Assembly: GCA_003599865.1 (NCBI GenBank)
Contig: QZKS01000079.1
Location: forward strand, 62,001 to 126,000
Direction of reading: 5' to 3'
DNA: 64,000 bases
Origin: Desulfobacteraceae bacterium
Lineage (GTDB): Bacteria > Desulfobacterota > Desulfobacteria > Desulfobacterales > SURF-7
The notes under the pieces are model-generated. The model saw only the letters and a program-made list of their open reading frames with translations. It did no database searches and was not told where the DNA came from. Positions within the stretch are counted from its first letter, which is position 1. Every line of letters starts with the position of its first letter. Shown here in pieces: positions 1 to 64,000 of the stretch. A program made the translations under genes and the position numbers.

Positions 1-1
1 G

Positions 2-439
2 TTTATCCATCAGACCGGAAAGGCGGATGAGGCGATTGTCAGGGAAACGTATCAGCGGTTTGGTATTTCCGGAACAGTGCAGGCCTTTTTTCATGACATG
101 GCATCTTTGTACAGCGAAGCGGATCTGCTGATTTGCCGGGCGGGAGCGACAACCGTTGCAGAGGTAACTTCCATTGGAAAAGGTGTTATCTTTATTCCGT
201 ATCCATTTGCCGCGGATAATCATCAGGTGCTGAATGCAAAGGCGCTGGTTGATGAAGGGGCCGCGGAAATTATTCTGGAGGCCGCACTCTCGGGGGAAAA
301 GCTCGCAGAAACAATCGATACCCTGGCCGGCGATCCGGAACGTATCCATGTGATGGAAAAAAAGTCAAGAATGTTCGGCCGTCCGGATGCGGCTGAAGAA
401 ATTACAAAGGATGTTTATACTCTTATACAAGGTGCGTAA
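2..439 (+). CDS. murG: MurG, C-terminal part (cut by window start)
   Basis: This is the C-terminal 145 residues of UDP-GlcNAc:lipid I N-acetylglucosaminyltransferase, which makes lipid II on the inner face of the cytoplasmic membrane. The reading frame is open from base 2, so the start lies outside the window. The visible part is the UDP-GlcNAc-binding Rossmann half: CRAGATTVAE, then IPYPFAADNHQ, both typical of MurG. The stop is followed 30 nt later by murC, in the usual dcw order. The family assignment is firm; only the N-terminal membrane-binding half is missing. Confidence 0.93.
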   Translation, partial: FIHQTGKADEAIVRETYQRFGISGTVQAFFHDMASLYSEADLLICRAGATTVAEVTSIGKGVIFIPYPFAADNHQVLNAKALVDEGAAEIILEAALSGEKLAETIDTLAGDPERIHVMEKKSRMFGRPDAAEEITKDVYTLIQGA

Positions 440-469
440 TCCATATACCGCCTTTTGAATGGTTGGCAA

Positions 470-1873
470 ATGTATCGAAAAAAATATCATATCTATTTTG
501 TCGGAATCGGTGGAATCGGCATGAGTGGTATCGCCGAACTGCTCCTGAACCTGGGATATCAGGTTTCCGGTTCCGATATACAATTTTCCGGAATTACAAA
601 GCGTCTGGAAAGCCTCGGGGGAAAGGTTTACATCGGACATTCCGCTCATCAGATTGAAGGGGCGGATGTCGTTGTAACTTCCTCGGCGATTCACCAGGGG
701 AATCCGGAAGTGGAAGCCGCCTATCTGGCATCCATCCCTGTGATTCCAAGGGCGGAAATGCTGGCGGAACTGATGCGTCTAAAATATAGTGTTGCGGTTG
801 CCGGTGCGCACGGGAAGACATCTACAACTTCAATTATTGCCTCCGTTCTCGGAGAAGGCAAGCTGGACCCGACAGTAGTGATAGGAGGCAAGCTGAACAG
901 TGTCGGAACCAATGCAGTATTGGGCAAGGGGGAATATATTGTTGCCGAAGCGGATGAAAGTGATGGGTCATTTTTGAAATATTCTCCGACCATTGCGGTT
1001 GTGACCAATATTGATCAGGAGCATCTCGATTTTTATAAGGATCTGGATGAGATCAAACAGGTGTTTCTCAGCTTCATCGACCGGATACCGTTTTATGGCC
1101 TTGCCGTACTATGCCTTGATAATGAGGCTGTTCAGGATATTATTCCACAGATCAAAAAAAGGTTTACCACCTATGGGTTGAATAAACAGGCGGATTATCA
1201 GGCACGCCACATCATTTTCAAAGGGCCGACCAGCCGTTTTTTTGTATACTATCAGAACGAAAAACTGGGAGATATTTCTTTGAACCTCCCGGGAATTCAT
1301 AATGTTAACAACGCCATGGCCAGTATCGCAGTCGGCATTGAACTGGGAATACCGTTTCAGGTTATCAAAAAGGCGCTGGAGACCCATCAGGGAGTTCAAC
1401 GGCGTCTGCAAGTCAAAGGGATGGAACAAGGTGTCCAGGTGATGGATGATTACGGGCATCACCCCACCGAGGTCAAAACAACCCTTGCCGCTGTCCGGGA
1501 AAGCTGGCCGGACAGAAGGCTGGTGGTTATTTTTCAGCCGCATCGCTATACCAGGACAAGAGCACTTTTCTCGGAGTTTACCCTTTCGTTTTATCAGTCG
1601 GATGTTTTGATTGTATTGCCGATTTATGCGGCAGGGGAGAAAAAAATCGGGGGAGTGGATTCACAATCCTTATGTGAAGGTATTCGGGCGCATGGGCATA
1701 AAAATGTCACTTGTGTAAAGGATCATGCGGAAGCAGTTTCCGCTGCAAAAGAAGCGTTAAAAAAAGGAGATATCATTCTGACCCTTGGCGCAGGTGATGT
1801 ATGGATGGTTGGCGAAACCTTGTTGGATGAGATTTCATCATCAGGATTGCAGGAAAATGTCAATTCCAAATGA
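470..1873 (+). CDS. murC: UDP-N-acetylmuramate--L-alanine ligase
   Basis: MurC adds L-Ala to UDP-MurNAc with ATP, the first step of stem-peptide assembly in the cytoplasm. The 467-residue product opens with a Rossmann motif (GIGGIGMSGIAE). The Mur-ligase P-loop is GAHGKTSTT, and the domain-3 motif DDYGHHPTE is present. Length is normal for the family. The ATG at 470 is chosen because homologues begin just before this Rossmann motif; a TTG at 455 is in frame but less likely. No strong Shine-Dalgarno is seen, so translation may depend on coupling to murG. Its end overlaps murB by 17 nt. Confidence 0.95.
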   Translation: MYRKKYHIYFVGIGGIGMSGIAELLLNLGYQVSGSDIQFSGITKRLESLGGKVYIGHSAHQIEGADVVVTSSAIHQGNPEVEAAYLASIPVIPRAEMLAELMRLKYSVAVAGAHGKTSTTSIIASVLGEGKLDPTVVIGGKLNSVGTNAVLGKGEYIVAEADESDGSFLKYSPTIAVVTNIDQEHLDFYKDLDEIKQVFLSFIDRIPFYGLAVLCLDNEAVQDIIPQIKKRFTTYGLNKQADYQARHIIFKGPTSRFFVYYQNEKLGDISLNLPGIHNVNNAMASIAVGIELGIPFQVIKKALETHQGVQRRLQVKGMEQGVQVMDDYGHHPTEVKTTLAAVRESWPDRRLVVIFQPHRYTRTRALFSEFTLSFYQSDVLIVLPIYAAGEKKIGGVDSQSLCEGIRAHGHKNVTCVKDHAEAVSAAKEALKKGDIILTLGAGDVWMVGETLLDEISSSGLQENVNSK

Positions 1874-2804
1874 TATGAAAATTTGGCTTGAAATGGAATT
1901 CAAGGGACATGTCCGGTTTGATGAACCCATGTCCAAGCATACTTCCTTTCGGATCGGCGGACCTGCGGATGTATTGGTATTTCCGGCAACAAAGAGAGAA
2001 CTGGCAGTTCTGATCACAAAGGCAGCTGATAACGGTGTTCCATGGATTGTAATCGGCGGCGGAACAAATCTTTTGGTAAAAGACGGCGGAATTCGGGGAA
2101 TCGTTATTTCAACGCAGAAACAAAAGGCTGTTATGGAAGCTGCGACAATCAATGAGCAGATCACTCATATTCGAACTTCTGCAGGAACAAAGCTGAATGC
2201 GATTTGCCGCCTTGCTTGTCAAAAAGGCCTTCGCGGGATGAATTTTGCGATTGGTATTCCCGGAACGGTTGGAGGCGCGATTGCCATGAATGCAGGAACT
2301 GCCGATGGGGCAATGCAGGATGTTCTGTATTCGGTTGAATATATAGATACGGATGGCTTTTTAAAAAAGGCGGAAAAGGAAGACTTTTTGTTCTCTTATC
2401 GGCATTTTGTACTCAAAGGAACAGATGATTTTGGTTCATCCGGAATGCCTGTCATTGTTGAGGCTGTTTTTGAAATGGTTTCCGGTGATCCGGAAATACT
2501 GGAGCAGGAAGCAAAGATTGCTTTTGAAAAAAGGTCATCATCACAGCCTTCCGGCGTCGGGAATGCGGGCTGTTTTTTTAAAAATCCATCCGGACAGGAG
2601 CCGGCAGGAAGACTGATTGATCTGGCCGGATTGAAAGGATACGGTATCGGCGGTGCCTTTGTTTCGGAAAAGCATGCCAATTATATTGTCAATTCAGGAA
2701 CCGCCACAGCAGATGATGTGCTGTCTCTTTCGCATGTAATTCAGGAAAAGGTTTTCCGGATGTTTCAGGTGAAGCTTGAACCGGAGGTGCGGATTGTCGG
2801 ATAA
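1857..2804 (+). CDS. murB: UDP-N-acetylenolpyruvoylglucosamine reductase
   Basis: MurB is the FAD/NADPH enzyme that reduces UDP-GlcNAc-enolpyruvate to UDP-MurNAc. The 315-residue protein has the FAD-binding signature GGGTNLLV and the glycine-rich GIPGTVGGAIAMNAG segment. The substrate loop ends NAGCFFKNP, and the residue aligning with the usual catalytic Ser is Cys. The ATG at 1857 is preceded by AGGAAA and overlaps the murC 3' end; an upstream in-frame GTG at 1785 would bury the start deep in murC. Its own end overlaps the ftsQ start by 11 nt, suggesting translational coupling. Confidence 0.94.
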   Translation: MSIPNDMKIWLEMEFKGHVRFDEPMSKHTSFRIGGPADVLVFPATKRELAVLITKAADNGVPWIVIGGGTNLLVKDGGIRGIVISTQKQKAVMEAATINEQITHIRTSAGTKLNAICRLACQKGLRGMNFAIGIPGTVGGAIAMNAGTADGAMQDVLYSVEYIDTDGFLKKAEKEDFLFSYRHFVLKGTDDFGSSGMPVIVEAVFEMVSGDPEILEQEAKIAFEKRSSSQPSGVGNAGCFFKNPSGQEPAGRLIDLAGLKGYGIGGAFVSEKHANYIVNSGTATADDVLSLSHVIQEKVFRMFQVKLEPEVRIVG

Positions 2805-3627
2805 AAAGCAGCATCGAAAGAACCGATATAAAGGTTCAAAGAAAAGCGGTCCGTCCGAAAACCGTTTTCGGCTTATGCATCGACTGGGTTTTTGTTTTAA
2901 GACAATATGCGGCATCGGGATAATTGCCTTAATGAGTTTGTCTCTGATTTTTATTCATGATTTTGTCACGCAATGCGATTATTTCCGTGCCGATTCCATC
3001 ACTGTTTCCGGTGCAGCAAGGTTGTCGGAAAAGGAAATTCTCACATGCGCGGGCATCGGAAAATCGGATAATATTCTGGCAATCAATTTGCCTTTGGCCA
3101 GAAAACAGCTTCTGGCCCATCCATGGGTAGCAGAGGCGGAGATCAGCCGGGAGCTTCCCAAGGGTATTTCCATCCAGGTGAAAGAACATAAGGCGCTTGC
3201 TGTTTTGAGTATGGGGAGAAAATTTCTGATCAACTATCAGGGTGAAATCTTCAAGGAAAGCGATTCTTCGGACCCGGGCGATCTTCCGGTTGTCAGTGGT
3301 TTGGATTATTCGGACCTGGGGCCTGCCGATGAACGAAAAAGTAAACCCCTCTCAGCAGTTGTTGAATGGCTTCTCATGGGAGGCAGAATTCATCGTATTT
3401 TTCCGGAAATGGCTGTCAAGGAAATTAAAGTAGACAGGGAAATCGGCTTGACACTTCTGTTGTCGAATGAAGACCGGTGGATCTGTCTCGGATACACAGA
3501 TTATAATCAGAAAGCAGACAGGCTTCGAAAGATTGTCAGTTATTTGAGAAACAGTTCTCAACTAAACGAAATTCAATCGATCGACCTGGTTAACCCGGAT
3601 CGGGTAATCCTGAGGCCTTTGGGATGA
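2794..3627 (+). CDS. ftsQ: Cell division protein FtsQ (DivIB)
   Basis: FtsQ is a bitopic divisome protein linking cytoplasmic FtsA/FtsZ to the periplasmic FtsB/FtsL complex. The product is 277 residues: a basic cytoplasmic tail, one membrane segment (about residues 35-58), then a POTRA domain (FRADSITVSGAARLSEKEI) and the FtsQ beta domain. The start is taken as TTG 2794 because GGAGGT lies 5 nt upstream (2783-2788), inside the end of murB. Position between murB and ftsA is the classic dcw arrangement. Sequence conservation is modest, as usual for FtsQ; order plus POTRA support the call. Confidence 0.9.
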   Translation: MSDKKQHRKNRYKGSKKSGPSENRFRLMHRLGFCFKTICGIGIIALMSLSLIFIHDFVTQCDYFRADSITVSGAARLSEKEILTCAGIGKSDNILAINLPLARKQLLAHPWVAEAEISRELPKGISIQVKEHKALAVLSMGRKFLINYQGEIFKESDSSDPGDLPVVSGLDYSDLGPADERKSKPLSAVVEWLLMGGRIHRIFPEMAVKEIKVDREIGLTLLLSNEDRWICLGYTDYNQKADRLRKIVSYLRNSSQLNEIQSIDLVNPDRVILRPLG

Positions 3628-3663
3628 GGCATTCAATTGCCATTATAGAAAAGGAGGTTTAAC

Positions 3664-4887
3664 GTGCAAGGACCGGAATTGATTGTTGGCCTTGATATAG
3701 GAACAACCAAAATTTGTGCGGTTGTGGGTGAGGTTTCAGGAGATAAAATTAATGTTATCGGTATTGGGACACATCCTTCGATCGGACTCCGGAAAGGAGT
3801 CGTTGTAAACATTGAAGCCACCGTGGAATCGATTCAAAAAGCCGTTGAAGAAGCGGAACTGATGGCCGGTTGTGAAATTTCATCGGTCTATGCAGGAATC
3901 GCAGGCGGACACATTACCGGATTCAATAGCCATGGAATTATTGCCGTGAAAGGGAATGAGATCACGCAGAATGATGTGGATCGGGTGATTGAGGCTGCAA
4001 GGGCAGTTGCCATTCCCATGGATCGGGAGGTCATCCATGTCCTTCCTCAGGAATTTATTGTTGATGATGAACCCGGAATTCAGAATCCTGTCGGCATGAC
4101 AGGCGTAAGGCTGGAGACAAAAATTCATATTGTGACGGGAGCGGTAGCCTCTGCGCATAATATTGTCAAGTGTACCAACAGAGCCGGTCTGGATGTATGC
4201 GATATCGTATTGGAGTCGCTTGCTTCCGGTGAATCGGTTCTTACAAAAGAAGAAAAGGAACAGGGGGTAGCTCTTCTGGATCTTGGCGGCGGGACGTCGG
4301 ATCTTGCCATATTTTCAAAAAACAATATCCGGCACACCTTTGTCCTTGCTCTTGGCGGAAACAATCTGACCAATGATATTTCCATTGGTTTGCGGGCTCC
4401 CAATGCAGAGGCAGAGAAGATTAAAAAGAAATTCGGGACCTGCCTATCCAGCCAGATCGCTTCCGATGATACGATTGAAGTTCCCGGAATGGGTGGACGG
4501 AAGTCCAGGAAACTGCCCAGGCAGATTCTGGGAGAAATTCTGGAGCCTCGAATGGAAGAGATATTTACATTGATTAAAAGAGAAATTGTTCGGGCGGAAA
4601 TGGAGAACATGATCAGCGCAGGTGTCGTGGTAACCGGAGGAACAGCACTTCTGGATGGCGTTACCGAAATCGCGGAATCGGTTCTGAATGTCCCTGCCCG
4701 ACTGGGAAGACCCCAGGGCATCGGGGGGCTCGTGGATGTAGTAAACAATCCGATGTATGCTACTGCAGTCGGGTTGGTTCTTTTTGGCGCCAGAAATCGG
4801 ACGCAAAGCAAATTCAGGATTCGTGATGCCAATATTTTCAATCGCGTCATGACGCGAATGAAAAAATGGTTTCAGGAAATTATTTAA
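3664..4887 (+). CDS. ftsA: Cell division protein FtsA
   Basis: FtsA is the actin-like ATPase that tethers FtsZ to the membrane. The 407-residue protein has phosphate-1 GLDIGTTKICAVVG, phosphate-2 LLDLGGGTSDLAIF and the adenosine motif VVTGGTALLDG. The extreme C-terminus (FNRVMTRMKKWFQEII) is an amphipathic helix of the membrane-targeting type. Translation begins at GTG 3664 behind an ideal AAAGGAGGT. It follows ftsQ by 36 nt and precedes ftsZ by 96 nt. Confidence 0.97.
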   Translation: MQGPELIVGLDIGTTKICAVVGEVSGDKINVIGIGTHPSIGLRKGVVVNIEATVESIQKAVEEAELMAGCEISSVYAGIAGGHITGFNSHGIIAVKGNEITQNDVDRVIEAARAVAIPMDREVIHVLPQEFIVDDEPGIQNPVGMTGVRLETKIHIVTGAVASAHNIVKCTNRAGLDVCDIVLESLASGESVLTKEEKEQGVALLDLGGGTSDLAIFSKNNIRHTFVLALGGNNLTNDISIGLRAPNAEAEKIKKKFGTCLSSQIASDDTIEVPGMGGRKSRKLPRQILGEILEPRMEEIFTLIKREIVRAEMENMISAGVVVTGGTALLDGVTEIAESVLNVPARLGRPQGIGGLVDVVNNPMYATAVGLVLFGARNRTQSKFRIRDANIFNRVMTRMKKWFQEII

Positions 4888-4983
4888 CGGTTTTTTCATT
4901 GTTGGTTATTACAAACCCTTTGCAGCAAAAGGGTGGTTTATGGGATCGGGAAAAAATACTTAATTCAATCGGAGGTGGGGAAT
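4888..4983 (+). promoter_or_regulatory. ftsA-ftsZ spacer with stem-loop and strong RBS
   Basis: The 96-nt spacer contains an inverted repeat around ACCCTTT / AAAGGGT (about 4912-4928) without a following T-run. It may be an mRNA stem rather than a terminator. A strong ribosome site (GGAGGTGGGG) sits just before the ftsZ ATG. That ftsZ has separate translational control here is an inference. Confidence 0.35.
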
Positions 4984-6171
4984 ATGAACTTTACTTATGT
5001 GGAAAGAGAAAAAACAGCAAAAATTAAAGTAATCGGTGTTGGCGGAGCAGGCGGAAATGCGATCAATAATATGGTTGAGTCTAATCTTATGGGCGTGGAT
5101 TTTATTGTCGCCAACACCGATGCACAAGCTCTTGAAATCTCAAAAGCCCCAACTAAAATTCAGATCGGCGGAAAACTGACGGAAGGACTTGGCGCGGGGG
5201 CGAATCCATCTGTCGGCAGGGACGCAGCCATGGAGAATGCGGATGCGATTCGCAGGGTTCTGGAAGGAAGTCATATGGTATTTTTAACAGCCGGCTTCGG
5301 GGGCGGAACCGGTACCGGGGCAACTCCTATAATTGCTGAGATCTGTAAGGAAATAGGGGCTCTTACAGTTGCTGTCGTATCCAGACCATTCTCATTTGAA
5401 GGAAGAAAAAGAGCCAAACAGGCGGAAGAAGGAATCAGCATTTTAAAGGATGTTGCCGATACGGTAATTACGATTCCCAATGACAGACTGCGGGGGATTG
5501 CACCGAAAAATGCCAGAATGCTGGAAATGTTCAAAAAAGCGGATGAAATTTTACACCATTCCGTAAAAGGTATTACCGATCTGATCATGGTCCCCGGGCT
5601 GGTCAATCTTGATTTTGCCGATGTTCGAACGACAATGTCCAAAGCCGGCATGGCACTGATGGGAATCGGTGTGGCATCCGGAGAAAACCGGGCAACGGAA
5701 GCAGCGGAAAGAGCCATTTCCCATCCGCTTCTGGAAGACATATCCATATCCGGTGCACGAGGCGTTCTGATGAATATCACCTGTACCAGCGATATGACGC
5801 TTGATGAAATGACGGAGGCATCGGATCGTATTTATGAAGAAGTCGGTGATGAGGCGGATATCATCTGGGGGCAGGCAATTGATGAGAGCCTTGGCGATGA
5901 AATGAGAGTAACGGTAATCGCTACGGGTATCGATTCGGAAAATTATAAAAAGAAATCGGGTTCTCGTGAAAAAGAACAGTTAAGAGGAAAAGTCAGGGAT
6001 ATTACACCGGAAGACTTGAAACATGCTTCCGATTTTGAAGAGCCGACATTTATCCGTCATCAGAAAGCAGTGGGTGAAGACTCCAGGGCAACCTATCGCG
6101 GTTTCAAGGGGATTGTTCTGGATAATGATGACCTGGATATTCCGACCTTTTTAAGAAGAAAAGCGGATTAA
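4984..6171 (+). CDS. ftsZ: Cell division protein FtsZ
   Basis: FtsZ is the tubulin-like GTPase that forms the Z ring. The 395-residue protein has the tubulin signature GGGTGTGA, the T7/synergy region NLDFADVRT, and the C-terminal conserved peptide DIPTFLRRKAD that binds FtsA. The ATG at 4984 is chosen because GGAGGT lies 7-12 nt upstream; a GTG at 4933 lacks this. It is the last dcw gene here; no lpxC follows. Confidence 0.98.
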   Translation: MNFTYVEREKTAKIKVIGVGGAGGNAINNMVESNLMGVDFIVANTDAQALEISKAPTKIQIGGKLTEGLGAGANPSVGRDAAMENADAIRRVLEGSHMVFLTAGFGGGTGTGATPIIAEICKEIGALTVAVVSRPFSFEGRKRAKQAEEGISILKDVADTVITIPNDRLRGIAPKNARMLEMFKKADEILHHSVKGITDLIMVPGLVNLDFADVRTTMSKAGMALMGIGVASGENRATEAAERAISHPLLEDISISGARGVLMNITCTSDMTLDEMTEASDRIYEEVGDEADIIWGQAIDESLGDEMRVTVIATGIDSENYKKKSGSREKEQLRGKVRDITPEDLKHASDFEEPTFIRHQKAVGEDSRATYRGFKGIVLDNDDLDIPTFLRRKAD

Positions 6172-6264
6172 TCGCTTTGTTTGGATATTGACAGTATCAA
6201 TAAGCGGTATGGCAGGCTTTTGCCGGTTTATGGTATGGTTGTTGTATTTATAAATTGATATCGT

Positions 6265-7986
6265 ATGGCACGGAAAAGCATACATAGCAGACAGCGTTAT
6301 ATCGATTCCGAGATCGGAACCGTTTTCCGGAAACGCAAGGGAAAGACGGAAGTGGCATTGATTTATCCCAATACCTACTCTGTCGGCATGTCCAATCTTG
6401 GATTCCAGACGGTCTATCGACTGCTGAATGAAATGGATATGGTCTCTTGTGAACGCGCCTTTTTGCCGGATTCCGATGAGACGGCCGACAGCGGGATTCG
6501 AACCATGGAATCCAATCGATCCATCCATGAATTTCCTGTAATTGCTTTTTCTGTGTCGTTTGAATCTGATTTCCTCAACCTGATAGCCGTCGTTGAGAAA
6601 GCAGGTCTTCCCCTGCAATCTGCTGCCCGAGGTGATCCCCACCCCCTCGTGATTGCAGGGGGAGTAGCCTGTTTTTTAAATCCGGAACCGGCTGCTCCCT
6701 TTGTCGACTGTTTTTTGATCGGGGAAGCAGAACAACTGCTTCCCCGATTTATTGAAGCCTTGGATTTGTCTGCCGGCAGAAAAGAAAATTTATATCATAT
6801 CGCCCGAACCGTTCCGGGTGCATATGTCCCTCAATTTTATACTCCCGTTTATCATAGCGATAGGACCATAAAGGAATTCGCAGCGCTGGAAGAGGGCGTG
6901 CCAAAAACCATCAAAAGAGTCTTTGAAAAAGAATTATCCGCCACATCTGCTTACACCTCCATCCTGACCCCAAACACGGCGTTCCGGGATACCTTTCTGG
7001 TTGAGGTCAGCCGGGGCTGTCCGCATGGATGCCGCTTCTGCACCGCCGGATTTATCTACAGGCCTCCTCGATTCCGTTCTGCTGAAGTTCTGAAACAGAA
7101 TATCGATATGGGAAAGGAGATGAGCCGGAAGATCGGCTTGATGGGAACGGCGGTTTCCGATCATCCGGAAATCGGCGCACTCTGTCAGTATGCCATTGAC
7201 AGGGATCTGAGTGTTTCCTTCAGTTCTCTGCGGGCAGATGCTTTGACACCGGAATTGATGGAGGCATTGAAAAAAAGCGGCATCAAGACCGCTACCATTG
7301 CTCCTGAAGCCGGATCGGAGAGGATGAGGCGAATCATCAATAAAGGACTGACGGAAACGCAGATCGTAACGGCTTCTAAAACGCTTGTAAAAAGCGGTAT
7401 CCCGAATTTGAAGCTGTATTTTATGATCGGTCTTCCCTGGGAGACGGATGCCGACATTGACGCTATCGTTACACTTTGCATCAAGATCAAGGAGCAGTTT
7501 CTGGAAGCCAGCCGGGAAGAAAAGCATATCGGTACGATTACGGTCAGTGTCAATCCATTTGTTCCCAAACCATTTACGCCGTTTCAGTGGGTTCCGATGG
7601 ATGATATCAAACAATTGAACAGGAAAATCAAAAAGATCCGCGATGGTCTCGGAAAGGTCGCCAATGTGAATGTTCAGGCGGAATCTCCCCGAAAAGCAAT
7701 CATTCAGGCGCTTTTGTCAAGAGGGGACAGACGGGTTTCGGATATATTGCTTCTCGCTTTAAAAAATCAGGGAAACTGGTCCAGAACCATCAAGGAAAGT
7801 GATCAGGATATTTCATTTTACGTAAACCGGGAAAGGTCAACCGACGAGTTTCTGCCATGGGATTTTCTGGATCATGGAATCCGGAAATCCTTTTTACGGA
7901 GAGAATACGAGCGTGCCCGGAGAGCGGAAACCTCAAAAGCCTGCCCGATGAAATCATGTGACCGATGCGGCGTCTGCCAAAAATGA
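6265..7986 (+). CDS. B12-binding-type radical SAM protein (TIGR03960-like)
   Basis: This is a 573-residue radical SAM enzyme. An N-terminal B12-binding-like region (IYPNTYSVGMSNLGF) precedes the iron-sulfur motif CPHGCRFC (CxxxCxxC) near residue 255. The TIM-barrel follows, and a C-terminal Cys cluster (CPMKSCDRCGVC) may bind another metal site. It matches the TIGR03960-like family often found in Deltaproteobacteria; the substrate is not known to me. No Shine-Dalgarno precedes the ATG, but a TATAAA box lies 10 nt upstream, so the transcript may be leaderless or nearly so. Confidence 0.85.
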   Translation: MARKSIHSRQRYIDSEIGTVFRKRKGKTEVALIYPNTYSVGMSNLGFQTVYRLLNEMDMVSCERAFLPDSDETADSGIRTMESNRSIHEFPVIAFSVSFESDFLNLIAVVEKAGLPLQSAARGDPHPLVIAGGVACFLNPEPAAPFVDCFLIGEAEQLLPRFIEALDLSAGRKENLYHIARTVPGAYVPQFYTPVYHSDRTIKEFAALEEGVPKTIKRVFEKELSATSAYTSILTPNTAFRDTFLVEVSRGCPHGCRFCTAGFIYRPPRFRSAEVLKQNIDMGKEMSRKIGLMGTAVSDHPEIGALCQYAIDRDLSVSFSSLRADALTPELMEALKKSGIKTATIAPEAGSERMRRIINKGLTETQIVTASKTLVKSGIPNLKLYFMIGLPWETDADIDAIVTLCIKIKEQFLEASREEKHIGTITVSVNPFVPKPFTPFQWVPMDDIKQLNRKIKKIRDGLGKVANVNVQAESPRKAIIQALLSRGDRRVSDILLLALKNQGNWSRTIKESDQDISFYVNRERSTDEFLPWDFLDHGIRKSFLRREYERARRAETSKACPMKSCDRCGVCQK

Positions 7987-8047
7987 TGGAAGATTATCGG
8001 AAACACAGAGCAGGCCCGGATTTTTGTTGAAACCGATCCGGAGGCTC

Positions 8048-8545
8048 ATGAGCATGGGAGAAAAAGGCTTGAAAACACCGGATGTAATCGTGATCCAAAA
8101 GGAAAAAACCGTTTTCCGGATGGATGGCAATGGTCGATGGTATAATGAATTCGGAAGATTCGAAAAGAAAAAAATCATTGATTATTTTCATTCCGCCATC
8201 CAGCGGGATGAGGAAGGTTATTTTCTCCAGCAGGAAAAAGACGGTTATCTGGAGAAAGCATATTTTCATTATGATGATACGGCACTGTTTGTGTTCCATA
8301 TCACCTTGGGTGAATCCGTTTCTTTACGGCTCAATACGGGAAAGGAGTTAAAACTGAATCCGGAATCCCTGTTCATCAAGAATGATCACCTGTATCTGAA
8401 TCTGGAAGGAGAACCCGTTAAATTCACGGATCGCACCATGATGAAAATTGCTGCGATCCTGGAGGAAAAAGGCGAAGAATGTTGGATCCGGATCAAGGGT
8501 AAGAGGTATAAAATCCCTGAGATTCATGAAAAAAAAACGTCATAG
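8048..8545 (+). CDS. DUF1285-like protein
   Basis: This is a soluble protein of about 165 residues with no signal peptide. The stretch DGNGRWYNEF...RDEEGYFL resembles the DUF1285 pattern; I infer membership from this pattern only. The function is unknown. The start is uncertain: ATG 8048 and ATG 8054 both lie just after GGAGG (8040-8044), with the spacing better for 8054. A GTG at 7958 would overlap the radical SAM gene and has no ribosome site. Tight spacing suggests co-transcription with the radical SAM gene. Confidence 0.6.
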   Translation: MSMGEKGLKTPDVIVIQKEKTVFRMDGNGRWYNEFGRFEKKKIIDYFHSAIQRDEEGYFLQQEKDGYLEKAYFHYDDTALFVFHITLGESVSLRLNTGKELKLNPESLFIKNDHLYLNLEGEPVKFTDRTMMKIAAILEEKGEECWIRIKGKRYKIPEIHEKKTS

Positions 8546-8663
8546 AAAGTCCGGTACAGGGCAATCGCAACATTTGCGAATCATCATTGTACAAATCAAG
8601 AAATAAATGCTATCAGTAAAACCATGATGCATCCTTCGGCACCTTACCAGTGTGAGGTATGAC

Positions 8664-9362
8664 ATGCGATACGGCATTATTTTCTTTTTTCTCACCCTAT
8701 TTTTCATTTCCGCAACTTCTGCGTCAACAACCATTGCCTATGATATTGAGGAAGGCATCCGCGCTGTCAAAGATCAGCAATTGGAAAAAGCACATGATAT
8801 TTTTCTGCATCTGGCAAAGGATGATTGCGTTGATGCCATGTGGTTGCTGGGAATGATGTATTACAGGGGAATCGGTGTATCTGAAGATGCTGTTACGGCA
8901 TTTCAATGGTTTGAAAACGCATCAGGGCTGGGTGATCCGGATTCCATGAATCTTGTCGGGCTGATGTATGAATCCGGTATCGGTATCAGCAGAAATCTGG
9001 ATCAGGCCATGGCCTGGTATGAAAAAGCGGTTGAAAACGGCAGCGTGGATGCCATGTATAATCTATGTATCCTCAATCTGAAGCTGAAGAATAATACCGC
9101 CTCTTATATGTGGTATAAACTGGCGGAATACTATCAATACGATTGCTCCGAGGATGAAAAGAAAATCATCCGGGATAAGTTCCGTTCTTTTCTGGACAAG
9201 GAACAGGAGATGGCCGTTCAGGCCCGCGTGGAATTATGGATTCAGAAACATTCGGGGTACAATGATTTAATCAAAAGGTTGAGTGAAACAGGCCCCATGT
9301 GTTACCCGTCGATGACTGAAGCAGAGACCTCCGTCAAGCCCTCCTCCCCGAATAAAAAATAA
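8664..9362 (+). CDS. Exported Sel1-repeat (TPR-like) protein
   Basis: The 232-residue protein begins with a signal peptide (MRYGIIFFFLTLFFISATSAS). At least three Sel1-type helical repeats follow, with the AMWLLGMMYYRGIGV, SMNLVGLMYESGIGI and AMYNLCILNLKLKN patterns. Sel1 repeats are protein-interaction scaffolds, so a periplasmic adaptor role is the reasonable inference. The ATG at 8664 is chosen over GTG 8652 because GAGGT (8654-8658) sits 5 nt before it. A 118-nt gap precedes it, so it probably has its own promoter. Confidence 0.8.
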   Translation: MRYGIIFFFLTLFFISATSASTTIAYDIEEGIRAVKDQQLEKAHDIFLHLAKDDCVDAMWLLGMMYYRGIGVSEDAVTAFQWFENASGLGDPDSMNLVGLMYESGIGISRNLDQAMAWYEKAVENGSVDAMYNLCILNLKLKNNTASYMWYKLAEYYQYDCSEDEKKIIRDKFRSFLDKEQEMAVQARVELWIQKHSGYNDLIKRLSETGPMCYPSMTEAETSVKPSSPNKK

Positions 9363-9371
9363 TATTTTTTT

Positions 9372-9389
9372 TCATGATGATCATCATGA
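9372..9389. repeat. 18-nt perfect palindrome after the Sel1 gene
   Basis: TCATGATGATCATCATGA is a perfect palindrome starting 10 nt after the Sel1 stop, with a T-run on its left side only. It could be part of a terminator acting on the opposite strand or a protein-binding site. Confidence 0.5.
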
Positions 9390-9449
9390 CCGGGAACCGG
9401 TGTTGTGCCGGGCCGCGGTCAGTCGGCAAATCCGTATTGCAATTTCATC

Positions 9450-9496
9450 AAAAGTTCTGTAAAAGTTTTGTATCAATTGTAAAAATTTTGTAAAAG
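9450..9496 (+). repeat. AT-rich tandem 11-bp repeats upstream of the activase gene
   Basis: The sequence reads AAAAGTTCTGT (9450-9460), AAAAGTTTTGT (9461-9471), a 9-nt degenerate unit, AAAAATTTTGT (9481-9491) and then AAAAG. The roughly 11-bp period equals one helical turn, so a protein could bind successive units on the same DNA face. It lies 70-116 nt upstream of the activase start and is a candidate regulatory array. Confidence 0.45.
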
Positions 9497-9565
9497 CTAT
9501 ATTGTTCAAATATTCCGGCATTTTATTTGCTTCAATCCACACAATCTTTCGTGCAGGGTGACAAA

Positions 9566-12500
9566 ATGATAAGACATTCCAATATATTGGGTTTGGATAT
9601 CGGATCGGTGTCCATATCTCTTGTGGAGATGACACCGGACAGGAAAATACGCAATACCGGTTATGCTTTCCACCACGGGCAGATCCGGGAAACATTGGTC
9701 AGTATGCTGGAAAAGATTGATCTTACCGGAATCTGCGGAATCGCCTCGACCTCGTCCACCCCCCTGGTTGTCCATGTGAATCAGCAGTATGACAACCGCA
9801 TCGCCGTGATGAAAGCGTGTGAATTTTTTCATGGACCGGTCCAGGCGATTCTGATCGTGGGGGGTGAAAAATTCGGTTTGATCCGGTTCGACGACAATGG
9901 GAATTATGTCAATTTCAAGGCCAATACTTCCTGCGCTGCCGGAACAGGCAGTTTCCTGGACCAGCAGGCCGGTCGCCTGGGTTTGAATTCTACGGAAGAA
10001 TTAAGCGAAATGGCATTTTCCAATACCGGGACGGTTCCCCCGATAGCATCGCGGTGTGCAGTGTTTGCCAAAACCGATCTGGTTCATGCCCAGCAGGAAG
10101 GATATACCCTGCCTCAGATCTGTGACGGCCTGTGCAGAGGGCTTTCAAAAAACATTGCGGACACCCTGTTTGCCGGGGAAATATTCAACGGGAAAATGGT
10201 GATGATCGGAGGGGTCGCCAAAAACAGGGCGGTTGTCCGGCATTTATCATCACTGATTCACCAGGAAATTGTCGTAGGCGATTCCTTTTACGGATCGGTT
10301 GGGGCGGCACTTTCTCTTCTGGATGAACTGCCGGAAAAGGACAGGATGCGGTTTGTATCGGTTTCGGAGGTTCTCGTTCCCAGAAAATCCGGTAAAAACT
10401 GGTTTTATCCTCCTTTGAGATTTCAGCAATCCCAATATCCTGATTTCAGAGGGATCGAATCATTTGAATACATACCCCCTGATTTCCGGTCCCAATCCAA
10501 TGCCAAAGTGGAAATCGATATCTATGAAGACCTTGGGCATGCCTGCCGGGAGGTCTATCTGGGCATGGATATCGGGTCCACCAGTACTAAAGCGATTCTG
10601 GCAGGGAAGGACAAGACGGTTCTGGCGGGTTTCTATACCCGGACTGCCGGGAAGCCGGTGGAGGCCATGAAAATCATTTTTGCCGCCATCGATCATGTCC
10701 GGACGCAATACGCATTTGACCTCCGTATCCTGGGAGCCGGTACAACCGGTTCCGGACGAAAGTTTGTCGGAAAGATTATCCGGGCCGACCTGATCATGGA
10801 TGAGATTTCCGCCCATGCCCGGGCTGCCGTGGAAATTGATCCGGAAGTGGATACGATCATTGAAATCGGCGGACAGGATTCCAAGTTTACGACATTGCAG
10901 AACGGAATGGTCACCTTTTCGATCATGAATACGGTTTGCGCGGCCGGTACCGGAAGTTTTGTGGAAGAGCAGGCGCGGAAACTGGGCTGTCCGCTGACCG
11001 AATATGCAAAAAGGACGGAGAACCGGAGATCTCCCATGGCCAGTGATCGGTGCACTGTTTTTATGGAACGGGATATCAATCATTATCTTTCAGAGGGTTA
11101 TGAACGGGATGAGGTTCTGGGATCGGTGCTTCACTCCATTGTGGAAAACTACCTGACAAAAGTCGCCATTGAAGGAAATATCGGGGATACGATTTTTTTC
11201 CAGGGAGCAACGGCGAAAAACCGTGCGCTGGTGGCTGCTTTTGAGTACCGCCTGAAAAAGCCGATTCATGTATCCCGGTATTGCCATCTCACCGGTGCCC
11301 TGGGAACGGCACTAACCCTGATTGATCAGAAAATAACCCGATCCGGATTTGCGGGCATCTCCCTCTATAAAAAGGATATCCCCATCCACTCCGAGGTCTG
11401 CGGGATCTGCACCAACCATTGCAAGCTTACGATAGCGGAAGTCGATCGGGAAAAGGTGGCCTATGGATTTCTCTGTGGAAGGGATTATGAAGGCAGTCAA
11501 TATGTGGATAACAACAAATCCGGATTTGATCTCCTGAAAGAAAGGAAAGAAGAAGCCTCATTCCGGAAAAAAACCGGATTCAAGCCGGATTCGCTGACCA
11601 TTGGATTGCCTGCAGGCCTCTATATGGCAGAGGACCTTCCGTTCTGGGAAGTTTTTTTCAATCAGCTTTCCATCAGAACCAAAACCAGCCGGAAATACCG
11701 GGATGCGGTCAGGACCGGCAAACAGCTTGCGGGTGCGGAATTCTGTGCCCCATTGGCCGCTCTCTACGGGCATGTGGATTATCTGATTGAGCAGGTCGAT
11801 TATGTTTTCCTTCCGTTTTATCTGGAGAAAAAAACGGAAAGAAGAGAAAGCCGCCGTCAGTTTTGCTACTATACCCAGTTTTCTCCGAGCCTGATATATA
11901 CATCCGTTAAACCGGAAAACCGGAAGAAGATGTTGATGCCTCTTGAGAATTATCTCTACAGCAGTTTTTATGACAAGGTCCAGTTGTTCCGGATGCTGAA
12001 AACGATTCTGCCGGACAATCAGGGATTTTTCGCTGTTTCCAATGCCTATGACAAGGCGGTTGAATTTCGAAATGGGTACACACAGAGCTTGAAGAGGCTG
12101 TACCGGGTAAATGTGGAACCCGGTGAGTTTCATGCCGTATTGCTGGGGCGTCCCTATACGGTGCTTTCTCCCGCCATGAACAAAAGGATACCGGAAATTT
12201 TCAATAAGCTGGGGGTAAAAACCATATATCAGGATATGCTCTCTTATTCTCCCAAAGAAGTGGAAGCCATTGACTGCCTGCTGGATGAGGTTCACTGGAA
12301 CTATGCGGCAAAAATACTGGAGGCCGCTTGTGTTACGGCCCAGAGGAAAGGGGCGTATCCGGTCCTGATTACTTCCTTCAAGTGTACGCCGGATTCGTTT
12401 GTCATGGAATATGTGAAGCAGATCATGGAGTCCTGCGAAAAACCCTATCTGATCCTGCAACTGGATGACCATGACTCCAGTGTCGGCTATGAGACGCGGA

Positions 12501-13819
12501 TCGAGGCGGCGATCCGATCCTTTAAAAATCATTATGATTCAGGGGCATCATTCAGGAAGGAGAACAGAACTTTGCCGGCGCTGATTCCGAGCAGGGAAAA
12601 ACGGCTGGATGGCCGGACGCTTCTCCTTCCCAACTGGGATCGTATCGCTCTGAGATTCATTGTGGCCGCATTTCAAAAAGAAGGGATCGATGCGCGGCTG
12701 CTGGAAGAGAATCAGACAACCATCCGGAAAAGTCTCCGGCACAATACCGGGCAGTGTATTCCGCTGAACATCATTGCGCAGGAGTGTATTGATTATGTGG
12801 AGTCGCATAACCTCGATCCAGGCAATACGGTTCTCTGGAATGTGAAATCCTCCATGGCCTGCAACCTCGCGATTTTTCCGCATCACATCAAGAATATTTT
12901 TCGAAAATACGGCAAGGGCATGGAAAAGATGGGCGTGTACGCCGGTGAAATATCCTTCATGGATATATCCGTAAAACTGCCGGTCAATATTTATTTCAGC
13001 TATATGTTCGGCGGCCTGTTCCGGAAAATCGGATGCCGGATCAGACCATACGAGAAGATAAAGGGGGAAACCGACCGGGTCCTTGAACGGAATATCGATC
13101 TTCTGGTGGATTCTTTTCTGGGAAACCGGTCACGGGAAGACGCCCTGGATGAGGCGATTACCAATTTCGAACGCATAGAACAGAACAGGCATCCGGTGAA
13201 TCGTCCCAAGGTTGCCATTTTCGGTGATCTGTATGTTCGGGACAATGAGATCATGAATCAGGATCTGATACACTATATTGAGGAAAACGGCGGTGAGGTT
13301 GTGGTAACGCCTTTCAGCTCCTATGTGAAAATGATTGAAAAACCCTATCTTCAGAAGTGGTTCCGGGAGAAGCTGTATTTTAATGTGTTTTCCTACAAGG
13401 CCTTGATTGCTGCGGTAAAACAGCTGGAAAAGAATTATACCAAATATTTTGATCGGATATTGACCGAGCCCGAACCCCGGTATGATGATTCTCCCCGGGA
13501 GATATTGTCCGAATACGGCATTCGGGAGGAGAATTCCGGAGAGTCCATTGAAAATGTGCTGAAGGTCTACTACACTAAAAAGCATGTTCCGGACATTTCC
13601 CTGTTTGTTCAGACCAGCCCGGCATTCTGCTGTCCCTCCATGGTGACCGAAGCCATGGCAAAGGAAATCGAGCAGAAAACAGGCGTTCCCATTGTATCCA
13701 TAACCTATGACGGAACCGGCGGCATGAAGAACGATGCCATCATTCCATACCTGAAATATCCAAGAACCGGGTTGGGGAAAAAAGAGGAAAGGATATCCCG
13801 GATCAAATCATCCGGATGA
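9566..13819 (+). CDS. Acyl-CoA dehydratase activase, double ATPase plus DUF2229 fusion
   Basis: This 1417-residue cytoplasmic protein is of the 2-hydroxyacyl-CoA dehydratase activator (HgdC/BadF-BcrA) class. Two ASKHA ATPase domains sit in tandem: LGLDIGSVSISLVEM (from about residue 10) and LGMDIGSTSTKAIL (from about 330). Each has the paired cluster cysteines, in SCAAGTGSF/SRCAVF (C123, C164) and VCAAGTGSF/DRCTVF (C458, C496). The region from about 670 to the end resembles DUF2229 and HgdB-like dehydratase-component domains. Such proteins use ATP to fire low-potential electrons from a [4Fe-4S] cluster; the substrate is unknown and no dehydratase subunits lie nearby. ATG 9566 is preferred, with AGGGTG upstream. 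Confidence 0.85.
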   Translation: MIRHSNILGLDIGSVSISLVEMTPDRKIRNTGYAFHHGQIRETLVSMLEKIDLTGICGIASTSSTPLVVHVNQQYDNRIAVMKACEFFHGPVQAILIVGGEKFGLIRFDDNGNYVNFKANTSCAAGTGSFLDQQAGRLGLNSTEELSEMAFSNTGTVPPIASRCAVFAKTDLVHAQQEGYTLPQICDGLCRGLSKNIADTLFAGEIFNGKMVMIGGVAKNRAVVRHLSSLIHQEIVVGDSFYGSVGAALSLLDELPEKDRMRFVSVSEVLVPRKSGKNWFYPPLRFQQSQYPDFRGIESFEYIPPDFRSQSNAKVEIDIYEDLGHACREVYLGMDIGSTSTKAILAGKDKTVLAGFYTRTAGKPVEAMKIIFAAIDHVRTQYAFDLRILGAGTTGSGRKFVGKIIRADLIMDEISAHARAAVEIDPEVDTIIEIGGQDSKFTTLQNGMVTFSIMNTVCAAGTGSFVEEQARKLGCPLTEYAKRTENRRSPMASDRCTVFMERDINHYLSEGYERDEVLGSVLHSIVENYLTKVAIEGNIGDTIFFQGATAKNRALVAAFEYRLKKPIHVSRYCHLTGALGTALTLIDQKITRSGFAGISLYKKDIPIHSEVCGICTNHCKLTIAEVDREKVAYGFLCGRDYEGSQYVDNNKSGFDLLKERKEEASFRKKTGFKPDSLTIGLPAGLYMAEDLPFWEVFFNQLSIRTKTSRKYRDAVRTGKQLAGAEFCAPLAALYGHVDYLIEQVDYVFLPFYLEKKTERRESRRQFCYYTQFSPSLIYTSVKPENRKKMLMPLENYLYSSFYDKVQLFRMLKTILPDNQGFFAVSNAYDKAVEFRNGYTQSLKRLYRVNVEPGEFHAVLLGRPYTVLSPAMNKRIPEIFNKLGVKTIYQDMLSYSPKEVEAIDCLLDEVHWNYAAKILEAACVTAQRKGAYPVLITSFKCTPDSFVMEYVKQIMESCEKPYLILQLDDHDSSVGYETRIEAAIRSFKNHYDSGASFRKENRTLPALIPSREKRLDGRTLLLPNWDRIALRFIVAAFQKEGIDARLLEENQTTIRKSLRHNTGQCIPLNIIAQECIDYVESHNLDPGNTVLWNVKSSMACNLAIFPHHIKNIFRKYGKGMEKMGVYAGEISFMDISVKLPVNIYFSYMFGGLFRKIGCRIRPYEKIKGETDRVLERNIDLLVDSFLGNRSREDALDEAITNFERIEQNRHPVNRPKVAIFGDLYVRDNEIMNQDLIHYIEENGGEVVVTPFSSYVKMIEKPYLQKWFREKLYFNVFSYKALIAAVKQLEKNYTKYFDRILTEPEPRYDDSPREILSEYGIREENSGESIENVLKVYYTKKHVPDISLFVQTSPAFCCPSMVTEAMAKEIEQKTGVPIVSITYDGTGGMKNDAIIPYLKYPRTGLGKKEERISRIKSSG

Positions 13820-13827
13820 TTCATCCT

Positions 13828-15057
13828 TCACCTCCTCATGGCTTCAATCCGTTTCAGTACAGGAGGGTGAGAGTAGTTGAGAAAAACGTAAAACGGGTGG
13901 GGCGTGAGATTGGATAGGTTGCCGATGGACAGTTTTTTCAAAGAGTCAATCAGGGCGCTTGCACCGTTGGTCGTTTCAACCGCAAACCGGTCCGCCTCAT
14001 ATTCATTTTTCCGGGAATGAAACTGCATGAAGAGCCCGGTGAAAAAATCAATGGGTGTATACAGCATGCTGAAAAAGATCAATCCTCCATATACGGACCG
14101 ATGCTCCATATAAAAAGCATCAAAAAGTAACTGGTTGTGGATGAACAGGGAAAGCAGGAAGAACACAAAACCCATCTGGGCTATCCCCATGACCAGTGTT
14201 TTCTGAATGTGTTTTTTCTTGTAATGCCCCATCTCATGGGCCAGAATGGCAAGCAGTTCCGGAACCGTGTGTTTTTCAATCAGGGTATCATACAGCACGA
14301 TTCTCCTGTGACTCCCGAATCCTGTGAAAAAAGCATTGGCCTTGCTGGACCGCTTGGAACCATCCATGATAAAGACATTGCTCAGGGGAAAGCGGATGGA
14401 TTCCGCATAGGACAGGATGCTGTTTTTCAGCTCTCCCTCTTCAATGGGCTTGAATTTATTGAACAGGGGCATGATCCAGGTCGGGGCGACGAACTGGACG
14501 ATCAGCATGAAAAGAGTGACTGAAATCCAGCAGTACAGCCAGGCCCATGGTCCTGCATATTCGAAGAAGGCCAGGATTCCGGCCAGAAGAGGTGTTCCCA
14601 GCAGCAGGGCAAGGAAAGCGCCTTTGGCCAGATCCGCTGCAAAGGTGGAAACGGTTGTTTTGTTGAATCCGAACCGCTCCTCGATCACAAAGGTGGAATA
14701 GATGGTAAAAGGCAGGGACAGGATGGCCTTGCAAACGATCAGAATACCCATATACAGGATTCCTTGCCGGATCGGGTTTGATGAAAATTCCCGGACAATG
14801 CCGTCCAGAAACGGAAAACCCTTCCCGAACCAGAAAATCAGCATGACGGCCAGGCCAAGGATGGATGCGATCCAGTTAAACCGGGTATTGACTTTCAGGT
14901 ATTCCTGTGACTTCCGATACCGGTCCGCATCAACCATTCCCTGAAATTCGCAAGGCAGATCCGGTTGCAGCATACGGATATTGAGATAATCGGCAATAAA
15001 ATTCAGAATAAACGTGGTGATCATCGTGATCAGGATAATGACGGCAATCAGGTTCAT
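13828..15057 (-). CDS. Ste24-type M48 zinc metalloprotease (CAAX prenyl protease 1-like)
   Basis: This 409-residue polytopic inner-membrane protein has the zinc-protease motif HEMGH and the downstream Glu ligand in KNEYEADRFAVE. Several membrane segments precede and flank the catalytic region, the layout of the Ste24/M48A family. Bacterial members are thought to act in membrane-protein quality control; the specific substrates here are unknown. It converges with the activase gene (8 nt between stops). A strong terminator separates it from the upstream IHF gene, so it should have its own promoter in 15058-15130. Confidence 0.88.
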   Translation of the reverse strand: MNLIAVIILITMITTFILNFIADYLNIRMLQPDLPCEFQGMVDADRYRKSQEYLKVNTRFNWIASILGLAVMLIFWFGKGFPFLDGIVREFSSNPIRQGILYMGILIVCKAILSLPFTIYSTFVIEERFGFNKTTVSTFAADLAKGAFLALLLGTPLLAGILAFFEYAGPWAWLYCWISVTLFMLIVQFVAPTWIMPLFNKFKPIEEGELKNSILSYAESIRFPLSNVFIMDGSKRSSKANAFFTGFGSHRRIVLYDTLIEKHTVPELLAILAHEMGHYKKKHIQKTLVMGIAQMGFVFFLLSLFIHNQLLFDAFYMEHRSVYGGLIFFSMLYTPIDFFTGLFMQFHSRKNEYEADRFAVETTNGASALIDSLKKLSIGNLSNLTPHPFYVFLNYSHPPVLKRIEAMRR

Positions 15058-15132
15058 TGGCTTGCGTTCAACAGGCGGTTGATGTCGGTTTCAGGAATGC
15101 AGACAGATCCTGTGGGAATATCGGTTCCCCTT

Positions 15133-15174
15133 AAAAAAACCCGTCGGTAGCAGCAAACAATTGTACCGACGGGT
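15133..15174 (-). terminator. Intrinsic terminator of the IHF/HU gene
   Basis: Read on the minus strand, ACCCGTCGGTA and TACCGACGGGT form an 11-bp perfect stem with a 14-nt loop, followed directly by seven T residues. It starts about 45 nt after the IHF stop codon. This is a textbook rho-independent terminator. Confidence 0.9.
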
Positions 15175-15220
15175 TGACGGCTGCATAGGCAGATTTTGGT
15201 TACGGCACTTCGGAAAAAAG

Positions 15221-15502
15221 CTACTTGTTGATTTTTTCTCTCAGCTTTCCGGAACAGGTAAAGGTGACGACTTTTCTCGGAGCCAGCATCATATCTTCCC
15301 CTGTTGCCGGGTTCCGGCCGCGGCGTTGCTTTTTTCCCTTTACGCAAAATTTTCCAAAGCCGCTGATCATGATGTCCTCTCCGTTTTCCAGATTTTTCTT
15401 GATAATTTCCAGCAGGGTTTCTGTCAGGTCAACAGATTTATTTCTGGGATAACCGAGTGAATCCTGAATGGAATCGATAATGTGATTTTTCGTTAGCGCC
15501 AT
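15221..15502 (-). CDS. IHF/HU-family DNA-binding protein, copy 1
   Basis: The 93-residue protein has the HU/IHF fold: helical N-terminus (MALTKNHIIDSI), beta-arm signature GRNPATGED with the intercalating Pro, and GFGKFCV before it. It resembles the IHF alpha type. It bends DNA and acts in nucleoid structure, replication and sigma-54 promoters. It is monocistronic: own promoter upstream (15573-15601) and strong terminator downstream. A closely similar paralogue is encoded at 21740-22021, so the two may be partners or alternatives. Confidence 0.93.
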   Translation of the reverse strand: MALTKNHIIDSIQDSLGYPRNKSVDLTETLLEIIKKNLENGEDIMISGFGKFCVKGKKQRRGRNPATGEDMMLAPRKVVTFTCSGKLREKINK

Positions 15503-15572
15503 GAATGCATGATCTCCCGTATGATATTGAAAAAAAGATAGTTTGTCGTTGCTTTTTGAGTAATACCCCGAA

Positions 15573-15601
15573 TTTCTACTCACATCGTACTGATTTGTCA
15601 A
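15573..15601 (-). promoter_or_regulatory. Sigma-70-type promoter for IHF/HU copy 1
   Basis: On the minus strand, TTGACA (15601-15596) and TAGAAA (15578-15573) are separated by 17 nt. The -10 box lies about 70 nt upstream of the IHF start. The rest of the 255-nt gap (15503-15757) shows no gene. Confidence 0.6.
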
Positions 15602-15757
15602 GAAATTATAAAAAAAATTTCCGGAGATGCAAAGAAAAAGGTTTTTTACGGCACCCGGCAGGTTGTGATCCGGAGTGCCGGACAGGCGGTAACCGAGCCC
15701 ATACGGATTGCCGCCGGATCCAGCCAATCAGAGGTGCCGGTCCGGCGGTTGTGTGGT

Positions 15758-16111
15758 TCAGGCTTTTCGGGTGAATTTGATGCCGACACCTTCATCCGTC
15801 ACCCGGACGACCTCACCCTGCATCTTGATGCTGTGGCTGCCGTCTGTTGATGGAATGGTCAGGGTGATGGGCCGCCCGATGGTAAGGGGTTCCATGGTTT
15901 TCATGAATACACCCCCGACACTGATATCCTGAATGATATCGTTTCCAAAGCACTCAAGGCTTGTATATCCTGCCTGGGACTCAAATGGGGTCCGTTTGTT
16001 CTTTCGTTTTTCAAGAGGATATTTTTTTCCCAGCACCCGATAAAGTTTAAATCGATCCTTTTCCGGCATTTTTTGAATTATTTTTATGAGATTTTCGGTG
16101 ATTTCATCCAT
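15758..16111 (-). CDS. PilZ-domain protein
   Basis: The 117-residue protein has a short helical N-terminus and a PilZ domain. The cyclic-di-GMP-binding RxxxR motif (RKNKR) is followed by DISVGGVF, matching the D/NxSxxG motif. Both binding elements are intact, so c-di-GMP binding is expected. No output domain is present; such stand-alone proteins often act on motility or envelope functions. ATG 16111 has AAGGA 9 nt upstream, better than the TTG at 16120. Confidence 0.85.
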   Translation of the reverse strand: MDEITENLIKIIQKMPEKDRFKLYRVLGKKYPLEKRKNKRTPFESQAGYTSLECFGNDIIQDISVGGVFMKTMEPLTIGRPITLTIPSTDGSHSIKMQGEVVRVTDEGVGIKFTRKA

Positions 16112-16144
16112 GGGGGGCAATCCTTTCGCACGCAGAAAATGACA

Positions 16145-16969
16145 TTATACCGCCCGTGCCAGTGTGAGTACATCAACCCGGTTGGCGCCGCCTTTCCGTA
16201 GAACCCTTGCGCATTCATTTACCGTTGAACCGGTTGTGTAGACATCATCCACAATCAGGATATTCTTTCCGGCAATATCCGATCCGTTTTCAAGACGAAA
16301 TGCATCCTTGATGTTCCGGATTCTCCGGTTTTTGCTCAACCCGGTTTGCGCACTGGTATTTTTATCCTTTTGTAGAATGTTTTTTCGAATTTGAAAAGGG
16401 GTATGATATCCATGTTCCGGCAATTGCTGTTCCCAGTCATGAATCATGAGGAATACCTGATTGAAACCGCGTTGCCTCATTTTTTGAGGGTGAAGGGGGA
16501 CCGGAATGATGATATCCGGATTTTGCGTGGCAAAATAGTGCAGAAAGGCGAACAGGAGAATTCTCCCCAATGGTTTGGCCAGACCGGTTCTTCCCTGATA
16601 TTTGAGAAGGAGAATGGAATGCATCAGAAGGTTGTCATAGACCGCGGCAGCCCTTGCCGTCATGAAGTGCTTCGGAAGTTTGCAGCAATTGCCGCAGACA
16701 TGATCTTCTCCTTCCCGGCTGACAAACATCATGCCGCACATGGTGCAAACCGGTGATTCGATCATGGAAAATTTCGGGACGCATGAATCACAGATAACCT
16801 GTTTTGCAAAAGACGCAAAGGCAGTGATCCGGTTCCGGGGACGGATATTTCTGTTTTGTTCTGCAACGGGCCACGGCCGATGGTACAGCCGATCGCACAG
16901 GAGACATCGATCGGGAAACAAGGCGGATATAATGCTGCGCCGGAACTGTCTGAAAACGGTTTGAACCAT
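16145..16969 (-). CDS. comF: ComF-family phosphoribosyltransferase-like protein
   Basis: This 274-residue protein has an N-terminal zinc-finger-like set of cysteines (CLLC...CDSC...CTMC...CGNC) and a C-terminal phosphoribosyltransferase domain with the PRPP motif ILIVDDVYTTGSTV. ComF proteins are linked to handling of incoming single-stranded DNA in competent bacteria; in others the role is unclear. It lies 58 nt downstream of icd on the same strand. Confidence 0.87.
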   Translation of the reverse strand: MVQTVFRQFRRSIISALFPDRCLLCDRLYHRPWPVAEQNRNIRPRNRITAFASFAKQVICDSCVPKFSMIESPVCTMCGMMFVSREGEDHVCGNCCKLPKHFMTARAAAVYDNLLMHSILLLKYQGRTGLAKPLGRILLFAFLHYFATQNPDIIIPVPLHPQKMRQRGFNQVFLMIHDWEQQLPEHGYHTPFQIRKNILQKDKNTSAQTGLSKNRRIRNIKDAFRLENGSDIAGKNILIVDDVYTTGSTVNECARVLRKGGANRVDVLTLARAV

Positions 16970-17026
16970 GAATCATCCTCTTTTTCGACAGGATTTTGCA
17001 AAAAGAGTTATCGGTGTCCGCAGTGC

Positions 17027-18247
17027 TTATAACCTTTCTGCAATGGCATTGGCAAATGCAGAGCATGCCACTTCCGTTGCCCCTTCTATCTGGCGGGCAA
17101 GGTCATAGGTGACAATTCCGGACCGTATGGTTTCCTGAAGGGCTTTCCGGATTCGTTCCGCCGCATCCTTCCATCCCATATATTCCAGCATCATGGCACC
17201 GGAAAGGATCAGGGAACTTGGGTTTACCTTGTCCAGGCCCGCATATTTGGGAGCCGTGCCGTGGGTGGCTTCAAAACAGGCACAGGTATCACCGATATTT
17301 GCACCGGGTGCCATGCCGAGACCGCCTACCTGTGCTGCCAGGGCATCGGAAATATAGTCCCCGTTCAGGTTCGGTGTGGCAATAACCGAAAATTCGTCCG
17401 GCCGAAGTAGAACCTGCTGAAACAGCATATCGGCAATGCGGTCCTTGATTACAATTTTTCCGTGAGGTGCTTTTCCCTGATATTGGTCATACAGTTCCGC
17501 TTCGGTAATGGTCTGATTCCCGAATTTTTCCCTGGCAACCTCATAGCCCCACCGGCTGAAAGCGCCTTCCGTGAATTTCATGATATTGCCTTTATGCATC
17601 AGGGTAACGCTCGGCAGATGATTGTCAACGGCATAAGCAATCGCGCTTGCCACCAGTCGTTTCGTGTTTTTTTCGCTGATGGGCTTGATCCCGATGCCCG
17701 CATGTTCCGGCACCTTGACATGCATTTGATTGGTCAGGAAGGAGATGACCTGTTCCGCTTCATCCGTGCCTGACTGCCATTCAATGCCGGCATACAGGTC
17801 TTCGGTGTTTTCCCGGAAAATCACCATATTGATTTTTTCCGGATGTTTCATGGGGCTGGGAACCGGTTCAATATAGCGTACCGGACGGACGCAGGCGTAT
17901 AGATCCAGTTTCTGACGGATGGTGACGTTCAGGCTTCGGAAACCCTTACCGATCGGCGTGGTCAAGGGCCCTTTGATGGACACGACATGGTCTTCAATGG
18001 CCTTTAGGGATTGGTCGGACAGGTATTCCCCTGTTGTCCGAAAGCCTTTTTCCCCTACGGCAAGCTCCAGCCATTGGATGCTTTTCTTCCCGTCAAAGCT
18101 TGTCCGGACGGCCTGGTCAATGACAATCCGTGTGGCATTCCAGATATCCGGTCCGATGCCGTCCCCTTCGATAAAGGGTATGATCGGATGATCCGGAACG
18201 TTCAGTGTCCCGTCATTGTTTTTGGTGATCATGTTTTCCTGGGTCAT
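17027..18247 (-). CDS. icd: Isocitrate dehydrogenase, NADP type
   Basis: This enzyme oxidatively decarboxylates isocitrate to 2-oxoglutarate. The 406-residue protein begins with the isopropylmalate/isocitrate dehydrogenase motif [12 protein letters not shown], carries the substrate loop [22 protein letters not shown], and has the C-terminal [21 protein letters not shown] and HGTAPKYAG segments. The size matches the homodimeric bacterial enzyme. The start is backed by AAAGGA 9 nt upstream. In a sulfate-reducer-like organism it would serve an oxidative TCA cycle or glutamate supply; this is inference. Confidence 0.95.
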
Positions 18248-18298
18248 GATGGGTATTTCCTTTCGTCATCTTGATGTCTAAATTAAAAAGAGGTCTTT

Positions 18299-19159
18299 TT
18301 AACACAGCATGGACCGCCGGCGCAAGATTTCATACATGACAACCGCACCGGCTGCCGAAGCGTTCAGGGACGATACCGGACCGTACTGGGGAATGGAAAC
18401 CAGAAAGTCACAATTTTTTTGAACCAGGGGCCGGATTCCCTTTTCCTCACTTCCGATGACAACCGCGGTGGGAAAGGCGATCTTTGTTGAAAACAGTGAT
18501 GTTTTTGCATCGGCGGCGGTTCCGAACACCCAGATTCCTTGTTTTTGAAGAATCTGAATGGTATTGACCAGGTTTGTGACCTGGCAGATTCCGGCATGTT
18601 CAATGGCACCGGCAGATGCTTTGGAAGCCGCCGGTGTGGGTGATGCGGCCCGATCCTTGGGAATGATGATGCCGTCGGCTCCGGCACATAATGCCGTCCT
18701 GACCAGAGCGCCCAGATTTTGAGGATCTTCTACACTGTCGATCATCAGGATAAACCTTCCCTTTTCGGAATCCCCGGCCGGAGCGGTTATGATTTCGGAC
18801 AAATCACAAAAAGGGTAGGGTGTGACTGCGGCGGCGACTCCCTGGTGCAGATCGGTTCCGCATTTTACGGCAAGGGCCGCACGGGACAGCCACTGGATGG
18901 AAACCCGCTGTTTTCCCGCAAGATCGGTTATGGGTTTCAGACGATTATTCTGCGCATCCTGAACCAGATAGATCTGATGAAAGGTTCTTCTGCCTGCCTG
19001 CAATGCTTCGAAAACAGGGTGGATGCCGTAGAGGATCTCGATCTGCTGGTTTGGTTTTGGTTTCACGTTTTTCCGCGTGGTCTGGTGTTCAAAGCCTGTG
19101 TCCGACCGGTCAGTTGTTGGAATACCGGTTGATGATCCGAAAAAGCTCCTGTCTGGCAT
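18299..19159 (-). CDS. rlmB: 23S rRNA 2'-O-methyltransferase RlmB (SpoU/TrmH family)
   Basis: This SAM-dependent enzyme methylates a 23S rRNA guanosine. The substrate-binding domain begins at EILYGIHPVFEAL. The SPOUT knot motifs follow: EDPQNLGALVRTA, VIGSEEKGIRPL and SLNASAAGAVVMYE. The ATG at 19159 gives 286 residues but overlaps gmk by 50 nt and adds about 40 unconserved residues. GTG 19066 is a plausible alternative; neither has a clear ribosome site. It follows gmk on the same strand. Confidence 0.88.
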   Translation of the reverse strand: MPDRSFFGSSTGIPTTDRSDTGFEHQTTRKNVKPKPNQQIEILYGIHPVFEALQAGRRTFHQIYLVQDAQNNRLKPITDLAGKQRVSIQWLSRAALAVKCGTDLHQGVAAAVTPYPFCDLSEIITAPAGDSEKGRFILMIDSVEDPQNLGALVRTALCAGADGIIIPKDRAASPTPAASKASAGAIEHAGICQVTNLVNTIQILQKQGIWVFGTAADAKTSLFSTKIAFPTAVVIGSEEKGIRPLVQKNCDFLVSIPQYGPVSSLNASAAGAVVMYEILRRRSMLC

Positions 19160-19724
19160 CTTCGAGACGGTCGTTGATCACGATATGCTGGTAAACGTCT
19201 TTCCGGTCAATCTCTGTTCTGGCGTTCCGCAATCGTTTTTCAATCACTTCTCCGGGATCGGTTCCTCTTCCATACAGTCTTTCCTGAAGCGTCTCCAGGG
19301 ATGGCGGCAGGATAAAAATCGATACGGCATCCGGATATTTTTTCATGATCTGGATGGCGCCCTGGACATCGATATCCAGCAGAATATCGGAACCGGAAAG
19401 CAGGGTCTCTTCCAGAAACCCCATGGATGTACCATAGTAGTGATCGTGAACCTTTGCCCATTCCGCCCATGATCCGTTTTGGATACCCTTTACAAAATCT
19501 TCCTCCGAGACAAAAAAATAATCGATCCCGTCCTGTTCACCGGGTCTGGGTGGCCGGGTGGTATGGGATATGGAATATCGGATGTTTGGGAACTGTTTCA
19601 GGATCTCCCGGCAGAGCGTTGTTTTTCCGGCGCCCGAAGGAGCGGACAGGATAAACAGATTGCCGGAACCGGATTCCATTGATTTTTGATTCTTTTTTTT
19701 CCCCTGTGATGCCCGGCTGCCCAT
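19110..19724 (-). CDS. gmk: Guanylate kinase
   Basis: Gmk phosphorylates GMP to GDP. The 204-residue protein has the P-loop SAPSGAGKTT, the GMP-binding SHTTRPPRPGEQDG segment and the DIDVQGA motif. The ATG at 19724 overlaps the stop of the upstream RemA-like gene (TAATG), indicating translational coupling. ATG 19679 is an alternative giving a protein nearer the usual start. The order yicC-remA-gmk is conserved in many bacteria. Confidence 0.95.
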   Translation of the reverse strand: MGSRASQGKKKNQKSMESGSGNLFILSAPSGAGKTTLCREILKQFPNIRYSISHTTRPPRPGEQDGIDYFFVSEEDFVKGIQNGSWAEWAKVHDHYYGTSMGFLEETLLSGSDILLDIDVQGAIQIMKKYPDAVSIFILPPSLETLQERLYGRGTDPGEVIEKRLRNARTEIDRKDVYQHIVINDRLEDARQELFRIINRYSNN

Positions 19725-19981
19725 TATTTTTCCGATTCCCTCAGGGTGTCGAATCGCTGGGAGATGGTTTCCGACTGTATCGCCGACAGGATGACGTGGT
19801 TGCTGTCCATGATGATAATGGAACGGGTTCGGCGCCCATGGGTGGCATCCACAAGCCTTTTGTCGTCCCTGGCTTCATCCTTTAACCGTTTCATGGGTGC
19901 GGAATTCGGGGAGACAATGGTCACCACCCGCTCCGCGACAACGCTGCTTCCGAAACCGATATTTAACAGTGTATAATCCAT
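19724..19981 (-). CDS. RemA-like / DUF370 regulator
   Basis: This 85-residue protein matches the DUF370/RemA family: [10 protein letters not shown] start, [33 protein letters not shown]. In Bacillus RemA is a DNA-binding regulator of matrix genes; the role in Desulfobacterota is unknown. GAGGAG precedes the ATG. It lies between yicC and gmk and shares one base with the gmk start. Confidence 0.88.
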
Positions 19982-19999
19982 AACTCCTCATGACGTGTT

Positions 20000-20881
20000 T
20001 TATTCGACATTCTGAACCTGTTCGCGAATTTTTTCAAGTTCTGATTTTACATTGACAATGGTGTGGGAAATTTCGGTTTTGCCGGCCTTGGCGCCCATGG
20101 TGTTAAATTCCCGATTGAATTCCTGTAACAGAAAGTTCAGTTTTCTGCCGGCAGGTTCCGGGTCGGCCATGATTTCACGGAACTGTTTGACATGGCTTCT
20201 GGACCGGACAATTTCTTCTGCAATATCGCTTCTGTCCGCCAGGAATGCGGCTTCCTGGGAAATCCTTGCGGCATCGATTTCAATCACGCCCTTGGTCAAT
20301 GCGGCAATCCGTTCTTCCAGCTGCTGCTTGTAAGACAATACCAGATTTTCCGAAAGGGCTTCAATTTCCTGAATGGACTGTTCAATCCCGTCCATACGTT
20401 CCAGCAAATCCTTTTCCAGGAAGGCGCCTTCCTTTTCCCGCATTTTTTTCAGGTTTTCCAGAGCGTCGGAAAGAGAACAGGCAATGACCGGCCAGTGAAG
20501 TTCCAGATCTTTTTCCGTTTCCACCGGCCGGATGATGCCCGCGGAAGCGGTGATCATATCCAGCCGGATTTCCTCTTGCATTTGCAGAAGGTTTTTCAGA
20601 TCGGACAATACCTGGTAATAGGCTTTTGCCTTTGACTGATCCACCTCAAAGGAGAACGCATTTTCCGATTCATCTTTGATCCGCACCTGGATTTCAATCC
20701 GGCCGCGGCTGAGCTGTTGCGAGATCATTTCCTTGATCCGGCTTTCCAGGGATTCATATCCGTGAGGAGTCCGGAGTGAAATGTCAAGATTTTTGCTGTT
20801 ATAGGACCGGATCTCGACCATTGCCGTGATGCTGGTTTCCGTTTTTTCCGACCGGGCATAGGCGGTCATGCTGTTGATCAT
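20000..20881 (-). CDS. YicC/YloC-family endoribonuclease
   Basis: The 293-residue protein begins with the family hallmark MINSMTAYARSE and ends with the conserved LNFLLQEFNREFNTMGAKA and IVNVKSELEKIREQVQNVE region. YicC-type proteins are endoribonucleases acting in RNA turnover. ATG 20881 is chosen because AAAGGA lies 7 nt upstream; an upstream GTG at 20899 is weaker. It is 18 nt from remA and 1 nt from the DUF4416 stop, so one operon is likely. Confidence 0.92.
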   Translation of the reverse strand: MINSMTAYARSEKTETSITAMVEIRSYNSKNLDISLRTPHGYESLESRIKEMISQQLSRGRIEIQVRIKDESENAFSFEVDQSKAKAYYQVLSDLKNLLQMQEEIRLDMITASAGIIRPVETEKDLELHWPVIACSLSDALENLKKMREKEGAFLEKDLLERMDGIEQSIQEIEALSENLVLSYKQQLEERIAALTKGVIEIDAARISQEAAFLADRSDIAEEIVRSRSHVKQFREIMADPEPAGRKLNFLLQEFNREFNTMGAKAGKTEISHTIVNVKSELEKIREQVQNVE

Positions 20882-20882
20882 T

Positions 20883-21410
20883 TTATGTTCCTTTACCATC
20901 CACCCGGAGGCGGTTGCGGATTTTTTCGAGAAAGTTTTTTATGGTCGGATCGGCATAATCCGGATAGGTCCAGGGAAGCGTTTGAAACGATCCGTTTTGA
21001 AAAATCAAGGTCAAGTCCGCATAAAAGCCTTTGCCGATATAAATTCTATGGGTGTAGTTTTTTCCGGTTGCCAGCACAAAACGTTCCAGCAGCAGGTACC
21101 CGGGATCAATATTGACAAGACGCTTGTTATCGCGGGTATATTGCCGCTCAATGGTATTGGTGATGGCTTTTATATCCGGAAGATCGGCCTGCCGGATCCG
21201 TGTTTTGAATACAATCATTCTTCGGAACAGCGGCCCGCCCATTTCAGCCTCATAATAGCTGGTGTAATCAAACGGAAACCATGGGCTGACCATTTCCATT
21301 TCGCCGAATTTTTCTGCCAGCGCATGAGCTGCTTCCTTGAATCGCTGTTTTTCTCTGGTAAACAGTCCAATCACCAGTTTAGCAGGGTCAGGCGGCTGAG
21401 GCAGGCTCAT
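20883..21410 (-). CDS. DUF4416 family protein
   Basis: This 175-residue soluble protein has the pattern LVIGLFTREKQRF, PWFPFDYTSYYEAEMG and NIDPGYLLLERFVLATGKNYTHRIY, which I recognise as DUF4416, common in Desulfobacterota and often beside yicC. No biochemical role is known to me. Its stop is next to the yicC start. Confidence 0.8.
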   Translation of the reverse strand: MSLPQPPDPAKLVIGLFTREKQRFKEAAHALAEKFGEMEMVSPWFPFDYTSYYEAEMGGPLFRRMIVFKTRIRQADLPDIKAITNTIERQYTRDNKRLVNIDPGYLLLERFVLATGKNYTHRIYIGKGFYADLTLIFQNGSFQTLPWTYPDYADPTIKNFLEKIRNRLRVDGKGT

Positions 21411-21495
21411 TTTTTCTACCGGATATTTCCATTATTGGCATCTGTTTGTGCGACATGCGGAACAAACAGGTGATTTGAGAACCGAAGGGATATTG

Positions 21496-21663
21496 TCAAT
21501 CAATGGGTTTTGCCTCGTCGATCAACATGATGGGGATATCTTCCTTGATCTCGTATAACAGTTTGCATCGATCGCAGATCAATCCGTCTTCTGTTTCGTT
21601 CAGATGGATATCTCCCTTGCATTTGGGACAGGCAATAATATCCAGAAGCTCCTTGCTAATGGC
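21496..21663 (-). CDS. Trm112-family (UPF0434/YcaR-like) zinc ribbon protein
   Basis: This 55-residue protein has CPKC and CDRC knuckles and the end LYEIKEDIPIMLIDEA, the hallmark of the Trm112/YcaR family. Such proteins act as small partners of methyltransferases or in envelope-sugar regions; the role here is not defined. ATG 21663 has AAGGAG 8-9 nt upstream. An 8-bp stem (CTGTTTGT/ACAAACAG) lies between it and DUF4416 without a T-run. Confidence 0.85.
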   Translation of the reverse strand, partial: AISKELLDIIACPKCKGDIHLNETEDGLICDRCKLLYEIKEDIPIMLIDEAKPID

Positions 21664-21739
21664 CATGTCTTGTACTCCTTTTTTTTCAGGCCGGCGGCGC
21701 TGAATCACTGAGAGAATGAAAAAAGCCGGGGTTGGCTGA

Positions 21740-22021
21740 CTATTTGTTAATCTGATCTCTCAATCCTTGTGAACACTTGAAAGTGACCACCCTTCTTGCC
21801 GGGAGAACAAGATCGTCACCGGTGGCCGGATTTCTGCCTTTTCGTTCTTTTTTTTCATTTACGCAGAATTTTCCGAAACCGCTGATCATGACATCTTCAC
21901 CTTTTTCCAGGGGTTTCTTGATTTCTTCCAGCATGATTTCGATCAGTTCAACACATTTTTTTCTGGGAAAACCGAATTTTTCCTGTATGGTGTCGACAAT
22001 TTGTGCCTTTGTGAGTGTCAT
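21740..22021 (-). CDS. IHF/HU-family DNA-binding protein, copy 2
   Basis: This 93-residue paralogue of the gene at 15221-15502 has the same length and the same GFGKFCV and GRNPATGDD core. Differences are spread through both arms, so it is a diverged paralogue, not a recent copy. It has its own promoter (22082-22110) in the gap after hldE. Whether the two form a heterodimer or serve different conditions cannot be told from sequence. Confidence 0.92.
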   Translation of the reverse strand: MTLTKAQIVDTIQEKFGFPRKKCVELIEIMLEEIKKPLEKGEDVMISGFGKFCVNEKKERKGRNPATGDDLVLPARRVVTFKCSQGLRDQINK

Positions 22022-22081
22022 AGAGAATAACTCCTGTAAAATTCAATGATTAGTGGTTAATATTTGTTTCGTTATTCCGGC

Positions 22082-22110
22082 AAATTAATTTTTACTTGTG
22101 TTTTTGTCAA
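22082..22110 (-). promoter_or_regulatory. Sigma-70-type promoter for IHF/HU copy 2
   Basis: On the minus strand TTGACA (22110-22105) and TAATTT (22087-22082) are 17 nt apart. The start codon lies about 60 nt downstream. Confidence 0.55.
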
Positions 22111-22126
22111 GAGAATAGCGCTGATT

Positions 22127-23608
22127 TCATTGTTTTTTTTTGTTTTTTCCCGCGGATAATACCTTGTTGGCAATTCCGGTCGTACTGTAGCCTTCCAGAA
22201 GCTGCACCAGCCGCACCTGACCGCCATAGGATTCGACTACGTCCCGGCCCACCACCTCATCCGGCTTGTAATCCGCACCTTTGACCAGAATGTCCGGCCG
22301 CAGATGGGAGATGAGTGAAAGGGGGGTGTCTTCGTCAAACAGAACAACCAGATCCACACAGTTGAGCGCGCTTAAAATAGCAGCCCGGTCCAGTTCCGAA
22401 AGGATGGGACGGGAATCGCCTTTCAGCCGTTTTACCGAAGCGTCGGAATTCAGTCCGATCACCAGACGGTCGCCGAAAGAACGTGCCTGATGAAGCAGGT
22501 TGATATGGCCGGGATGCAGAAGATCAAAACATCCGTTTGTGAAAACGATTTTTTTCCCGGCGTTCCGCCAGGATTTGATCAGGATTTGGGCGCCTTCCAG
22601 GGTATGGGAATGCAATCCCCTGGATGACAGGCCGTTGGATTCTTCCCGCTGCAGGACAGTATCCAGTTCAATGATGTTGATGGGCTGGGTCCCGATTTTC
22701 CCCACAACAATGCCGGCTGCCGTATTGGCAAGGGAAGCGGCTTCCGGAAAGGATGCACCTGCGGCAATGGCGGCGGCAATTGTCGAGATTACGGTATCTC
22801 CGGCTCCGGAGACATCATAGACCTCTCTGGCAACCGATGGGATTTCAATGGTCTGTTCATCGGGTCCGGCAAGAAGCATCCCTTTGGGGCCGCGGGTGAC
22901 AATCAGCCAGCCGACATTCAGCTTTTCCCGGACGGATCTGCCGGCATCCGCAAGGGAAGTTTTCTCATGGTGAGAACCGGTTCCGGTAACCAGTCTCAGC
23001 TCCGATGTATTGGGTGTGACTGCCGTGGCATGGCGGTATCGGTCCCAGTCCGTACCTTTGGGGTCGACCAGAACGGGTACGGACTTTTCGTTGCATAGCG
23101 AGATGATATTCCGGCATAAGTCTTTTGCCTGAAAGATGCCCTTGCCATAATCCGAAAGAATGACGGCATGATAATCGGAAATATTTTTTTCTATTGTATG
23201 GAGGATTGTTTCAGAAAGTTCCGGGCTGATCGGATCCGGGGTTTCTTCATCCAGGCGGATCAGTTGCTGGTTCTGGGCCATGATTCTGGTTTTGGTGATG
23301 GTGGATCGGGAATCCTGGATGATGATCCTGTTGGTGATATTTTTTTCACGGAGGATGTCCCGGACGCGGACACCGGCCGGATCGTTTCCATATATGCCGA
23401 TGATGGTCGTTTTGCATCCCAGGCCGGAAAGGTTCGCCGCCACATTTCCGGCGCCGCCGAGCACATCGGATTTCTCCCGGATATGCACGATCGGCACCGG
23501 GCCTTCCGGCGAAATCCGTTTGACCTCACCCCAGTGATACTGGTCCAGCATGATATCGCCGACAACCAGGATATGGGTTTCGGAAAAGATATGGGGATCA
23601 AATTTCAT
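22127..23608 (-). CDS. hldE: Bifunctional heptose 7-phosphate kinase / heptose 1-phosphate adenylyltransferase
   Basis: HldE makes ADP-heptose precursors for LPS inner core. The 493-residue protein has an N-terminal PfkB/ribokinase-like domain (GDIMLDQYHWGEV; catalytic loop SGAGDTV near residue 270) and a C-terminal nucleotidyltransferase domain with FTNGCFDLLHPGH (HxGH). Both active-site motifs are intact. It follows gmhA by 19 nt, forming a two-gene heptose operon and indicating an LPS outer membrane. Confidence 0.95.
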   Translation of the reverse strand: MKFDPHIFSETHILVVGDIMLDQYHWGEVKRISPEGPVPIVHIREKSDVLGGAGNVAANLSGLGCKTTIIGIYGNDPAGVRVRDILREKNITNRIIIQDSRSTITKTRIMAQNQQLIRLDEETPDPISPELSETILHTIEKNISDYHAVILSDYGKGIFQAKDLCRNIISLCNEKSVPVLVDPKGTDWDRYRHATAVTPNTSELRLVTGTGSHHEKTSLADAGRSVREKLNVGWLIVTRGPKGMLLAGPDEQTIEIPSVAREVYDVSGAGDTVISTIAAAIAAGASFPEAASLANTAAGIVVGKIGTQPINIIELDTVLQREESNGLSSRGLHSHTLEGAQILIKSWRNAGKKIVFTNGCFDLLHPGHINLLHQARSFGDRLVIGLNSDASVKRLKGDSRPILSELDRAAILSALNCVDLVVLFDEDTPLSLISHLRPDILVKGADYKPDEVVGRDVVESYGGQVRLVQLLEGYSTTGIANKVLSAGKNKKKQ

Positions 23609-23627
23609 ACGGATTTTCTCCGGGAAG

Positions 23628-24179
23628 TTATCGATTTTTTTCGATGAAAGCCGCCCAATAGTGCAGAATGAAAATATGTGCTTCCTGAATTCTGGCGGTA
23701 ACCTGGTTTGGAACGGTAATGGAAAGATTCATTTTTTCTTTCAGCAGGCCGCCGCTGTTCCCAAACAGTCCGATGGTCTTGACGCCTTTCCGGTCGGCTG
23801 TTTCCGCTGCAAGGATCAGGTTTTTGGAATTTCCGGATGTGGAGATGCAGATCAGGATGTCATTGGGGTTGCCGAGTCCTTCCACCTGCCTTGAGAAAAT
23901 CTTGTCAAACCCGTAATCATTTCCCAGGGCGGTCAGGATGGAGGTGTCGGTGGTCAGGGCGATCGCAGGATAGGAAATCCGCTCCTGTTCAAACCGTCCG
24001 ATCAGCTCGGCGGCAAAATGTTGTGAATCCGCCGCAGAACCGCCGTTACCGGCAACCAGGATTTTGTTCCCCTTCTGCAAAGCCGTCACCATTAACCGGC
24101 CTGCCTGTTCAATATCGGTTTGAATATCCGTAAGGGATTCAAGACATTGCATATGATTTTGTAAGAGTGTCGAAAACAT
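23628..24179 (-). CDS. gmhA: Sedoheptulose 7-phosphate isomerase (phosphoheptose isomerase)
   Basis: GmhA converts sedoheptulose 7-P to D-glycero-D-manno-heptose 7-P, the step before HldE. The 183-residue SIS-domain protein has VAGNGGSAADSQHFAAEL and ISTSGNSKN, both sugar-phosphate binding motifs. Length is normal. It is directly upstream of hldE. Confidence 0.95.
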   Translation of the reverse strand: MFSTLLQNHMQCLESLTDIQTDIEQAGRLMVTALQKGNKILVAGNGGSAADSQHFAAELIGRFEQERISYPAIALTTDTSILTALGNDYGFDKIFSRQVEGLGNPNDILICISTSGNSKNLILAAETADRKGVKTIGLFGNSGGLLKEKMNLSITVPNQVTARIQEAHIFILHYWAAFIEKNR

Positions 24180-24228
24180 GAGATTATATATACCCCAATG
24201 GGAATAAAATACAAGTGCTTAACCAAAA

Positions 24229-24264
24229 AAATGTCAACGACGGATGCGTCGTGAATGGCGGCAG
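24229..24264. pseudogene. 3'-end remnant of a deoxyhypusine-synthase-like gene
   Basis: A stretch of about 36 nt matches the last codons of the gene at 42976-43929 (protein end AAIHEASVVE), with one substitution in the aligned core after a 4-nt gap. It lies alone in the gmhA-mtgA spacer. No other part of the gene is recognisable nearby. Confidence 0.55.
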
Positions 24265-24273
24265 CCGTCGATA

Positions 24274-25014
24274 TCACTGAAACCGGACACTGCCCAGTTG
24301 ATACATCTGCCTCTGTATCCAGCGGCATCTCTCTTTCACGTAGGAAGATGGCCTCTTTACCTTGAATTGTTTGGGATTGGGAAGCACGGCGGCTAAAAGA
24401 GCCGCATCCCTTCTTGTCAGATTTCCGGCAGACCGTTTGCCCAGTAAACTCTGCGCTGCTGCATTCACTCCATAAATACCGTCACCGAACTCGGCGATAT
24501 TCAGATAAACTTCCAGAATCCGTCTCTTGTCCCACAACAACTCCAGAAGCACAGTAAAATAGGCTTCAATCCCCTTTCGGACATAACTTCGACCCGGCCA
24601 TAGAAATAGATTTTTGGCCACCTGCTGGGTGATGGTGCTGGCTCCCCGCAGGCGGCCTCTCTTCTTTTTTTTCCCGATTGCATCCGAGATCGAGTCAAAA
24701 TCAAACCCCCAATGGTTCATGAACTTCTGGTCTTCGGCAGCCACCACTGCCAGAAACATATGCGGAGGAATTTCTTTCCAGCCAACCCAGTGATACCGAA
24801 TATTCGTCTTTCGTTCTTTCTGAAAAAGAGCGGCAGCATACCTTTCCATCATAAAAGCGCTGGTGGGAGGCGGAAGCCGGCGCAGACAGAATACCAGCAG
24901 GATGGAAAAAGCAATCGCCGCGATGATTGCCCATCCGGCAATCTGATAAAAACCAGTCCGGTTGCCTTTGGATTGCTTTCGCTTTGTAAAACCAGCGTTC
25001 ATCTCGTCTTCCAT
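24274..25014 (-). CDS. mtgA: Monofunctional peptidoglycan glycosyltransferase
   Basis: MtgA polymerises lipid II into glycan strands in the periplasm. The 246-residue protein has one N-terminal membrane anchor (about residues 24-46) and a GT51 domain with AAEDQKFMNHWG (catalytic Glu), GASTITQQVAKNLFL and KRRILEVYLNIAEFG. No transpeptidase domain follows. The start is ATG 25014 or ATG 25002; neither has an ideal ribosome site. It is divergent from the ABC operon at 25309. Confidence 0.92.
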   Translation of the reverse strand: MEDEMNAGFTKRKQSKGNRTGFYQIAGWAIIAAIAFSILLVFCLRRLPPPTSAFMMERYAAALFQKERKTNIRYHWVGWKEIPPHMFLAVVAAEDQKFMNHWGFDFDSISDAIGKKKKRGRLRGASTITQQVAKNLFLWPGRSYVRKGIEAYFTVLLELLWDKRRILEVYLNIAEFGDGIYGVNAAAQSLLGKRSAGNLTRRDAALLAAVLPNPKQFKVKRPSSYVKERCRWIQRQMYQLGSVRFQ

Positions 25015-25308
25015 AACCTTTTGCCATCAAATTGATCATGCTGTTTCCCCTGCTTTTTTCCATACTCACTGAAAAAAACATTTTACCATGCCATACAATC
25101 ATAAAAGGAGCAATTATGAAAAAAATGATTCCATCGTTATGAAAATACGGTTTTTTCGGATAGATGAAATTTTTTCTTGCATCCATTCCCTATCGTTATT
25201 AGATAGAGGGTCAATCTTGAAAAAACAGATTTAGGTTCCGGGAGAATCGGGATTTTTGATTTGAGGAAATGAATCAGATGCATCCAAATTCAACAGAGGA
25301 GACTTGCA
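25015..25308. promoter_or_regulatory. Divergent promoter region, mtgA / Lol-like operon
   Basis: This 294-nt AT-rich gap between divergent genes must hold both promoters. An imperfect dyad around CCCTATC and GATAGAGGG (about 25188-25211) is the only clear symmetry. No gene is seen. A GAGGAGA ribosome site precedes the GTG start at 25309. Confidence 0.4.
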
Positions 25309-26004
25309 GTGAACAACAGCGAATTCGCGGTCCGTCTCACGGACGTGAAGAAAAAGTACCTGATGGGGAAAGTGGAAGTAGAGGCTCTCAAAGGCGTATC
25401 CCTTCAAATCCCCATTAAAAAATTCAATGTCATCATCGGCCCTTCCGGAAGCGGCAAAACCACACTGCTGAATCTGCTGGGTTGCATTGACATTCCGTCT
25501 TCAGGATGCGTGGAGGTCTGCGGTCAGGACATCGCCCGATTGAGCGATAAGCAGGCATCGGACTTCAGGGCGGAGAATATTGGTTTTATCTTTCAGAATT
25601 TCAATCTCATCCCGGTGCTGTCCGCCTATGAAAATGTGGAATATCCCCTGCTGCTGATGAAAAAACCGGCAAAAGAACGCCGGGAACTGACCTTAAAAAT
25701 GCTCCATGACGTTGGCCTGTCCTCACATAAACATCATCGACCGAACGAATTGAGCGGCGGGCAGCGGCAGCGGGTCGCCATTGCCCGAGCGCTGGTAAAG
25801 GGGCCGAAACTGGTGCTGGCGGATGAACCCACTGCCAACCTTGATTCCAAAACCGGGCAGAGCATCATTGATCTCATGTACAAAATGCAGGCCGAAAGCC
25901 ATACCACTTTTATTTTCTCCTCCCATGACAAACAGGTCATGGAACATGCGGAAAAAGTGTTTGAAATTCACGATGGTCTGCTCATGGAAGAGAGGGGGAA
26001 ATAA
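25309..26004 (+). CDS. ABC transporter ATPase, LolD/MacB type
   Basis: The 231-residue ATPase has Walker [10 protein letters not shown], signature [15 protein letters not shown], Walker [13 protein letters not shown] and the H-loop SSHD. It belongs to the LolD/MacB/FtsE group, whose partners are FtsX-type permeases that extract lipids or lipoproteins or drive periplasmic work by mechanotransmission. It starts a four-gene plus-strand operon: ATPase, permease, LolA-like protein, outer-membrane barrel. The start is GTG behind GAGGAGA. Confidence 0.9.
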
Positions 26005-26005
26005 G

Positions 26006-27406
26006 ATGAAAACGCTGCATATTGCTTTCAGGAATATTTTCCGGAACAGCCGTCGTTCCCTCATGACCATTCTTGCCATTACCGTCAGCGCCGTTGCCGT
26101 TCATCTGTTCGGAGGGTATGTGGCCAATATCGTTTACGGAATGCAGACCAACTATGTATGTGATAACGGTCATTTGCAGGTATATCAGGAAGGTTTTTTC
26201 GATTACGGCGCAGGGAATCCGGCAGCCTATGGAATCAGCCGTTACCAGGATCTCATAAAGCTGATCACCCAGGATCCGCAATTGAAAGACCATATAACGG
26301 TTGCGACCCCCATCCTCAAATTCTACGGTATTGCCGGAAACTTTAAAAAAGATGCATCCAAGACGTTTTTCGGGATCGGGTATGTTCCTTCGGATCTGAA
26401 AAAAATGAGGAAATGGAACGACTATAACATGAAGATACGGAAATCCCGCCTGAATCGAATCGTGCTTTCCGATGACGACATCGACGGCGGAATCATCGGT
26501 GAAGGAATGGCCAGGATGCTGTTGCTGTGCGAGGAACTGAACGTAAAAAACTGCAAAGGAAAACTGCCGGAAAAGAGCGATCAAAAACCTGCTGCCACGG
26601 AAGATTTCAGTTTTCTGGAAGAATCAAATGGATTGAATGATATTCCTGAAAGCACGGACAAACGCCCCAGGCTCGACCTTCTGGCAGCCACTGCAGCAGG
26701 CGCTCCCAATATTGTCACCATGTATGTCAACAATACGGAAGTCCAGGGGGTAAAAGCCCTGGATGACAATTACGCGGCCATGCATATTTCTCTGGCCCAG
26801 CGTCTTCTTTATGGAAAAGGGGAGAAAAAGGCCACCGGCATCGTCATCCAGCTCCGGCACACAAAGGATATCCCCTTTGTCAAAGCCCGGCTGGAAAAAC
26901 TTTTTGATGAAAACAGACTGAATCTGGAATTCAAAGATTATACCCAGATCGTCCCCATGTACCGCCAGGTCATCTCCTTTTTGTTCGCTCTTTTCAGCTT
27001 TATTGCAACGATCATGGGCGTGATTGTGCTGTTTACCATCATCAATACCATGACCATGAGCGTCATGGAACGGGTGGATGAGATCGGGACCATCCGCGCT
27101 CTGGGTCTGCGGCGGAGCGGAATATTGGGCCAGTTTATCGCAGAGGGACTTTTGCTGGGCGTTCTGGGAGCTACCCTTGGTACGGTTGTATCCGTGATTG
27201 CCGTAACCGGAATCAATTCAGCCGGAATTATGTGGACGCCTCCCAATTATGTGGATCCGGTACCCCTGAAAATTATGGTTTTCCTGAATCCCTTTTTAGC
27301 ACCTGGCTGCTGGCTGGGGCTGGTACTGCTGGCAGTGGCATCATCGATCTTTCCGGCAAGAAAAGCAGGAAAGATGGTGATCGTGGATGCGCTCAGACAT
27401 GTTTGA
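26006..27406 (+). CDS. ABC transporter permease, FtsX/LolC type
   Basis: This 466-residue inner-membrane protein has one N-terminal membrane segment (SLMTILAITVSAVAVHLFGGY), a large periplasmic domain of about 250 residues, and three C-terminal segments in the FtsX domain with VMERVDEIGTIRALGL before the fourth. This is the LolC/E-MacB topology. ATG 26006 follows the ATPase stop by 1 nt. The periplasmic domain contains a low-complexity insert (about residues 190-225), unusual for LolC. Confidence 0.88.
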   Translation: MKTLHIAFRNIFRNSRRSLMTILAITVSAVAVHLFGGYVANIVYGMQTNYVCDNGHLQVYQEGFFDYGAGNPAAYGISRYQDLIKLITQDPQLKDHITVATPILKFYGIAGNFKKDASKTFFGIGYVPSDLKKMRKWNDYNMKIRKSRLNRIVLSDDDIDGGIIGEGMARMLLLCEELNVKNCKGKLPEKSDQKPAATEDFSFLEESNGLNDIPESTDKRPRLDLLAATAAGAPNIVTMYVNNTEVQGVKALDDNYAAMHISLAQRLLYGKGEKKATGIVIQLRHTKDIPFVKARLEKLFDENRLNLEFKDYTQIVPMYRQVISFLFALFSFIATIMGVIVLFTIINTMTMSVMERVDEIGTIRALGLRRSGILGQFIAEGLLLGVLGATLGTVVSVIAVTGINSAGIMWTPPNYVDPVPLKIMVFLNPFLAPGCWLGLVLLAVASSIFPARKAGKMVIVDALRHV

Positions 27407-27471
27407 TAAACCGGCTGCCGGTTGTCCGGAGATAGAATTATATTTTCCTGAATTTCGATGAGGAGGAATCC

Positions 27472-28248
27472 GTGAAACAACTATTGATCCTGATTCTGAT
27501 TGCATTCCTGCCGGTTGCATCCATTGCCGGGACTGCCAACAAAACCGCAGATGAAATCGTGGCTGCTTCGGATGCGGTGCGCAATCCCGGAAAACCATTC
27601 AGCCTTTCGGTTTCCCTGCTGGAATACCGGGAAGGCAGTTTACAGGATAAAATGCTCCTGACCGTGTATTCCAAGGCCGATCAGAACAGCGGACAATACC
27701 GCAGCCTGATCCGTTTTATTGAACCGCTTCGGGATGAAAACAAGCTCATGCTGAAAGATGGAAACAACCTTTGGTTTTTTGATCCCGAATCCAAATCCAG
27801 CATCCGCCTCTCTCCCCAGCAGCGTCTGATGGGACAGGCATCCAACGGAGATGTCGTGACCGTCAATTTTCATAAAGACTACAAAGCGACCATGGAAAAC
27901 GAGGAAACGATCACAGACGCAGACCGGAAACAGCGGAAATGTTATAAGCTCAATATGATGGCGCTCAACGAAACCGTCACCTATTACCGCATCGAATACT
28001 GGGTGGATACGGAAAATGACCAGCCTGTAAAGGGAAAATTCTATTCCGAAAGCGAGCGTCTGCTCAAAATAGCCTATTACCGGGGATATAGAGAAGAACT
28101 GGGGAAAATACGTCCCACGGAGATGATCATCATAGATGGTGTGGACAACAAACTGGTCACAAAGATGAACTACAGCCATTATCAGTTTCGTGAAATCCCC
28201 GAGGATTGGTTCCAGAGAGAATATCTGCCGAGATTCAAAGGGGAATAA
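27472..28248 (+). CDS. LolA-like outer-membrane lipoprotein-sorting protein (COG2834 type)
   Basis: This 258-residue protein has a signal peptide (MKQLLILILIAFLPVASIAG) and a LolA/LppX-like beta-sheet domain with the typical LWFFDPESKSSIRLSP and Y.DY segments. It should carry a hydrophobic ligand across the periplasm between the ABC machine and the outer-membrane partner. GTG start behind GAGGAGG. The family name is recognised; the ligand is unknown. Confidence 0.75.
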   Translation: MKQLLILILIAFLPVASIAGTANKTADEIVAASDAVRNPGKPFSLSVSLLEYREGSLQDKMLLTVYSKADQNSGQYRSLIRFIEPLRDENKLMLKDGNNLWFFDPESKSSIRLSPQQRLMGQASNGDVVTVNFHKDYKATMENEETITDADRKQRKCYKLNMMALNETVTYYRIEYWVDTENDQPVKGKFYSESERLLKIAYYRGYREELGKIRPTEMIIIDGVDNKLVTKMNYSHYQFREIPEDWFQREYLPRFKGE

Positions 28249-28249
28249 A

Positions 28250-29701
28250 ATGATTCGGGTCTGGTACGGATTCCTTACGGCAGCGTTTTTGCTGTCGATC
28301 CTATTCATCCCTTCATCGGCCTTGTACGCTCAGCAGGATGACGATCTGGATCTGATTCCCGACAATGTGCTGTCTCAACCCCCGGAAGAAGCTTCCGAAG
28401 CCCTGCCGGAAACGTACCGGTTCAAAATCTATCTGGATGAAGCCGCCACTGCCAATATCAGACGAAAAAACCTCGTGGTTCCCGTGCCGTCTTCGGACGA
28501 TTCCGACTGGAATAACCGCCTCAGCCTGGATGCAAAGACGGAAATCGATCTTTTCTCGAACCTGTCGTTTATCATGGCGGATCGTCTGCATTACCTTCTG
28601 GAAGAAAACCAGGAAGAATCCGGGGGCAGGGTACAGAATGATCTTAAGGAACTCTATGTTACGGCAAATTCCTATCAGTTCCTCTATCTGGATATCGGCC
28701 GGGTCAATTTTAAAAACGGAGTGGCCGTCGGTTTCAATCCAACCGATTACTTCAAGAAAAACGCCGTGAGTTACCGGATTTCGGAAGATCCGAACCTTCT
28801 GCGGGAGAACCGGCTGGGTGTTGTGATGGCACGGGCTCAGGGAATCTGGGAAAAAGGAACTGTCACGCTTGCGTTTGCCCCTGAAATGAACCAGGATCAG
28901 GACAGATGGTGGACAGATGATGGAAGTTACGGGTTGAGGCTGGATAAAACCAACCGTTCCAACCGAACCCTGTCAAAGATTACCTTGAATGCTTTTCCGG
29001 ATTTCAATCCTGAATTTCTCTATTTTTATGACTCGGACCGCTCCTACTTTGGAACCAATCTCACCAAGGGGATCGGGGATTCCGCAATCGTCTATCTGGA
29101 ATGGAGTGGAAGCAGCAGGCCCGATATCTTTGCCCAATCCCTGACAGAGGCACAGGAATCCGGAATCATTCCTTTCAACAGTTTATGGGTGATGGATTCC
29201 GGGAGGGAATCCCATTTCCGGAATCAACTGGCGATTGGATTTTCCTATACGGAAAAAGTCAACCGTACCACTTTTGTAGAATACCACTTCAATGAAGCAG
29301 GCTTTTCACAAGAGGATTGGGACAACTGGTTCAGAACCGGCAAAGAGGCCGGAACTCTTTTGCAGAATCCAGCCACAGAGGCTTTGGGTCTTGGAATGCT
29401 GGGACAGTTGTGGACAACCAGAAAATGGTCACAGGAAGCCCAGGAACCTCTCAGCCGGCATTCGATTTTCATCCGAACATTCTGGGAGGATGCGATCATC
29501 CATTCACTGGACCTCACCGGCATCACCCGGATCAACCTGTCGGACGGCAGTTTCTTTGCCCAGCCAATGGCGGAATACCACATCAAAAAAAATCTGACCC
29601 TGAGCCTGTGCGTCAATCTTTTCATGGGATCGGATGAAACCGAATACGGTTCGGTAGATCCTCTGGGAGATGTCAAGGCAGGTGCGACCTATTATTTCTG
29701 A
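28250..29701 (+). CDS. Predicted outer-membrane beta-barrel protein
   Basis: This 483-residue protein has a signal peptide (ending ALYAQ), alternating amphipathic strands, and a C-terminal Phe (GATYYF) of the kind recognised by the BAM complex. I do not recognise a named family. Its start is 1 nt after the LolA-like stop, so it is probably the outer-membrane endpoint of the same pathway. ATG 28250 is chosen because the signal peptide begins there. Confidence 0.7.
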   Translation: MIRVWYGFLTAAFLLSILFIPSSALYAQQDDDLDLIPDNVLSQPPEEASEALPETYRFKIYLDEAATANIRRKNLVVPVPSSDDSDWNNRLSLDAKTEIDLFSNLSFIMADRLHYLLEENQEESGGRVQNDLKELYVTANSYQFLYLDIGRVNFKNGVAVGFNPTDYFKKNAVSYRISEDPNLLRENRLGVVMARAQGIWEKGTVTLAFAPEMNQDQDRWWTDDGSYGLRLDKTNRSNRTLSKITLNAFPDFNPEFLYFYDSDRSYFGTNLTKGIGDSAIVYLEWSGSSRPDIFAQSLTEAQESGIIPFNSLWVMDSGRESHFRNQLAIGFSYTEKVNRTTFVEYHFNEAGFSQEDWDNWFRTGKEAGTLLQNPATEALGLGMLGQLWTTRKWSQEAQEPLSRHSIFIRTFWEDAIIHSLDLTGITRINLSDGSFFAQPMAEYHIKKNLTLSLCVNLFMGSDETEYGSVDPLGDVKAGATYYF

Positions 29702-29787
29702 GCTGTAAAAAAATCATCGATTGTTTGGACGACGGATGGTTCGTGTTTTTTTCGTCTTATCGGATCCGTTTATCATCTGTAGAAAGT

Positions 29788-31056
29788 CTATTCGGACCGT
29801 AGTGCGGCGATCGGGTCCATCTTTGCTGCCGTATAGGCCGGATACAGTCCAAAGAACAGGCCGACGACAATCGATGTGAGCAGGGGCACAACGAGTGCAA
29901 GCATGGTAACGGTCGTATTCCATTTTGCGATTGCTGAAATCAACCATACGCCTCCAAAACCGATTAAGATTCCGATTATGCCGCCCGTAAACGTCAGCAG
30001 GGTCGATTCAGCCAGAAATTGAAGGATGATATCCGTGCAGGTGGCGCCGAATGCACGCCTGATCCCGATTTCTTTCGTTCTCTCCGAAACCGTGGCCAGC
30101 ATGATGTTCATGATACCGATGCCGCCGACGATCAGAGAGATAAAGGCGATGCTGCCGAGCACTACGTTGAATGTCCTTTGTATCTTTTTTGATTGATTCA
30201 GGAGTTCTTGAGGTACGATAATTTGATAATCTTCAGCGCCGCCGTGTGCGATCTCCATAATTCTTTTCACCGCAGGAACGGCTCTGAGCACCTGTTTCTC
30301 GTCATTCACCGCAATGATCAACTCCGTAACCTCGGGATCGGCAAGGGCGCCATAGGGTGTGCCGGTGCTGCTTGCCAGGTTTGCCACCGCAAGCGGAACA
30401 AAAATCATATCGTTGTAATTGCGCAGGCGGATGGCGCCTGACTTTCCTACTTTGCTCTCCAACCGCTGTAAAACGCCGACAATTTTAAAGAGGGAATCCT
30501 CGATGCGCAGGTAATTCCCGATCCGACCGAGGGCCCCCATGCTGCCGGCCACACCATGGCCGATAACGCAGACAAGTTTGCTCTCCTGCATGTCCGGATC
30601 GGAAATAAAGCGGCCGCTGCCAATCGGTATCTTCATCAGGGTTGCATAATTGGGAGTGCATGCAGCGATAAGCGGTGTGACCTCCTTCATCGTGCTAAAT
30701 ACGGAAGCCTTCAATTCTCTAAGGCCGGCTGCATCCTGCACATCAGGGCACCCCTTTTGAATTCGGTGTGCATCGGTGAGGGAAAGACCCCGGGAAAGAT
30801 TTGCGCGAAACTTTGCCTGCTGCATCTCCGTCAGAGGGACGGCTTTTACATAGATATTACGGGTACCGAGTCGTTCTATTTGTGCGAGAGACTCGCGCTT
30901 GGCGCCCTCGCCGACTGAAAGCATTGAAAACACGGCGGCAACACCACAAACGACTCCGAGGATGCTCAGCGCAGCCCGCAGCTTGTGCTGCAGCAGTGAC
31001 TTGACAGCCAACTGAACGAATTTAAACAGCCTGCTGTTTACTCGCAGATGCTTCAT
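29788..31056 (-). CDS. MacB-type ABC transporter permease
   Basis: The protein of about 422 residues has an N-terminal segment (LRAALSILGVVCGVAAVFSMLSVG), a periplasmic MacB-PCD domain, and C-terminal FtsX segments with TVSERTKEIGIRRAFGAT. It forms the inner-membrane part of a tripartite pump with the ATPase, HlyD-like adaptor and TolC-like channel just upstream. The start is uncertain between ATG 31056 and ATG 31071; both overlap the ATPase gene, implying coupling. Its end faces the barrel gene across an 86-nt convergent gap. Confidence 0.9.
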   Translation of the reverse strand: MKHLRVNSRLFKFVQLAVKSLLQHKLRAALSILGVVCGVAAVFSMLSVGEGAKRESLAQIERLGTRNIYVKAVPLTEMQQAKFRANLSRGLSLTDAHRIQKGCPDVQDAAGLRELKASVFSTMKEVTPLIAACTPNYATLMKIPIGSGRFISDPDMQESKLVCVIGHGVAGSMGALGRIGNYLRIEDSLFKIVGVLQRLESKVGKSGAIRLRNYNDMIFVPLAVANLASSTGTPYGALADPEVTELIIAVNDEKQVLRAVPAVKRIMEIAHGGAEDYQIIVPQELLNQSKKIQRTFNVVLGSIAFISLIVGGIGIMNIMLATVSERTKEIGIRRAFGATCTDIILQFLAESTLLTFTGGIIGILIGFGGVWLISAIAKWNTTVTMLALVVPLLTSIVVGLFFGLYPAYTAAKMDPIAALRSE

Positions 31057-31741
31057 CAACCCGCCTGCCATCTTTTAAATAAATGATTCTGTCGGCAACC
31101 GACGCCACGTTACGGTCATGGGTGACCATTACAATGGCTGCGCCGCCGGCGTGCAGTTTTTTGAATATCTTTAATATTTCCAAACCGGTGCCGGAATCGA
31201 GATTTCCGGTCGGCTCGTCCGCAAGCACCAGCAGGGGGTCGGCGCATATGGCCCGCGCAATGGCCACACGCTGCATTTCGCCCCCGGAAAGCTCGGACGG
31301 TTTATGCTTCACCCTTTCGCCAAGCCCCACTTGAGCGATGGAATCCATGATTTTTTCTTTTATTTGTAAATGCTCGCAGGAACGGTACAGAAACGGCGCC
31401 TCGATATTTTCATAGACGGTTAAGCCCGGCAACAGGTTGAACGTCTGAAAGATAAAGCCGATTTTGTTTGCGCGGATGTGCGAAAGGTCGTCATCCGAGG
31501 CAGCAATGATATCGACGCCGTTCAGCCGATAGCTGCCGGATGATGGCCGCTCCAGGCACCCGAGGATATGGAGCAGCGTGGTCTTTCCGGAACCCGACGG
31601 CCCCATGATCGCGACGAACTCACCCCGATGCAGCCTGAGATCGATGTTTTCCAGGATCTTCAGCGTTGAAGATCCGACATGGAAGCGCTTGCATATCCCG
31701 AGAGCCGCAATCAGGTGTGGTTCATTGTTTTGTTTCATCAC
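31022..31741 (-). CDS. MacB/LolD-type ABC transporter ATPase
   Basis: The 239-residue ATPase has Walker [10 protein letters not shown], signature [15 protein letters not shown], Walker [13 protein letters not shown] and H-loop VTHD. It overlaps both neighbours: its start lies within the 3' end of the adaptor gene and its end within the permease gene, so the three are one translationally coupled unit. Confidence 0.92.
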
Positions 31742-33020
31742 CGTCCGTTCTGATCAGGCTGACCCTGTCGCCGTTTTTCAATCCGGCAACGATCTCGGCA
31801 TAATCCTCGTTCTGCCGGCCGATCTCCACCCTGATCTTCTCTACCTTGGGTCCCCTGCCGACATAACAGTAAGTGTTTGCGCCTTCGCTGAACACGGCCT
31901 GCACCGGTACGGCAAGGACGTTCTGGGCGGCATCGGTATGCAGGACCACCCGGGATGTCATGCCTGGCCTCAAGCCGGGGTTATCGCCATGGACGGCGAC
32001 GACCACCTGGAAATATTTTTCCCCTTTGTCTGCTCCGCCGCCACTGGCCAGCACCCCGATAGAAGCCACCTCCCCGGCAAGAACCAGTTTGGGATAGGCG
32101 TCGACCTGAATGGAAGCCTTCTGCCCCTTTGTGACTTTGTGCAGATCGACCTCGCGCACAAGGGTTTTAACGATCACAGAAGAGATATCCGGCAGATAAA
32201 GCAGCGGCTGGCCTTGCCATACAGTGTCCCCTGCCCGCGGTTTCCTTTTCTGATTGTCCCGCTGCGTTTCGTAGTGTACGACGATTCCCGGAAACGGCGC
32301 ATGGATGACGGCCTTGCCGAGCTCCTCTCTGGTGTTCTCCAGGGCGATTTTCGTTGTTTCAATTTCGTTTTTGGCTTTTGCCATTTCCGCCATCGCCGCG
32401 GCAATTTTAAAAACGCTTTCCTTGTTTATCTGCTCAAACGAGGTTTCATACCGCTGCTGTTTGGCAAATAACTGCTCCGCCTTTTTCTTTGCCTGGAAAA
32501 TTTCATTTGGATAGTGCAGCCCCTTTTTGCCCAGATCTTCCATATCACGGATGTAGGATACATACCGGCTGTATTCCTGCATCGCGTCTTTCAGGTCAAA
32601 TTCGGCGGCCTTGATGGCGCCTTCGGCCTGGCTCTTTTCCCAGGCGAGTATCTGCTTTCTGGCTTCAAAAGACGCTTCCCGGCTGCGCAGTTCCCCTTCC
32701 AGACGCAGGATTTCCGCCTCGAAATGGGCGGAATCGAATTTGATCAGGACGTCCCCCTTTTTGACAAGCGTCCCCTCGTCAATGATATGGGCGATCTTCC
32801 CGTTGTCCCCCTTGATAGTCGAGGAGACGATGTATGAACGTTCGGCATCGAGGGTGCCGATCGTGTGGACTGAAATGGCAAAGCTGACGGTTTTTGCCGC
32901 AGTCAGCTGCGTATCGGCATCGGTGTGAGCGGGCGGAACGAGGCGCACACCGGCCCATGCCACGACCATCGCAGCGGCCGCAATCGCTATCCATTTGCCG
33001 GTTTTCTTCTTGTTGATCAT
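31722..33020 (-). CDS. HlyD/MacA-type periplasmic adaptor (membrane fusion protein)
   Basis: The 432-residue protein has an N-terminal membrane anchor (WIAIAAAAMVVAWAGVRLV), a lipoyl-like segment, a long coiled-coil hairpin (about residues 105-230), and beta-barrel/membrane-proximal domains. This is the RND/MacA adaptor plan. Its ATG directly follows the stop codon of the TolC-like gene. It links the MacB-type pump to the outer-membrane channel. Confidence 0.9.
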   Translation of the reverse strand: MINKKKTGKWIAIAAAAMVVAWAGVRLVPPAHTDADTQLTAAKTVSFAISVHTIGTLDAERSYIVSSTIKGDNGKIAHIIDEGTLVKKGDVLIKFDSAHFEAEILRLEGELRSREASFEARKQILAWEKSQAEGAIKAAEFDLKDAMQEYSRYVSYIRDMEDLGKKGLHYPNEIFQAKKKAEQLFAKQQRYETSFEQINKESVFKIAAAMAEMAKAKNEIETTKIALENTREELGKAVIHAPFPGIVVHYETQRDNQKRKPRAGDTVWQGQPLLYLPDISSVIVKTLVREVDLHKVTKGQKASIQVDAYPKLVLAGEVASIGVLASGGGADKGEKYFQVVVAVHGDNPGLRPGMTSRVVLHTDAAQNVLAVPVQAVFSEGANTYCYVGRGPKVEKIRVEIGRQNEDYAEIVAGLKNGDRVSLIRTDGDETKQ

Positions 33021-34484
33021 TCAGTTTCTCGGTACCAGCACGCCCAGAATAGCCTTCATGTTATAAATGCCGATGGCAAAGTCGATTTCTGCGGCCAGCA
33101 GGTTGCCGCGCGCGCTCTGCAACTCCTTTTCTGCTTCGATAACATCGAAGTTATCGGCCATTTGGTGCGCAAATTTAACTTCCGCCAGGGCGATTTTTTC
33201 TTCCCCCTGTTTGATCTGTGCTTTCCTTATCTCCATCCGCTTCAGCGCCTCCTGCAGCGACAGCCACTGCTTGCGCACCTGCCGGCTGATGTCCTCCTTT
33301 TTACTTTTCATGTTCAGCCGGAGAGTTTTGATGACGATGAGGCTCTGCTGATAGGCGGCCCTTTCGGCTGTCCGGAATATGTCGGTATCCGTCTGCAGCA
33401 GCACGAGGTAACGATCCAGATCCAGGCTTGTCGATTGCCCGAAGGTGTCCGCCTCGGCATACCGATCATAACCCATGACCAGGTTGAGATCCGGCAGGAT
33501 ATTGTGCTTTGCGACGGCGGCTTTTCGTTCGGCCTCGGCCATGTCCTGCTCCAGCTGCTCTATTTCGATCCTTTTTTTCAGGGCGGTGTCGACGGCGTCC
33601 TCCCGTGACAATTCCCGGAAATCGGGCGCCTCCGGAAAAGTCACCTCGAGTTGCGTATGTTGCGGGAGGGCCAGAATGAGCTTCAATCTGTCTTTGGCAT
33701 CCTGAAAGGCTTCCGACGCCGTAATCATGGCATCCTGAACCTCCTTGAGGGGTATTTCCGCCCGGTATGTGTCCATCGGCGTTGCCAGCCCGACTTTCTC
33801 CTTGACGCGCGCAATTTCGGAATGCCCTTTCAGGCGCGCCTCCATGTTTTCAAACAACCGCAGCAGCTCCACCTGGCGGATGGCGTCGTAGAAAGTGGCG
33901 ATTGTCTCCAGAACCGTGTTGACCTTTGTCTGATATACGTTTCGCAGCGATGTTTGATACGCCGCGTCGGCGCTCTGCACGCTGTCGGTCGTGATCTCCT
34001 CCCCCCTGCCGCGCAGGAGGGGCTGCATTACCGTAATCCCCATCCCCGTGGTATAATACTGCCTCGACTCCCAGGAAGATTGGGTGATCTGAGGACCCAT
34101 CGATATCGTTGTGCCGGATTCCAGTTTTTTCTCAGCCCGGAGCCCGGCGGAATAATAATTGTAGTCCGTATGGTCCCCGCCCGTAAGACGGACGCCGCCG
34201 GTCGAAATGAGTTTTAAATCGAACAGTGCACGTGCCGCATCGATCGAATAGCGCCGGCTTTCGGCGTTGTATTGTGAACTGGAGATGCCGCGGTTCGCCT
34301 GCATGGCAAGATTGACCGCCTGGTCGAGGGTCAGAACTATTTTTAGCGGCTGGTCTGCGCCACTTCGTGTGTCGACCTCGGGCGCGGCGGCAAAGGCGAT
34401 CCCCGCAACAAAGAAAATAACAGTAACTATGAAAAAGGGGGGAGGAAAAAACTCCCCCCTTTCGGCTGATTTCGGTTGTTTCAT
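33021..34484 (-). CDS. TolC-family outer-membrane efflux protein
   Basis: The 487-residue protein has two OEP repeats with long helices and TolC-like regions (LDQAVNLAMQANRGI, SLQEALKRMEIRKAQI). The signal peptide is odd: RGEFFPPPFF precedes the hydrophobic core, encoded by an 11-bp stem-loop resembling a terminator. ATG 34484 has no ideal ribosome site; a TAAGG...CCTTA dyad lies directly before it. No start codon is available in frame after the hairpin before the signal sequence. Confidence 0.9.
   Translation of the reverse strand: MKQPKSAERGEFFPPPFFIVTVIFFVAGIAFAAAPEVDTRSGADQPLKIVLTLDQAVNLAMQANRGISSSQYNAESRRYSIDAARALFDLKLISTGGVRLTGGDHTDYNYYSAGLRAEKKLESGTTISMGPQITQSSWESRQYYTTGMGITVMQPLLRGRGEEITTDSVQSADAAYQTSLRNVYQTKVNTVLETIATFYDAIRQVELLRLFENMEARLKGHSEIARVKEKVGLATPMDTYRAEIPLKEVQDAMITASEAFQDAKDRLKLILALPQHTQLEVTFPEAPDFRELSREDAVDTALKKRIEIEQLEQDMAEAERKAAVAKHNILPDLNLVMGYDRYAEADTFGQSTSLDLDRYLVLLQTDTDIFRTAERAAYQQSLIVIKTLRLNMKSKKEDISRQVRKQWLSLQEALKRMEIRKAQIKQGEEKIALAEVKFAHQMADNFDVIEAEKELQSARGNLLAAEIDFAIGIYNMKAILGVLVPRN
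34432..34462 (-). terminator. Terminator-like hairpin within the 5' end of the TolC-type gene
   Basis: Read on the minus strand, AAAGGGGGGAG and CTCCCCCCTTT form an 11-bp perfect stem with a 7-nt loop, and T residues follow. It lies about 22 nt inside the TolC coding region and about 65 nt after the stop of the 656-residue lipoprotein gene. It could terminate upstream transcripts or act as an attenuator. Confidence 0.65.
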
Positions 34485-34526
34485 TAAGGAAATATTTACC
34501 TTAATAATAACTCCTGGGCATCCCGG

Positions 34527-36497
34527 TCAGTTGCAGATGCACTGATAGTAAGGGCCGCCGGAGGTTACGGTGTCTGTGCCGCCGTTATACGAGCCGCTCG
34601 GGCAGTTGCCACAGCGGGTGGGAACTAAAAATCCGACCATCGCTGGATTGCCCGTCCCGCAACTGTAAACCTGGTTAAAAGAGGCAGCGCATTCGTCACT
34701 GACGGAGCTGCTCGACGAGTCGTCCCCGCCCCCGCCGGACAATCCCACGGCCAGTCCGGCCGCAACCGCCGTACCGCCGATAACGGTTGGAAGCACCCAG
34801 CGCGGCATGCCGGGGGCGGCCGGGTCGGGCGGCGGTCCGGGGTCGGCCACCGGCTCGATCGGCTCCGCCAAATCAAACGCCTGGTTAGCCTGGGCGATGC
34901 ATTCCATCGGTTTGCATTGCGGCCATTGAAAGGGTTCGAGTTTGTTCAGCACCTGATCGTAATAGACCATCGTGCTCAGCTGCGCCATGTTGTCGTAAAT
35001 CGTATACACGGAATAGGCCGTGAGAAGTACCGCCGGAACGGGCCCCAAGGGCGCCAACATGGCCGATTCCGGGAGTAATTCCGAGACCCCGGTAGAGACC
35101 AGGTTTCCCATAAAACGGGTAGCTTCCTGTGCAGCCGGCTCACCATAGGTCGAGGCATACGCCTCGATCAAGTCCCCTGAAGAATAACCGCCCAGCACAC
35201 CGGACAAACTATCGATCGTGGACAGTTCCGACAGCCCCTGCCCGATGGAGACGAGGGAAAAGGGATTGGACGCGCGTTCGGCAGTTGTCGAAGAGGCAAG
35301 ACTGACGACTTGCTGAACTTTCAAAGCCTGCAGCGCCCACGGCGGCATCGATGTCAGCGGGCCGGGTTTATCCTGCTTCTGGAGGTCCAGGGTCTTGCGT
35401 ATATCTAGCAGGGGAAAAACCGGTTTGCCGTCAAGCCCGGCCAGAAATGCCGTTTCCTGAACCTGCAGCGTCTCATCGCCTTTTAACGCGTCAAACGCAG
35501 ATGCCATTTGATACATGCGATGATCTTCCGGCGAGTAGACCAGTACCCCTTTGTACATGCCGGAGAAAGAACCGTTGTCGGCCGACATTGCCGTCGGAAA
35601 GAGATCGATCTTAAAAACATCGCTGTATGTTCGAATTAATAGTGCCGGCATACCCGGTGGAAGGACTATTTTCTCGACATCGAAATGAAATGCCAGTTTC
35701 CGCGGCAGGTGGGTTCTCAGCAGATTTAACGATATTTCCTGATTCCATGTCCCCTCCATACGGGGGTTTTTCTCCACCTGCTTCATTATCTGGTTGATTA
35801 CCTTTTCGGTCAGGTCGAACCCCCCGGTGCTGAAGGATACTTCTTCGCTGATCGGATTCCGGCTGAACCGCACCGGGCCGTAAATAACTTCCTTCTTTTG
35901 CCGAGGCGCATTCGGAGAAACCCTTTCCTGCGTCCACAATTCATAATCGACGCTGCTGCCGCCCGAAGTTTTCAATACGGCCAGAGAGCCGGCGGTCGAC
36001 AAACCGGCCGGCGGTAGGTTGGCGCCGCCGAAAATCACCGTTTGAAACAGCTGGTAATCATCACGCGTCGCTTTTCCGGTTGCCGCGGCGGGACTCGCAA
36101 CATCGCCTGCCGAAACCACCGAGAAAGCGTGACGGCCGGAAACCACGTATCCATTGCGGTCGTAGTTGTAATAGGCTCTGGCTTCGTATTGGCCGGGTGA
36201 AGGTGCATCAAAGGTCAGGAAACCCTGCCCCAGCCCCTGCGGCATGTATTGATAATCGTCTGCATCCGTATCCGGAGTGCCCGCCGGTACGATACAGATC
36301 CAATCGCCTTCGTTGCCGGGCGAATTGGAAAAATTAACCTTGATCTTTTCACCCTCCCGATAGGTGTCTTTGTCGGTGCTCAAAACGGCTGCGCTTTCAA
36401 CCGGCATCTCCGGCAGCGGGGCCTGATTGCCGGCACACCCGGTCAGCATCAATAACAGCCCAGCCACTATGGCCGTCTTTACGTTTTTTACCTGCAT
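34527..36497 (-). CDS. Large lipoprotein of unknown function
   Basis: This 656-residue protein has a signal peptide with lipobox LTGC. A beta-rich Ig-like domain (about 40-130: YREGEKIKVNFSNSPG) follows, then a long middle region I do not recognise. Near the C-terminus is a hydrophobic glycine/alanine-rich segment (VLPTVIGGTAVAAGLAVGLS), a Gly-Asp-Ser linker and a Cys-rich tail (six Cys including CGNC and CIC). ATG 36497 has GAGGAG at proper spacing; ATG 36503 is too close. It precedes the TolC-HlyD-ABC genes on the same strand. Confidence 0.7.
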   Translation of the reverse strand: MQVKNVKTAIVAGLLLMLTGCAGNQAPLPEMPVESAAVLSTDKDTYREGEKIKVNFSNSPGNEGDWICIVPAGTPDTDADDYQYMPQGLGQGFLTFDAPSPGQYEARAYYNYDRNGYVVSGRHAFSVVSAGDVASPAAATGKATRDDYQLFQTVIFGGANLPPAGLSTAGSLAVLKTSGGSSVDYELWTQERVSPNAPRQKKEVIYGPVRFSRNPISEEVSFSTGGFDLTEKVINQIMKQVEKNPRMEGTWNQEISLNLLRTHLPRKLAFHFDVEKIVLPPGMPALLIRTYSDVFKIDLFPTAMSADNGSFSGMYKGVLVYSPEDHRMYQMASAFDALKGDETLQVQETAFLAGLDGKPVFPLLDIRKTLDLQKQDKPGPLTSMPPWALQALKVQQVVSLASSTTAERASNPFSLVSIGQGLSELSTIDSLSGVLGGYSSGDLIEAYASTYGEPAAQEATRFMGNLVSTGVSELLPESAMLAPLGPVPAVLLTAYSVYTIYDNMAQLSTMVYYDQVLNKLEPFQWPQCKPMECIAQANQAFDLAEPIEPVADPGPPPDPAAPGMPRWVLPTVIGGTAVAAGLAVGLSGGGGDDSSSSSVSDECAASFNQVYSCGTGNPAMVGFLVPTRCGNCPSGSYNGGTDTVTSGGPYYQCICN

Positions 36498-36503
36498 CTG
36501 CAT

Positions 36504-36798
36504 CTCTCCTCAAATAATCCGTCGGTTTGTCTGATCCGAGCGTTTACATAAATCCAATACCCATTGTAACGAACCGCTCCTCTTCGAATACTAGCATCTA
36601 TTTCATAATCCGTTCAAGATCAACAGTTATGTGAGCCGGAGGCAGCCGCCTTTCCGGCATGCCGGCATGGTTTTGAAGCCGCCAAATTGCTTAAGATGCC
36701 GCCGGAATAAGCAATTCTTTTCGAATCGGGTTGCGCCATCCTGAGCTTGACGGCTTCAAAAAAAACAGACAAATTGGCGGGGACGTATCGGTTTCAGG
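36504..36798. other. Non-coding gap with weak dyads
   Basis: No gene is seen in these 295 nt. An inverted repeat AATTGCTTA / TAAGCAATT (36685-36693, 36708-36716) and a CCGGCATGCCGG palindrome are present. The stem has T residues only on the plus-strand side, so it is a poor terminator for the minus-strand gene upstream. Confidence 0.5.
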
Positions 36799-37854
36799 TT
36801 ACATCCAGCCGTCGGTGAGACGGTCTTTCAGCTTGTCGGAGAGGTAGCCTTTCCACCTGCCGGTTGCGATCACCTTTGCATCTGCGGCGGTTATGCCCTT
36901 GCCTCTCAGAAGGTGGAAGCCGGTCTGAAGCTCGGAATCGGAAAACGGGCTTTCTCCCAGCCCTATCTCGGTCCCCTGCCTTGTCACCTTATTGAGGTCG
37001 TTCATGATCGCATGGTAATCGCCCGGGCCTTCGTTGGCCAGCGTTCCTACCAGCCGATTCGGGTCGATGGCCTGGAAGAGATTGCCCGTGAATTCGTTCA
37101 TCTTGTCCACGTAATCGATCATGAGTTCGGCGTTGCGGGCACTGGCGGGAAGGGCGCCTTTGATCACGTCCTTTACGATGTCCTTTACCGAGTCCCTGGC
37201 CGCCTCCTGCACATACTCCGCGCCCGACTTCATGATGCCGTCCTGCAGAGCAGAGGTTTCCGTAGTGAGGGGTTGGGAAAGCTGTCCCACTGACGGATCC
37301 GAAGGCTTTACAACGGGATTACCCGGCATGCCGAAAAAGGGCGTACCCTGGCCCTGACCGGGTAAGCTGAACACGTCGTCGAGGCTCTTGGACATTTCCT
37401 CGTCTCTTCCATCCCAGAAGCTGCGGAGCTTTCCGGCAGAGTCAAGCCTCTGCCTGCGCTGCTCTTCGGCGAGTCTCTTCTGCTCGGCCTCGACCATCGC
37501 CCTGGCCGCCTCTTCATAGGCGCGCTGCTGTGAATCGTCGCTGAAAACGGCCTGAAGGAGCGATCCCACGACCACATCGGTGACCATGGCATTCATCGCT
37601 GCAGAGTGATTCACCTTGGGCTTTGCCACGGCTTTCTGCGGCAGCGTGATCTTCTTCTTATACGTATCTATCGTGCTGACGCCGGGAGACGACCGGTCGA
37701 CTTTCTGGCCGGCCACATCTTCGAGTTGGCCCAGTGCACTGGTGCCCTGGTTTCCCGAGTCGAACTTCGAAGGCTCCCCGCTCAAGCCCGGTGTCGACAG
37801 CCCAAGAATCAGGATTATGGCCAGTGCCATCTTTATTCGGATGCCATCTCTCAT
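36799..37854 (-). CDS. Exported coiled-coil protein of unknown function
   Basis: This 351-residue protein has a signal peptide (MALAIILILGLSTPGLS) and no lipobox. A charged helical stretch (about residues 113-140, EEAARAMVEAEQKRLAEEQ) is a likely coiled coil. A Pro/Gly-rich linker (LPGQGQGTPFFGMPGNP) and a helical C-terminal half follow. I do not recognise the family. AAGGAG lies 9-14 nt before ATG 37854. It sits 31 nt after the TPR gene in the same run. Confidence 0.65.
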   Translation of the reverse strand: MRDGIRIKMALAIILILGLSTPGLSGEPSKFDSGNQGTSALGQLEDVAGQKVDRSSPGVSTIDTYKKKITLPQKAVAKPKVNHSAAMNAMVTDVVVGSLLQAVFSDDSQQRAYEEAARAMVEAEQKRLAEEQRRQRLDSAGKLRSFWDGRDEEMSKSLDDVFSLPGQGQGTPFFGMPGNPVVKPSDPSVGQLSQPLTTETSALQDGIMKSGAEYVQEAARDSVKDIVKDVIKGALPASARNAELMIDYVDKMNEFTGNLFQAIDPNRLVGTLANEGPGDYHAIMNDLNKVTRQGTEIGLGESPFSDSELQTGFHLLRGKGITAADAKVIATGRWKGYLSDKLKDRLTDGWM

Positions 37855-37885
37855 TGGATCATCTCCTTCACGCGATTCGACCGCA

Positions 37886-39463
37886 TTATTTCAGCTTGTC
37901 CAGCTCGGCGCGGGCTTCCTGCGTCAGACCGGCATCAAGAGCAACCGCGTTCTCGATGTCCTGGCGAGCCTTGGCATGACGGCCGAGCGCAGCGAGGCAG
38001 CGCCCCCTGGCCAGATGCGCCTCACCGTCGTTTGGTGCCAGGGCGACCGCCTGATTCAGTATTTTCATTGCCTCTTCGTTGCGGCCGGCAGCCGACAAGG
38101 CAGAGCCATATGTGATATAGCCCCAGGCTTGGACCGGATCCAGCTTGAGGGCCTGTCTGCTTTCCGACAAGGCTTCGGCGAACTTTCCTCTGGTCATGTT
38201 GATATTGGCCCTGACCAGCAGTGCGGTAGCTGTTTTCGGTTCAAGGGTCAATGCGTTGGTGCTGTCCTCGAAAGCACGATCGAGGGAGCCTGCCTTCAGA
38301 CGCGCGAATGCCCGGATCGCATATGCCGTGGCCGAGGTTTTGGCCGAAAGGGATGCGGTGCAGTCGTCGGCCGCCTGATCGTACCTGCGGAGCAGAACGT
38401 AGGTAAGCGCCCTGTCGAGCAGTACTCCGGCATCGCCGGGCGCTGCCTCCACAGCCTTGTCATACGCGGCAAGTGCCTTTGTCAGCTCGCCCTTTTCACG
38501 ATAGGCCTTTCCAGCGAAACGCTGAAACTCCGCATTGCCGGGTGCGATCATGGCGCCGCTCTCGGCATATCCGGCAAGCGCGTCAAAATCGCCCAGCACG
38601 ACCGATGCCTGGCAGGCAGTGTAGAAGGGCCTGATGTCATGCGACCCCAGAGCGATGGCCGTGTAGGCGTCCTTTGCCGCGTCTTCCCATTTGCCGCCCT
38701 GTGCCAGCACTTCTGCCCGCGCAATGTACGGAGCTACCGCATGGGGCTTGAGCATGAGCGAAGCGGTGAAGTCTTTTGCGGCATTGCCGAGCTTGCCCGA
38801 TCCTGCGTATGCTCTCCCCCGGTGGTAAAAGGCCTCGGCCGATTCCCCGTTCAGCCCTATGCTCTTATCCAGGTCTGTCCTCGCCTTCTGCCACATGCCC
38901 TTTTCGACATAGGCACGCCCGCGGTTCAGAAGGGCGCTCGTATCGTTCGGTTTGAGGGCAAGGGCGTTCGTGTAAAGGTCTATGGCATTGTTCCAGTCGC
39001 GCATCTCCCTGTATGCGATCCCCTGGACGTTCAGGGCGTCGTAAAGATTGGGGTCGATCCCGGCGGCGATCCGTGCATCGGAGAGGGCCCGGGACCAGCT
39101 GCCCTTGAACGAGTGAATCCATGCACGCTCCATGATGATGCGCGCATTGTCCGGGAATCGTGCGACCGCCTCGTCGGCCTTCTTCAGTGCGGAATCGCTC
39201 TCCCCCAGCATTCGCATAGCCTGGAGCTGGTACACTATGGGCACCGGGTCGGATGCATTCTTCCGGACTGCATCGGTCGCCGCCGCCATGAGTTCCAGCC
39301 AGCGGCCCTCATCTGCAAGCGCGGCAAGGTCGGCCTTGATCGGCTCGTCTGGAGCTTGTCCGGACGGCTCTTCGGCCCAGGCAGATGCCTGAACCGTGAC
39401 CAGCCCGAGAGCATACATTCCGGCGACAAGGGCTATAATGAAAACAGCGGTTTTATTGCGCAC
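37886..39463 (-). CDS. Exported TPR-repeat protein
   Basis: The protein of about 525 residues has a signal sequence (FIIALVAGMYALGLVTVQASAWA) and roughly a dozen tetratricopeptide repeats, for example DALNVQGIAYREMRDWNNAIDLY and SALLNRGRAYVEKGMWQKARTD. It is predicted to be a periplasmic scaffold. The start is GTG 39463 with GAGGGA 7 nt upstream; GTG 39478 would share GTGA with the upstream stop. The gene is strongly GC-rich compared with the dcw genes (38 of 60 bases in 38881-38940). Confidence 0.8.
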   Translation of the reverse strand: MRNKTAVFIIALVAGMYALGLVTVQASAWAEEPSGQAPDEPIKADLAALADEGRWLELMAAATDAVRKNASDPVPIVYQLQAMRMLGESDSALKKADEAVARFPDNARIIMERAWIHSFKGSWSRALSDARIAAGIDPNLYDALNVQGIAYREMRDWNNAIDLYTNALALKPNDTSALLNRGRAYVEKGMWQKARTDLDKSIGLNGESAEAFYHRGRAYAGSGKLGNAAKDFTASLMLKPHAVAPYIARAEVLAQGGKWEDAAKDAYTAIALGSHDIRPFYTACQASVVLGDFDALAGYAESGAMIAPGNAEFQRFAGKAYREKGELTKALAAYDKAVEAAPGDAGVLLDRALTYVLLRRYDQAADDCTASLSAKTSATAYAIRAFARLKAGSLDRAFEDSTNALTLEPKTATALLVRANINMTRGKFAEALSESRQALKLDPVQAWGYITYGSALSAAGRNEEAMKILNQAVALAPNDGEAHLARGRCLAALGRHAKARQDIENAVALDAGLTQEARAELDKLK

Positions 39464-39474
39464 GAAAATCTCCC

Positions 39475-40815
39475 TCACTGTTCCTGCCTCCTCGCCGCAA
39501 CCTCCTGCTTGATAGCGCCAAGGACGGGCTTGAGCACCTCGATGCGCTGGCGGCAGAGGATCGACAGCTCCCTGTCGGGCCCAGGGTCACCCTCGTCTTT
39601 TTCCACTTTTGTCTGGGCCCGGTCCTTGGCCCGCTCGGCCTGCTCGTTCAAATCGAGGATCGACTTCTCGATCCGGATCACCAGGCCCAGCAGCGTGCTC
39701 CGGCTTTCTTCACGCAGGAGCTTTTCCAGAGAGCGGTTTTTCGCTTCGAGCAGGATGCCGTTGCTCCAGCGTAAGTTGTCCGCCCGTCCAGGGTCGGTGA
39801 GGTCCGGGGTGTCGATGAAGTCTTCCAGGGGCGGCTCCTCGACCACGCGCACAGCGATTCGTGAAGGTGCGCCGTCTTCCATGAGCGTGCTCACGGTCGT
39901 GAGCTTCCGGGTATTCCTCAGGTAGCCGTTCACCGGAACCCAGCCTCCGCTCTCGCCGCGCCGGGCAACCACAACCTGTGCATACGGCTTCGTGCCGCGG
40001 TCAGGCTTCTCCTGAAACAGCATGGCGACAAAGGAAACCGGCCGGCCGCTCTCCTGTGAAATCGACGGTGCAAGAAAACTCCAGTAGGTTTGTCCGTCTA
40101 TGGAGACTTCCCGGAAGTGCGATCGTCTCGCCTTATGGGCTGCCTCCAGCGAGGCGGTGTCGGCCGAGCGCAGGCTTTGTACGATCGCCTCAACCATGAT
40201 GTCTCTGTTATAGGCGCCGAACTTCTTTTGTGGAGCATACGGTTCCCCGGACAGCGGGATGCCCAGCAGAACCGTGTCGCGGGGCAGATCAGCCTGGCCC
40301 GGTACCGGAAGGCTGCCAAACGGGCTTAAGAGGCTCACCCAGGTCGCGAATTCAACATCGAAGTTTACGTTCTTGTTTGCCATGCTCTCTCCGAGGGCAT
40401 CGCGCACGTCTGTCGTAACCTTATGGCTCGTGACAGCCGTTCCGGGGAACGGGATGATGCCCACCGTGAAAGCACTCAGCATTGCCGCACGGTTCAGTCC
40501 GCTTGAATCATGCTTTATCTCGGCCTTGACCATGATCGGCAGAGCTGTCCAGTCGTCGGAAAAAAGCTCGGGGTACAGCACCTGGGCACGTTCCTGCAGT
40601 TGCCGGGTGGTGAGGCGATACTCTTCCATGCCCGGGATGGGTTCTTCATAGACATCGGTATAGCTAATGATGCTGAAGCGGGCCTGGCCGAGCTTGAGCT
40701 GCGTTTCGCCACCGGGTTTCAGGGTGCTTGCTACCCGCTGCGAGGCGCACCCGCTCATGAACATGCATATCAGGATTATCCCCGCCCATTTTACAGATAC
40801 ACGGAATGTATTCAT
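39475..40815 (-). CDS. Lipoprotein of unknown function
   Basis: This 446-residue protein has a signal peptide with lipobox MSGC, a mixed alpha/beta body, and a charged helical C-terminus (about 385-446) likely to form a coiled coil. No known family is recognised. ATG 40815 is chosen for its position at the signal peptide, with GGGGTG upstream; ATG 40851 would add a non-signal extension. It is the first gene of the eight-gene minus-strand run. Confidence 0.65.
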   Translation of the reverse strand: MNTFRVSVKWAGIILICMFMSGCASQRVASTLKPGGETQLKLGQARFSIISYTDVYEEPIPGMEEYRLTTRQLQERAQVLYPELFSDDWTALPIMVKAEIKHDSSGLNRAAMLSAFTVGIIPFPGTAVTSHKVTTDVRDALGESMANKNVNFDVEFATWVSLLSPFGSLPVPGQADLPRDTVLLGIPLSGEPYAPQKKFGAYNRDIMVEAIVQSLRSADTASLEAAHKARRSHFREVSIDGQTYWSFLAPSISQESGRPVSFVAMLFQEKPDRGTKPYAQVVVARRGESGGWVPVNGYLRNTRKLTTVSTLMEDGAPSRIAVRVVEEPPLEDFIDTPDLTDPGRADNLRWSNGILLEAKNRSLEKLLREESRSTLLGLVIRIEKSILDLNEQAERAKDRAQTKVEKDEGDPGPDRELSILCRQRIEVLKPVLGAIKQEVAARRQEQ

Positions 40816-40923
40816 TGCCACCCCTCTCCTTTTTTTCAGGGGGCCTGTCATTTTACCGCCCTCTGTCCCGGATCTACCGGTATTTTCAAGCTGGTTGCGT
40901 TTCTCTTCTTATTGCTTGGCCGC

Positions 40924-41226
40924 TCATTTCAAATCCGTCATGGTCATTACATTCTGATTCAGAATGACGGAAATTTTTTCCTGGGTAACCGTCAGATCAT
41001 AATGACTTTGCAGGTTCATCCAGCTTTGGGCATCGGTATCAAAAAATTTGGCCAGTCTAAGGGCTGTATCCGCTGTAATAGACCTTTTCCCAGACACGAT
41101 TTCACCGATCCGGCGTTGGGGGACGCCGATGGATTTGGCCAGACGGTACTGGGTTATTCCCATGGGTTTCAGGAAGTCTTCCTGAAGAATTTGTCCCGGA
41201 TGAACCGGTGGCATTTGTCTTTTCAT
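40924..41226 (-). CDS. higA: HigA-type antitoxin (orphan)
   Basis: The 100-residue helix-turn-helix protein has the HigA hallmarks PPVHPGQILQEDFL, QYRLAKSIGVPQRRIGEIV and GKRSITADTALRLAKFF. HigA antitoxins bind HigB mRNase and repress their own operon. ATG 41226 has AGGAG 8 nt upstream. The partner higB directly upstream has lost its middle, so this antitoxin is probably an orphan. A fragment of a second higA copy lies at 42829-42955. Confidence 0.9.
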   Translation of the reverse strand: MKRQMPPVHPGQILQEDFLKPMGITQYRLAKSIGVPQRRIGEIVSGKRSITADTALRLAKFFDTDAQSWMNLQSHYDLTVTQEKISVILNQNVMTMTDLK

Positions 41227-41238
41227 ATTCACGCTCCT

Positions 41239-41341
41239 TTAATGGTAATCGACAATTTCAACTGCATAGGCATTGCCTTCGCGCCACTCGAAGCATATCC
41301 GCCATTTTTTCCGCTTCTTTACTTTTAAAGGAAATAATCAT
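41239..41341 (-). pseudogene. higB: higB toxin remnant with internal deletion
   Basis: The minus strand reads the HigB N-terminus MIISFKSKEAEK (41341-41306), then one extra base, then the HigB C-terminus WRICFEWREGNAYAVEIVDYH and a stop at 41239. The roughly 90-residue family length is reduced to 34 codons, and the junction is out of frame. The toxin should be dead. Confidence 0.8.
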
Positions 41342-41412
41342 GACCTTATAATGACGTTATGCGTTAGTATTGTCAAGCGATATTATAACAGGAAGTTGCC
41401 AAAAAAGAAGAA

Positions 41413-41587
41413 ATGTCATTCAACGACGGATGCTTCGTGAATGGTGGCAGCCGGCAGCGGAATCATGATTTCATGGTGGCCGGTAATCGAATAGCCTTTG
41501 CCGCCTTTTAAGACCGGTTGGTTCACCACACCGCCGTTTCCCAGTCTGGAGACGGTTGCGGCAAAGATACGGAAATCCCGCAGGGAA
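41413..41587 (-). pseudogene. Fragment of deoxyhypusine-synthase-like gene, with 144-bp deletion
   Basis: This matches the 3' part of the gene at 42976-43929: RDFRIFAATVSRLGNGGVV joined directly to NQPVLKGGKGYSITGH and ending TIHEASVVE. The 48 codons between are missing. The homology stops near 41587. It has no start region and is a dead fragment. Confidence 0.8.
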
Positions 41588-41755
41588 AGGATAAAGGATA
41601 AGCCGGTTGGGTTTCGGCCAATATGTATTCTATCTGCGAAATCCGATTGTCCATCCATATAGCAGATACCCCGGAGGCATGTATTGTCAAGAAGAGTAAT
41701 GCCTGCGTATTCTGGCGGATATTGCTACTATAGCGTCTAAAATCAATATTTTTAA

Positions 41756-41786
41756 TTGACTTATGTGAATGATTATTTATAATCAT
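41756..41786 (+). promoter_or_regulatory. Crotonase promoter with overlapping 18-nt operator
   Basis: TTGACT (41756-41761) and TATAAT (41778-41783) are 16 nt apart. The perfect inverted repeat ATGATTATTTATAATCAT (41769-41786) covers the -10 box, as expected for a repressor site. The bound regulator is unknown. Confidence 0.6.
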
Positions 41787-41834
41787 CATAAAATGTTATT
41801 ATTATTTGACATTATTAACAATGAGGAGAATGCT

Positions 41835-42611
41835 ATGTCAAATCCGCTTGTACTTTGTGAAAATCGGGGCCCCGTTTCCTGGATCACCTTCAATCGCCCC
41901 GAGGTCTTCAATGCTTTCAACCACGAAATGGGCAGGGAAGCCTGCGAGGCCCTTGGCAGGGCCATTGAAGATACCGACACCAGGGTAATCGTCTTGGCTG
42001 GAGCCGGCAAGGCCTTCTCTGTTGGTGCCGATGTTCTGGCGGTAAGCGGCTCCGATAACCCCACCCGGGCAATAGACGAACTTGTGCCCATCGCCCACAG
42101 GGCCATCGCCGTCATCCGACAGTGCCCCAAGCCAGTGATTGCCTCCATCAACCGGCTGGCTGCGGGATTCGGGCTTGCGCTGGCCCTGGCATCCGACATA
42201 CGGGTCGCCACTGAAAGGGTCCGCCTGCGATACGCCTATTCCTCGATAGGACTCACCGGCGACGGCGGAATAAACTGGACCCTCCCCAGGATGATCGGAA
42301 CCGCAAGGGCCCTGGAAATCGCCCTCCTGGCCGAGGATATCCGAGAAGAGGAGGCCGCGAAACTGGGTATAATCACCAAGTTTTTCCCCGAAGATCTGCT
42401 CATCGATGAAACCCAGAAGATTGCCGAACGCGTCGCCACCCTTCCGCAAAAAACCGCGTGGGCAATCAAACGTATGATCTACGGTTCCGCCGGAATGGAT
42501 CTTCTGCCGCACCTTTCGATGGAGCACGCAACCCTCCTGGAAGCGACAGCCACGGAGGATTTCAGAACAATGCTGAACAATCTCCTCAGTGGTTTTACTC
42601 AAAAGGGATAA
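41835..42611 (+). CDS. Enoyl-CoA hydratase/isomerase family protein
   Basis: This 258-residue crotonase-fold protein has the oxyanion-hole segments AGKAFSVGADV and INRLAAGFGLALALASDIRVA. The position of the second catalytic acid reads GLTGDGG, with Asp rather than the hydratase Glu; this resembles PaaG-type isomerases, so isomerase activity is at least as likely as hydratase. It has GAGGAG before ATG 41835, its own promoter and a terminator. It stands alone on the plus strand among gene remnants, suggesting an inserted cassette. Confidence 0.88.
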   Translation: MSNPLVLCENRGPVSWITFNRPEVFNAFNHEMGREACEALGRAIEDTDTRVIVLAGAGKAFSVGADVLAVSGSDNPTRAIDELVPIAHRAIAVIRQCPKPVIASINRLAAGFGLALALASDIRVATERVRLRYAYSSIGLTGDGGINWTLPRMIGTARALEIALLAEDIREEEAAKLGIITKFFPEDLLIDETQKIAERVATLPQKTAWAIKRMIYGSAGMDLLPHLSMEHATLLEATATEDFRTMLNNLLSGFTQKG

Positions 42612-42620
42612 ATTTTTTTC

Positions 42621-42652
42621 GAAAAAGCGGCATAATTAAACACCGCCTTTTC
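42621..42652 (+). terminator. Terminator after the crotonase gene
   Basis: GAAAAAGCGG and CCGCCTTTTC form a 10-nt stem with one mismatch and a 12-nt loop, 10 nt after the stop codon. The descending arm carries four T residues. Confidence 0.6.
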
Positions 42653-42673
42653 CACACATCCCCCTTAAACCCG

Positions 42674-42802
42674 TTAAAACAGTTTCGAGGTTTCCTCCAG
42701 GGTTTGCTTGGCCTCGCTGACCATCCGATCCAACAATTCCTTGCAGGTAAGGATGTCGTGGACAAGGCCGATTGACTGTCCCACCATCATCGGAGCGATG
42801 AT
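42674..42802 (-). pseudogene. Nitronate monooxygenase C-terminal remnant
   Basis: The minus strand encodes APMMVGQSIGLVHDIL, then CKELLDRMVSEAKQTLEE, and a stop. This is the typical end of 2-nitropropane dioxygenase/nitronate monooxygenase proteins (GQSxGxxxDI followed by a helix). Only about 43 codons remain; homology is lost upstream, where the second higA fragment begins. Confidence 0.6.
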
Positions 42803-42828
42803 TAGCGACAGTTATAATACGAAGGGAG

Positions 42829-42955
42829 CATAATGACTTTGCAGGTTCATCCAGCTTTGGGCATTGGTATCAAAAAATTTGGCCGGTCTAAGGGCTGTCT
42901 CCGCTGTAATAGACCTTTTTCCAGACACGATTTCACCGATCCTGCGTTGGGGGAC
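42829..42955 (-). pseudogene. Second, truncated higA copy
   Basis: This is nearly identical to 41004-41130 within higA, with scattered substitutions and one inserted T in a T-run. It ends at GGGGACG and joins a few bases resembling the higB end, then the end of the deoxyhypusine-synthase-like gene. No start codon remains. Confidence 0.75.
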
Positions 42956-42975
42956 GAGGTAATCGACAAGAAATG

Positions 42976-43929
42976 TCATTCAACGACGGATGCTTCGTGA
43001 ATGGCGGCAGCCAGCAGCGGAATCATGATTTCATGGTGGCCGGTAATCGAATAGCCTTTGCCGCCTTTTAAAACCGGTCGGTTCACCACATTGGTGTGGG
43101 GCCGGTAATGCTGAATCATGTCAAAGTTGGCGGTCGTGAAATCCTGAACATCATCTTGCAGATTGCGGGCAATGGCCAGGGCTTTTAAAAAGATTTCCGG
43201 CATGATGACCGCACTGCCGAAATTCAGCACCACACCGCCGTTTCCCAGTTTGGCTACGGTTGCGGCAAAGATCCGGAAATCCCGCAGGGATGCCTCGCCG
43301 ATGGCGGCGCCGTCGGCAGACGGATGCTGATGCACGATATCCGTACCGATCGCCACATGGAGGGTGTAGGGGATGCCTTTTTCAGCACAGCAGGCAATGA
43401 GGGCCCGATTCACATACGGGGCATTCTCTTTCAGCAGGGCTTGCCCAACGGATTGGCCGAACCCGGTTTTTGTCAAAGCAGCGGTTTTGGCCGCCTGATT
43501 GACCAGGGCCGCCGTATCCGCAGCCATACCGAAAGAACCGTCATCCAATTGGGAGGCGACATCTTCCGAGGTGTGGCCGAAACGGGCCAGTTCGGTGTCA
43601 TGGATGGCAGCCGCTCCATTGGAAGCCACGTGGGTGAAAAAATTCTTTTTTACGAGATCAATCAGGATCGGGCTGCATCCGGTTTTGATCACGTGGCCGC
43701 CGATCATGGCGATCACCGGTTTGCCTTTCCGGCGGGCATGGACAACCGCTTGTGCAACGGCTTTCAGATCATCGGCCTTGAGTATGGACGGAAGTCCTTC
43801 CAGAAAGTCTTTGATGGTCATGCCGGCTTTTGGCGGTACGGCTTCGGCACGGGTGGTCACCTTGGATGCACGCTGTCCGGCGGAATAGGTCCGGAGGCCG
43901 GTCAGATCAATCTCTTCCAATATGCCCAT
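42976..43929 (-). CDS. Deoxyhypusine-synthase-like protein (conserved, function unknown)
   Basis: This 317-residue soluble protein has a Rossmann-type segment GKPVIAMIGGHVIKTG and the stretch SNGAAAIHDTELARFG followed by SEDVASQLDDGSFGMA. This reminds me of deoxyhypusine-synthase-fold proteins annotated in Geobacter relatives; bacteria lack hypusine, so the activity is uncertain. The C-terminal segment GKGYSITGHHEIMIPLLAAAIHEASVVE is repeated as fragments at 24229, 41413 and here. It follows cobA-hemD by 13 nt, so it may be co-transcribed with tetrapyrrole genes. Confidence 0.7.
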   Translation of the reverse strand: MGILEEIDLTGLRTYSAGQRASKVTTRAEAVPPKAGMTIKDFLEGLPSILKADDLKAVAQAVVHARRKGKPVIAMIGGHVIKTGCSPILIDLVKKNFFTHVASNGAAAIHDTELARFGHTSEDVASQLDDGSFGMAADTAALVNQAAKTAALTKTGFGQSVGQALLKENAPYVNRALIACCAEKGIPYTLHVAIGTDIVHQHPSADGAAIGEASLRDFRIFAATVAKLGNGGVVLNFGSAVIMPEIFLKALAIARNLQDDVQDFTTANFDMIQHYRPHTNVVNRPVLKGGKGYSITGHHEIMIPLLAAAIHEASVVE

Positions 43930-43942
43930 GGGAATCCTTTCT

Positions 43943-45466
43943 TTATTTCAGACCCTTGACATGATTCAGTATGGCGGTTACCAGGCCGGGAATGGTAAAT
44001 TCATCCGCCGTGATATCCACATGAAACCCCAGATCCCTGGCCGTATCCGCCGTAATCGGGCCGATCCCGGCAATGATGACATTCTTCATCAGGGCTTCAA
44101 ACTCCCGGTCCGGCAGCAGCGCTTTAAAGTTGGTTACGGTCGATGAACTGGTAAAGGTAATCATATCAATGTCGCCTTGGTGAAGATTCCGGATCAGCTC
44201 ATCCGTGTTCTCCGAAACCGGAATGGCGGCATAGGTGATGATTTCATCCACTGTTGCGCCCATCTTTGTCAGTTCAACCGGAAGAACGGGCCTGGCATCT
44301 TTTGCCCGGGGCAGGAGGACCCGTTTACCCTGTACCGGTTCGTTTTTGAATGCTGCAATCACGGATTCCGCCCGATAGCTTTCCGGAAGGATATCGGTGA
44401 TCAGCCCGTATTGCCGCATCCGGGCCGATGTGGACGGTCCGATAGCAACGGTCCGGATATGCCCGAGTCGCCGGGCATCAAACCCTTTTTCAAAAAGCCG
44501 TTCACAAAAGAAGGTAACGCCGTTGACGCTGGTGAAAACCAGATAATCATAGGATGAAATGTCATCAATCGCCTTGTCCAGCAGCCGGCAATCCGGCAGG
44601 GGAACGACTTGTATGGTCGGGAACTCCAGGCATTCGGCACCAAGATCGGAGAGCAGCCGGACCAGATCGCTTGCCTGTTCCCGGGCCCTTGTGACCACAA
44701 TCCGTTTGCCCATCAGCGGCCTGTTTTCAAACCACTGCATGGATTCCCTCAGGGTGACCACCTCGCCGACCACGATAATGGACGGGGATTTCAGACCGGC
44801 TGCGGCAACACGTTCAACAATGGTGGAAAGGGTTCCGGTCACGGTCTGCTGTTTTGCGGTGGTACCCCATCGAACCACTGCAACCGGTGTCTCCTGCGGT
44901 TTGCCGAACTCCATCAATTTTGCCGCAATCTCGGGAAGATTTTTGACGCCCATGAGAAATACCAGGGTTCCGATTCCTCTGGCCAGAGACTCCCAGTCAA
45001 TGCCGGATTTTTCTTTTCCAGGCGCTTCATGACCGGTAACAAAGGCAACCGTAGTCGTGAATTTCCGGTGGGTCAGCGGTATCCCTGCATAGGCCGGTGC
45101 GGCAATGGCGGAGGTGACACCGGGTACGATCTCAAAGGGAATGCCTGCCTCGATCAGAACTTCGGCCTCCTCTCCTCCCCGTCCGAAGATAAAGGGATCG
45201 CCGCCTTTCAGACGGGCAACGACCATTCCTTGCCTTGCTTTTTCGACCAGCAGGCGGTTGATTCCGTCCTGGGGGAGGGTATGGTCACCCCCTTTTTTTC
45301 CGACATAAATCCGTTCGGCAGACGGAGCGGCAAACGCCAGCAGCGTGGGGGATGCCAAATAATCATAAATGATCACATCCGCCCGGGAAATGCATTCTTT
45401 GCCCTTTACGGTGATCAGGCCGGGGTCTCCGGGGCCTGCCCCGATCAGAAACACTTTACCCTTCAT
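43943..45466 (-). CDS. cobA-hemD: Uroporphyrinogen-III C-methyltransferase / uroporphyrinogen-III synthase fusion
   Basis: The 507-residue fusion has an N-terminal SUMT domain (residues 1-245; GAGPGDPGLITV, RLKGGDPFIFGRGGEE, PGVTSAIAAPAYAGIPLTHR) and a C-terminal HemD domain (from about 250; VVTRAREQASDL, FTSSSTVTNF). It closes hydroxymethylbilane to uroporphyrinogen III and methylates it to precorrin-2, feeding siroheme, cobalamin and the siroheme-dependent heme route. ATG 45466 with AAGGA is preferred over ATG 45481; it overlaps the hemC end by 11 nt. Confidence 0.94.
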   Translation of the reverse strand: MKGKVFLIGAGPGDPGLITVKGKECISRADVIIYDYLASPTLLAFAAPSAERIYVGKKGGDHTLPQDGINRLLVEKARQGMVVARLKGGDPFIFGRGGEEAEVLIEAGIPFEIVPGVTSAIAAPAYAGIPLTHRKFTTTVAFVTGHEAPGKEKSGIDWESLARGIGTLVFLMGVKNLPEIAAKLMEFGKPQETPVAVVRWGTTAKQQTVTGTLSTIVERVAAAGLKSPSIIVVGEVVTLRESMQWFENRPLMGKRIVVTRAREQASDLVRLLSDLGAECLEFPTIQVVPLPDCRLLDKAIDDISSYDYLVFTSVNGVTFFCERLFEKGFDARRLGHIRTVAIGPSTSARMRQYGLITDILPESYRAESVIAAFKNEPVQGKRVLLPRAKDARPVLPVELTKMGATVDEIITYAAIPVSENTDELIRNLHQGDIDMITFTSSSTVTNFKALLPDREFEALMKNVIIAGIGPITADTARDLGFHVDITADEFTIPGLVTAILNHVKGLK

Positions 45467-46397
45467 GGTGTCCTTCTTCATTTTGTTTCAATTGTTCCAG
45501 TAAGGATTCCGCGCCCATGGCCAGAAGTTTTTCCGCAAGACGGATTCCGATGGCTTCATACAGGGAGGAATGGGCGGAGATGGTTTCCCGGATCATGGTT
45601 TTGCCCTCGATATCGGCGACAAGGCCGGTCAGGGAGAGGTCGTCTCCTTCCAGCCTTCCCAGAGCGGCAATGGGAACCTGACATCCGCCTTCCAGGCGAT
45701 GCAGAAAGGAACGTTCGGCCAGGACCGTGATACGGGTCGGCTCATGGTTGATTTTTCGTACGATCGGTGTAATGACCGGGTCGTCTTTTCGGATTTCAAT
45801 GCAGAGCGCACCCTGGCCTACGGCAGGCAGCATGATATGGGTCGAAAGATATTCCGAGATCGCATTCTCATGGCCAAGGCGTTTCATTCCGGCGGCAGCC
45901 AGAACAATGGCATCCAGGTTTTCGGTTGCAAGCTTGCGGATGCGGGTGTCCAGATTGCCGCGCAAGGGCACGATCCGGATGTCCGGACGGATATGCTTCA
46001 TCTGGGATGACCGCCGGAGGCTGCTGGTTCCGATCCTGGCCTCTTTCGGCAGATCGGCAAACCGGATGTTGTTTTTCGAAATCAATACATCCCGGTGGTT
46101 TTCCCGTTCCGGAACCGCTCCGATGCAGAGCCCGTCCGGAAGCTGCGCCGGCATGTCCTTCATGCTGTGAACCGCCAGGTCCACTTTCCCGGCCAGCAGC
46201 GCTTCCTCGATTTCCTTGACAAACAATCCTTTTCCGCCGACTTTGGCCAGCGGCACATCCAGGATCTTGTCCCCTTTGGTTTTGATGATATCCAGGGATA
46301 CGGTACAATCCGGCTGAATTTTTTCAATAACGGATTTTACCCAGTTGGCCTGCCATAATGCCAGCAGGCTGCCCCGGGTTCCAATGGTCACCTGCAT
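45456..46397 (-). CDS. hemC: Porphobilinogen deaminase
   Basis: HemC polymerises four porphobilinogens to hydroxymethylbilane. The 313-residue protein has the N-terminal IGTRGSLLALWQA, the phosphate/propionate-binding RRSSQMK...RGNLDTR region, and LEGGCQVPIA with the Cys that carries the dipyrromethane cofactor. ATG 46397 has GGAG 8 nt upstream and matches the family start. It directly precedes cobA-hemD, so two consecutive steps are coupled. Confidence 0.96.
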   Translation of the reverse strand: MQVTIGTRGSLLALWQANWVKSVIEKIQPDCTVSLDIIKTKGDKILDVPLAKVGGKGLFVKEIEEALLAGKVDLAVHSMKDMPAQLPDGLCIGAVPERENHRDVLISKNNIRFADLPKEARIGTSSLRRSSQMKHIRPDIRIVPLRGNLDTRIRKLATENLDAIVLAAAGMKRLGHENAISEYLSTHIMLPAVGQGALCIEIRKDDPVITPIVRKINHEPTRITVLAERSFLHRLEGGCQVPIAALGRLEGDDLSLTGLVADIEGKTMIRETISAHSSLYEAIGIRLAEKLLAMGAESLLEQLKQNEEGHHEG

Positions 46398-46401
46398 GTG
46401 A

Positions 46402-46635
46402 TCAGCTCCCGCATCCGGCACAGCTGGTTGCGGAACAGCCTCCGCAGGATGATGAGGAAGCTGAGGAACGGACGGTTTCACCTCCGCTTCCTTTGGATTT
46501 GAATCCGCAGGCGGACATCAGCCGGTGGACCTTTTTACCACCGCAGGAAGGGCAGGTTTCCGGTTCATCGGATCCAAAAACCAGATATTCAAAATCCTGA
46601 TTACATTTTTGACAATGATATTCATATATCGGCAT
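46402..46635 (-). CDS. FmdB-family zinc-ribbon protein
   Basis: The 77-residue protein begins MPIYEYHCQKCNQDFEYL with a CPSC knuckle, the FmdB regulator signature. The C-terminus is a Ser/Cys/Gly-rich tail (SCGGCSATSCAGCGS) typical of such proteins. FmdB proteins are putative regulators of unknown target. AGGAG lies 9 nt before ATG 46635. It is 4 nt from the hemC start. Confidence 0.88.
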   Translation of the reverse strand: MPIYEYHCQKCNQDFEYLVFGSDEPETCPSCGGKKVHRLMSACGFKSKGSGGETVRSSASSSSCGGCSATSCAGCGS

Positions 46636-46767
46636 AATGATTTTCTCCTGACTTTTTACACATTCATCAAGATCCGCTTCGGATCTTTTCCTGTTTTGCA
46701 CGGAAACATGCCGGTTTCCGTTTAAAGTTCATATATATGGACGAAATGACATCGATATTCAAGAATT
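46636..46767. other. selA-fmdB spacer with two stem-loops
   Basis: AAGATCCG/CGGATCTT (46669-46687, 3-nt loop) and CGGAAAC/GTTTCCG (about 46699-46718) are perfect stems. T residues follow the first only on the plus strand, so it is not a good terminator for selA. No gene is seen. Confidence 0.45.
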
Positions 46768-48189
46768 TTATTTGCCTGACTGCGCAAGAATCAATCTCAG
46801 GGCGTCCGCAATCATGGAGAATTCATCATGTTGAACGGTTCGAAGGTCCAGAATAAAGAGATCGTCCTCGATTCTGCCGATGATCGCCGGATCGTTTTTC
46901 CGCAGGGCTTTCTCAATACCGTCGGCGGTCATTCCCTGGATCCGGATTCCCAGACCGGCGCTGGGCAGGTCCAGAAGGGGCAGGGCGCCGCCGCCGGTTT
47001 TCGAGAATATTTTTTTCCGGTCAAGCGTCAGGCGGGAATCTTTTTGTTCTTCCAGCATTCCGGCAAGCTGATCCGCCTTCTGACGGATCTGTTCATAGGA
47101 ATCCGTAATCATGCGCAATGTCGGAATATTGCGGACTGCGGTTTTCGGATCACGGTACAGCCTGAGGGTGCCTTCCAGGGCGGCAAGGGTCATTTTGTCG
47201 ATTCGAAGCGCCCGGGTCAGCGGATTTTTCCGGATATTTTCCATGATCTCTTTTTTGCCGACAATAATTCCTGCCTGGGGACCGCCAAGCAATTTGTCCC
47301 CGCTGAACGTGACAATATCGGTTCCGGCATGGATGGAATCCTGAACCGTGGGTTCCCTGGTGAGTCCGTATCGGGAAAAATCAATGAACATTCCGCTGCC
47401 CAGATCTTCCATGACCGGAAGGTTATGGCGTCTGCCGATCTTGACCATTTCCGGCAGGGAAACATCGGAAGTGAATCCGGTGATGGCAAAGTTGCTGGTA
47501 TGCACCTTGAGCAAAAGCCCCGTATTTTCATGAATGGCTTCTTCATAATCCTTGGGATGGGTCCTGTTGGTGGTCCCGACCTCTTTCAGGATACAACCGC
47601 TTTTGGCCATGACATCCGGAATGCGGAAAGACCCTCCGATTTCAACCAGTTCACCCCGTGAAACAATGACTTCCTTCCCGGATGCCATGGTTTCCAGACA
47701 GAGCAGGACGGCTGCGGCATTGTTGTTCACCACCATTGCCGATTCGGCACCGCTGATTTCACAGAGAATATTCTCAATATGGCTGTACCGGAGGCCCCGC
47801 CGGCCTTTTTCCAGATCAAATTCAAGGTTGGAATAGCCGGTTGCGACCTCCCTGACCCGTTCCATGGCTTCTTCGGCAAGCAGGGAACGCCCCAGGTTTG
47901 TATGAACCACCACACCGGTTGCATTGATGATTTTTTTCAGGTTGGGTTTCATGGCCCCGGTAATTTTCCGTCTGACCGCAGACAGCAGCAGGCCGGTATC
48001 TATCTCATTGTCCGATGTTTCGGCCTGAAGGATACGTGCGCGGGTTTTTTCAATGACGGACCGGATGGCCTCGACAAGGACGGATTTCGGGGTTTCCGAA
48101 TAGGCCGGCTCTTCGCGAATACTCTCCAGGAGCCTGTCCACGCCGGGCAGTTTTCGTAATTGTTTTTCTTTGTTGCCGATAGGGTTCAT
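46768..48189 (-). CDS. selA: L-seryl-tRNA(Sec) selenium transferase
   Basis: SelA is the PLP enzyme converting seryl-tRNA(Sec) to selenocysteyl-tRNA(Sec). The 473-residue protein has the typical INATGVVVHTNLGRSLL region and the PLP-Lys motif FSGDKLLGGPQAGI. Length fits the family. Its presence means the organism makes selenoproteins, common in sulfate reducers; no selenoprotein gene or selB lies in the window. Confidence 0.96.
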   Translation of the reverse strand: MNPIGNKEKQLRKLPGVDRLLESIREEPAYSETPKSVLVEAIRSVIEKTRARILQAETSDNEIDTGLLLSAVRRKITGAMKPNLKKIINATGVVVHTNLGRSLLAEEAMERVREVATGYSNLEFDLEKGRRGLRYSHIENILCEISGAESAMVVNNNAAAVLLCLETMASGKEVIVSRGELVEIGGSFRIPDVMAKSGCILKEVGTTNRTHPKDYEEAIHENTGLLLKVHTSNFAITGFTSDVSLPEMVKIGRRHNLPVMEDLGSGMFIDFSRYGLTREPTVQDSIHAGTDIVTFSGDKLLGGPQAGIIVGKKEIMENIRKNPLTRALRIDKMTLAALEGTLRLYRDPKTAVRNIPTLRMITDSYEQIRQKADQLAGMLEEQKDSRLTLDRKKIFSKTGGGALPLLDLPSAGLGIRIQGMTADGIEKALRKNDPAIIGRIEDDLFILDLRTVQHDEFSMIADALRLILAQSGK

Positions 48190-48226
48190 CTTGTCATTTC
48201 CGTGATGCGTATTTTAATTCCCGGGA

Positions 48227-49594
48227 TCATGATCCGCCGACCAGCATGGAAGCCTTGTCAGGATCGGTTCCCAGTGCTTCTATCGGAATCAGGTTCACAA
48301 TATCAGGAAATCGGGAAATTGAAAGACCTAATTTTTCAAGGCTTGCCTGGAAATATTCCACACTGATCGGGACCAGTTCAAGGCTGGTATGAAACCGGGA
48401 CATGATCAGTTCGGTCAGGAATATGATATGGGACAATCTGGGGCTGTTTCTGGTTTTTTCCGGGCTGTGATGGGATGAAATACAATCGGCCAGGTTGGGG
48501 GGAAAGGACCATTTTCCGGCAAGTTTTTTTCCGGCCTCACAGTGATCCATGCCGAATATCTGTTTTTCCACCGTCAGAATATTGGCCTTTTTTTTCTGCA
48601 TATTCCGGTAAAACAGGGGGGATGAGGCGGCCAGCGCCTGGTCCAGAACCACCATCCCGATGTCATGCAGCAGGCCGGCTGTATAGGCGGTCTGGGGACG
48701 GACCTTTCCGCTTTCTCTGGCCAGCTTCTCGGCAATAATCGCACTGGAAACGGCATGGTGATACAGCCCTCCGTAGCAAAGTGCATATCCGGTTCCGGAT
48801 TGGCCGAAATAATTGTTGATGGCGGCAAGGAGGATGGATTTTACCAGCGCATCACGTCCCAGTATGATCAGGGCATCATCCAGGGTGTCAATTTTTGCGT
48901 TTCCCTTGAACAAGGCCGAATTGCAGATCCGGAGCACAGAGGCGGTGATAATCTGATCTTTCCGGATTTCATTGGCGATGTCTTTAAAGCTGCTGCCTTC
49001 CTCATCCAGCATCCTCATGGCTTTGATGGCGGCCTGGGGGATCGGCTTGATGGAAGCAAAGGCCCGTTCCATTTCTTCGGGGGTGGGCGGTTGAATTTTT
49101 TCATGGGATTCGGACAGGGGTTCTCCGGCGGGCCGGATTTCCGGCACCCAGTTTTTCATGTTCAGGCTCAGGGTGCACGTGAAGAACCCTCCGGTTTCCA
49201 CATGTTCAATCCGGATGCTTTCCTGCTGGAGGAATTTGATGGCCGCATCGGCATTCCGCCCGCCGATGTCCAGGGCGATGTCATGCCGGGTCAGGGGTTC
49301 CATGAGCGCGCCTCCGGCGACCCAGGCTTTCAGATTTTCTTTTTTCGCGCCATGTTTCAGCAGTTCATGGAGAAACAGCGGCATGCCGGTTGTCACATAT
49401 TTTCCGGGTTCTTTGGGATAGGCCATCGAAACCGGCTCCGGCAGAAGGAAATGGATCAGCCCTCCGATTCCGGTTCCCGGATCAAACATGGCAACCCCGA
49501 CGCAGGTCCCGAGGAACGCCTCCAGAGTGATATCCGCTGTTGCATGAATCATATAGTTTCCCGTGGCAACGTGGTAAATCCGATTGTTTCTCAT
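48227..49594 (-). CDS. CheD-like domain fused to HDOD domain
   Basis: This 455-residue protein joins an N-terminal CheD-like domain (about 1-150; LGTCVGVAMFDP with Cys31, GGLIHFLLPEP with His48) to an HDOD domain (about 180-385; AYTAGLLHDIGMVVL). CheD deamidates chemoreceptor glutamines using Cys-His-Thr; the Thr expected six residues before the Cys is Glu25 here. HDOD domains are non-catalytic signalling modules. No chemotaxis genes are nearby. It lies upstream of selA with a 37-nt gap. Confidence 0.82.
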   Translation of the reverse strand: MRNNRIYHVATGNYMIHATADITLEAFLGTCVGVAMFDPGTGIGGLIHFLLPEPVSMAYPKEPGKYVTTGMPLFLHELLKHGAKKENLKAWVAGGALMEPLTRHDIALDIGGRNADAAIKFLQQESIRIEHVETGGFFTCTLSLNMKNWVPEIRPAGEPLSESHEKIQPPTPEEMERAFASIKPIPQAAIKAMRMLDEEGSSFKDIANEIRKDQIITASVLRICNSALFKGNAKIDTLDDALIILGRDALVKSILLAAINNYFGQSGTGYALCYGGLYHHAVSSAIIAEKLARESGKVRPQTAYTAGLLHDIGMVVLDQALAASSPLFYRNMQKKKANILTVEKQIFGMDHCEAGKKLAGKWSFPPNLADCISSHHSPEKTRNSPRLSHIIFLTELIMSRFHTSLELVPISVEYFQASLEKLGLSISRFPDIVNLIPIEALGTDPDKASMLVGGS

Positions 49595-49661
49595 GAGATT
49601 CTCCGCTCAAAAAGGGGGTGGATTCCAACAGGTTGAATTTTTTGTTTCGATCACTATGGAA

Positions 49662-50483
49662 TTAAAAGCCCTGGGCAGCGCCGGTCTTGCATTTTCGGAG
49701 TGATTGCAGTTTCTCTTTCAGTTCGTTCAGTTCTTCAATGGCTTTTCTGTTTTTGGAAATGTTGAACCCGGATTCGGAAAGGTCTTCGGAAGCGGCGATC
49801 AGGGTCCGGTAGCATTCGCTTCCTTCACAGAACAGGCATACAGCGAGATCCTTTTGGTCGGTATGGATAAAATCATCATCCTTCACCGGAAAACTGGGTT
49901 GCGACCCCATGGGATCACTGTGTTTGATCTGCAGCAGGTGTTTGTAATTGGATCGTTCCGTATGCCGGTCTTCGTCATTCGGAAACAGATTTTTGATCAG
50001 AAAGTCAACCGTCCATGGTTTCTTGTTTTGACGGCTGCAGGCAATCCAGTCACTTGCATGGGAGGGATTTTCGGAAACATACTGCATCTCAAGCCGCAGT
50101 TCCATCAGTGTCAGGAGAAGCTGGGCGGCATCCCTTGCCAGTCCCTTGGAGATTAACAGTTCAATGGAAACCATACATTCCTTGAGCCGGAACAGGATTT
50201 TCAGGGATACAAAGTTGGACTGCGTCAATGGCTTGAATGATGCCTGCTCACCAACGGTATTGATCAGGTTGGTGATCTCCGAGCGCATTTTCTGTACGAT
50301 CATTCCGAACGAATAAACAGTCTGGTCTTCAATATTTTTTAGATCTTTCCAATGAACATAACCGAACTGGCCGTCTGATTTCACCATGCTGTAATTCCCA
50401 ATCATCGCTGTTGTTGAATCCGGATTCTGTTTCGATGGTATCTGTATAGCATACTTTTGGCGGTTTGACATCAATAAACTCAT
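49662..50483 (-). CDS. DUF5677-like protein
   Basis: This soluble, helical protein of about 273 residues resembles DUF5677 (KECMVSIELLISKGLARDAAQLLLTLMELRLEMQYV). The function is unknown. The start is uncertain: ATG 50483 or 50471, since the frame opens to 50600 and would run into the pyrF promoter region. No good ribosome site precedes any candidate. It is divergent from pyrF. Confidence 0.55.
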   Translation of the reverse strand: MSLLMSNRQKYAIQIPSKQNPDSTTAMIGNYSMVKSDGQFGYVHWKDLKNIEDQTVYSFGMIVQKMRSEITNLINTVGEQASFKPLTQSNFVSLKILFRLKECMVSIELLISKGLARDAAQLLLTLMELRLEMQYVSENPSHASDWIACSRQNKKPWTVDFLIKNLFPNDEDRHTERSNYKHLLQIKHSDPMGSQPSFPVKDDDFIHTDQKDLAVCLFCEGSECYRTLIAASEDLSESGFNISKNRKAIEELNELKEKLQSLRKCKTGAAQGF

Positions 50484-50614
50484 AATAAACTCACAGAAAC
50501 AACTCAAATGGCGAGTATTGGTGCAGGGGTTGTTTTTTCCCGAAAATAGGATTACATCTGCTTTCAAAAAGGTTTTCTCCTGAACAGCCAATCGCAACAT
50601 TAGGGAATGGAATC

Positions 50615-51358
50615 ATGAAACCGGCAAAAGAATATATTATTTTTCCCCTGGATGTTCCTGCCATGGAAATGGCAAGACCGTATATCGAAAGCCTGTCCGG
50701 GCATGTGGGCATGTTCAAGGTGGGGCTTGAACTGTTTGTCAGGGAGGGTCACCGGATTATCGAGACAATTCATGAAAAAGGCGGTACGGATATTTTTCTG
50801 GATCTGAAGCTGCATGACATTCCCACAACGGTTCAAAGAGCGATGCGTGTCATCTCTGAATTCGGCGTCCGTTTTGCAACGGTTCATTGCGGGGAGTCCC
50901 GAAAGATGCTGGAGGCTGCCGTACAGGGAAGTCAGGGAAAAACCGGCATACTCGGTGTAACCGTATTAACGAGCGTCAATTCGGCTGATATCGCGTCGGC
51001 CGGATTTCAGAAGGAATATTCCGATGATATCCGGAAGCTGGTAATGAAGCGGGCAACCATGGCCAAAGAAGCGGGTTGTGCGGGAATCGTGTGTTCGGGC
51101 CATGAGGCGATGCACGTCAAACAGGCTTTCGGTGAACCATTTCTTGCCGTAACACCGGGCATCAGGCCGTCATGGGAAACTCCGGGAAAAGATGACCAGC
51201 AAAGGGTCATGACCCCTGGTCAAGCCATCCAAAACGGATCCGATTATCTGGTGATCGGTCGCCCCATCAGAGATGCCGCTGATCCGGCGGAGGCGGCACA
51301 GCGGATTGCACAGGAGATTGCAGAGAGCCTTCCGGCATCGGACCCAAAGGAATCGTGA
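50615..51358 (+). CDS. pyrF: Orotidine 5'-phosphate decarboxylase
   Basis: PyrF makes UMP from OMP. The 247-residue TIM-barrel protein has the catalytic DLKLHDIPTTV, the TPGIRP loop and YLVIGRPIRDAADP at the end, typical of group I enzymes. The start is ATG 50615. It stands alone between a divergent DUF5677-like gene and a convergent amidohydrolase. Confidence 0.96.
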   Translation: MKPAKEYIIFPLDVPAMEMARPYIESLSGHVGMFKVGLELFVREGHRIIETIHEKGGTDIFLDLKLHDIPTTVQRAMRVISEFGVRFATVHCGESRKMLEAAVQGSQGKTGILGVTVLTSVNSADIASAGFQKEYSDDIRKLVMKRATMAKEAGCAGIVCSGHEAMHVKQAFGEPFLAVTPGIRPSWETPGKDDQQRVMTPGQAIQNGSDYLVIGRPIRDAADPAEAAQRIAQEIAESLPASDPKES

Positions 51359-51370
51359 TGCCGGTTTTGT

Positions 51371-52672
51371 TCAGGCAAAGGTTCCTTCCGGGTTCCGGCA
51401 GGTGAATAATTGTTGATCCCGCCCGCCCGCGTGAATCATTTCCCCGTTGACGACTGTATATCGCGGCATGATACGACTGTTGTATTTTAGTTCCTCACCG
51501 CCTGTATCCGAATATGCAAATTCACCCTCCTGTATTGAAAAAAGGGTCAGGTCGATTTTTTTGCCGACCTGGATTTCCGATTCAATCTGCAGGATTTCCC
51601 GGGGCCGGGAGGAAATTTTTCGGGTGACATCTTCAAGGCTCAAACCCAGTGCAAGAAATTTTGAGGCCACATTGGCAAAGGTGAGGGATTTGGAAAGGGA
51701 AGGCAGAATCCACAGATCGGAACTGATGGTAAAATCGGAAAAATCCTGTTCCAGCGCTTTCCGGGCGGTTTCAAAACGGAAGCTTGCCAATCCGTGACCC
51801 ACATCAAAAAGCACCCCGTTTGCCTTGGCTTCCCGCGCCTCCGGTCTGATGGCTCCGGAAGGGAGGACAACGCAATTGTTGGTTTCCCTGAGAAAATGGG
51901 TAATGATATCTCCGGGCTTGGAGACTTTCAGGAAATCGGTTATGGACGGTTCCGGATTCCCGAGATGATACATGACCGGCATGGACAGATCGGCGGCAAG
52001 TTTTGCCGTTGTTTCCGCCAGAAATGTCGGATGGCCCGAAGGCGTGTTGGTGGTATCCAGCCGGACCTTGAAGCCCTTGATAATGTCCGGATATTCCATG
52101 GCCAGCCGGCGCGCGCCTTCTACATCTTCCACGCCCGGTCTGCTCTTGAAAAGCACATTGGAAACCTGAATTCCATTTTTCCGGACATTCAAAAACAGGT
52201 AAACCGGAATGGACTCGCCGGGACAGCAGTTTTCGAAAAAGGAAGGAAGGGTTTCCGGACCGTAAGTGCCGGCCTCGACCAGCGCCGTGACCCCCATTTG
52301 CGGGCCGAGCAGGCATGGCTCAATGCCGATTGTGGTGCCGATATGACAGTGAAGGTCCACCCATCCGGGAGAGATATGCAGGCCGGAGCAGTCCATGACA
52401 TTCGTATTGTGATCGGGAAGGGCAAGAATCCGGTCTGCCAGATGGATGATCTTTCCTTCCTGTATTTCCATGTCCAGTCTCCGGTATCGGCCTCCCATAA
52501 AGACAGATCCGTTCTGAAGCACGATCTTCTGCGGAATTTCATTGTTTCGTTTATGGGGCACGCAGCGCGCACATCCGCTCAGCAACAGGGTTTCCGTCAG
52601 GAGAGGTGCGGCAAGAGCGACTTTTCCACAGGTTTTGAGAAAGGTTCTTCTGTCGATATGATGTCTGCTCAT
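51371..52672 (-). CDS. Tat-exported amidohydrolase lipoprotein
   Basis: The 433-residue protein has a twin-arginine signal (RRTFLK) followed by lipobox LLSGC, so it should be exported folded and lipid-anchored. The amidohydrolase metal motif is DLHCHIG. A carbamylated-Lys candidate lies in IIKGFKVR and His ligands in VMYHLGNPEP. It resembles the amidohydrolase/deacetylase group related to dihydroorotase and D-aminoacylase; the substrate is unknown. ATG 52672 has AAGG 5 nt upstream. It converges with pyrF. Confidence 0.8.
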   Translation of the reverse strand: MSRHHIDRRTFLKTCGKVALAAPLLTETLLLSGCARCVPHKRNNEIPQKIVLQNGSVFMGGRYRRLDMEIQEGKIIHLADRILALPDHNTNVMDCSGLHISPGWVDLHCHIGTTIGIEPCLLGPQMGVTALVEAGTYGPETLPSFFENCCPGESIPVYLFLNVRKNGIQVSNVLFKSRPGVEDVEGARRLAMEYPDIIKGFKVRLDTTNTPSGHPTFLAETTAKLAADLSMPVMYHLGNPEPSITDFLKVSKPGDIITHFLRETNNCVVLPSGAIRPEAREAKANGVLFDVGHGLASFRFETARKALEQDFSDFTISSDLWILPSLSKSLTFANVASKFLALGLSLEDVTRKISSRPREILQIESEIQVGKKIDLTLFSIQEGEFAYSDTGGEELKYNSRIMPRYTVVNGEMIHAGGRDQQLFTCRNPEGTFA

Positions 52673-52936
52673 TATCACCTTTATCCTCCGACAATCATCA
52701 CGTTATGTTGTTTATCCGATACGGATCGGTATTTCTTTCTATATAGATTGTCGTGGGCATTTTCAAACGGAAAATATAATGACTCTTCCCCAATACCTTT
52801 CCGGAAGCGGAACCGTCTCTTGGGATATGCAATCATCGTAGCTTTTTGATAAAGAGGCTTGGAATGTTTCCGGGGAAATGGTAAAGAGGCGGGGTTTATT
52901 CTGGTTTCACGATCAAAAAAAGGACCTGTACCGTAT
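52673..52936. promoter_or_regulatory. Divergent promoter region, amidohydrolase / thioesterase
   Basis: This gap holds an 8-bp inverted repeat CGACAATC / GATTGTCG separated by about 50 nt (near 52691-52757), wide enough for a looped or dimer-of-dimers site. A TTG at 52859 could start the thioesterase earlier. Confidence 0.4.
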
Positions 52937-53434
52937 ATGAACCCGAGAGCCGGTTATAAGCCGTTGTTAAATCTGGAAAACCATAAATGCTTCGGATGCA
53001 GCCCCATCAATCCGGTGGGGTTGAAAATGAAGTTTTATGCAAAGGATGAATCCGTATTTTCATGGGTAACGGTATCGGAACATCTATGCGGATGGGAAAA
53101 TCTCGTGCATGGCGGTGTGATTGCGGCGATTCTGGATGAGATCATGAGCCGGACCGCATTGTATATCCTCAAGAAGTTCATCATGACAAAAGAGATCCAT
53201 GTCCAATTCCTGAAACCGGTTCCGGTTGAAAAAGAATTGATGGCTCAGGGAACGATTCTGCAGGTGAACAGCCAGCGGGAAGCAACCATCGAAGGACTTC
53301 TCTTTGGTGAAGATAATCGGCTGTGCGCAAAAGCAACCGGTTCGTTTGCGCTTTTTTCTCCTTCCAGCCTGAAGAAAAAAGCAGTCATGGATCAATCCCG
53401 GATTGATGACCTGGCCCGCCTGATCGGGGAATAG
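52937..53434 (+). CDS. PaaI-type hotdog thioesterase
   Basis: The protein of about 165 residues has the HKCFGCSPINPVGLKMKF opening and the hotdog core LVHGGVIAAILDEIM with the catalytic Asp/Glu region, as in PaaI/YigI-type acyl-CoA thioesterases. The substrate is unknown. The start is either ATG 52937 or TTG 52859. Its 3' end overlaps the GTPase gene on the other strand by 50 nt. Confidence 0.78.
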   Translation: MNPRAGYKPLLNLENHKCFGCSPINPVGLKMKFYAKDESVFSWVTVSEHLCGWENLVHGGVIAAILDEIMSRTALYILKKFIMTKEIHVQFLKPVPVEKELMAQGTILQVNSQREATIEGLLFGEDNRLCAKATGSFALFSPSSLKKKAVMDQSRIDDLARLIGE

Positions 53435-54839
53435 GCCCATCCAGAAAAACCTTGATGGTTTCATGGACTTTTTTCCTCGCGAGTTCCTGCCGGATAAGAT
53501 CTTTTTTCTGCATCTCCTGAAAAAAGAATTGGAACACCTGCTTGGATTCGTTCGGCATCCGGCTGGTAAACCCCTGTTTTTCATTTTTCATGTTCAGCAT
53601 ATCCCTCTGGATTTCCGGATATCCTCTCCGGCCATGGGCCCAGTTGACCACCTGCGAGTAGTAAAGCAGGGCCCGGTCCAGAAGAATATACATGAACTGC
53701 ATGTTCCGGTTGGGGCCGACGGTGATCTGGTATCCGCCGATGGAAAGGCCGATCACTTTGGTACGGGCGATCTTCCGGCTGCCCAGAAGGGCGGAACCGG
53801 CACCGAATGCACCGCCGATTGCGGCAAAAAGACCCAGGGAGTGACCGGCGGCCGCAACGTCAATAATGGCACCGGCCGCACCTCCGGCGGCAGCGGCGGC
53901 AGCCACAAGCTCGCCTTTTGTCAGCCCGAGCAGTTGCCATGTTTTTTCGCTGAACAGGTCTTCGGTTAAAACCGAGTGCGGCGGGAATTCAATATGAAAG
54001 ACATTGTGCTTGAAGAGTTTTCTGATTTTTTCATGGGTCTTTTTTTCAAACGCCAGCAGTTCTTTTTTATAGGTGTTTTGAAGCCTTTCTTTTTCCTCAT
54101 CTTCGGAAGCGCGGCCGGAGATGGTAAGGGTTGTACTGAATGTCAGACAGGTGGTTAAAAGGTCGGTGATCAGTCCGGCTGTCAGATGGTTGCGCCGGCT
54201 CCAATCCATCCGGAATGCGGCAATGACATCATCGAGTGCTGCTTCCCATTCCTGATCGATTCCCCGGAGACTGGTCAGAAGGGCGATTCGTTCCGTGTAT
54301 GCGGCATTGTGAGCGTTAAATACCCTGATAATATTGAAGTTCTTCCGGAATTCATGCTTCCAGTCTTCCGAATAATCAGCCTGCTTGTCTTTTGAATTGA
54401 TGATCGCCATTCTCGGCCGTGCGGTCAGCCTCAATATTTCCATCTCCGCCCGGTCATCCCTCCGGACCGGCCGGGAACCGTCTGCTACATAAATGATGCC
54501 TGCCCCCCGGGCAATGGGAGAAAACAGCTCACATTCATCCTGGAAATCATTTGTATTTTTGTTCTCCAGAATGAATCGCTGCACGATTTCATTGGCCGGT
54601 CCGGTATACTTCCGGAACCATTCCAGACTTTTCTGAGGGACCTGAAAACCCGGTGTGTCGGTAAAGCGGATCATTTCCTTTTCGTCGATGAACACGGGAA
54701 AGGAGCGGCATTTTCGGGTTTCTCCGGGTGTAGGACTGATAATGACGCTGTCATCTTCCGTAAGTGTGGAAACGACGGACGATTTTCCTTCGTTGGGATG
54801 TCCGAGGACGGCAAATTCAGGGACGGGATTCCGGTTCAT
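53385..54839 (-). CDS. DUF3482-type membrane-associated GTPase
   Basis: The 484-residue protein has an Era/TrmE-like GTPase domain: P-loop GHPNEGKSS (about residues 13-21), switch II DTPGFQVP, and a candidate NSKD G4 motif. A glycine-zipper-like hydrophobic stretch (AAAAAAGGAAGAIIDVAAAGHSLGLF in part) suggests membrane insertion or pore-like helices. It matches the DUF3482 family, which is paired with DUF2868 in other bacteria. It shares ATGA with the DUF2868 stop, so the two are coupled. The function is unknown. Confidence 0.8.
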   Translation of the reverse strand: MNRNPVPEFAVLGHPNEGKSSVVSTLTEDDSVIISPTPGETRKCRSFPVFIDEKEMIRFTDTPGFQVPQKSLEWFRKYTGPANEIVQRFILENKNTNDFQDECELFSPIARGAGIIYVADGSRPVRRDDRAEMEILRLTARPRMAIINSKDKQADYSEDWKHEFRKNFNIIRVFNAHNAAYTERIALLTSLRGIDQEWEAALDDVIAAFRMDWSRRNHLTAGLITDLLTTCLTFSTTLTISGRASEDEEKERLQNTYKKELLAFEKKTHEKIRKLFKHNVFHIEFPPHSVLTEDLFSEKTWQLLGLTKGELVAAAAAAGGAAGAIIDVAAAGHSLGLFAAIGGAFGAGSALLGSRKIARTKVIGLSIGGYQITVGPNRNMQFMYILLDRALLYYSQVVNWAHGRRGYPEIQRDMLNMKNEKQGFTSRMPNESKQVFQFFFQEMQKKDLIRQELARKKVHETIKVFLDGPIPRSGGPGHQSGIDP

Positions 54840-56443
54840 GATTCCTCTCCTCCCAGAATGGTTACCGAAAGAGCCGGATCTCCCATGGAGGTTACGGCCT
54901 GTTTCCATACTGCAACATCATTTTTATCGGGCCGGGTGAAGATGGTTTCCGGTATTGGTTTTCCGATCAGTCCGATACGGATTACGGGTTTGTTGCCGAT
55001 GGTTTGCCGGATCAGGCGGAGAAACAGAAGTGTTTCCCGGATGGGCGGCTGCCAGGCCTCCTGAAGAAACAGCAGGGCGGCATCCGGGTGATCCGACACG
55101 GCTGCTGAGAGTTTCCGGATGGATTCGGCGGAGCCGGCCGGATCAGCACCCAGGGAAATTTTTTGAATCAGCCTATGGCCGGTGGTTCCGGCAATGCGGT
55201 TTCGAAGCTCGTCTTCCGGGCAGGATGAATCGATATCATCCGGCACAATCGAGATGATGGGATCGCCCTTGATCGGTCCGGGAAATCTGTTTTCATTGTT
55301 TCCGTCTTTTGGAATCGAATATAACCCTGAATCCGCATCGGAAAACGGTTCAATGGGCGTTCCGCTGGTGCGGACGACCGGAGTCGTCATATTCCGGACA
55401 AGCCGGTCGCAATCCGCAGCCTGAAAATCGATTTTCGACAGGGCTCTTTTATGTGCGATGATTCCGGTTACGAGAAAGATCACGCGGGGCAGCAAACCAT
55501 AACAGAAAACCGCAAAACAGAGGAACGGCCACCAGGAGATCATGCCGGAATCCGACAGGTGTTGAATGCCGTCTTTCAGGATAATCCGGCTTCCTTCGAT
55601 CTGCCCGATGGTGGGATGGGCCGGATCCGGGGGAACGAACCAGGACCAGGGAAGGGAGAACAGGGTAACGGCCCGATAGACAGCCTCGGCACTGAACTGT
55701 ATGGTGGATTGCCAGCCAAAGGCCAGATCCGATATGGTGATCTTGAGGAGCATGGCAAGGAGGATTCCGGCATTGAAGCAAACGGAAAAGACCTGTATCA
55801 GGCTGAAGAACAGCCAGTAAAAGGCCGAACCGTAAAGGGACTGTTTTCCTTTGATGGCTCCGATTGCCGAAAGCAGGCGGTTTTTATCTTTTGCAGGGAT
55901 CGCGGAAGCCAGATTTTTTCGGAGTATGAAAATCAGCCTGCTCAACAGGGAAGCCAGAAGGCTGTGGGTGATGGAAAGATGATGAAACCGTCCCGTATGG
56001 GAGCGGATGAACAACATAAGGACGGTTAACAGAACCAGCGCAATTTGAAGCAGAACAAAAATTCCGAAAAAGGCGGAGACGTTTATGGGCGACTCTCCCT
56101 GATAGAACAGAAAGGAAAAGGTTGCCCCGGCACCGGTAATAAGGCCGGCGGCGCCGGCGAGCATCAGCATCAACCGGAAAACCGACTGGAAACTTTCACC
56201 GGGAAGGATGCTGTCCTTATATTGGTCTTTTGCGGTTTTTTTTTGATGTTCCAGCCAGAGTCGAAGAATCCGTTTCCGGTCATCCGCATTTGGGGGACCG
56301 GAATCCAGATCCGGTTTGATCCGGTCCAGGTACAGACGGCGATCCTTTTGAAGAAGATCTCCGGAATCAAGATTTTCCCGCGCATCCTCATGCAGAAAAT
56401 ATTCAAGATCGATGATGTCCTTGATTTGCCACTGCAATTTCAT
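54836..56443 (-). CDS. DUF2868 membrane protein
   Basis: This 535-residue protein has about four membrane segments (in LMLMLAGAAGLITG, GIFVLLQIALVLLTVLM, FFSLIQVFSVCFNAGILLAM, PFLCFAVFCYGLLPRVIFL) and a soluble C-terminal domain of about 160 residues. It matches the DUF2868 family, the usual partner of the DUF3482 GTPase. ATG 56443 is chosen because the domain begins there. It is 96 nt downstream of the kinase-like gene. Confidence 0.78.
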   Translation of the reverse strand: MKLQWQIKDIIDLEYFLHEDARENLDSGDLLQKDRRLYLDRIKPDLDSGPPNADDRKRILRLWLEHQKKTAKDQYKDSILPGESFQSVFRLMLMLAGAAGLITGAGATFSFLFYQGESPINVSAFFGIFVLLQIALVLLTVLMLFIRSHTGRFHHLSITHSLLASLLSRLIFILRKNLASAIPAKDKNRLLSAIGAIKGKQSLYGSAFYWLFFSLIQVFSVCFNAGILLAMLLKITISDLAFGWQSTIQFSAEAVYRAVTLFSLPWSWFVPPDPAHPTIGQIEGSRIILKDGIQHLSDSGMISWWPFLCFAVFCYGLLPRVIFLVTGIIAHKRALSKIDFQAADCDRLVRNMTTPVVRTSGTPIEPFSDADSGLYSIPKDGNNENRFPGPIKGDPIISIVPDDIDSSCPEDELRNRIAGTTGHRLIQKISLGADPAGSAESIRKLSAAVSDHPDAALLFLQEAWQPPIRETLLFLRLIRQTIGNKPVIRIGLIGKPIPETIFTRPDKNDVAVWKQAVTSMGDPALSVTILGGEES

Positions 56444-56539
56444 GATATCCAATGTTATCCGATCGGCTTTCCCCATGCTTTGGTGCCATACGGCATTCCC
56501 CCTTTGAGGGGAGTGCAGGGGGGGGTATTTTCCCGTTCA

Positions 56540-59470
56540 CTACCGGACCCGGATCAGCCGGAACCCGATTGTTTTGCTTTTTTCTTCCGCCGGAGCAAAA
56601 TCTCTGTCTGCCGACCGGCAGCTTTTTTCATCCTGGTTCCAGTTTCCTCCTCTGATGACACGGTTTGGACCGCTCATTGTGTAGACCGGATTGTTCTCTC
56701 CATGCAGCTTGTAGGCATCCATCGAATAGTTGTCTTCCACCCATTCGGAAAGGTTGCCGCTCATATCGTACAGGCCCACATTGTTGGGTGCTTTTTCTCC
56801 GACGGAATGAGTTGTTCTGTTGCTGTTTCCTTTAAACCATGCCAGAGAATTGAAGCGGTCTCCTCCGGCGAATCGTTCCGGCTGGCCTCCGCTTTTGCAG
56901 GCATATTCCCATTCCGCTTCGGATGGAAGCCGGTATGCAAATCGGCCCTCGCTTGTGGCGCTCAGGTTTTGCATGAAAAACTGTACGTCATTCCAGGAGA
57001 TACTGTCTACCGGATAGTCATCCTTTCGATTGAAAAAGGAAGGATTTTTCCCCATGATTTTTTTCCATTGTCCCTGGGTAACCTCATATTTTCCGATCCA
57101 GAAACCGTCCAGGCATGCCTTATGAACAGGGCCTTCATCAGCATCCCTGCCCAGCTCATTGGGAGGACTGCCCATATTGTAGCAACCGCCGGCGATCCAG
57201 ATAAATTCCATTCCGGTTACCGGCTCCCGCCATGTGGCACCAGGATCCGGAAGAAGAGTTTTTAATTTGGCGGCTATGGTGATGGGTTTACCCGGTGTGA
57301 CCGTATGAGTTTCCTTCCATTCCTGGTACTGATCTTTGATTACCCGTATGGTATGCTTCCCGCCGGTTACGTTTTCCATGGTACCGGGAGTCGTGCCGGC
57401 GTATTGATCATCCATATACCATTTTGCATTTTCCGGATCACTGGTTACGATCAAGGAACCGCAATCCGGTTTCAGGGAGAAGTCGATCTTGGAAAGGATA
57501 CCGGATTTGATGGAAATCGTCCGGGAATCGCCTGTATAACAATCTTTCCGGATTTCGACGGTTGTTTTTCCCAATGGAATATCCTTGAGGAAGAGAGGCG
57601 TTTTTCCGAGAAGCTTCCCGGAAATCGTCACATCCGCTTCCGACGGCCGGCTGTTCACCTGAAGCCCCCCTTTGCTCTGGATGAGTTCCGCCTTGATTTC
57701 GATCATGTCGCCCGCCATGATTTTCACGTTCTGCTTCCAGGGTTCATAACCGGATTTTTGGATCTCAATGGTTCGGATGCCTTTTTCGACTTTCAGCATC
57801 AGCGGCGTTTTGCCGTGTTTGATTCCTTCGATATAAATCATGGCATCATCCGGTTTGCTGGTAATGCTGATGCTGCCCATGGCCACGGAAAGCGTGGCGG
57901 CAAGTTCGGATTGTACACCGGCGGTGATCCTGATTTCTTTTGTCCATGCATCATAGCCCGGTTTGAGGAGCTTTACCGTATGATCTCCCTTTTTGACCTG
58001 AGTAAGGTTGATCGGCGTCACCCCGGATTTGATACTGTCAACAAAAACTTCCGCGCCCGGAGGATCACTTTGGATTTGCAGCGCTCCATAAGCCGGTTTG
58101 AGCATGGCCGTCACTTCGGCTGTTCCGGATGAAGAAGCCATGATTTTTTCCGTATGGAGATCAAAACCTTCTTTTTTCAGGATGACTTCATATTCTCCTT
58201 CCGCCAGATCATGAATCACAACAGGGGTCAGCCCCTTTTGCAGTCCGTTCAGATATACTTCGGCTCCTCCCGGAACACTGGCAATGGATGCTTTCCCCGA
58301 TGCCGTGGCCGTTGTTTCCGTCACGGATGTCGCTGCAGGGGGCAGGGCCGGGGTTACTGTTTCCGTCTGGGTAATGGGCAGGGGTTTCTGTTTTTGTTCG
58401 ACAGCGATCTTTTGCGGGATTGTTTTTTGTCGGATCGCCCGGCCCGCATCCGGAGACTGCTGCCGGACCGGCGTTTTTTCCCGGGACAGAAATAGCCCCA
58501 GACCGGCAAGCAGCAGAAGGACAATCACCCCTATGATGCCGAAAAGAAGAGCCGGCTTCTTTTTTCCGTTCCGGGCAGTCTGCCTGCCTGCTTTGGAAAC
58601 CGGTTTTTCACCTGCGATCATGGCGACAAAATCGCCTGCACTTTTGGGCCGGTCGGATGGGTCTTTTGAAAGTGCCAGAAGCAGGGCATCGTTGACATGA
58701 TCCGGCAGGCCATCTATTTTTGTGACGGTCTCACCGCCGATCCGGGAGCGAAGGTCTTCTCCTTCAACCGGTGGTTTTCCGGACAGCATTTCATAGGCGA
58801 TTGCCGCCAGGGAATAAATATCCGTCCAGGGCCCGACCTTGTTTCCGGATATCTGTTCAGGCGCCCGGTAAGAAAGGGTTTCCGGATCTTCTCTCCCGGG
58901 AATTCCGGCTGCCGGAGAGCTTACGATATTCGCAAGACCGAAATCGGCGATTTTGACCAGGTTGTCTTCCGTGAGCAATATGTTCTGGGGTTTCAGACCA
59001 AGATGCGGCAATGGTGCGGGACGGGTATGGGCATAATCAAGGCCGTTGGCGATCTGCCGCAGCAGGGCAATGGATTCATCCGGACCGAGCTTCCCGCCTT
59101 TTTCTTCCAGGTGTGCGGCCAGTGTGTGACCCGGCACATATTCCATGACGGCAAACGAAATCTTATTCCAGGTATCGATGCTGTAGAGCCGTGTGATGTT
59201 ATTGTGATTCAGTTTGGATGCCGCGGAAAGTTCCACCTTAAGGTCGGCCAGCAGATCCGGATTTTTCAGCAATGGAGAAGGAATGGACATCAGGGAAACG
59301 TTCATGTCTCTTTCCCGGTCAAACGCCATGTGGACGTTGATCATCGCATCCTTGCGAATTTCAAATTTGGTTAAATACCGTTTCGCGATCAGCTGATTGG
59401 GTTCTATCCGTATCCGGACAGGCTTTTTTTCTGCTTTCCCGTCATTGCCTTTTGGATAGTATTTTTTCAT
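56540..59470 (-). CDS. Pseudokinase with PEGA repeats and FGE-like domain
   Basis: This 976-residue protein has a Ser/Thr kinase-like domain (about 30-290), one membrane segment (306-329), five PEGA repeats (about 400-740) and a C-terminal FGE/SUMF1-like domain (about 748-976; GCYNMGSP, RLPSEAEWEYA, IRGGNW). The catalytic loop is HLGLKPQN (156-163) where active kinases have HRDLKPxN; the VAIK Lys position reads VSLM and the glycine loop is absent, while DFG is kept. The FGE-like domain has GGNWNQDEKSC with only one of the two active-site Cys. Both ends therefore look non-catalytic; it may be a membrane-spanning sensor or scaffold. Confidence 0.88.
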   Translation of the reverse strand: MKKYYPKGNDGKAEKKPVRIRIEPNQLIAKRYLTKFEIRKDAMINVHMAFDRERDMNVSLMSIPSPLLKNPDLLADLKVELSAASKLNHNNITRLYSIDTWNKISFAVMEYVPGHTLAAHLEEKGGKLGPDESIALLRQIANGLDYAHTRPAPLPHLGLKPQNILLTEDNLVKIADFGLANIVSSPAAGIPGREDPETLSYRAPEQISGNKVGPWTDIYSLAAIAYEMLSGKPPVEGEDLRSRIGGETVTKIDGLPDHVNDALLLALSKDPSDRPKSAGDFVAMIAGEKPVSKAGRQTARNGKKKPALLFGIIGVIVLLLLAGLGLFLSREKTPVRQQSPDAGRAIRQKTIPQKIAVEQKQKPLPITQTETVTPALPPAATSVTETTATASGKASIASVPGGAEVYLNGLQKGLTPVVIHDLAEGEYEVILKKEGFDLHTEKIMASSSGTAEVTAMLKPAYGALQIQSDPPGAEVFVDSIKSGVTPINLTQVKKGDHTVKLLKPGYDAWTKEIRITAGVQSELAATLSVAMGSISITSKPDDAMIYIEGIKHGKTPLMLKVEKGIRTIEIQKSGYEPWKQNVKIMAGDMIEIKAELIQSKGGLQVNSRPSEADVTISGKLLGKTPLFLKDIPLGKTTVEIRKDCYTGDSRTISIKSGILSKIDFSLKPDCGSLIVTSDPENAKWYMDDQYAGTTPGTMENVTGGKHTIRVIKDQYQEWKETHTVTPGKPITIAAKLKTLLPDPGATWREPVTGMEFIWIAGGCYNMGSPPNELGRDADEGPVHKACLDGFWIGKYEVTQGQWKKIMGKNPSFFNRKDDYPVDSISWNDVQFFMQNLSATSEGRFAYRLPSEAEWEYACKSGGQPERFAGGDRFNSLAWFKGNSNRTTHSVGEKAPNNVGLYDMSGNLSEWVEDNYSMDAYKLHGENNPVYTMSGPNRVIRGGNWNQDEKSCRSADRDFAPAEEKSKTIGFRLIRVR

Positions 59471-59747
59471 CGGCGCACCTATTTTTATAGTAACAGTCTG
59501 TTATGATATGAAAAAATAATTATTGACGAAATGGTTGACGATCATTCCGGTGTTTTCGGATGTTTCTGTGTATTATTTGGTTATGAATATGCCAGAACCT
59601 GATTGTGTGTCAATATATTTATTATACAATATCTTGTATTTCATTATCTTTATCCGAAAAGATTTGTTTGAAGAAAAAACCGCGATGGAAAGGCAGAAAT
59701 CCCGGCGGAAACGTTCATTCAAAACGAATCGCTTTGGGCCTGAATAA
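59471..59747. other. Non-coding AT-rich gap
   Basis: This is the region between the divergent kinase-like start and the katG terminator. A TATAAA box on the minus strand (about 59490) is a possible -10 for the kinase-like gene. An open frame of 74 codons on the plus strand lacks a ribosome site and family resemblance. Confidence 0.45.
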
Positions 59748-59783
59748 AGGGCGGCGTTTCAGATTGTCTGGAAGCGCCGCCCT
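59748..59783 (-). terminator. katG terminator
   Basis: AGGGCGGCG (59748-59756) and CGCCGCCCT (59775-59783) form a 9-bp perfect GC-rich stem with an 18-nt loop, starting 12 nt after the katG stop. On the minus strand it is followed by TTATTC. Confidence 0.75.
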
Positions 59784-59795
59784 CGTATGTTGCCA

Positions 59796-62054
<2,259 letters not shown>

Positions 62055-62105
62055 TCATTTCCCAAACGGATCGATTGTTTTCCATGAAAGAGATAAAGTA
62101 CTATA

Positions 62106-62120
62106 TGATAATAATTATCA
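62106..62120. promoter_or_regulatory. Fur/PerR box upstream of katG
   Basis: TGATAATAATTATCA is a perfect 7-1-7 palindrome of the Fur-family type. It lies about 115 nt upstream of the katG start and 20 nt after the regulator's stop codon. Confidence 0.75.
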
Positions 62121-62140
62121 ATTAATGGTAAAAAAAGTTG

Positions 62141-62584
62141 TTACACCTTTTCTGCCATGCAATCACTGCATATGCCGAAAAAGTCCAATCGATGATTCAG
62201 AATGGTAAAATTGGTCTCGGATGCAACCTCTTTCTGTATTTCATCCAGGCTATCCAGATCCGGATCGACAATTTTTTTACACTTGATACAGATGACGTGT
62301 GGATGGGGGGTCGGGTTGTTTCCATCATATCGGTTGCTCCCATCCGGGAACCCTAATTCCAGAACCTCACCCAATGATTTAATCAATACAATATTTCTGT
62401 ATACAGTGGCAAGGCTCATGGTGGGAAATTTTTTTTTAATCTGATGAAAGATATCTTCAACACTGGGATGGCCTTCACTCCTGGCAAGAATTGTAACGAT
62501 CGCCAGCCGCTGAGGCGTCAGCTTGTGGCCATGATCCTTTAATTTCCGGATGATGATATCAAACCTTTTTTTATGATCTTCCAC
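62141..62584 (-). CDS. Fur/PerR-family transcriptional regulator
   Basis: This 147-residue protein has the Fur winged helix (HKLTPQRLAIVTIL, MSLATVYRNIVLI), the metal-binding region NPTPHPHVICIKC and a second CSDC pair for structural zinc. Its position next to katG and the flanking Fur-type boxes suggest a peroxide-sensing PerR role. Sequence alone does not separate PerR from Fur. A near-perfect box upstream of its start points to autoregulation. Confidence 0.88.
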   Translation of the reverse strand: MEDHKKRFDIIIRKLKDHGHKLTPQRLAIVTILARSEGHPSVEDIFHQIKKKFPTMSLATVYRNIVLIKSLGEVLELGFPDGSNRYDGNNPTPHPHVICIKCKKIVDPDLDSLDEIQKEVASETNFTILNHRLDFFGICSDCMAEKV

Positions 62585-62607
62585 TTGAATTCCCTGTATC
62601 CTAATTG

Positions 62608-62622
62608 ATAATGATTTTCAAT
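62608..62622. promoter_or_regulatory. Fur/PerR box upstream of the regulator gene
   Basis: TGATAATGATTTTCA matches the 7-1-7 Fur pattern with one mismatch, about 24 nt upstream of the regulator's start. It is consistent with autorepression. Confidence 0.6.
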
Positions 62623-62763
62623 TAACATTAATTCGCTTATCAGTCAACGCCTATTTCAACTCTTTCCATATGATCATGACCGGAGCCATGAAGGAAAAAA
62701 AGATCTCAGCAAATTCTGTTCCACAAAGATATGCGATTGCCCTGTATCACGTACAAAAGTCTA

Positions 62764-62792
62764 TTGACACAAAATCGACGCTTGCTTATATT
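62764..62792 (+). promoter_or_regulatory. Sigma-70-type promoter upstream of the small lipoprotein
   Basis: TTGACA (62764-62769) and TATATT (62787-62792) are 17 nt apart. The next gene starts 175 nt downstream, so the leader would be long. A second TATAAA near 62932 is closer to the gene but lacks a good -35. The rest of 62623-62967 shows no convincing gene. Confidence 0.5.
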
Positions 62793-62967
62793 GACTCCTC
62801 AAAAAGCAAGGGTTTATCCCAGATATCCCCAAATTATAGGTGATAGACTTCGGCGCAGTATCGAGATCTATCTGTCGGCACGGCGAATGAACGGATTCCG
62901 GATTATGACACAGGTTCGTAATGACGTGCTATAAATTAGTCATATCTAATAAGGAGGACTTGCAAAA

Positions 62968-63396
62968 ATGAGGAGATTTACATTATTGTCGCTGGTTATT
63001 TTGGTGCTTTTCAGCCTCGTTGCCTGCAGCACAGCTTTGCAGGTCACGGAGGTGGATAAATGGTTGTCGGCCAAAGCGGAGAGTACTGCGCCGTCGATCA
63101 GTGTAACCGGAGAATGGCAGGATTCCGTGTATGCCGATAATACCTTTTTGGGTTGGGGTGCCGGAAAATTCGAGCAGAGTGGCAGTACGGTAACGGGCAA
63201 CCTTGGACAATATATCATCAAAGGCATGGTAAGCGGCAACAAGCTCTATCTGGTACTTTTAACGGGCGGTTCGGTATATTACACAGCGACCCTTGAAATG
63301 AAAAATGACAACAAGGAGCTCTATGGCAACTACTATTATCCCAAGGATAAAGAGCAGACGGAGCCGTATCTCATGTCGTTGAAGCGCATCAATTGA
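62968..63396 (+). CDS. Small lipoprotein of unknown function
   Basis: The 142-residue protein has a signal peptide with lipobox LVAC. The mature part is predicted beta-rich (VTGEWQDSVYADNTFLGWGAGKFEQSGSTVTGNLGQYIIKG), resembling a small lipocalin-like sheet; this is a guess from the strand pattern. AAGGAGG precedes the ATG. Its stop overlaps the DUF523 stop on the other strand by 8 nt. Confidence 0.75.
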   Translation: MRRFTLLSLVILVLFSLVACSTALQVTEVDKWLSAKAESTAPSISVTGEWQDSVYADNTFLGWGAGKFEQSGSTVTGNLGQYIIKGMVSGNKLYLVLLTGGSVYYTATLEMKNDNKELYGNYYYPKDKEQTEPYLMSLKRIN

Positions 63397-63901
63397 AGGG
63401 TATGTCTATATTGATGGCAGCGCTTATGGAATCCATTGCTTCCCGGATCTGATATTGATTGAAAACCGTAATCCCGTTTTTGCGGAGCAATGCGGTGGTG
63501 ACACCGACACCGATAATCGTTTCTTTTGCAAATTCGCCGTTGTAGATTTTTGTGCTGCCGCATGACGGGCTCAGATCGGTCAGGATGGCAACCCGGATCC
63601 GGTGCTGTCTGCACAATTCAAGGGCCATGGTTGCACCGGCAATAAATTGCGCGGACACATCCCTGCCGGTGTTGTCGATCACCCGGGCCGATCCGGCCGG
63701 AACAGCCTCTCCGCCGCCGGTGCCTTGGATCTCCGCCGGCGGCCGGGGAACCGGCAGGCCTCCTGCCACTTCCGGACAAAAGGCTATAAGCCTTCCTTCC
63801 TGTTTCCAGGCTTCAATCAGATGATTTTTCAGGGGCTTGATTTTCCCATCATACCGTACCGGGTTTCCCAGCAGGCATGAACTGATTAATATTGAATCCA
63901 T
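63389..63901 (-). CDS. DUF523 family protein
   Basis: This 170-residue protein matches DUF523: ISSCLLGNPVRYDGK, FCPEVAGGLPVPRPPAEI, and LTDLSPSCGSTKIYNG. The conserved Cys residues suggest metal or thiol chemistry; the function is unknown to me. A 9-bp-arm palindrome lies about 57 nt upstream of its start. Confidence 0.88.
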   Translation of the reverse strand: MDSILISSCLLGNPVRYDGKIKPLKNHLIEAWKQEGRLIAFCPEVAGGLPVPRPPAEIQGTGGGEAVPAGSARVIDNTGRDVSAQFIAGATMALELCRQHRIRVAILTDLSPSCGSTKIYNGEFAKETIIGVGVTTALLRKNGITVFNQYQIREAMDSISAAINIDIPFN

Positions 63902-63957
63902 ATTCCCGGATCAGTCGTTTTGTTTTCCAGATAATCAGTGAATCGCCGGATAATCAA

Positions 63958-63978
63958 ATGATCAATAGCATTGATCAT
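63958..63978. promoter_or_regulatory. Palindrome upstream of the DUF523 gene
   Basis: ATGATCAAT and ATTGATCAT form perfect 9-bp arms with a 3-nt centre. No T-run follows, so it is more like an operator than a terminator. The window ends 22 nt later. Confidence 0.45.
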
Positions 63979-64000
63979 TCATGATGACCAGTTGATTATT

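Follow-up and report, generated by a model that had tools for sequence, protein, structure and literature searches.

The best explanation of the eight minus-strand ORFs at 29788-40815 of the window, i.e., the whole 64,000-nucleotide stretch of DNA that was analyzed, is that they make up two adjacent, independent units, and we consider it reasonably probable. Unit A would be a horizontally gained envelope module. Unit B would be an exporter of the MacB type that, like Aat, has its own Sec-exported protein as partner or cargo. A sequence-only reading had described eight genes on one strand, with four exported proteins ahead of a pump, and the ORF coordinates agreed with it. Signal-peptide-like starts were found on the first four proteins by a simple hydropathy rule, lipoboxes were present in the two proteins named as lipoproteins, i.e., LP458 (MSGC) and LP658 (LTGC), and the TPR protein and the four pump genes matched their described types in Pfam and NCBIfam. 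The pump genes overlap or abut as described. TolC and adaptor are 0 bp apart, and the adaptor/ATPase and ATPase/permease pairs overlap. By ORF coordinates, LP458 and the TPR gene overlap by 4 bases, the TPR and helical genes are separated by 31 bp, and LP658 and TolC by 42 bp. The 295-bp gap, in which a long hairpin is possible (z -2.7), was absent from that reading and marks the border between the two units.

Table 1. Features of units A and B in the window
Feature	Position	Strand	Size and evidence
LP458 lipoprotein, first gene of unit A	39478..40815	-	446 aa; ORFs, homologs, model
Exported TPR protein, unit A	37886..39478	-	ORFs, Pfam
Exported helical protein, unit A	36799..37854	-	351 aa; ORFs
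DNA block matching L091 (Syntrophaceae bacterium UBA6087)	36797..40832	-	about 91% DNA identity
Gap separating units A and B	36504..36798	.	295 bp; ORF coordinates
LP658 lipoprotein	34527..36503	-	658 aa; ORFs, profile searches
TolC-type outer-membrane channel	33021..34484	-	487 aa; PF02321 5.3e-33
Periplasmic adaptor (HlyD/MacA type)	31722..33020	-	432 aa; PF16576, PF13437; TIGR01730
ABC ATPase, MacB/LolD type	31022..31741	-	239 aa; PF00005 1.9e-32
MacB-type permease	29788..31071	-	427 aa; PF12704 4.2e-27, PF02687 7.9e-19

The eight genes share a strand, are closely spaced but for one gap, and all encode envelope proteins, which had suggested a single export system. However, the homologs of unit A and of the pump were placed apart in other genomes, and one system of eight genes is very improbable. 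In tblastn searches of loci several of which end at contig ends, TolC, adaptor, and MacB permease were found in 0/17 unit A loci of named genomes (226 kb), and LP458 and the helical protein in 0/39 pump loci (480 kb). The sole ABC match in the former was one 25% ABC ATPase, in L102, and the latter gave one weak generic TPR match. The co-occurrence with MacB-TolC genes that had been proposed as a check was not seen in these 17 loci for homologs of the first three exported proteins, and the single system fails, as far as these loci show, by the refuting condition that the sequence-only reading had set.

Unit A is a self-standing module in other bacteria. The lipoprotein, TPR, and helical genes occurred together in 8/17 of the named-genome loci, i.e., L091, L093, L094, L096, L098, L100, L102, and L106. 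The L091 module is homologous over its length, and its three proteins are 85, 92, and 89% identical to LP458, the TPR protein, and the helical protein, respectively. The DNA match, at 91-92% identity, reaches only 2 bases beyond the final stop codon and begins 17 bases before the first start codon. Because this match of about 91% to a Syntrophaceae genome ends at the module edges, the block at 36797-40832 was probably gained horizontally; the same edges, together with the gap, argue against a single eight-gene system. Unit A has a G+C content of 58-61% and a GC3 of 70-73%, and the window has a G+C content of 50.8%. An assembly artifact as the source of unit A is unlikely, since its identity to L091 is 91% instead of 100% and a single 130-kb contig encloses the block. 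Regarding the vehicle of transfer, no LP458 relative was detected in plasmids or viral contigs. For a gene next to the module in L091, the genome of the window contains a 30% relative, as is expected of distant genomes, and the two are perhaps paralogs.

The sequence-only reading had recognized no family but TPR among the first four proteins, and the profile searches that it proposed bore this out. LP458 and LP658 gave no Pfam match up to E=1, the helical protein gave one sub-threshold Pfam match (DUF4230, E 0.22), and none of the three had an NCBIfam match up to E=0.1. Two of the three unit A proteins are members of no Pfam family, and no characterized relative was found for any of them. The start of LP458 was taken as the ATG at 40815 (446 aa), and the ORF list places it at 40851; the TPR protein perhaps starts at 39463, where its homologs begin. 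The lipobox cysteine of LP458 was present in 28/28 aligned homologs, and several genomes carry 2-4 tandem variants of this lipoprotein.

The LP458 model was composed of an N-terminal alpha/beta domain, a beta domain, and a three-helix bundle, and it had no Foldseek match at E<=0.001. Its N-terminal half could be aligned to CsgG (Z 8.0), PqiC (7.7), TraT (6.7), and LptE (6.1-6.7). A Z of 6-8 can reflect merely a common arrangement, and the predicted resemblance to the outer-membrane lipoproteins CsgG, PqiC, and LptE is suggestive only. Unlike these proteins and TraT, LP458 has an extra beta domain and a helical bundle and lacks a Pfam match. Kinship of the C-terminal bundle with CorA/ZntB was rejected, the Z of up to 10.0 being reached by unrelated helical bundles. 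The helical protein model (pLDDT 40.9) was not interpretable. Unit A would most likely form an assembly on the inward-facing side of the outer membrane, in which the TPR protein may serve the lipoprotein as a scaffold and the exported helical protein as a partner.

Judged by domain content, the pump of unit B (29788-36503) is a predicted MacB-type tripartite exporter. The permease carries the MacB periplasmic core (PF12704) and FtsX (PF02687) domains, both above the curated cut-off. The PF00005, PF16576, PF13437, and PF02321 matches also exceeded theirs, as did the adaptor in TIGR01730 (132.6 vs 94.9 bits). The permease fits the MacB model of NCBIfam far better than lolCE (5.8e-48 vs 3.8e-8). 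The ATPase (224.6 bits) and the permease (163.6 bits), which are two separate genes, lie below the 966-bit MacB equivalog cut-off. The nearest pump is that of genome G511 (70-80% identity), which the window joined at 100/100 in a permease tree with an unresolved backbone. In G511, a helix/poly-glycine tail lies 3 bp from TolC, in a protein cut at the contig end. A defense system was considered and rejected; in a PADLOC scan of LP458, the helical protein, LP658, the adaptor, the permease, and one poly-glycine protein, only the permease gave matches, and in both models concerned these fell on the LolE-type transmembrane part.

MacB-type pumps can export proteins, i.e., STII enterotoxin by MacAB-TolC and dispersin/CexE by Aat. 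In MacAB-TolC, and as proposed for Aat, cytoplasmic ATP hydrolysis moves a periplasmic domain and pushes the periplasmic substrate through TolC. The pump of unit B resembles MacAB-TolC, a type VII ABC system, in encoding an adaptor, a permease with MacB core and FtsX domains, a MacB/LolD-type ATPase, and a TolC-type channel in one operon. It differs in its separate ATPase and permease, far below the MacB equivalog cut-off, in the lipoprotein gene leading the operon, and in the tie of its relatives to an exported protein family. With LolCDE it shares related permease and ATPase families and a lipoprotein encoded alongside, whereas it has a TolC and an adaptor and its permease is nearer the MacB model than lolCE. 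For MacAB-TolC and Aat, export of proteins delivered by Sec has been described (PMC5985334, PMC7943197, PMC8277102). Aat/Cex, i.e., AatPABCD with Aap or CexE, likewise has a separate Lol/MacB-like permease and ATPase, an adaptor, a TolC-like channel, and a cognate protein that is exported by Sec and whose gene may be close to those of the pump or distant from them (PMC7943197). In a quarter of the Aat loci, aatD is separated from aatPABC (PMC7943197). In contrast to Aat/Cex, no AatD-like acyltransferase was found by Pfam and NCBIfam among the eight genes of the window, the only genes covered, and LP658, whose export is here a proposal, carries an ordinary lipobox and greatly exceeds dispersin in size (10.2 kDa; PMC8277102).

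At the level of single genomes, close pump relatives are linked to a family of companion proteins with Sec-type export. The companions, with precursors of 353-455 aa, are composed of a signal peptide, a conserved N-terminal beta domain with a membrane-like helix, a Gly/Ala helix, poly-glycine, and a variable C-terminal tail, i.e., lipocalin-like, Ig-like, DUF2135, or others. Some clusters hold two copies with differing tails. Of the 321 genomes covered in the order, 32 had a close adaptor (E<=1e-45) and 18 the beta-domain family (E<1e-30), and all 18 strong carriers were among the 32 pump genomes (Fisher p 3.7e-21); after exclusion of the 7 genomes from which model sequences came, 11/11 carriers had the pump (p 7.3e-14), and with four weaker matches (6.4e-7 to 9.4e-5), which lie in genomes without a close pump, the count was 18/22 (p 2.3e-17), all of these p-values being overstated because the genomes are not independent, pump-adjacent proteins having served to build the beta-domain model and 9/18 carriers belonging to one family (f59). 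The 18 carriers span nine bacterial families, and companion and pump genes were on different contigs in eight of them. At 10 of the 18 pump loci with at least 1.5 kb readable ahead of TolC (nine by script and L115 by hand), a signal-peptide protein with a Gly/Ala helix and poly-glycine was encoded within 6 kb, vs 3/82 of the other ORFs. In the open-access literature surveyed, no link between MacB pumps and such poly-glycine proteins was found.

In some genomes, the surrounding genes encode caspase-like proteases, lipoproteins resembling CsgG and GNA1162, and PP2C/FHA regulators. In L114 and L142, the protein encoded before TolC appeared CsgG-like by eye in its first half, and that in L081 Ig-like; a Pfam scan of the L114 and L081 proteins assigned neither CsgG nor Ig.

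LP658 is composed of a beta domain near the N-terminus, a unique middle, a Gly/Ala helix and poly-glycine, which the script detected from residue 569 onward, and a tail with six cysteines. It matched 7/116 relatives and 10/297 phylum genomes, its own included, and apart from itself the matches were of partial length; no full-length relative was found in either set. It is not homologous to the companions (hhalign probability 2.3%, model A7), and it lacks their conserved N-terminal beta domain, model A8 having no match in the genome of the window (G000) at E<=1e-4. Because of this, its comparison with the companions draws on place and layout, i.e., a signal peptide, Gly/Ala helix, poly-glycine, and separate tail directly ahead of TolC. 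LP658 would be a functional stand-in for the companion family. The earlier idea of a dedicated export or surface-assembly system is reasonable for LP658 and the four pump genes, because the pump relatives are tied to exported proteins of LP658-like layout; for unit A it did not hold.

The missing homology of LP658 also fits a pump that is an ordinary small-molecule or lipid exporter with LP658 as a merely co-transcribed lipoprotein, which we regard as rather unlikely. Macrolides, siderophores, and glycolipids are substrates of other MacB relatives (PMC5985334), and no companion was found in 14/32 pump genomes, including G102 with 4.7 kb readable ahead of TolC. However, nine of these 14 have less than 650 bases or nothing readable there, all 18 strong carriers have the pump, and LP658 repeats the layout and place of the companions.

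LP658 and the poly-glycine proteins could instead be fixed pump parts or a sensor, i.e., a periplasmic or membrane-anchored subunit docking on the adaptor or TolC, with something else as the cargo. This is possible but doubtful. The strict co-occurrence (18/18) and the conserved N-terminal domain with its membrane-like helix are as compatible with a subunit as with a cargo, but machine parts are usually more uniform than these proteins, whose tails differ even between two copies in a cluster, and the location of the companion gene on another contig in 8/18 genomes also speaks against a subunit. In line with a subunit, accessory membrane proteins such as YknW and AS-48E belong to related pumps of Gram-positive bacteria (PMC5985334). 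Size points the same way; the known MacB-family cargo is about 10 kDa at most (PMC8277102), and the companions are far larger, which counts against them as cargo.

The preferred reading takes the companions, and LP658 in the window, as the cognate partner or cargo of the pump. Sec would bring them to the periplasm, and LP658 would additionally be lipidated. Cytoplasmic ATP hydrolysis would then move the periplasmic domain of the pump and push the periplasmic substrate out via TolC, so that the variable tail may be delivered to the surface. The gene content, the separateness of unit A, and the co-occurrence are what was observed, and the partner role, export, and surface delivery of LP658 are what we infer from these comparisons. 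In its boldest form, which is less likely than not, a MacB-type exporter would surface-deliver Sec-exported poly-glycine proteins with interchangeable C-terminal tails, LP658 being the version of the window, by a route distinct from Aat.

The result corrects a tempting but wrong eight-gene operon. The unit A proteins would form a mobile envelope set. Protein transport is known for few MacB-type pumps, and the presence of this pump clade in 18/18 strong carriers makes the companions a candidate for its specific partner or cargo.

The eight genes between 29788 and 40815 were present on one strand, as the sequence-only reading had described. Their order also agreed with that description, but a gap between the third and fourth genes had been overlooked. 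The gap divides the genes into two units, i.e., unit A (the 446-aa lipoprotein LP458, an exported TPR protein, and an exported helical protein of 351 aa) and unit B (the 658-aa lipoprotein LP658 and the four pump genes). A long hairpin is possible in the gap (z -2.7), and equal stability was reached in 2 of 200 shuffles. The genome carrying the window comprises 100 contigs and 5.0 Mb. Pfam and NCBIfam recognized the four pump genes as well as the TPR protein; LP458 and LP658 had no match in either, and the helical protein had a single sub-threshold match.

Genes of units A and B in the window, and lipoprotein genes of another genome sharing the N-terminal half of LP458
Feature	Coordinates	Strand	Remark
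LP458	39478-40815	minus	first in transcription order
TPR protein	37886-39478	minus	second in transcription order
Helical protein	36799-37854	minus	third in transcription order
Gap between units A and B	36504-36798		295 bp
LP658	34527-36503	minus	first gene after gap
TolC	33021-34484	minus	
Adaptor	31722-33020	minus	
ATPase	31022-31741	minus	
Permease	29788-31071	minus	last in transcription order
G192 lipoproteins with LP458 half	L040 11802-16622; L041 1166-2335		

Searches of 116 relatives gave LP458 in no genome but that of the window, outside which the helical protein had only two weak partial matches. Neither was found in three genus mates. In 297 genomes of the phylum, relatives of LP458 were found in six others. 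Three belong to one distant family, f104 (66-73% identity), each with a second tandem copy; the remaining relatives were found at 35% identity in one genome and as the N-terminal half alone in two. The f104 gene order was lipoprotein, lipoprotein, TPR, and helical protein in G243 and G316, and the contig of G358 ends within the TPR gene. The sole tblastn match of the pump proteins in the 66 kb retrieved from these genomes was a 25% ABC ATPase in G243, approximately 11 kb from the module.

The LP458 alignment was scanned over one genome per species (84,980 species). Seventeen loci in 14 assemblies were obtained, including the three f104 contigs (L092, L093, and L094). By title, the assemblies were Syntrophaceae (2), Desulfobacterales (1), Lentisphaerota (1), and otherwise Deltaproteobacteria. 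The lipoprotein, TPR, and helical genes occurred together in 8/17 loci (L091, L093, L094, L096, L098, L100, L102, and L106), with the lipoprotein of L102 encoded on the strand opposite to the other two genes and the lipoprotein represented by its end alone within the contig in L106. Four of the other nine end near the lipoprotein at a contig edge (L092, L095, L101, and L107), L097 holds three lipoproteins and, on the other strand, part of the helical gene, and no TPR/helical pair of this kind was seen in L099, L103, L104, or L105; gene context is limited in five short loci (L095, L101, L104, and L105, below about 7.1 kb, and L103, 7.9 kb). TolC, adaptor, permease, ATPase, and LP658 were searched against all 17 loci by tblastn (226 kb), and the single match was a 25% ABC ATPase approximately 7 kb off in L102. 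In 39 close and more distant pump loci (480 kb), LP458, LP658, and the helical protein were all without a tblastn match, and the TPR protein had a single weak one (22%, L138). The eight genes had been proposed as one export or surface-assembly system. By the refuting condition stated with it, homologs never near ABC-TolC genes, the proposal fails on these loci, and unit A is separate from the pump.

In another genome, G192, five lipoproteins share only the N-terminal half of LP458 and have a different C-terminal half. Four are in tandem, and an Omp85 gene and genes for a Lol-type permease and ATPase lie nearby.

The stretch 36797-40832 showed 91-92% DNA identity to L091 (Syntrophaceae bacterium UBA6087), and DNA outside it did not align to that locus. 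The alignment is in two pieces because L091, which carries four lipoproteins in tandem, holds an extra stretch within the helical gene. Identities of the three unit A proteins to L091 were 85, 92, and 89%. The G+C content was 58-61% in unit A (GC3 70-73%), 53-57% in unit B (GC3 60-68%), and 50.8% in the window overall. Horizontal gain is the best explanation for unit A. The best relative of an L091 flanking gene in the window's genome was at 30%, which would fit transfer, but the compared pair may be paralogues. Directly ahead of unit A is a HigA antitoxin gene (40924-41341), preceded by broken HigB-like remains, named by eye, with start and end in different frames and the middle absent.

The lipobox cysteine was found in 28/28 aligned LP458 sequences, two incomplete ones being excluded, and aspartate followed it in 0/28. 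In E. coli, lipoproteins without aspartate after this cysteine are sorted to the outer membrane. This rule points to an outer-membrane location for LP458. Its predicted structure (pLDDT 86.6) comprises an alpha/beta domain, a beta domain, and a three-helix bundle, and had no Foldseek match at E<=0.001. When the Foldseek list was realigned to the N-terminal domain, CsgG (Z 8.0, 157 residues), PqiC (7.7), FlgT (6.9), TraT (6.7), and LptE (6.1-6.7) were matched, values of a size that can mean a common arrangement only. These are envelope proteins, and several form rings. Structure prediction gave no usable model of the helical protein. Variant lipoproteins with a TPR scaffold and an exported helical protein suggest an outer-membrane assembly.

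In unit B, the permease combines a MacB core with FtsX domains, the ATPase resembles MacB/LolD, and the adaptor and channel are of standard types. The adaptor was matched at E<=1e-45 in 32/321 genomes of the order and in none of the eleven further genomes that share the window's family; thus, the distribution of the pump is patchy too. The nearest pump, in G511 of another family, showed 70-80% identity over four pump proteins. In the permease tree the two were joined at 100/100, and the backbone was without resolution. A plus-strand cassette (25309-29701) converges on the pump. It encodes a LolD-like ATPase and an FtsX/LolE-like permease, both named by eye and by likeness to the pump genes, as well as a LolA-like protein (PF17131). 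A further product, exported and 503 aa long, had no Pfam match and may be a beta-barrel. In a related pump, a TPR-GAF-cyclase gene lies between adaptor and ATPase (L081 4637-6928). The adaptor frame is extended at its N-terminus by a long additional part, sensor-like by eye, in two pumps that are less closely related (L089 7872-9878 and L118 9707-11461).

A companion protein recurs near such pumps. It consists of a signal peptide, a conserved beta-like domain plus stretch (about 150 residues), a Gly/Ala-rich helix, poly-glycine, and a variable tail. The conserved domain, as read from sequence, is probably a beta sandwich. The tails were lipocalin-like in 6 of 11 scanned, and Ig-like, DUF2135, and others were also found. 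Tandem pairs were seen in three clusters (L153, L154, and L155).

In eighteen pump loci, a stretch of at least 1.5 kb could be read ahead of TolC. Within 6 kb, a protein combining a signal peptide, a Gly/Ala helix, and poly-glycine is encoded in ten, i.e., L114, L137, L142, L148, L150, L153, L154, L155, and L160 by script and L115 by manual reading. The TolC gene comes last in L154, where the companions precede the adaptor. The family was present elsewhere in the same genome for seven of the other eight (L081, L139, L144, L149, L152, L156, and L158), and L141 had it neither nearby nor elsewhere. As a control, the layout was found in 3/82 other ORFs of at least 200 aa in the same loci.

A profile of the conserved part, A8, was built from 11 sequences and, at E<=1e-4, matched 22/321 of the order's genomes. 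Eighteen of these matches had E<1e-30, and the other four (6.4e-7 to 9.4e-5) covered the model in part. The pump was present in 18/18 strong carriers, which were found among the 32 pump genomes and in 0/289 others (Fisher p 3.7e-21), in 18/22 carriers with weak matches included (p 2.3e-17), and in 11/11 after removal of seven model-supplying genomes (p 7.3e-14); these p-values are overstated, because half of the 18 strong carriers, which span nine families, belong to f59. Companion gene and pump were on separate contigs in 8/18 carriers. A strong match was absent from 14 pump genomes, among them that of the window, which has LP658. In nine of the 14, the sequence readable ahead of TolC was shorter than 650 bases or lacking altogether. 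In G511, a helix/poly-glycine tail lies 3 bp from TolC at the contig end, a protein of companion layout with a different first half is encoded in G063 and G110, and G102 had no companion in 4.7 kb readable ahead of TolC. In four f59 clusters (L152, L154, L155, and L156), caspase-like (C14) protein genes lie ahead of the pump, three with Glucodextran_B domains and a signal-peptide-like start. CsgG-like, GNA1162-like, PP2C phosphatase, and FHA proteins, the last with a transglycosylase domain, were among scanned examples of f59 clusters.

LP658 is placed 42 bp ahead of TolC. Its lipobox and beta-like domain are followed by a long unique middle, then by a Gly/Ala helix with poly-glycine from residue 569, and finally by a six-cysteine tail. 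No homology to the companion family was found, so the likeness is in layout and place, not descent. From these two features, we infer that LP658 plays the companions' role. Relatives in family f102 (46-62%) and in three genus mates (33-41%) share its N-terminal domain and little else. In the only genus-mate protein scanned, this domain is fused to CsgG (L043 6863-8083). Elsewhere in the order, one genome has it fused to a VWA domain (L048 7620-9533).

According to PMC5985334, MacB does not transport substrates across the inner membrane; they are taken up from the periplasm, where Sec brings STII, for example, and ejected with MacA through TolC. Aat was proposed to eject Aap/CexE likewise after AatD acylation, and slightly less than a quarter of its cargo genes lie no more than 1 kb from the pump (PMC7943197), a scatter resembling that of the companion genes. 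Cargo sizes of the MacB family reach about 10 kDa (PMC8277102). The companion precursors, 353-455 aa, are well above this, which would make passage of the entire protein through TolC unusual. Partial delivery, lipid-anchored delivery, or a subunit role are possible alternatives. The pump half is more interesting than first apparent: this clade of MacB-type pumps is accompanied, across whole genomes, by a family of companion proteins, and LP658 may be a local substitute for one of them.
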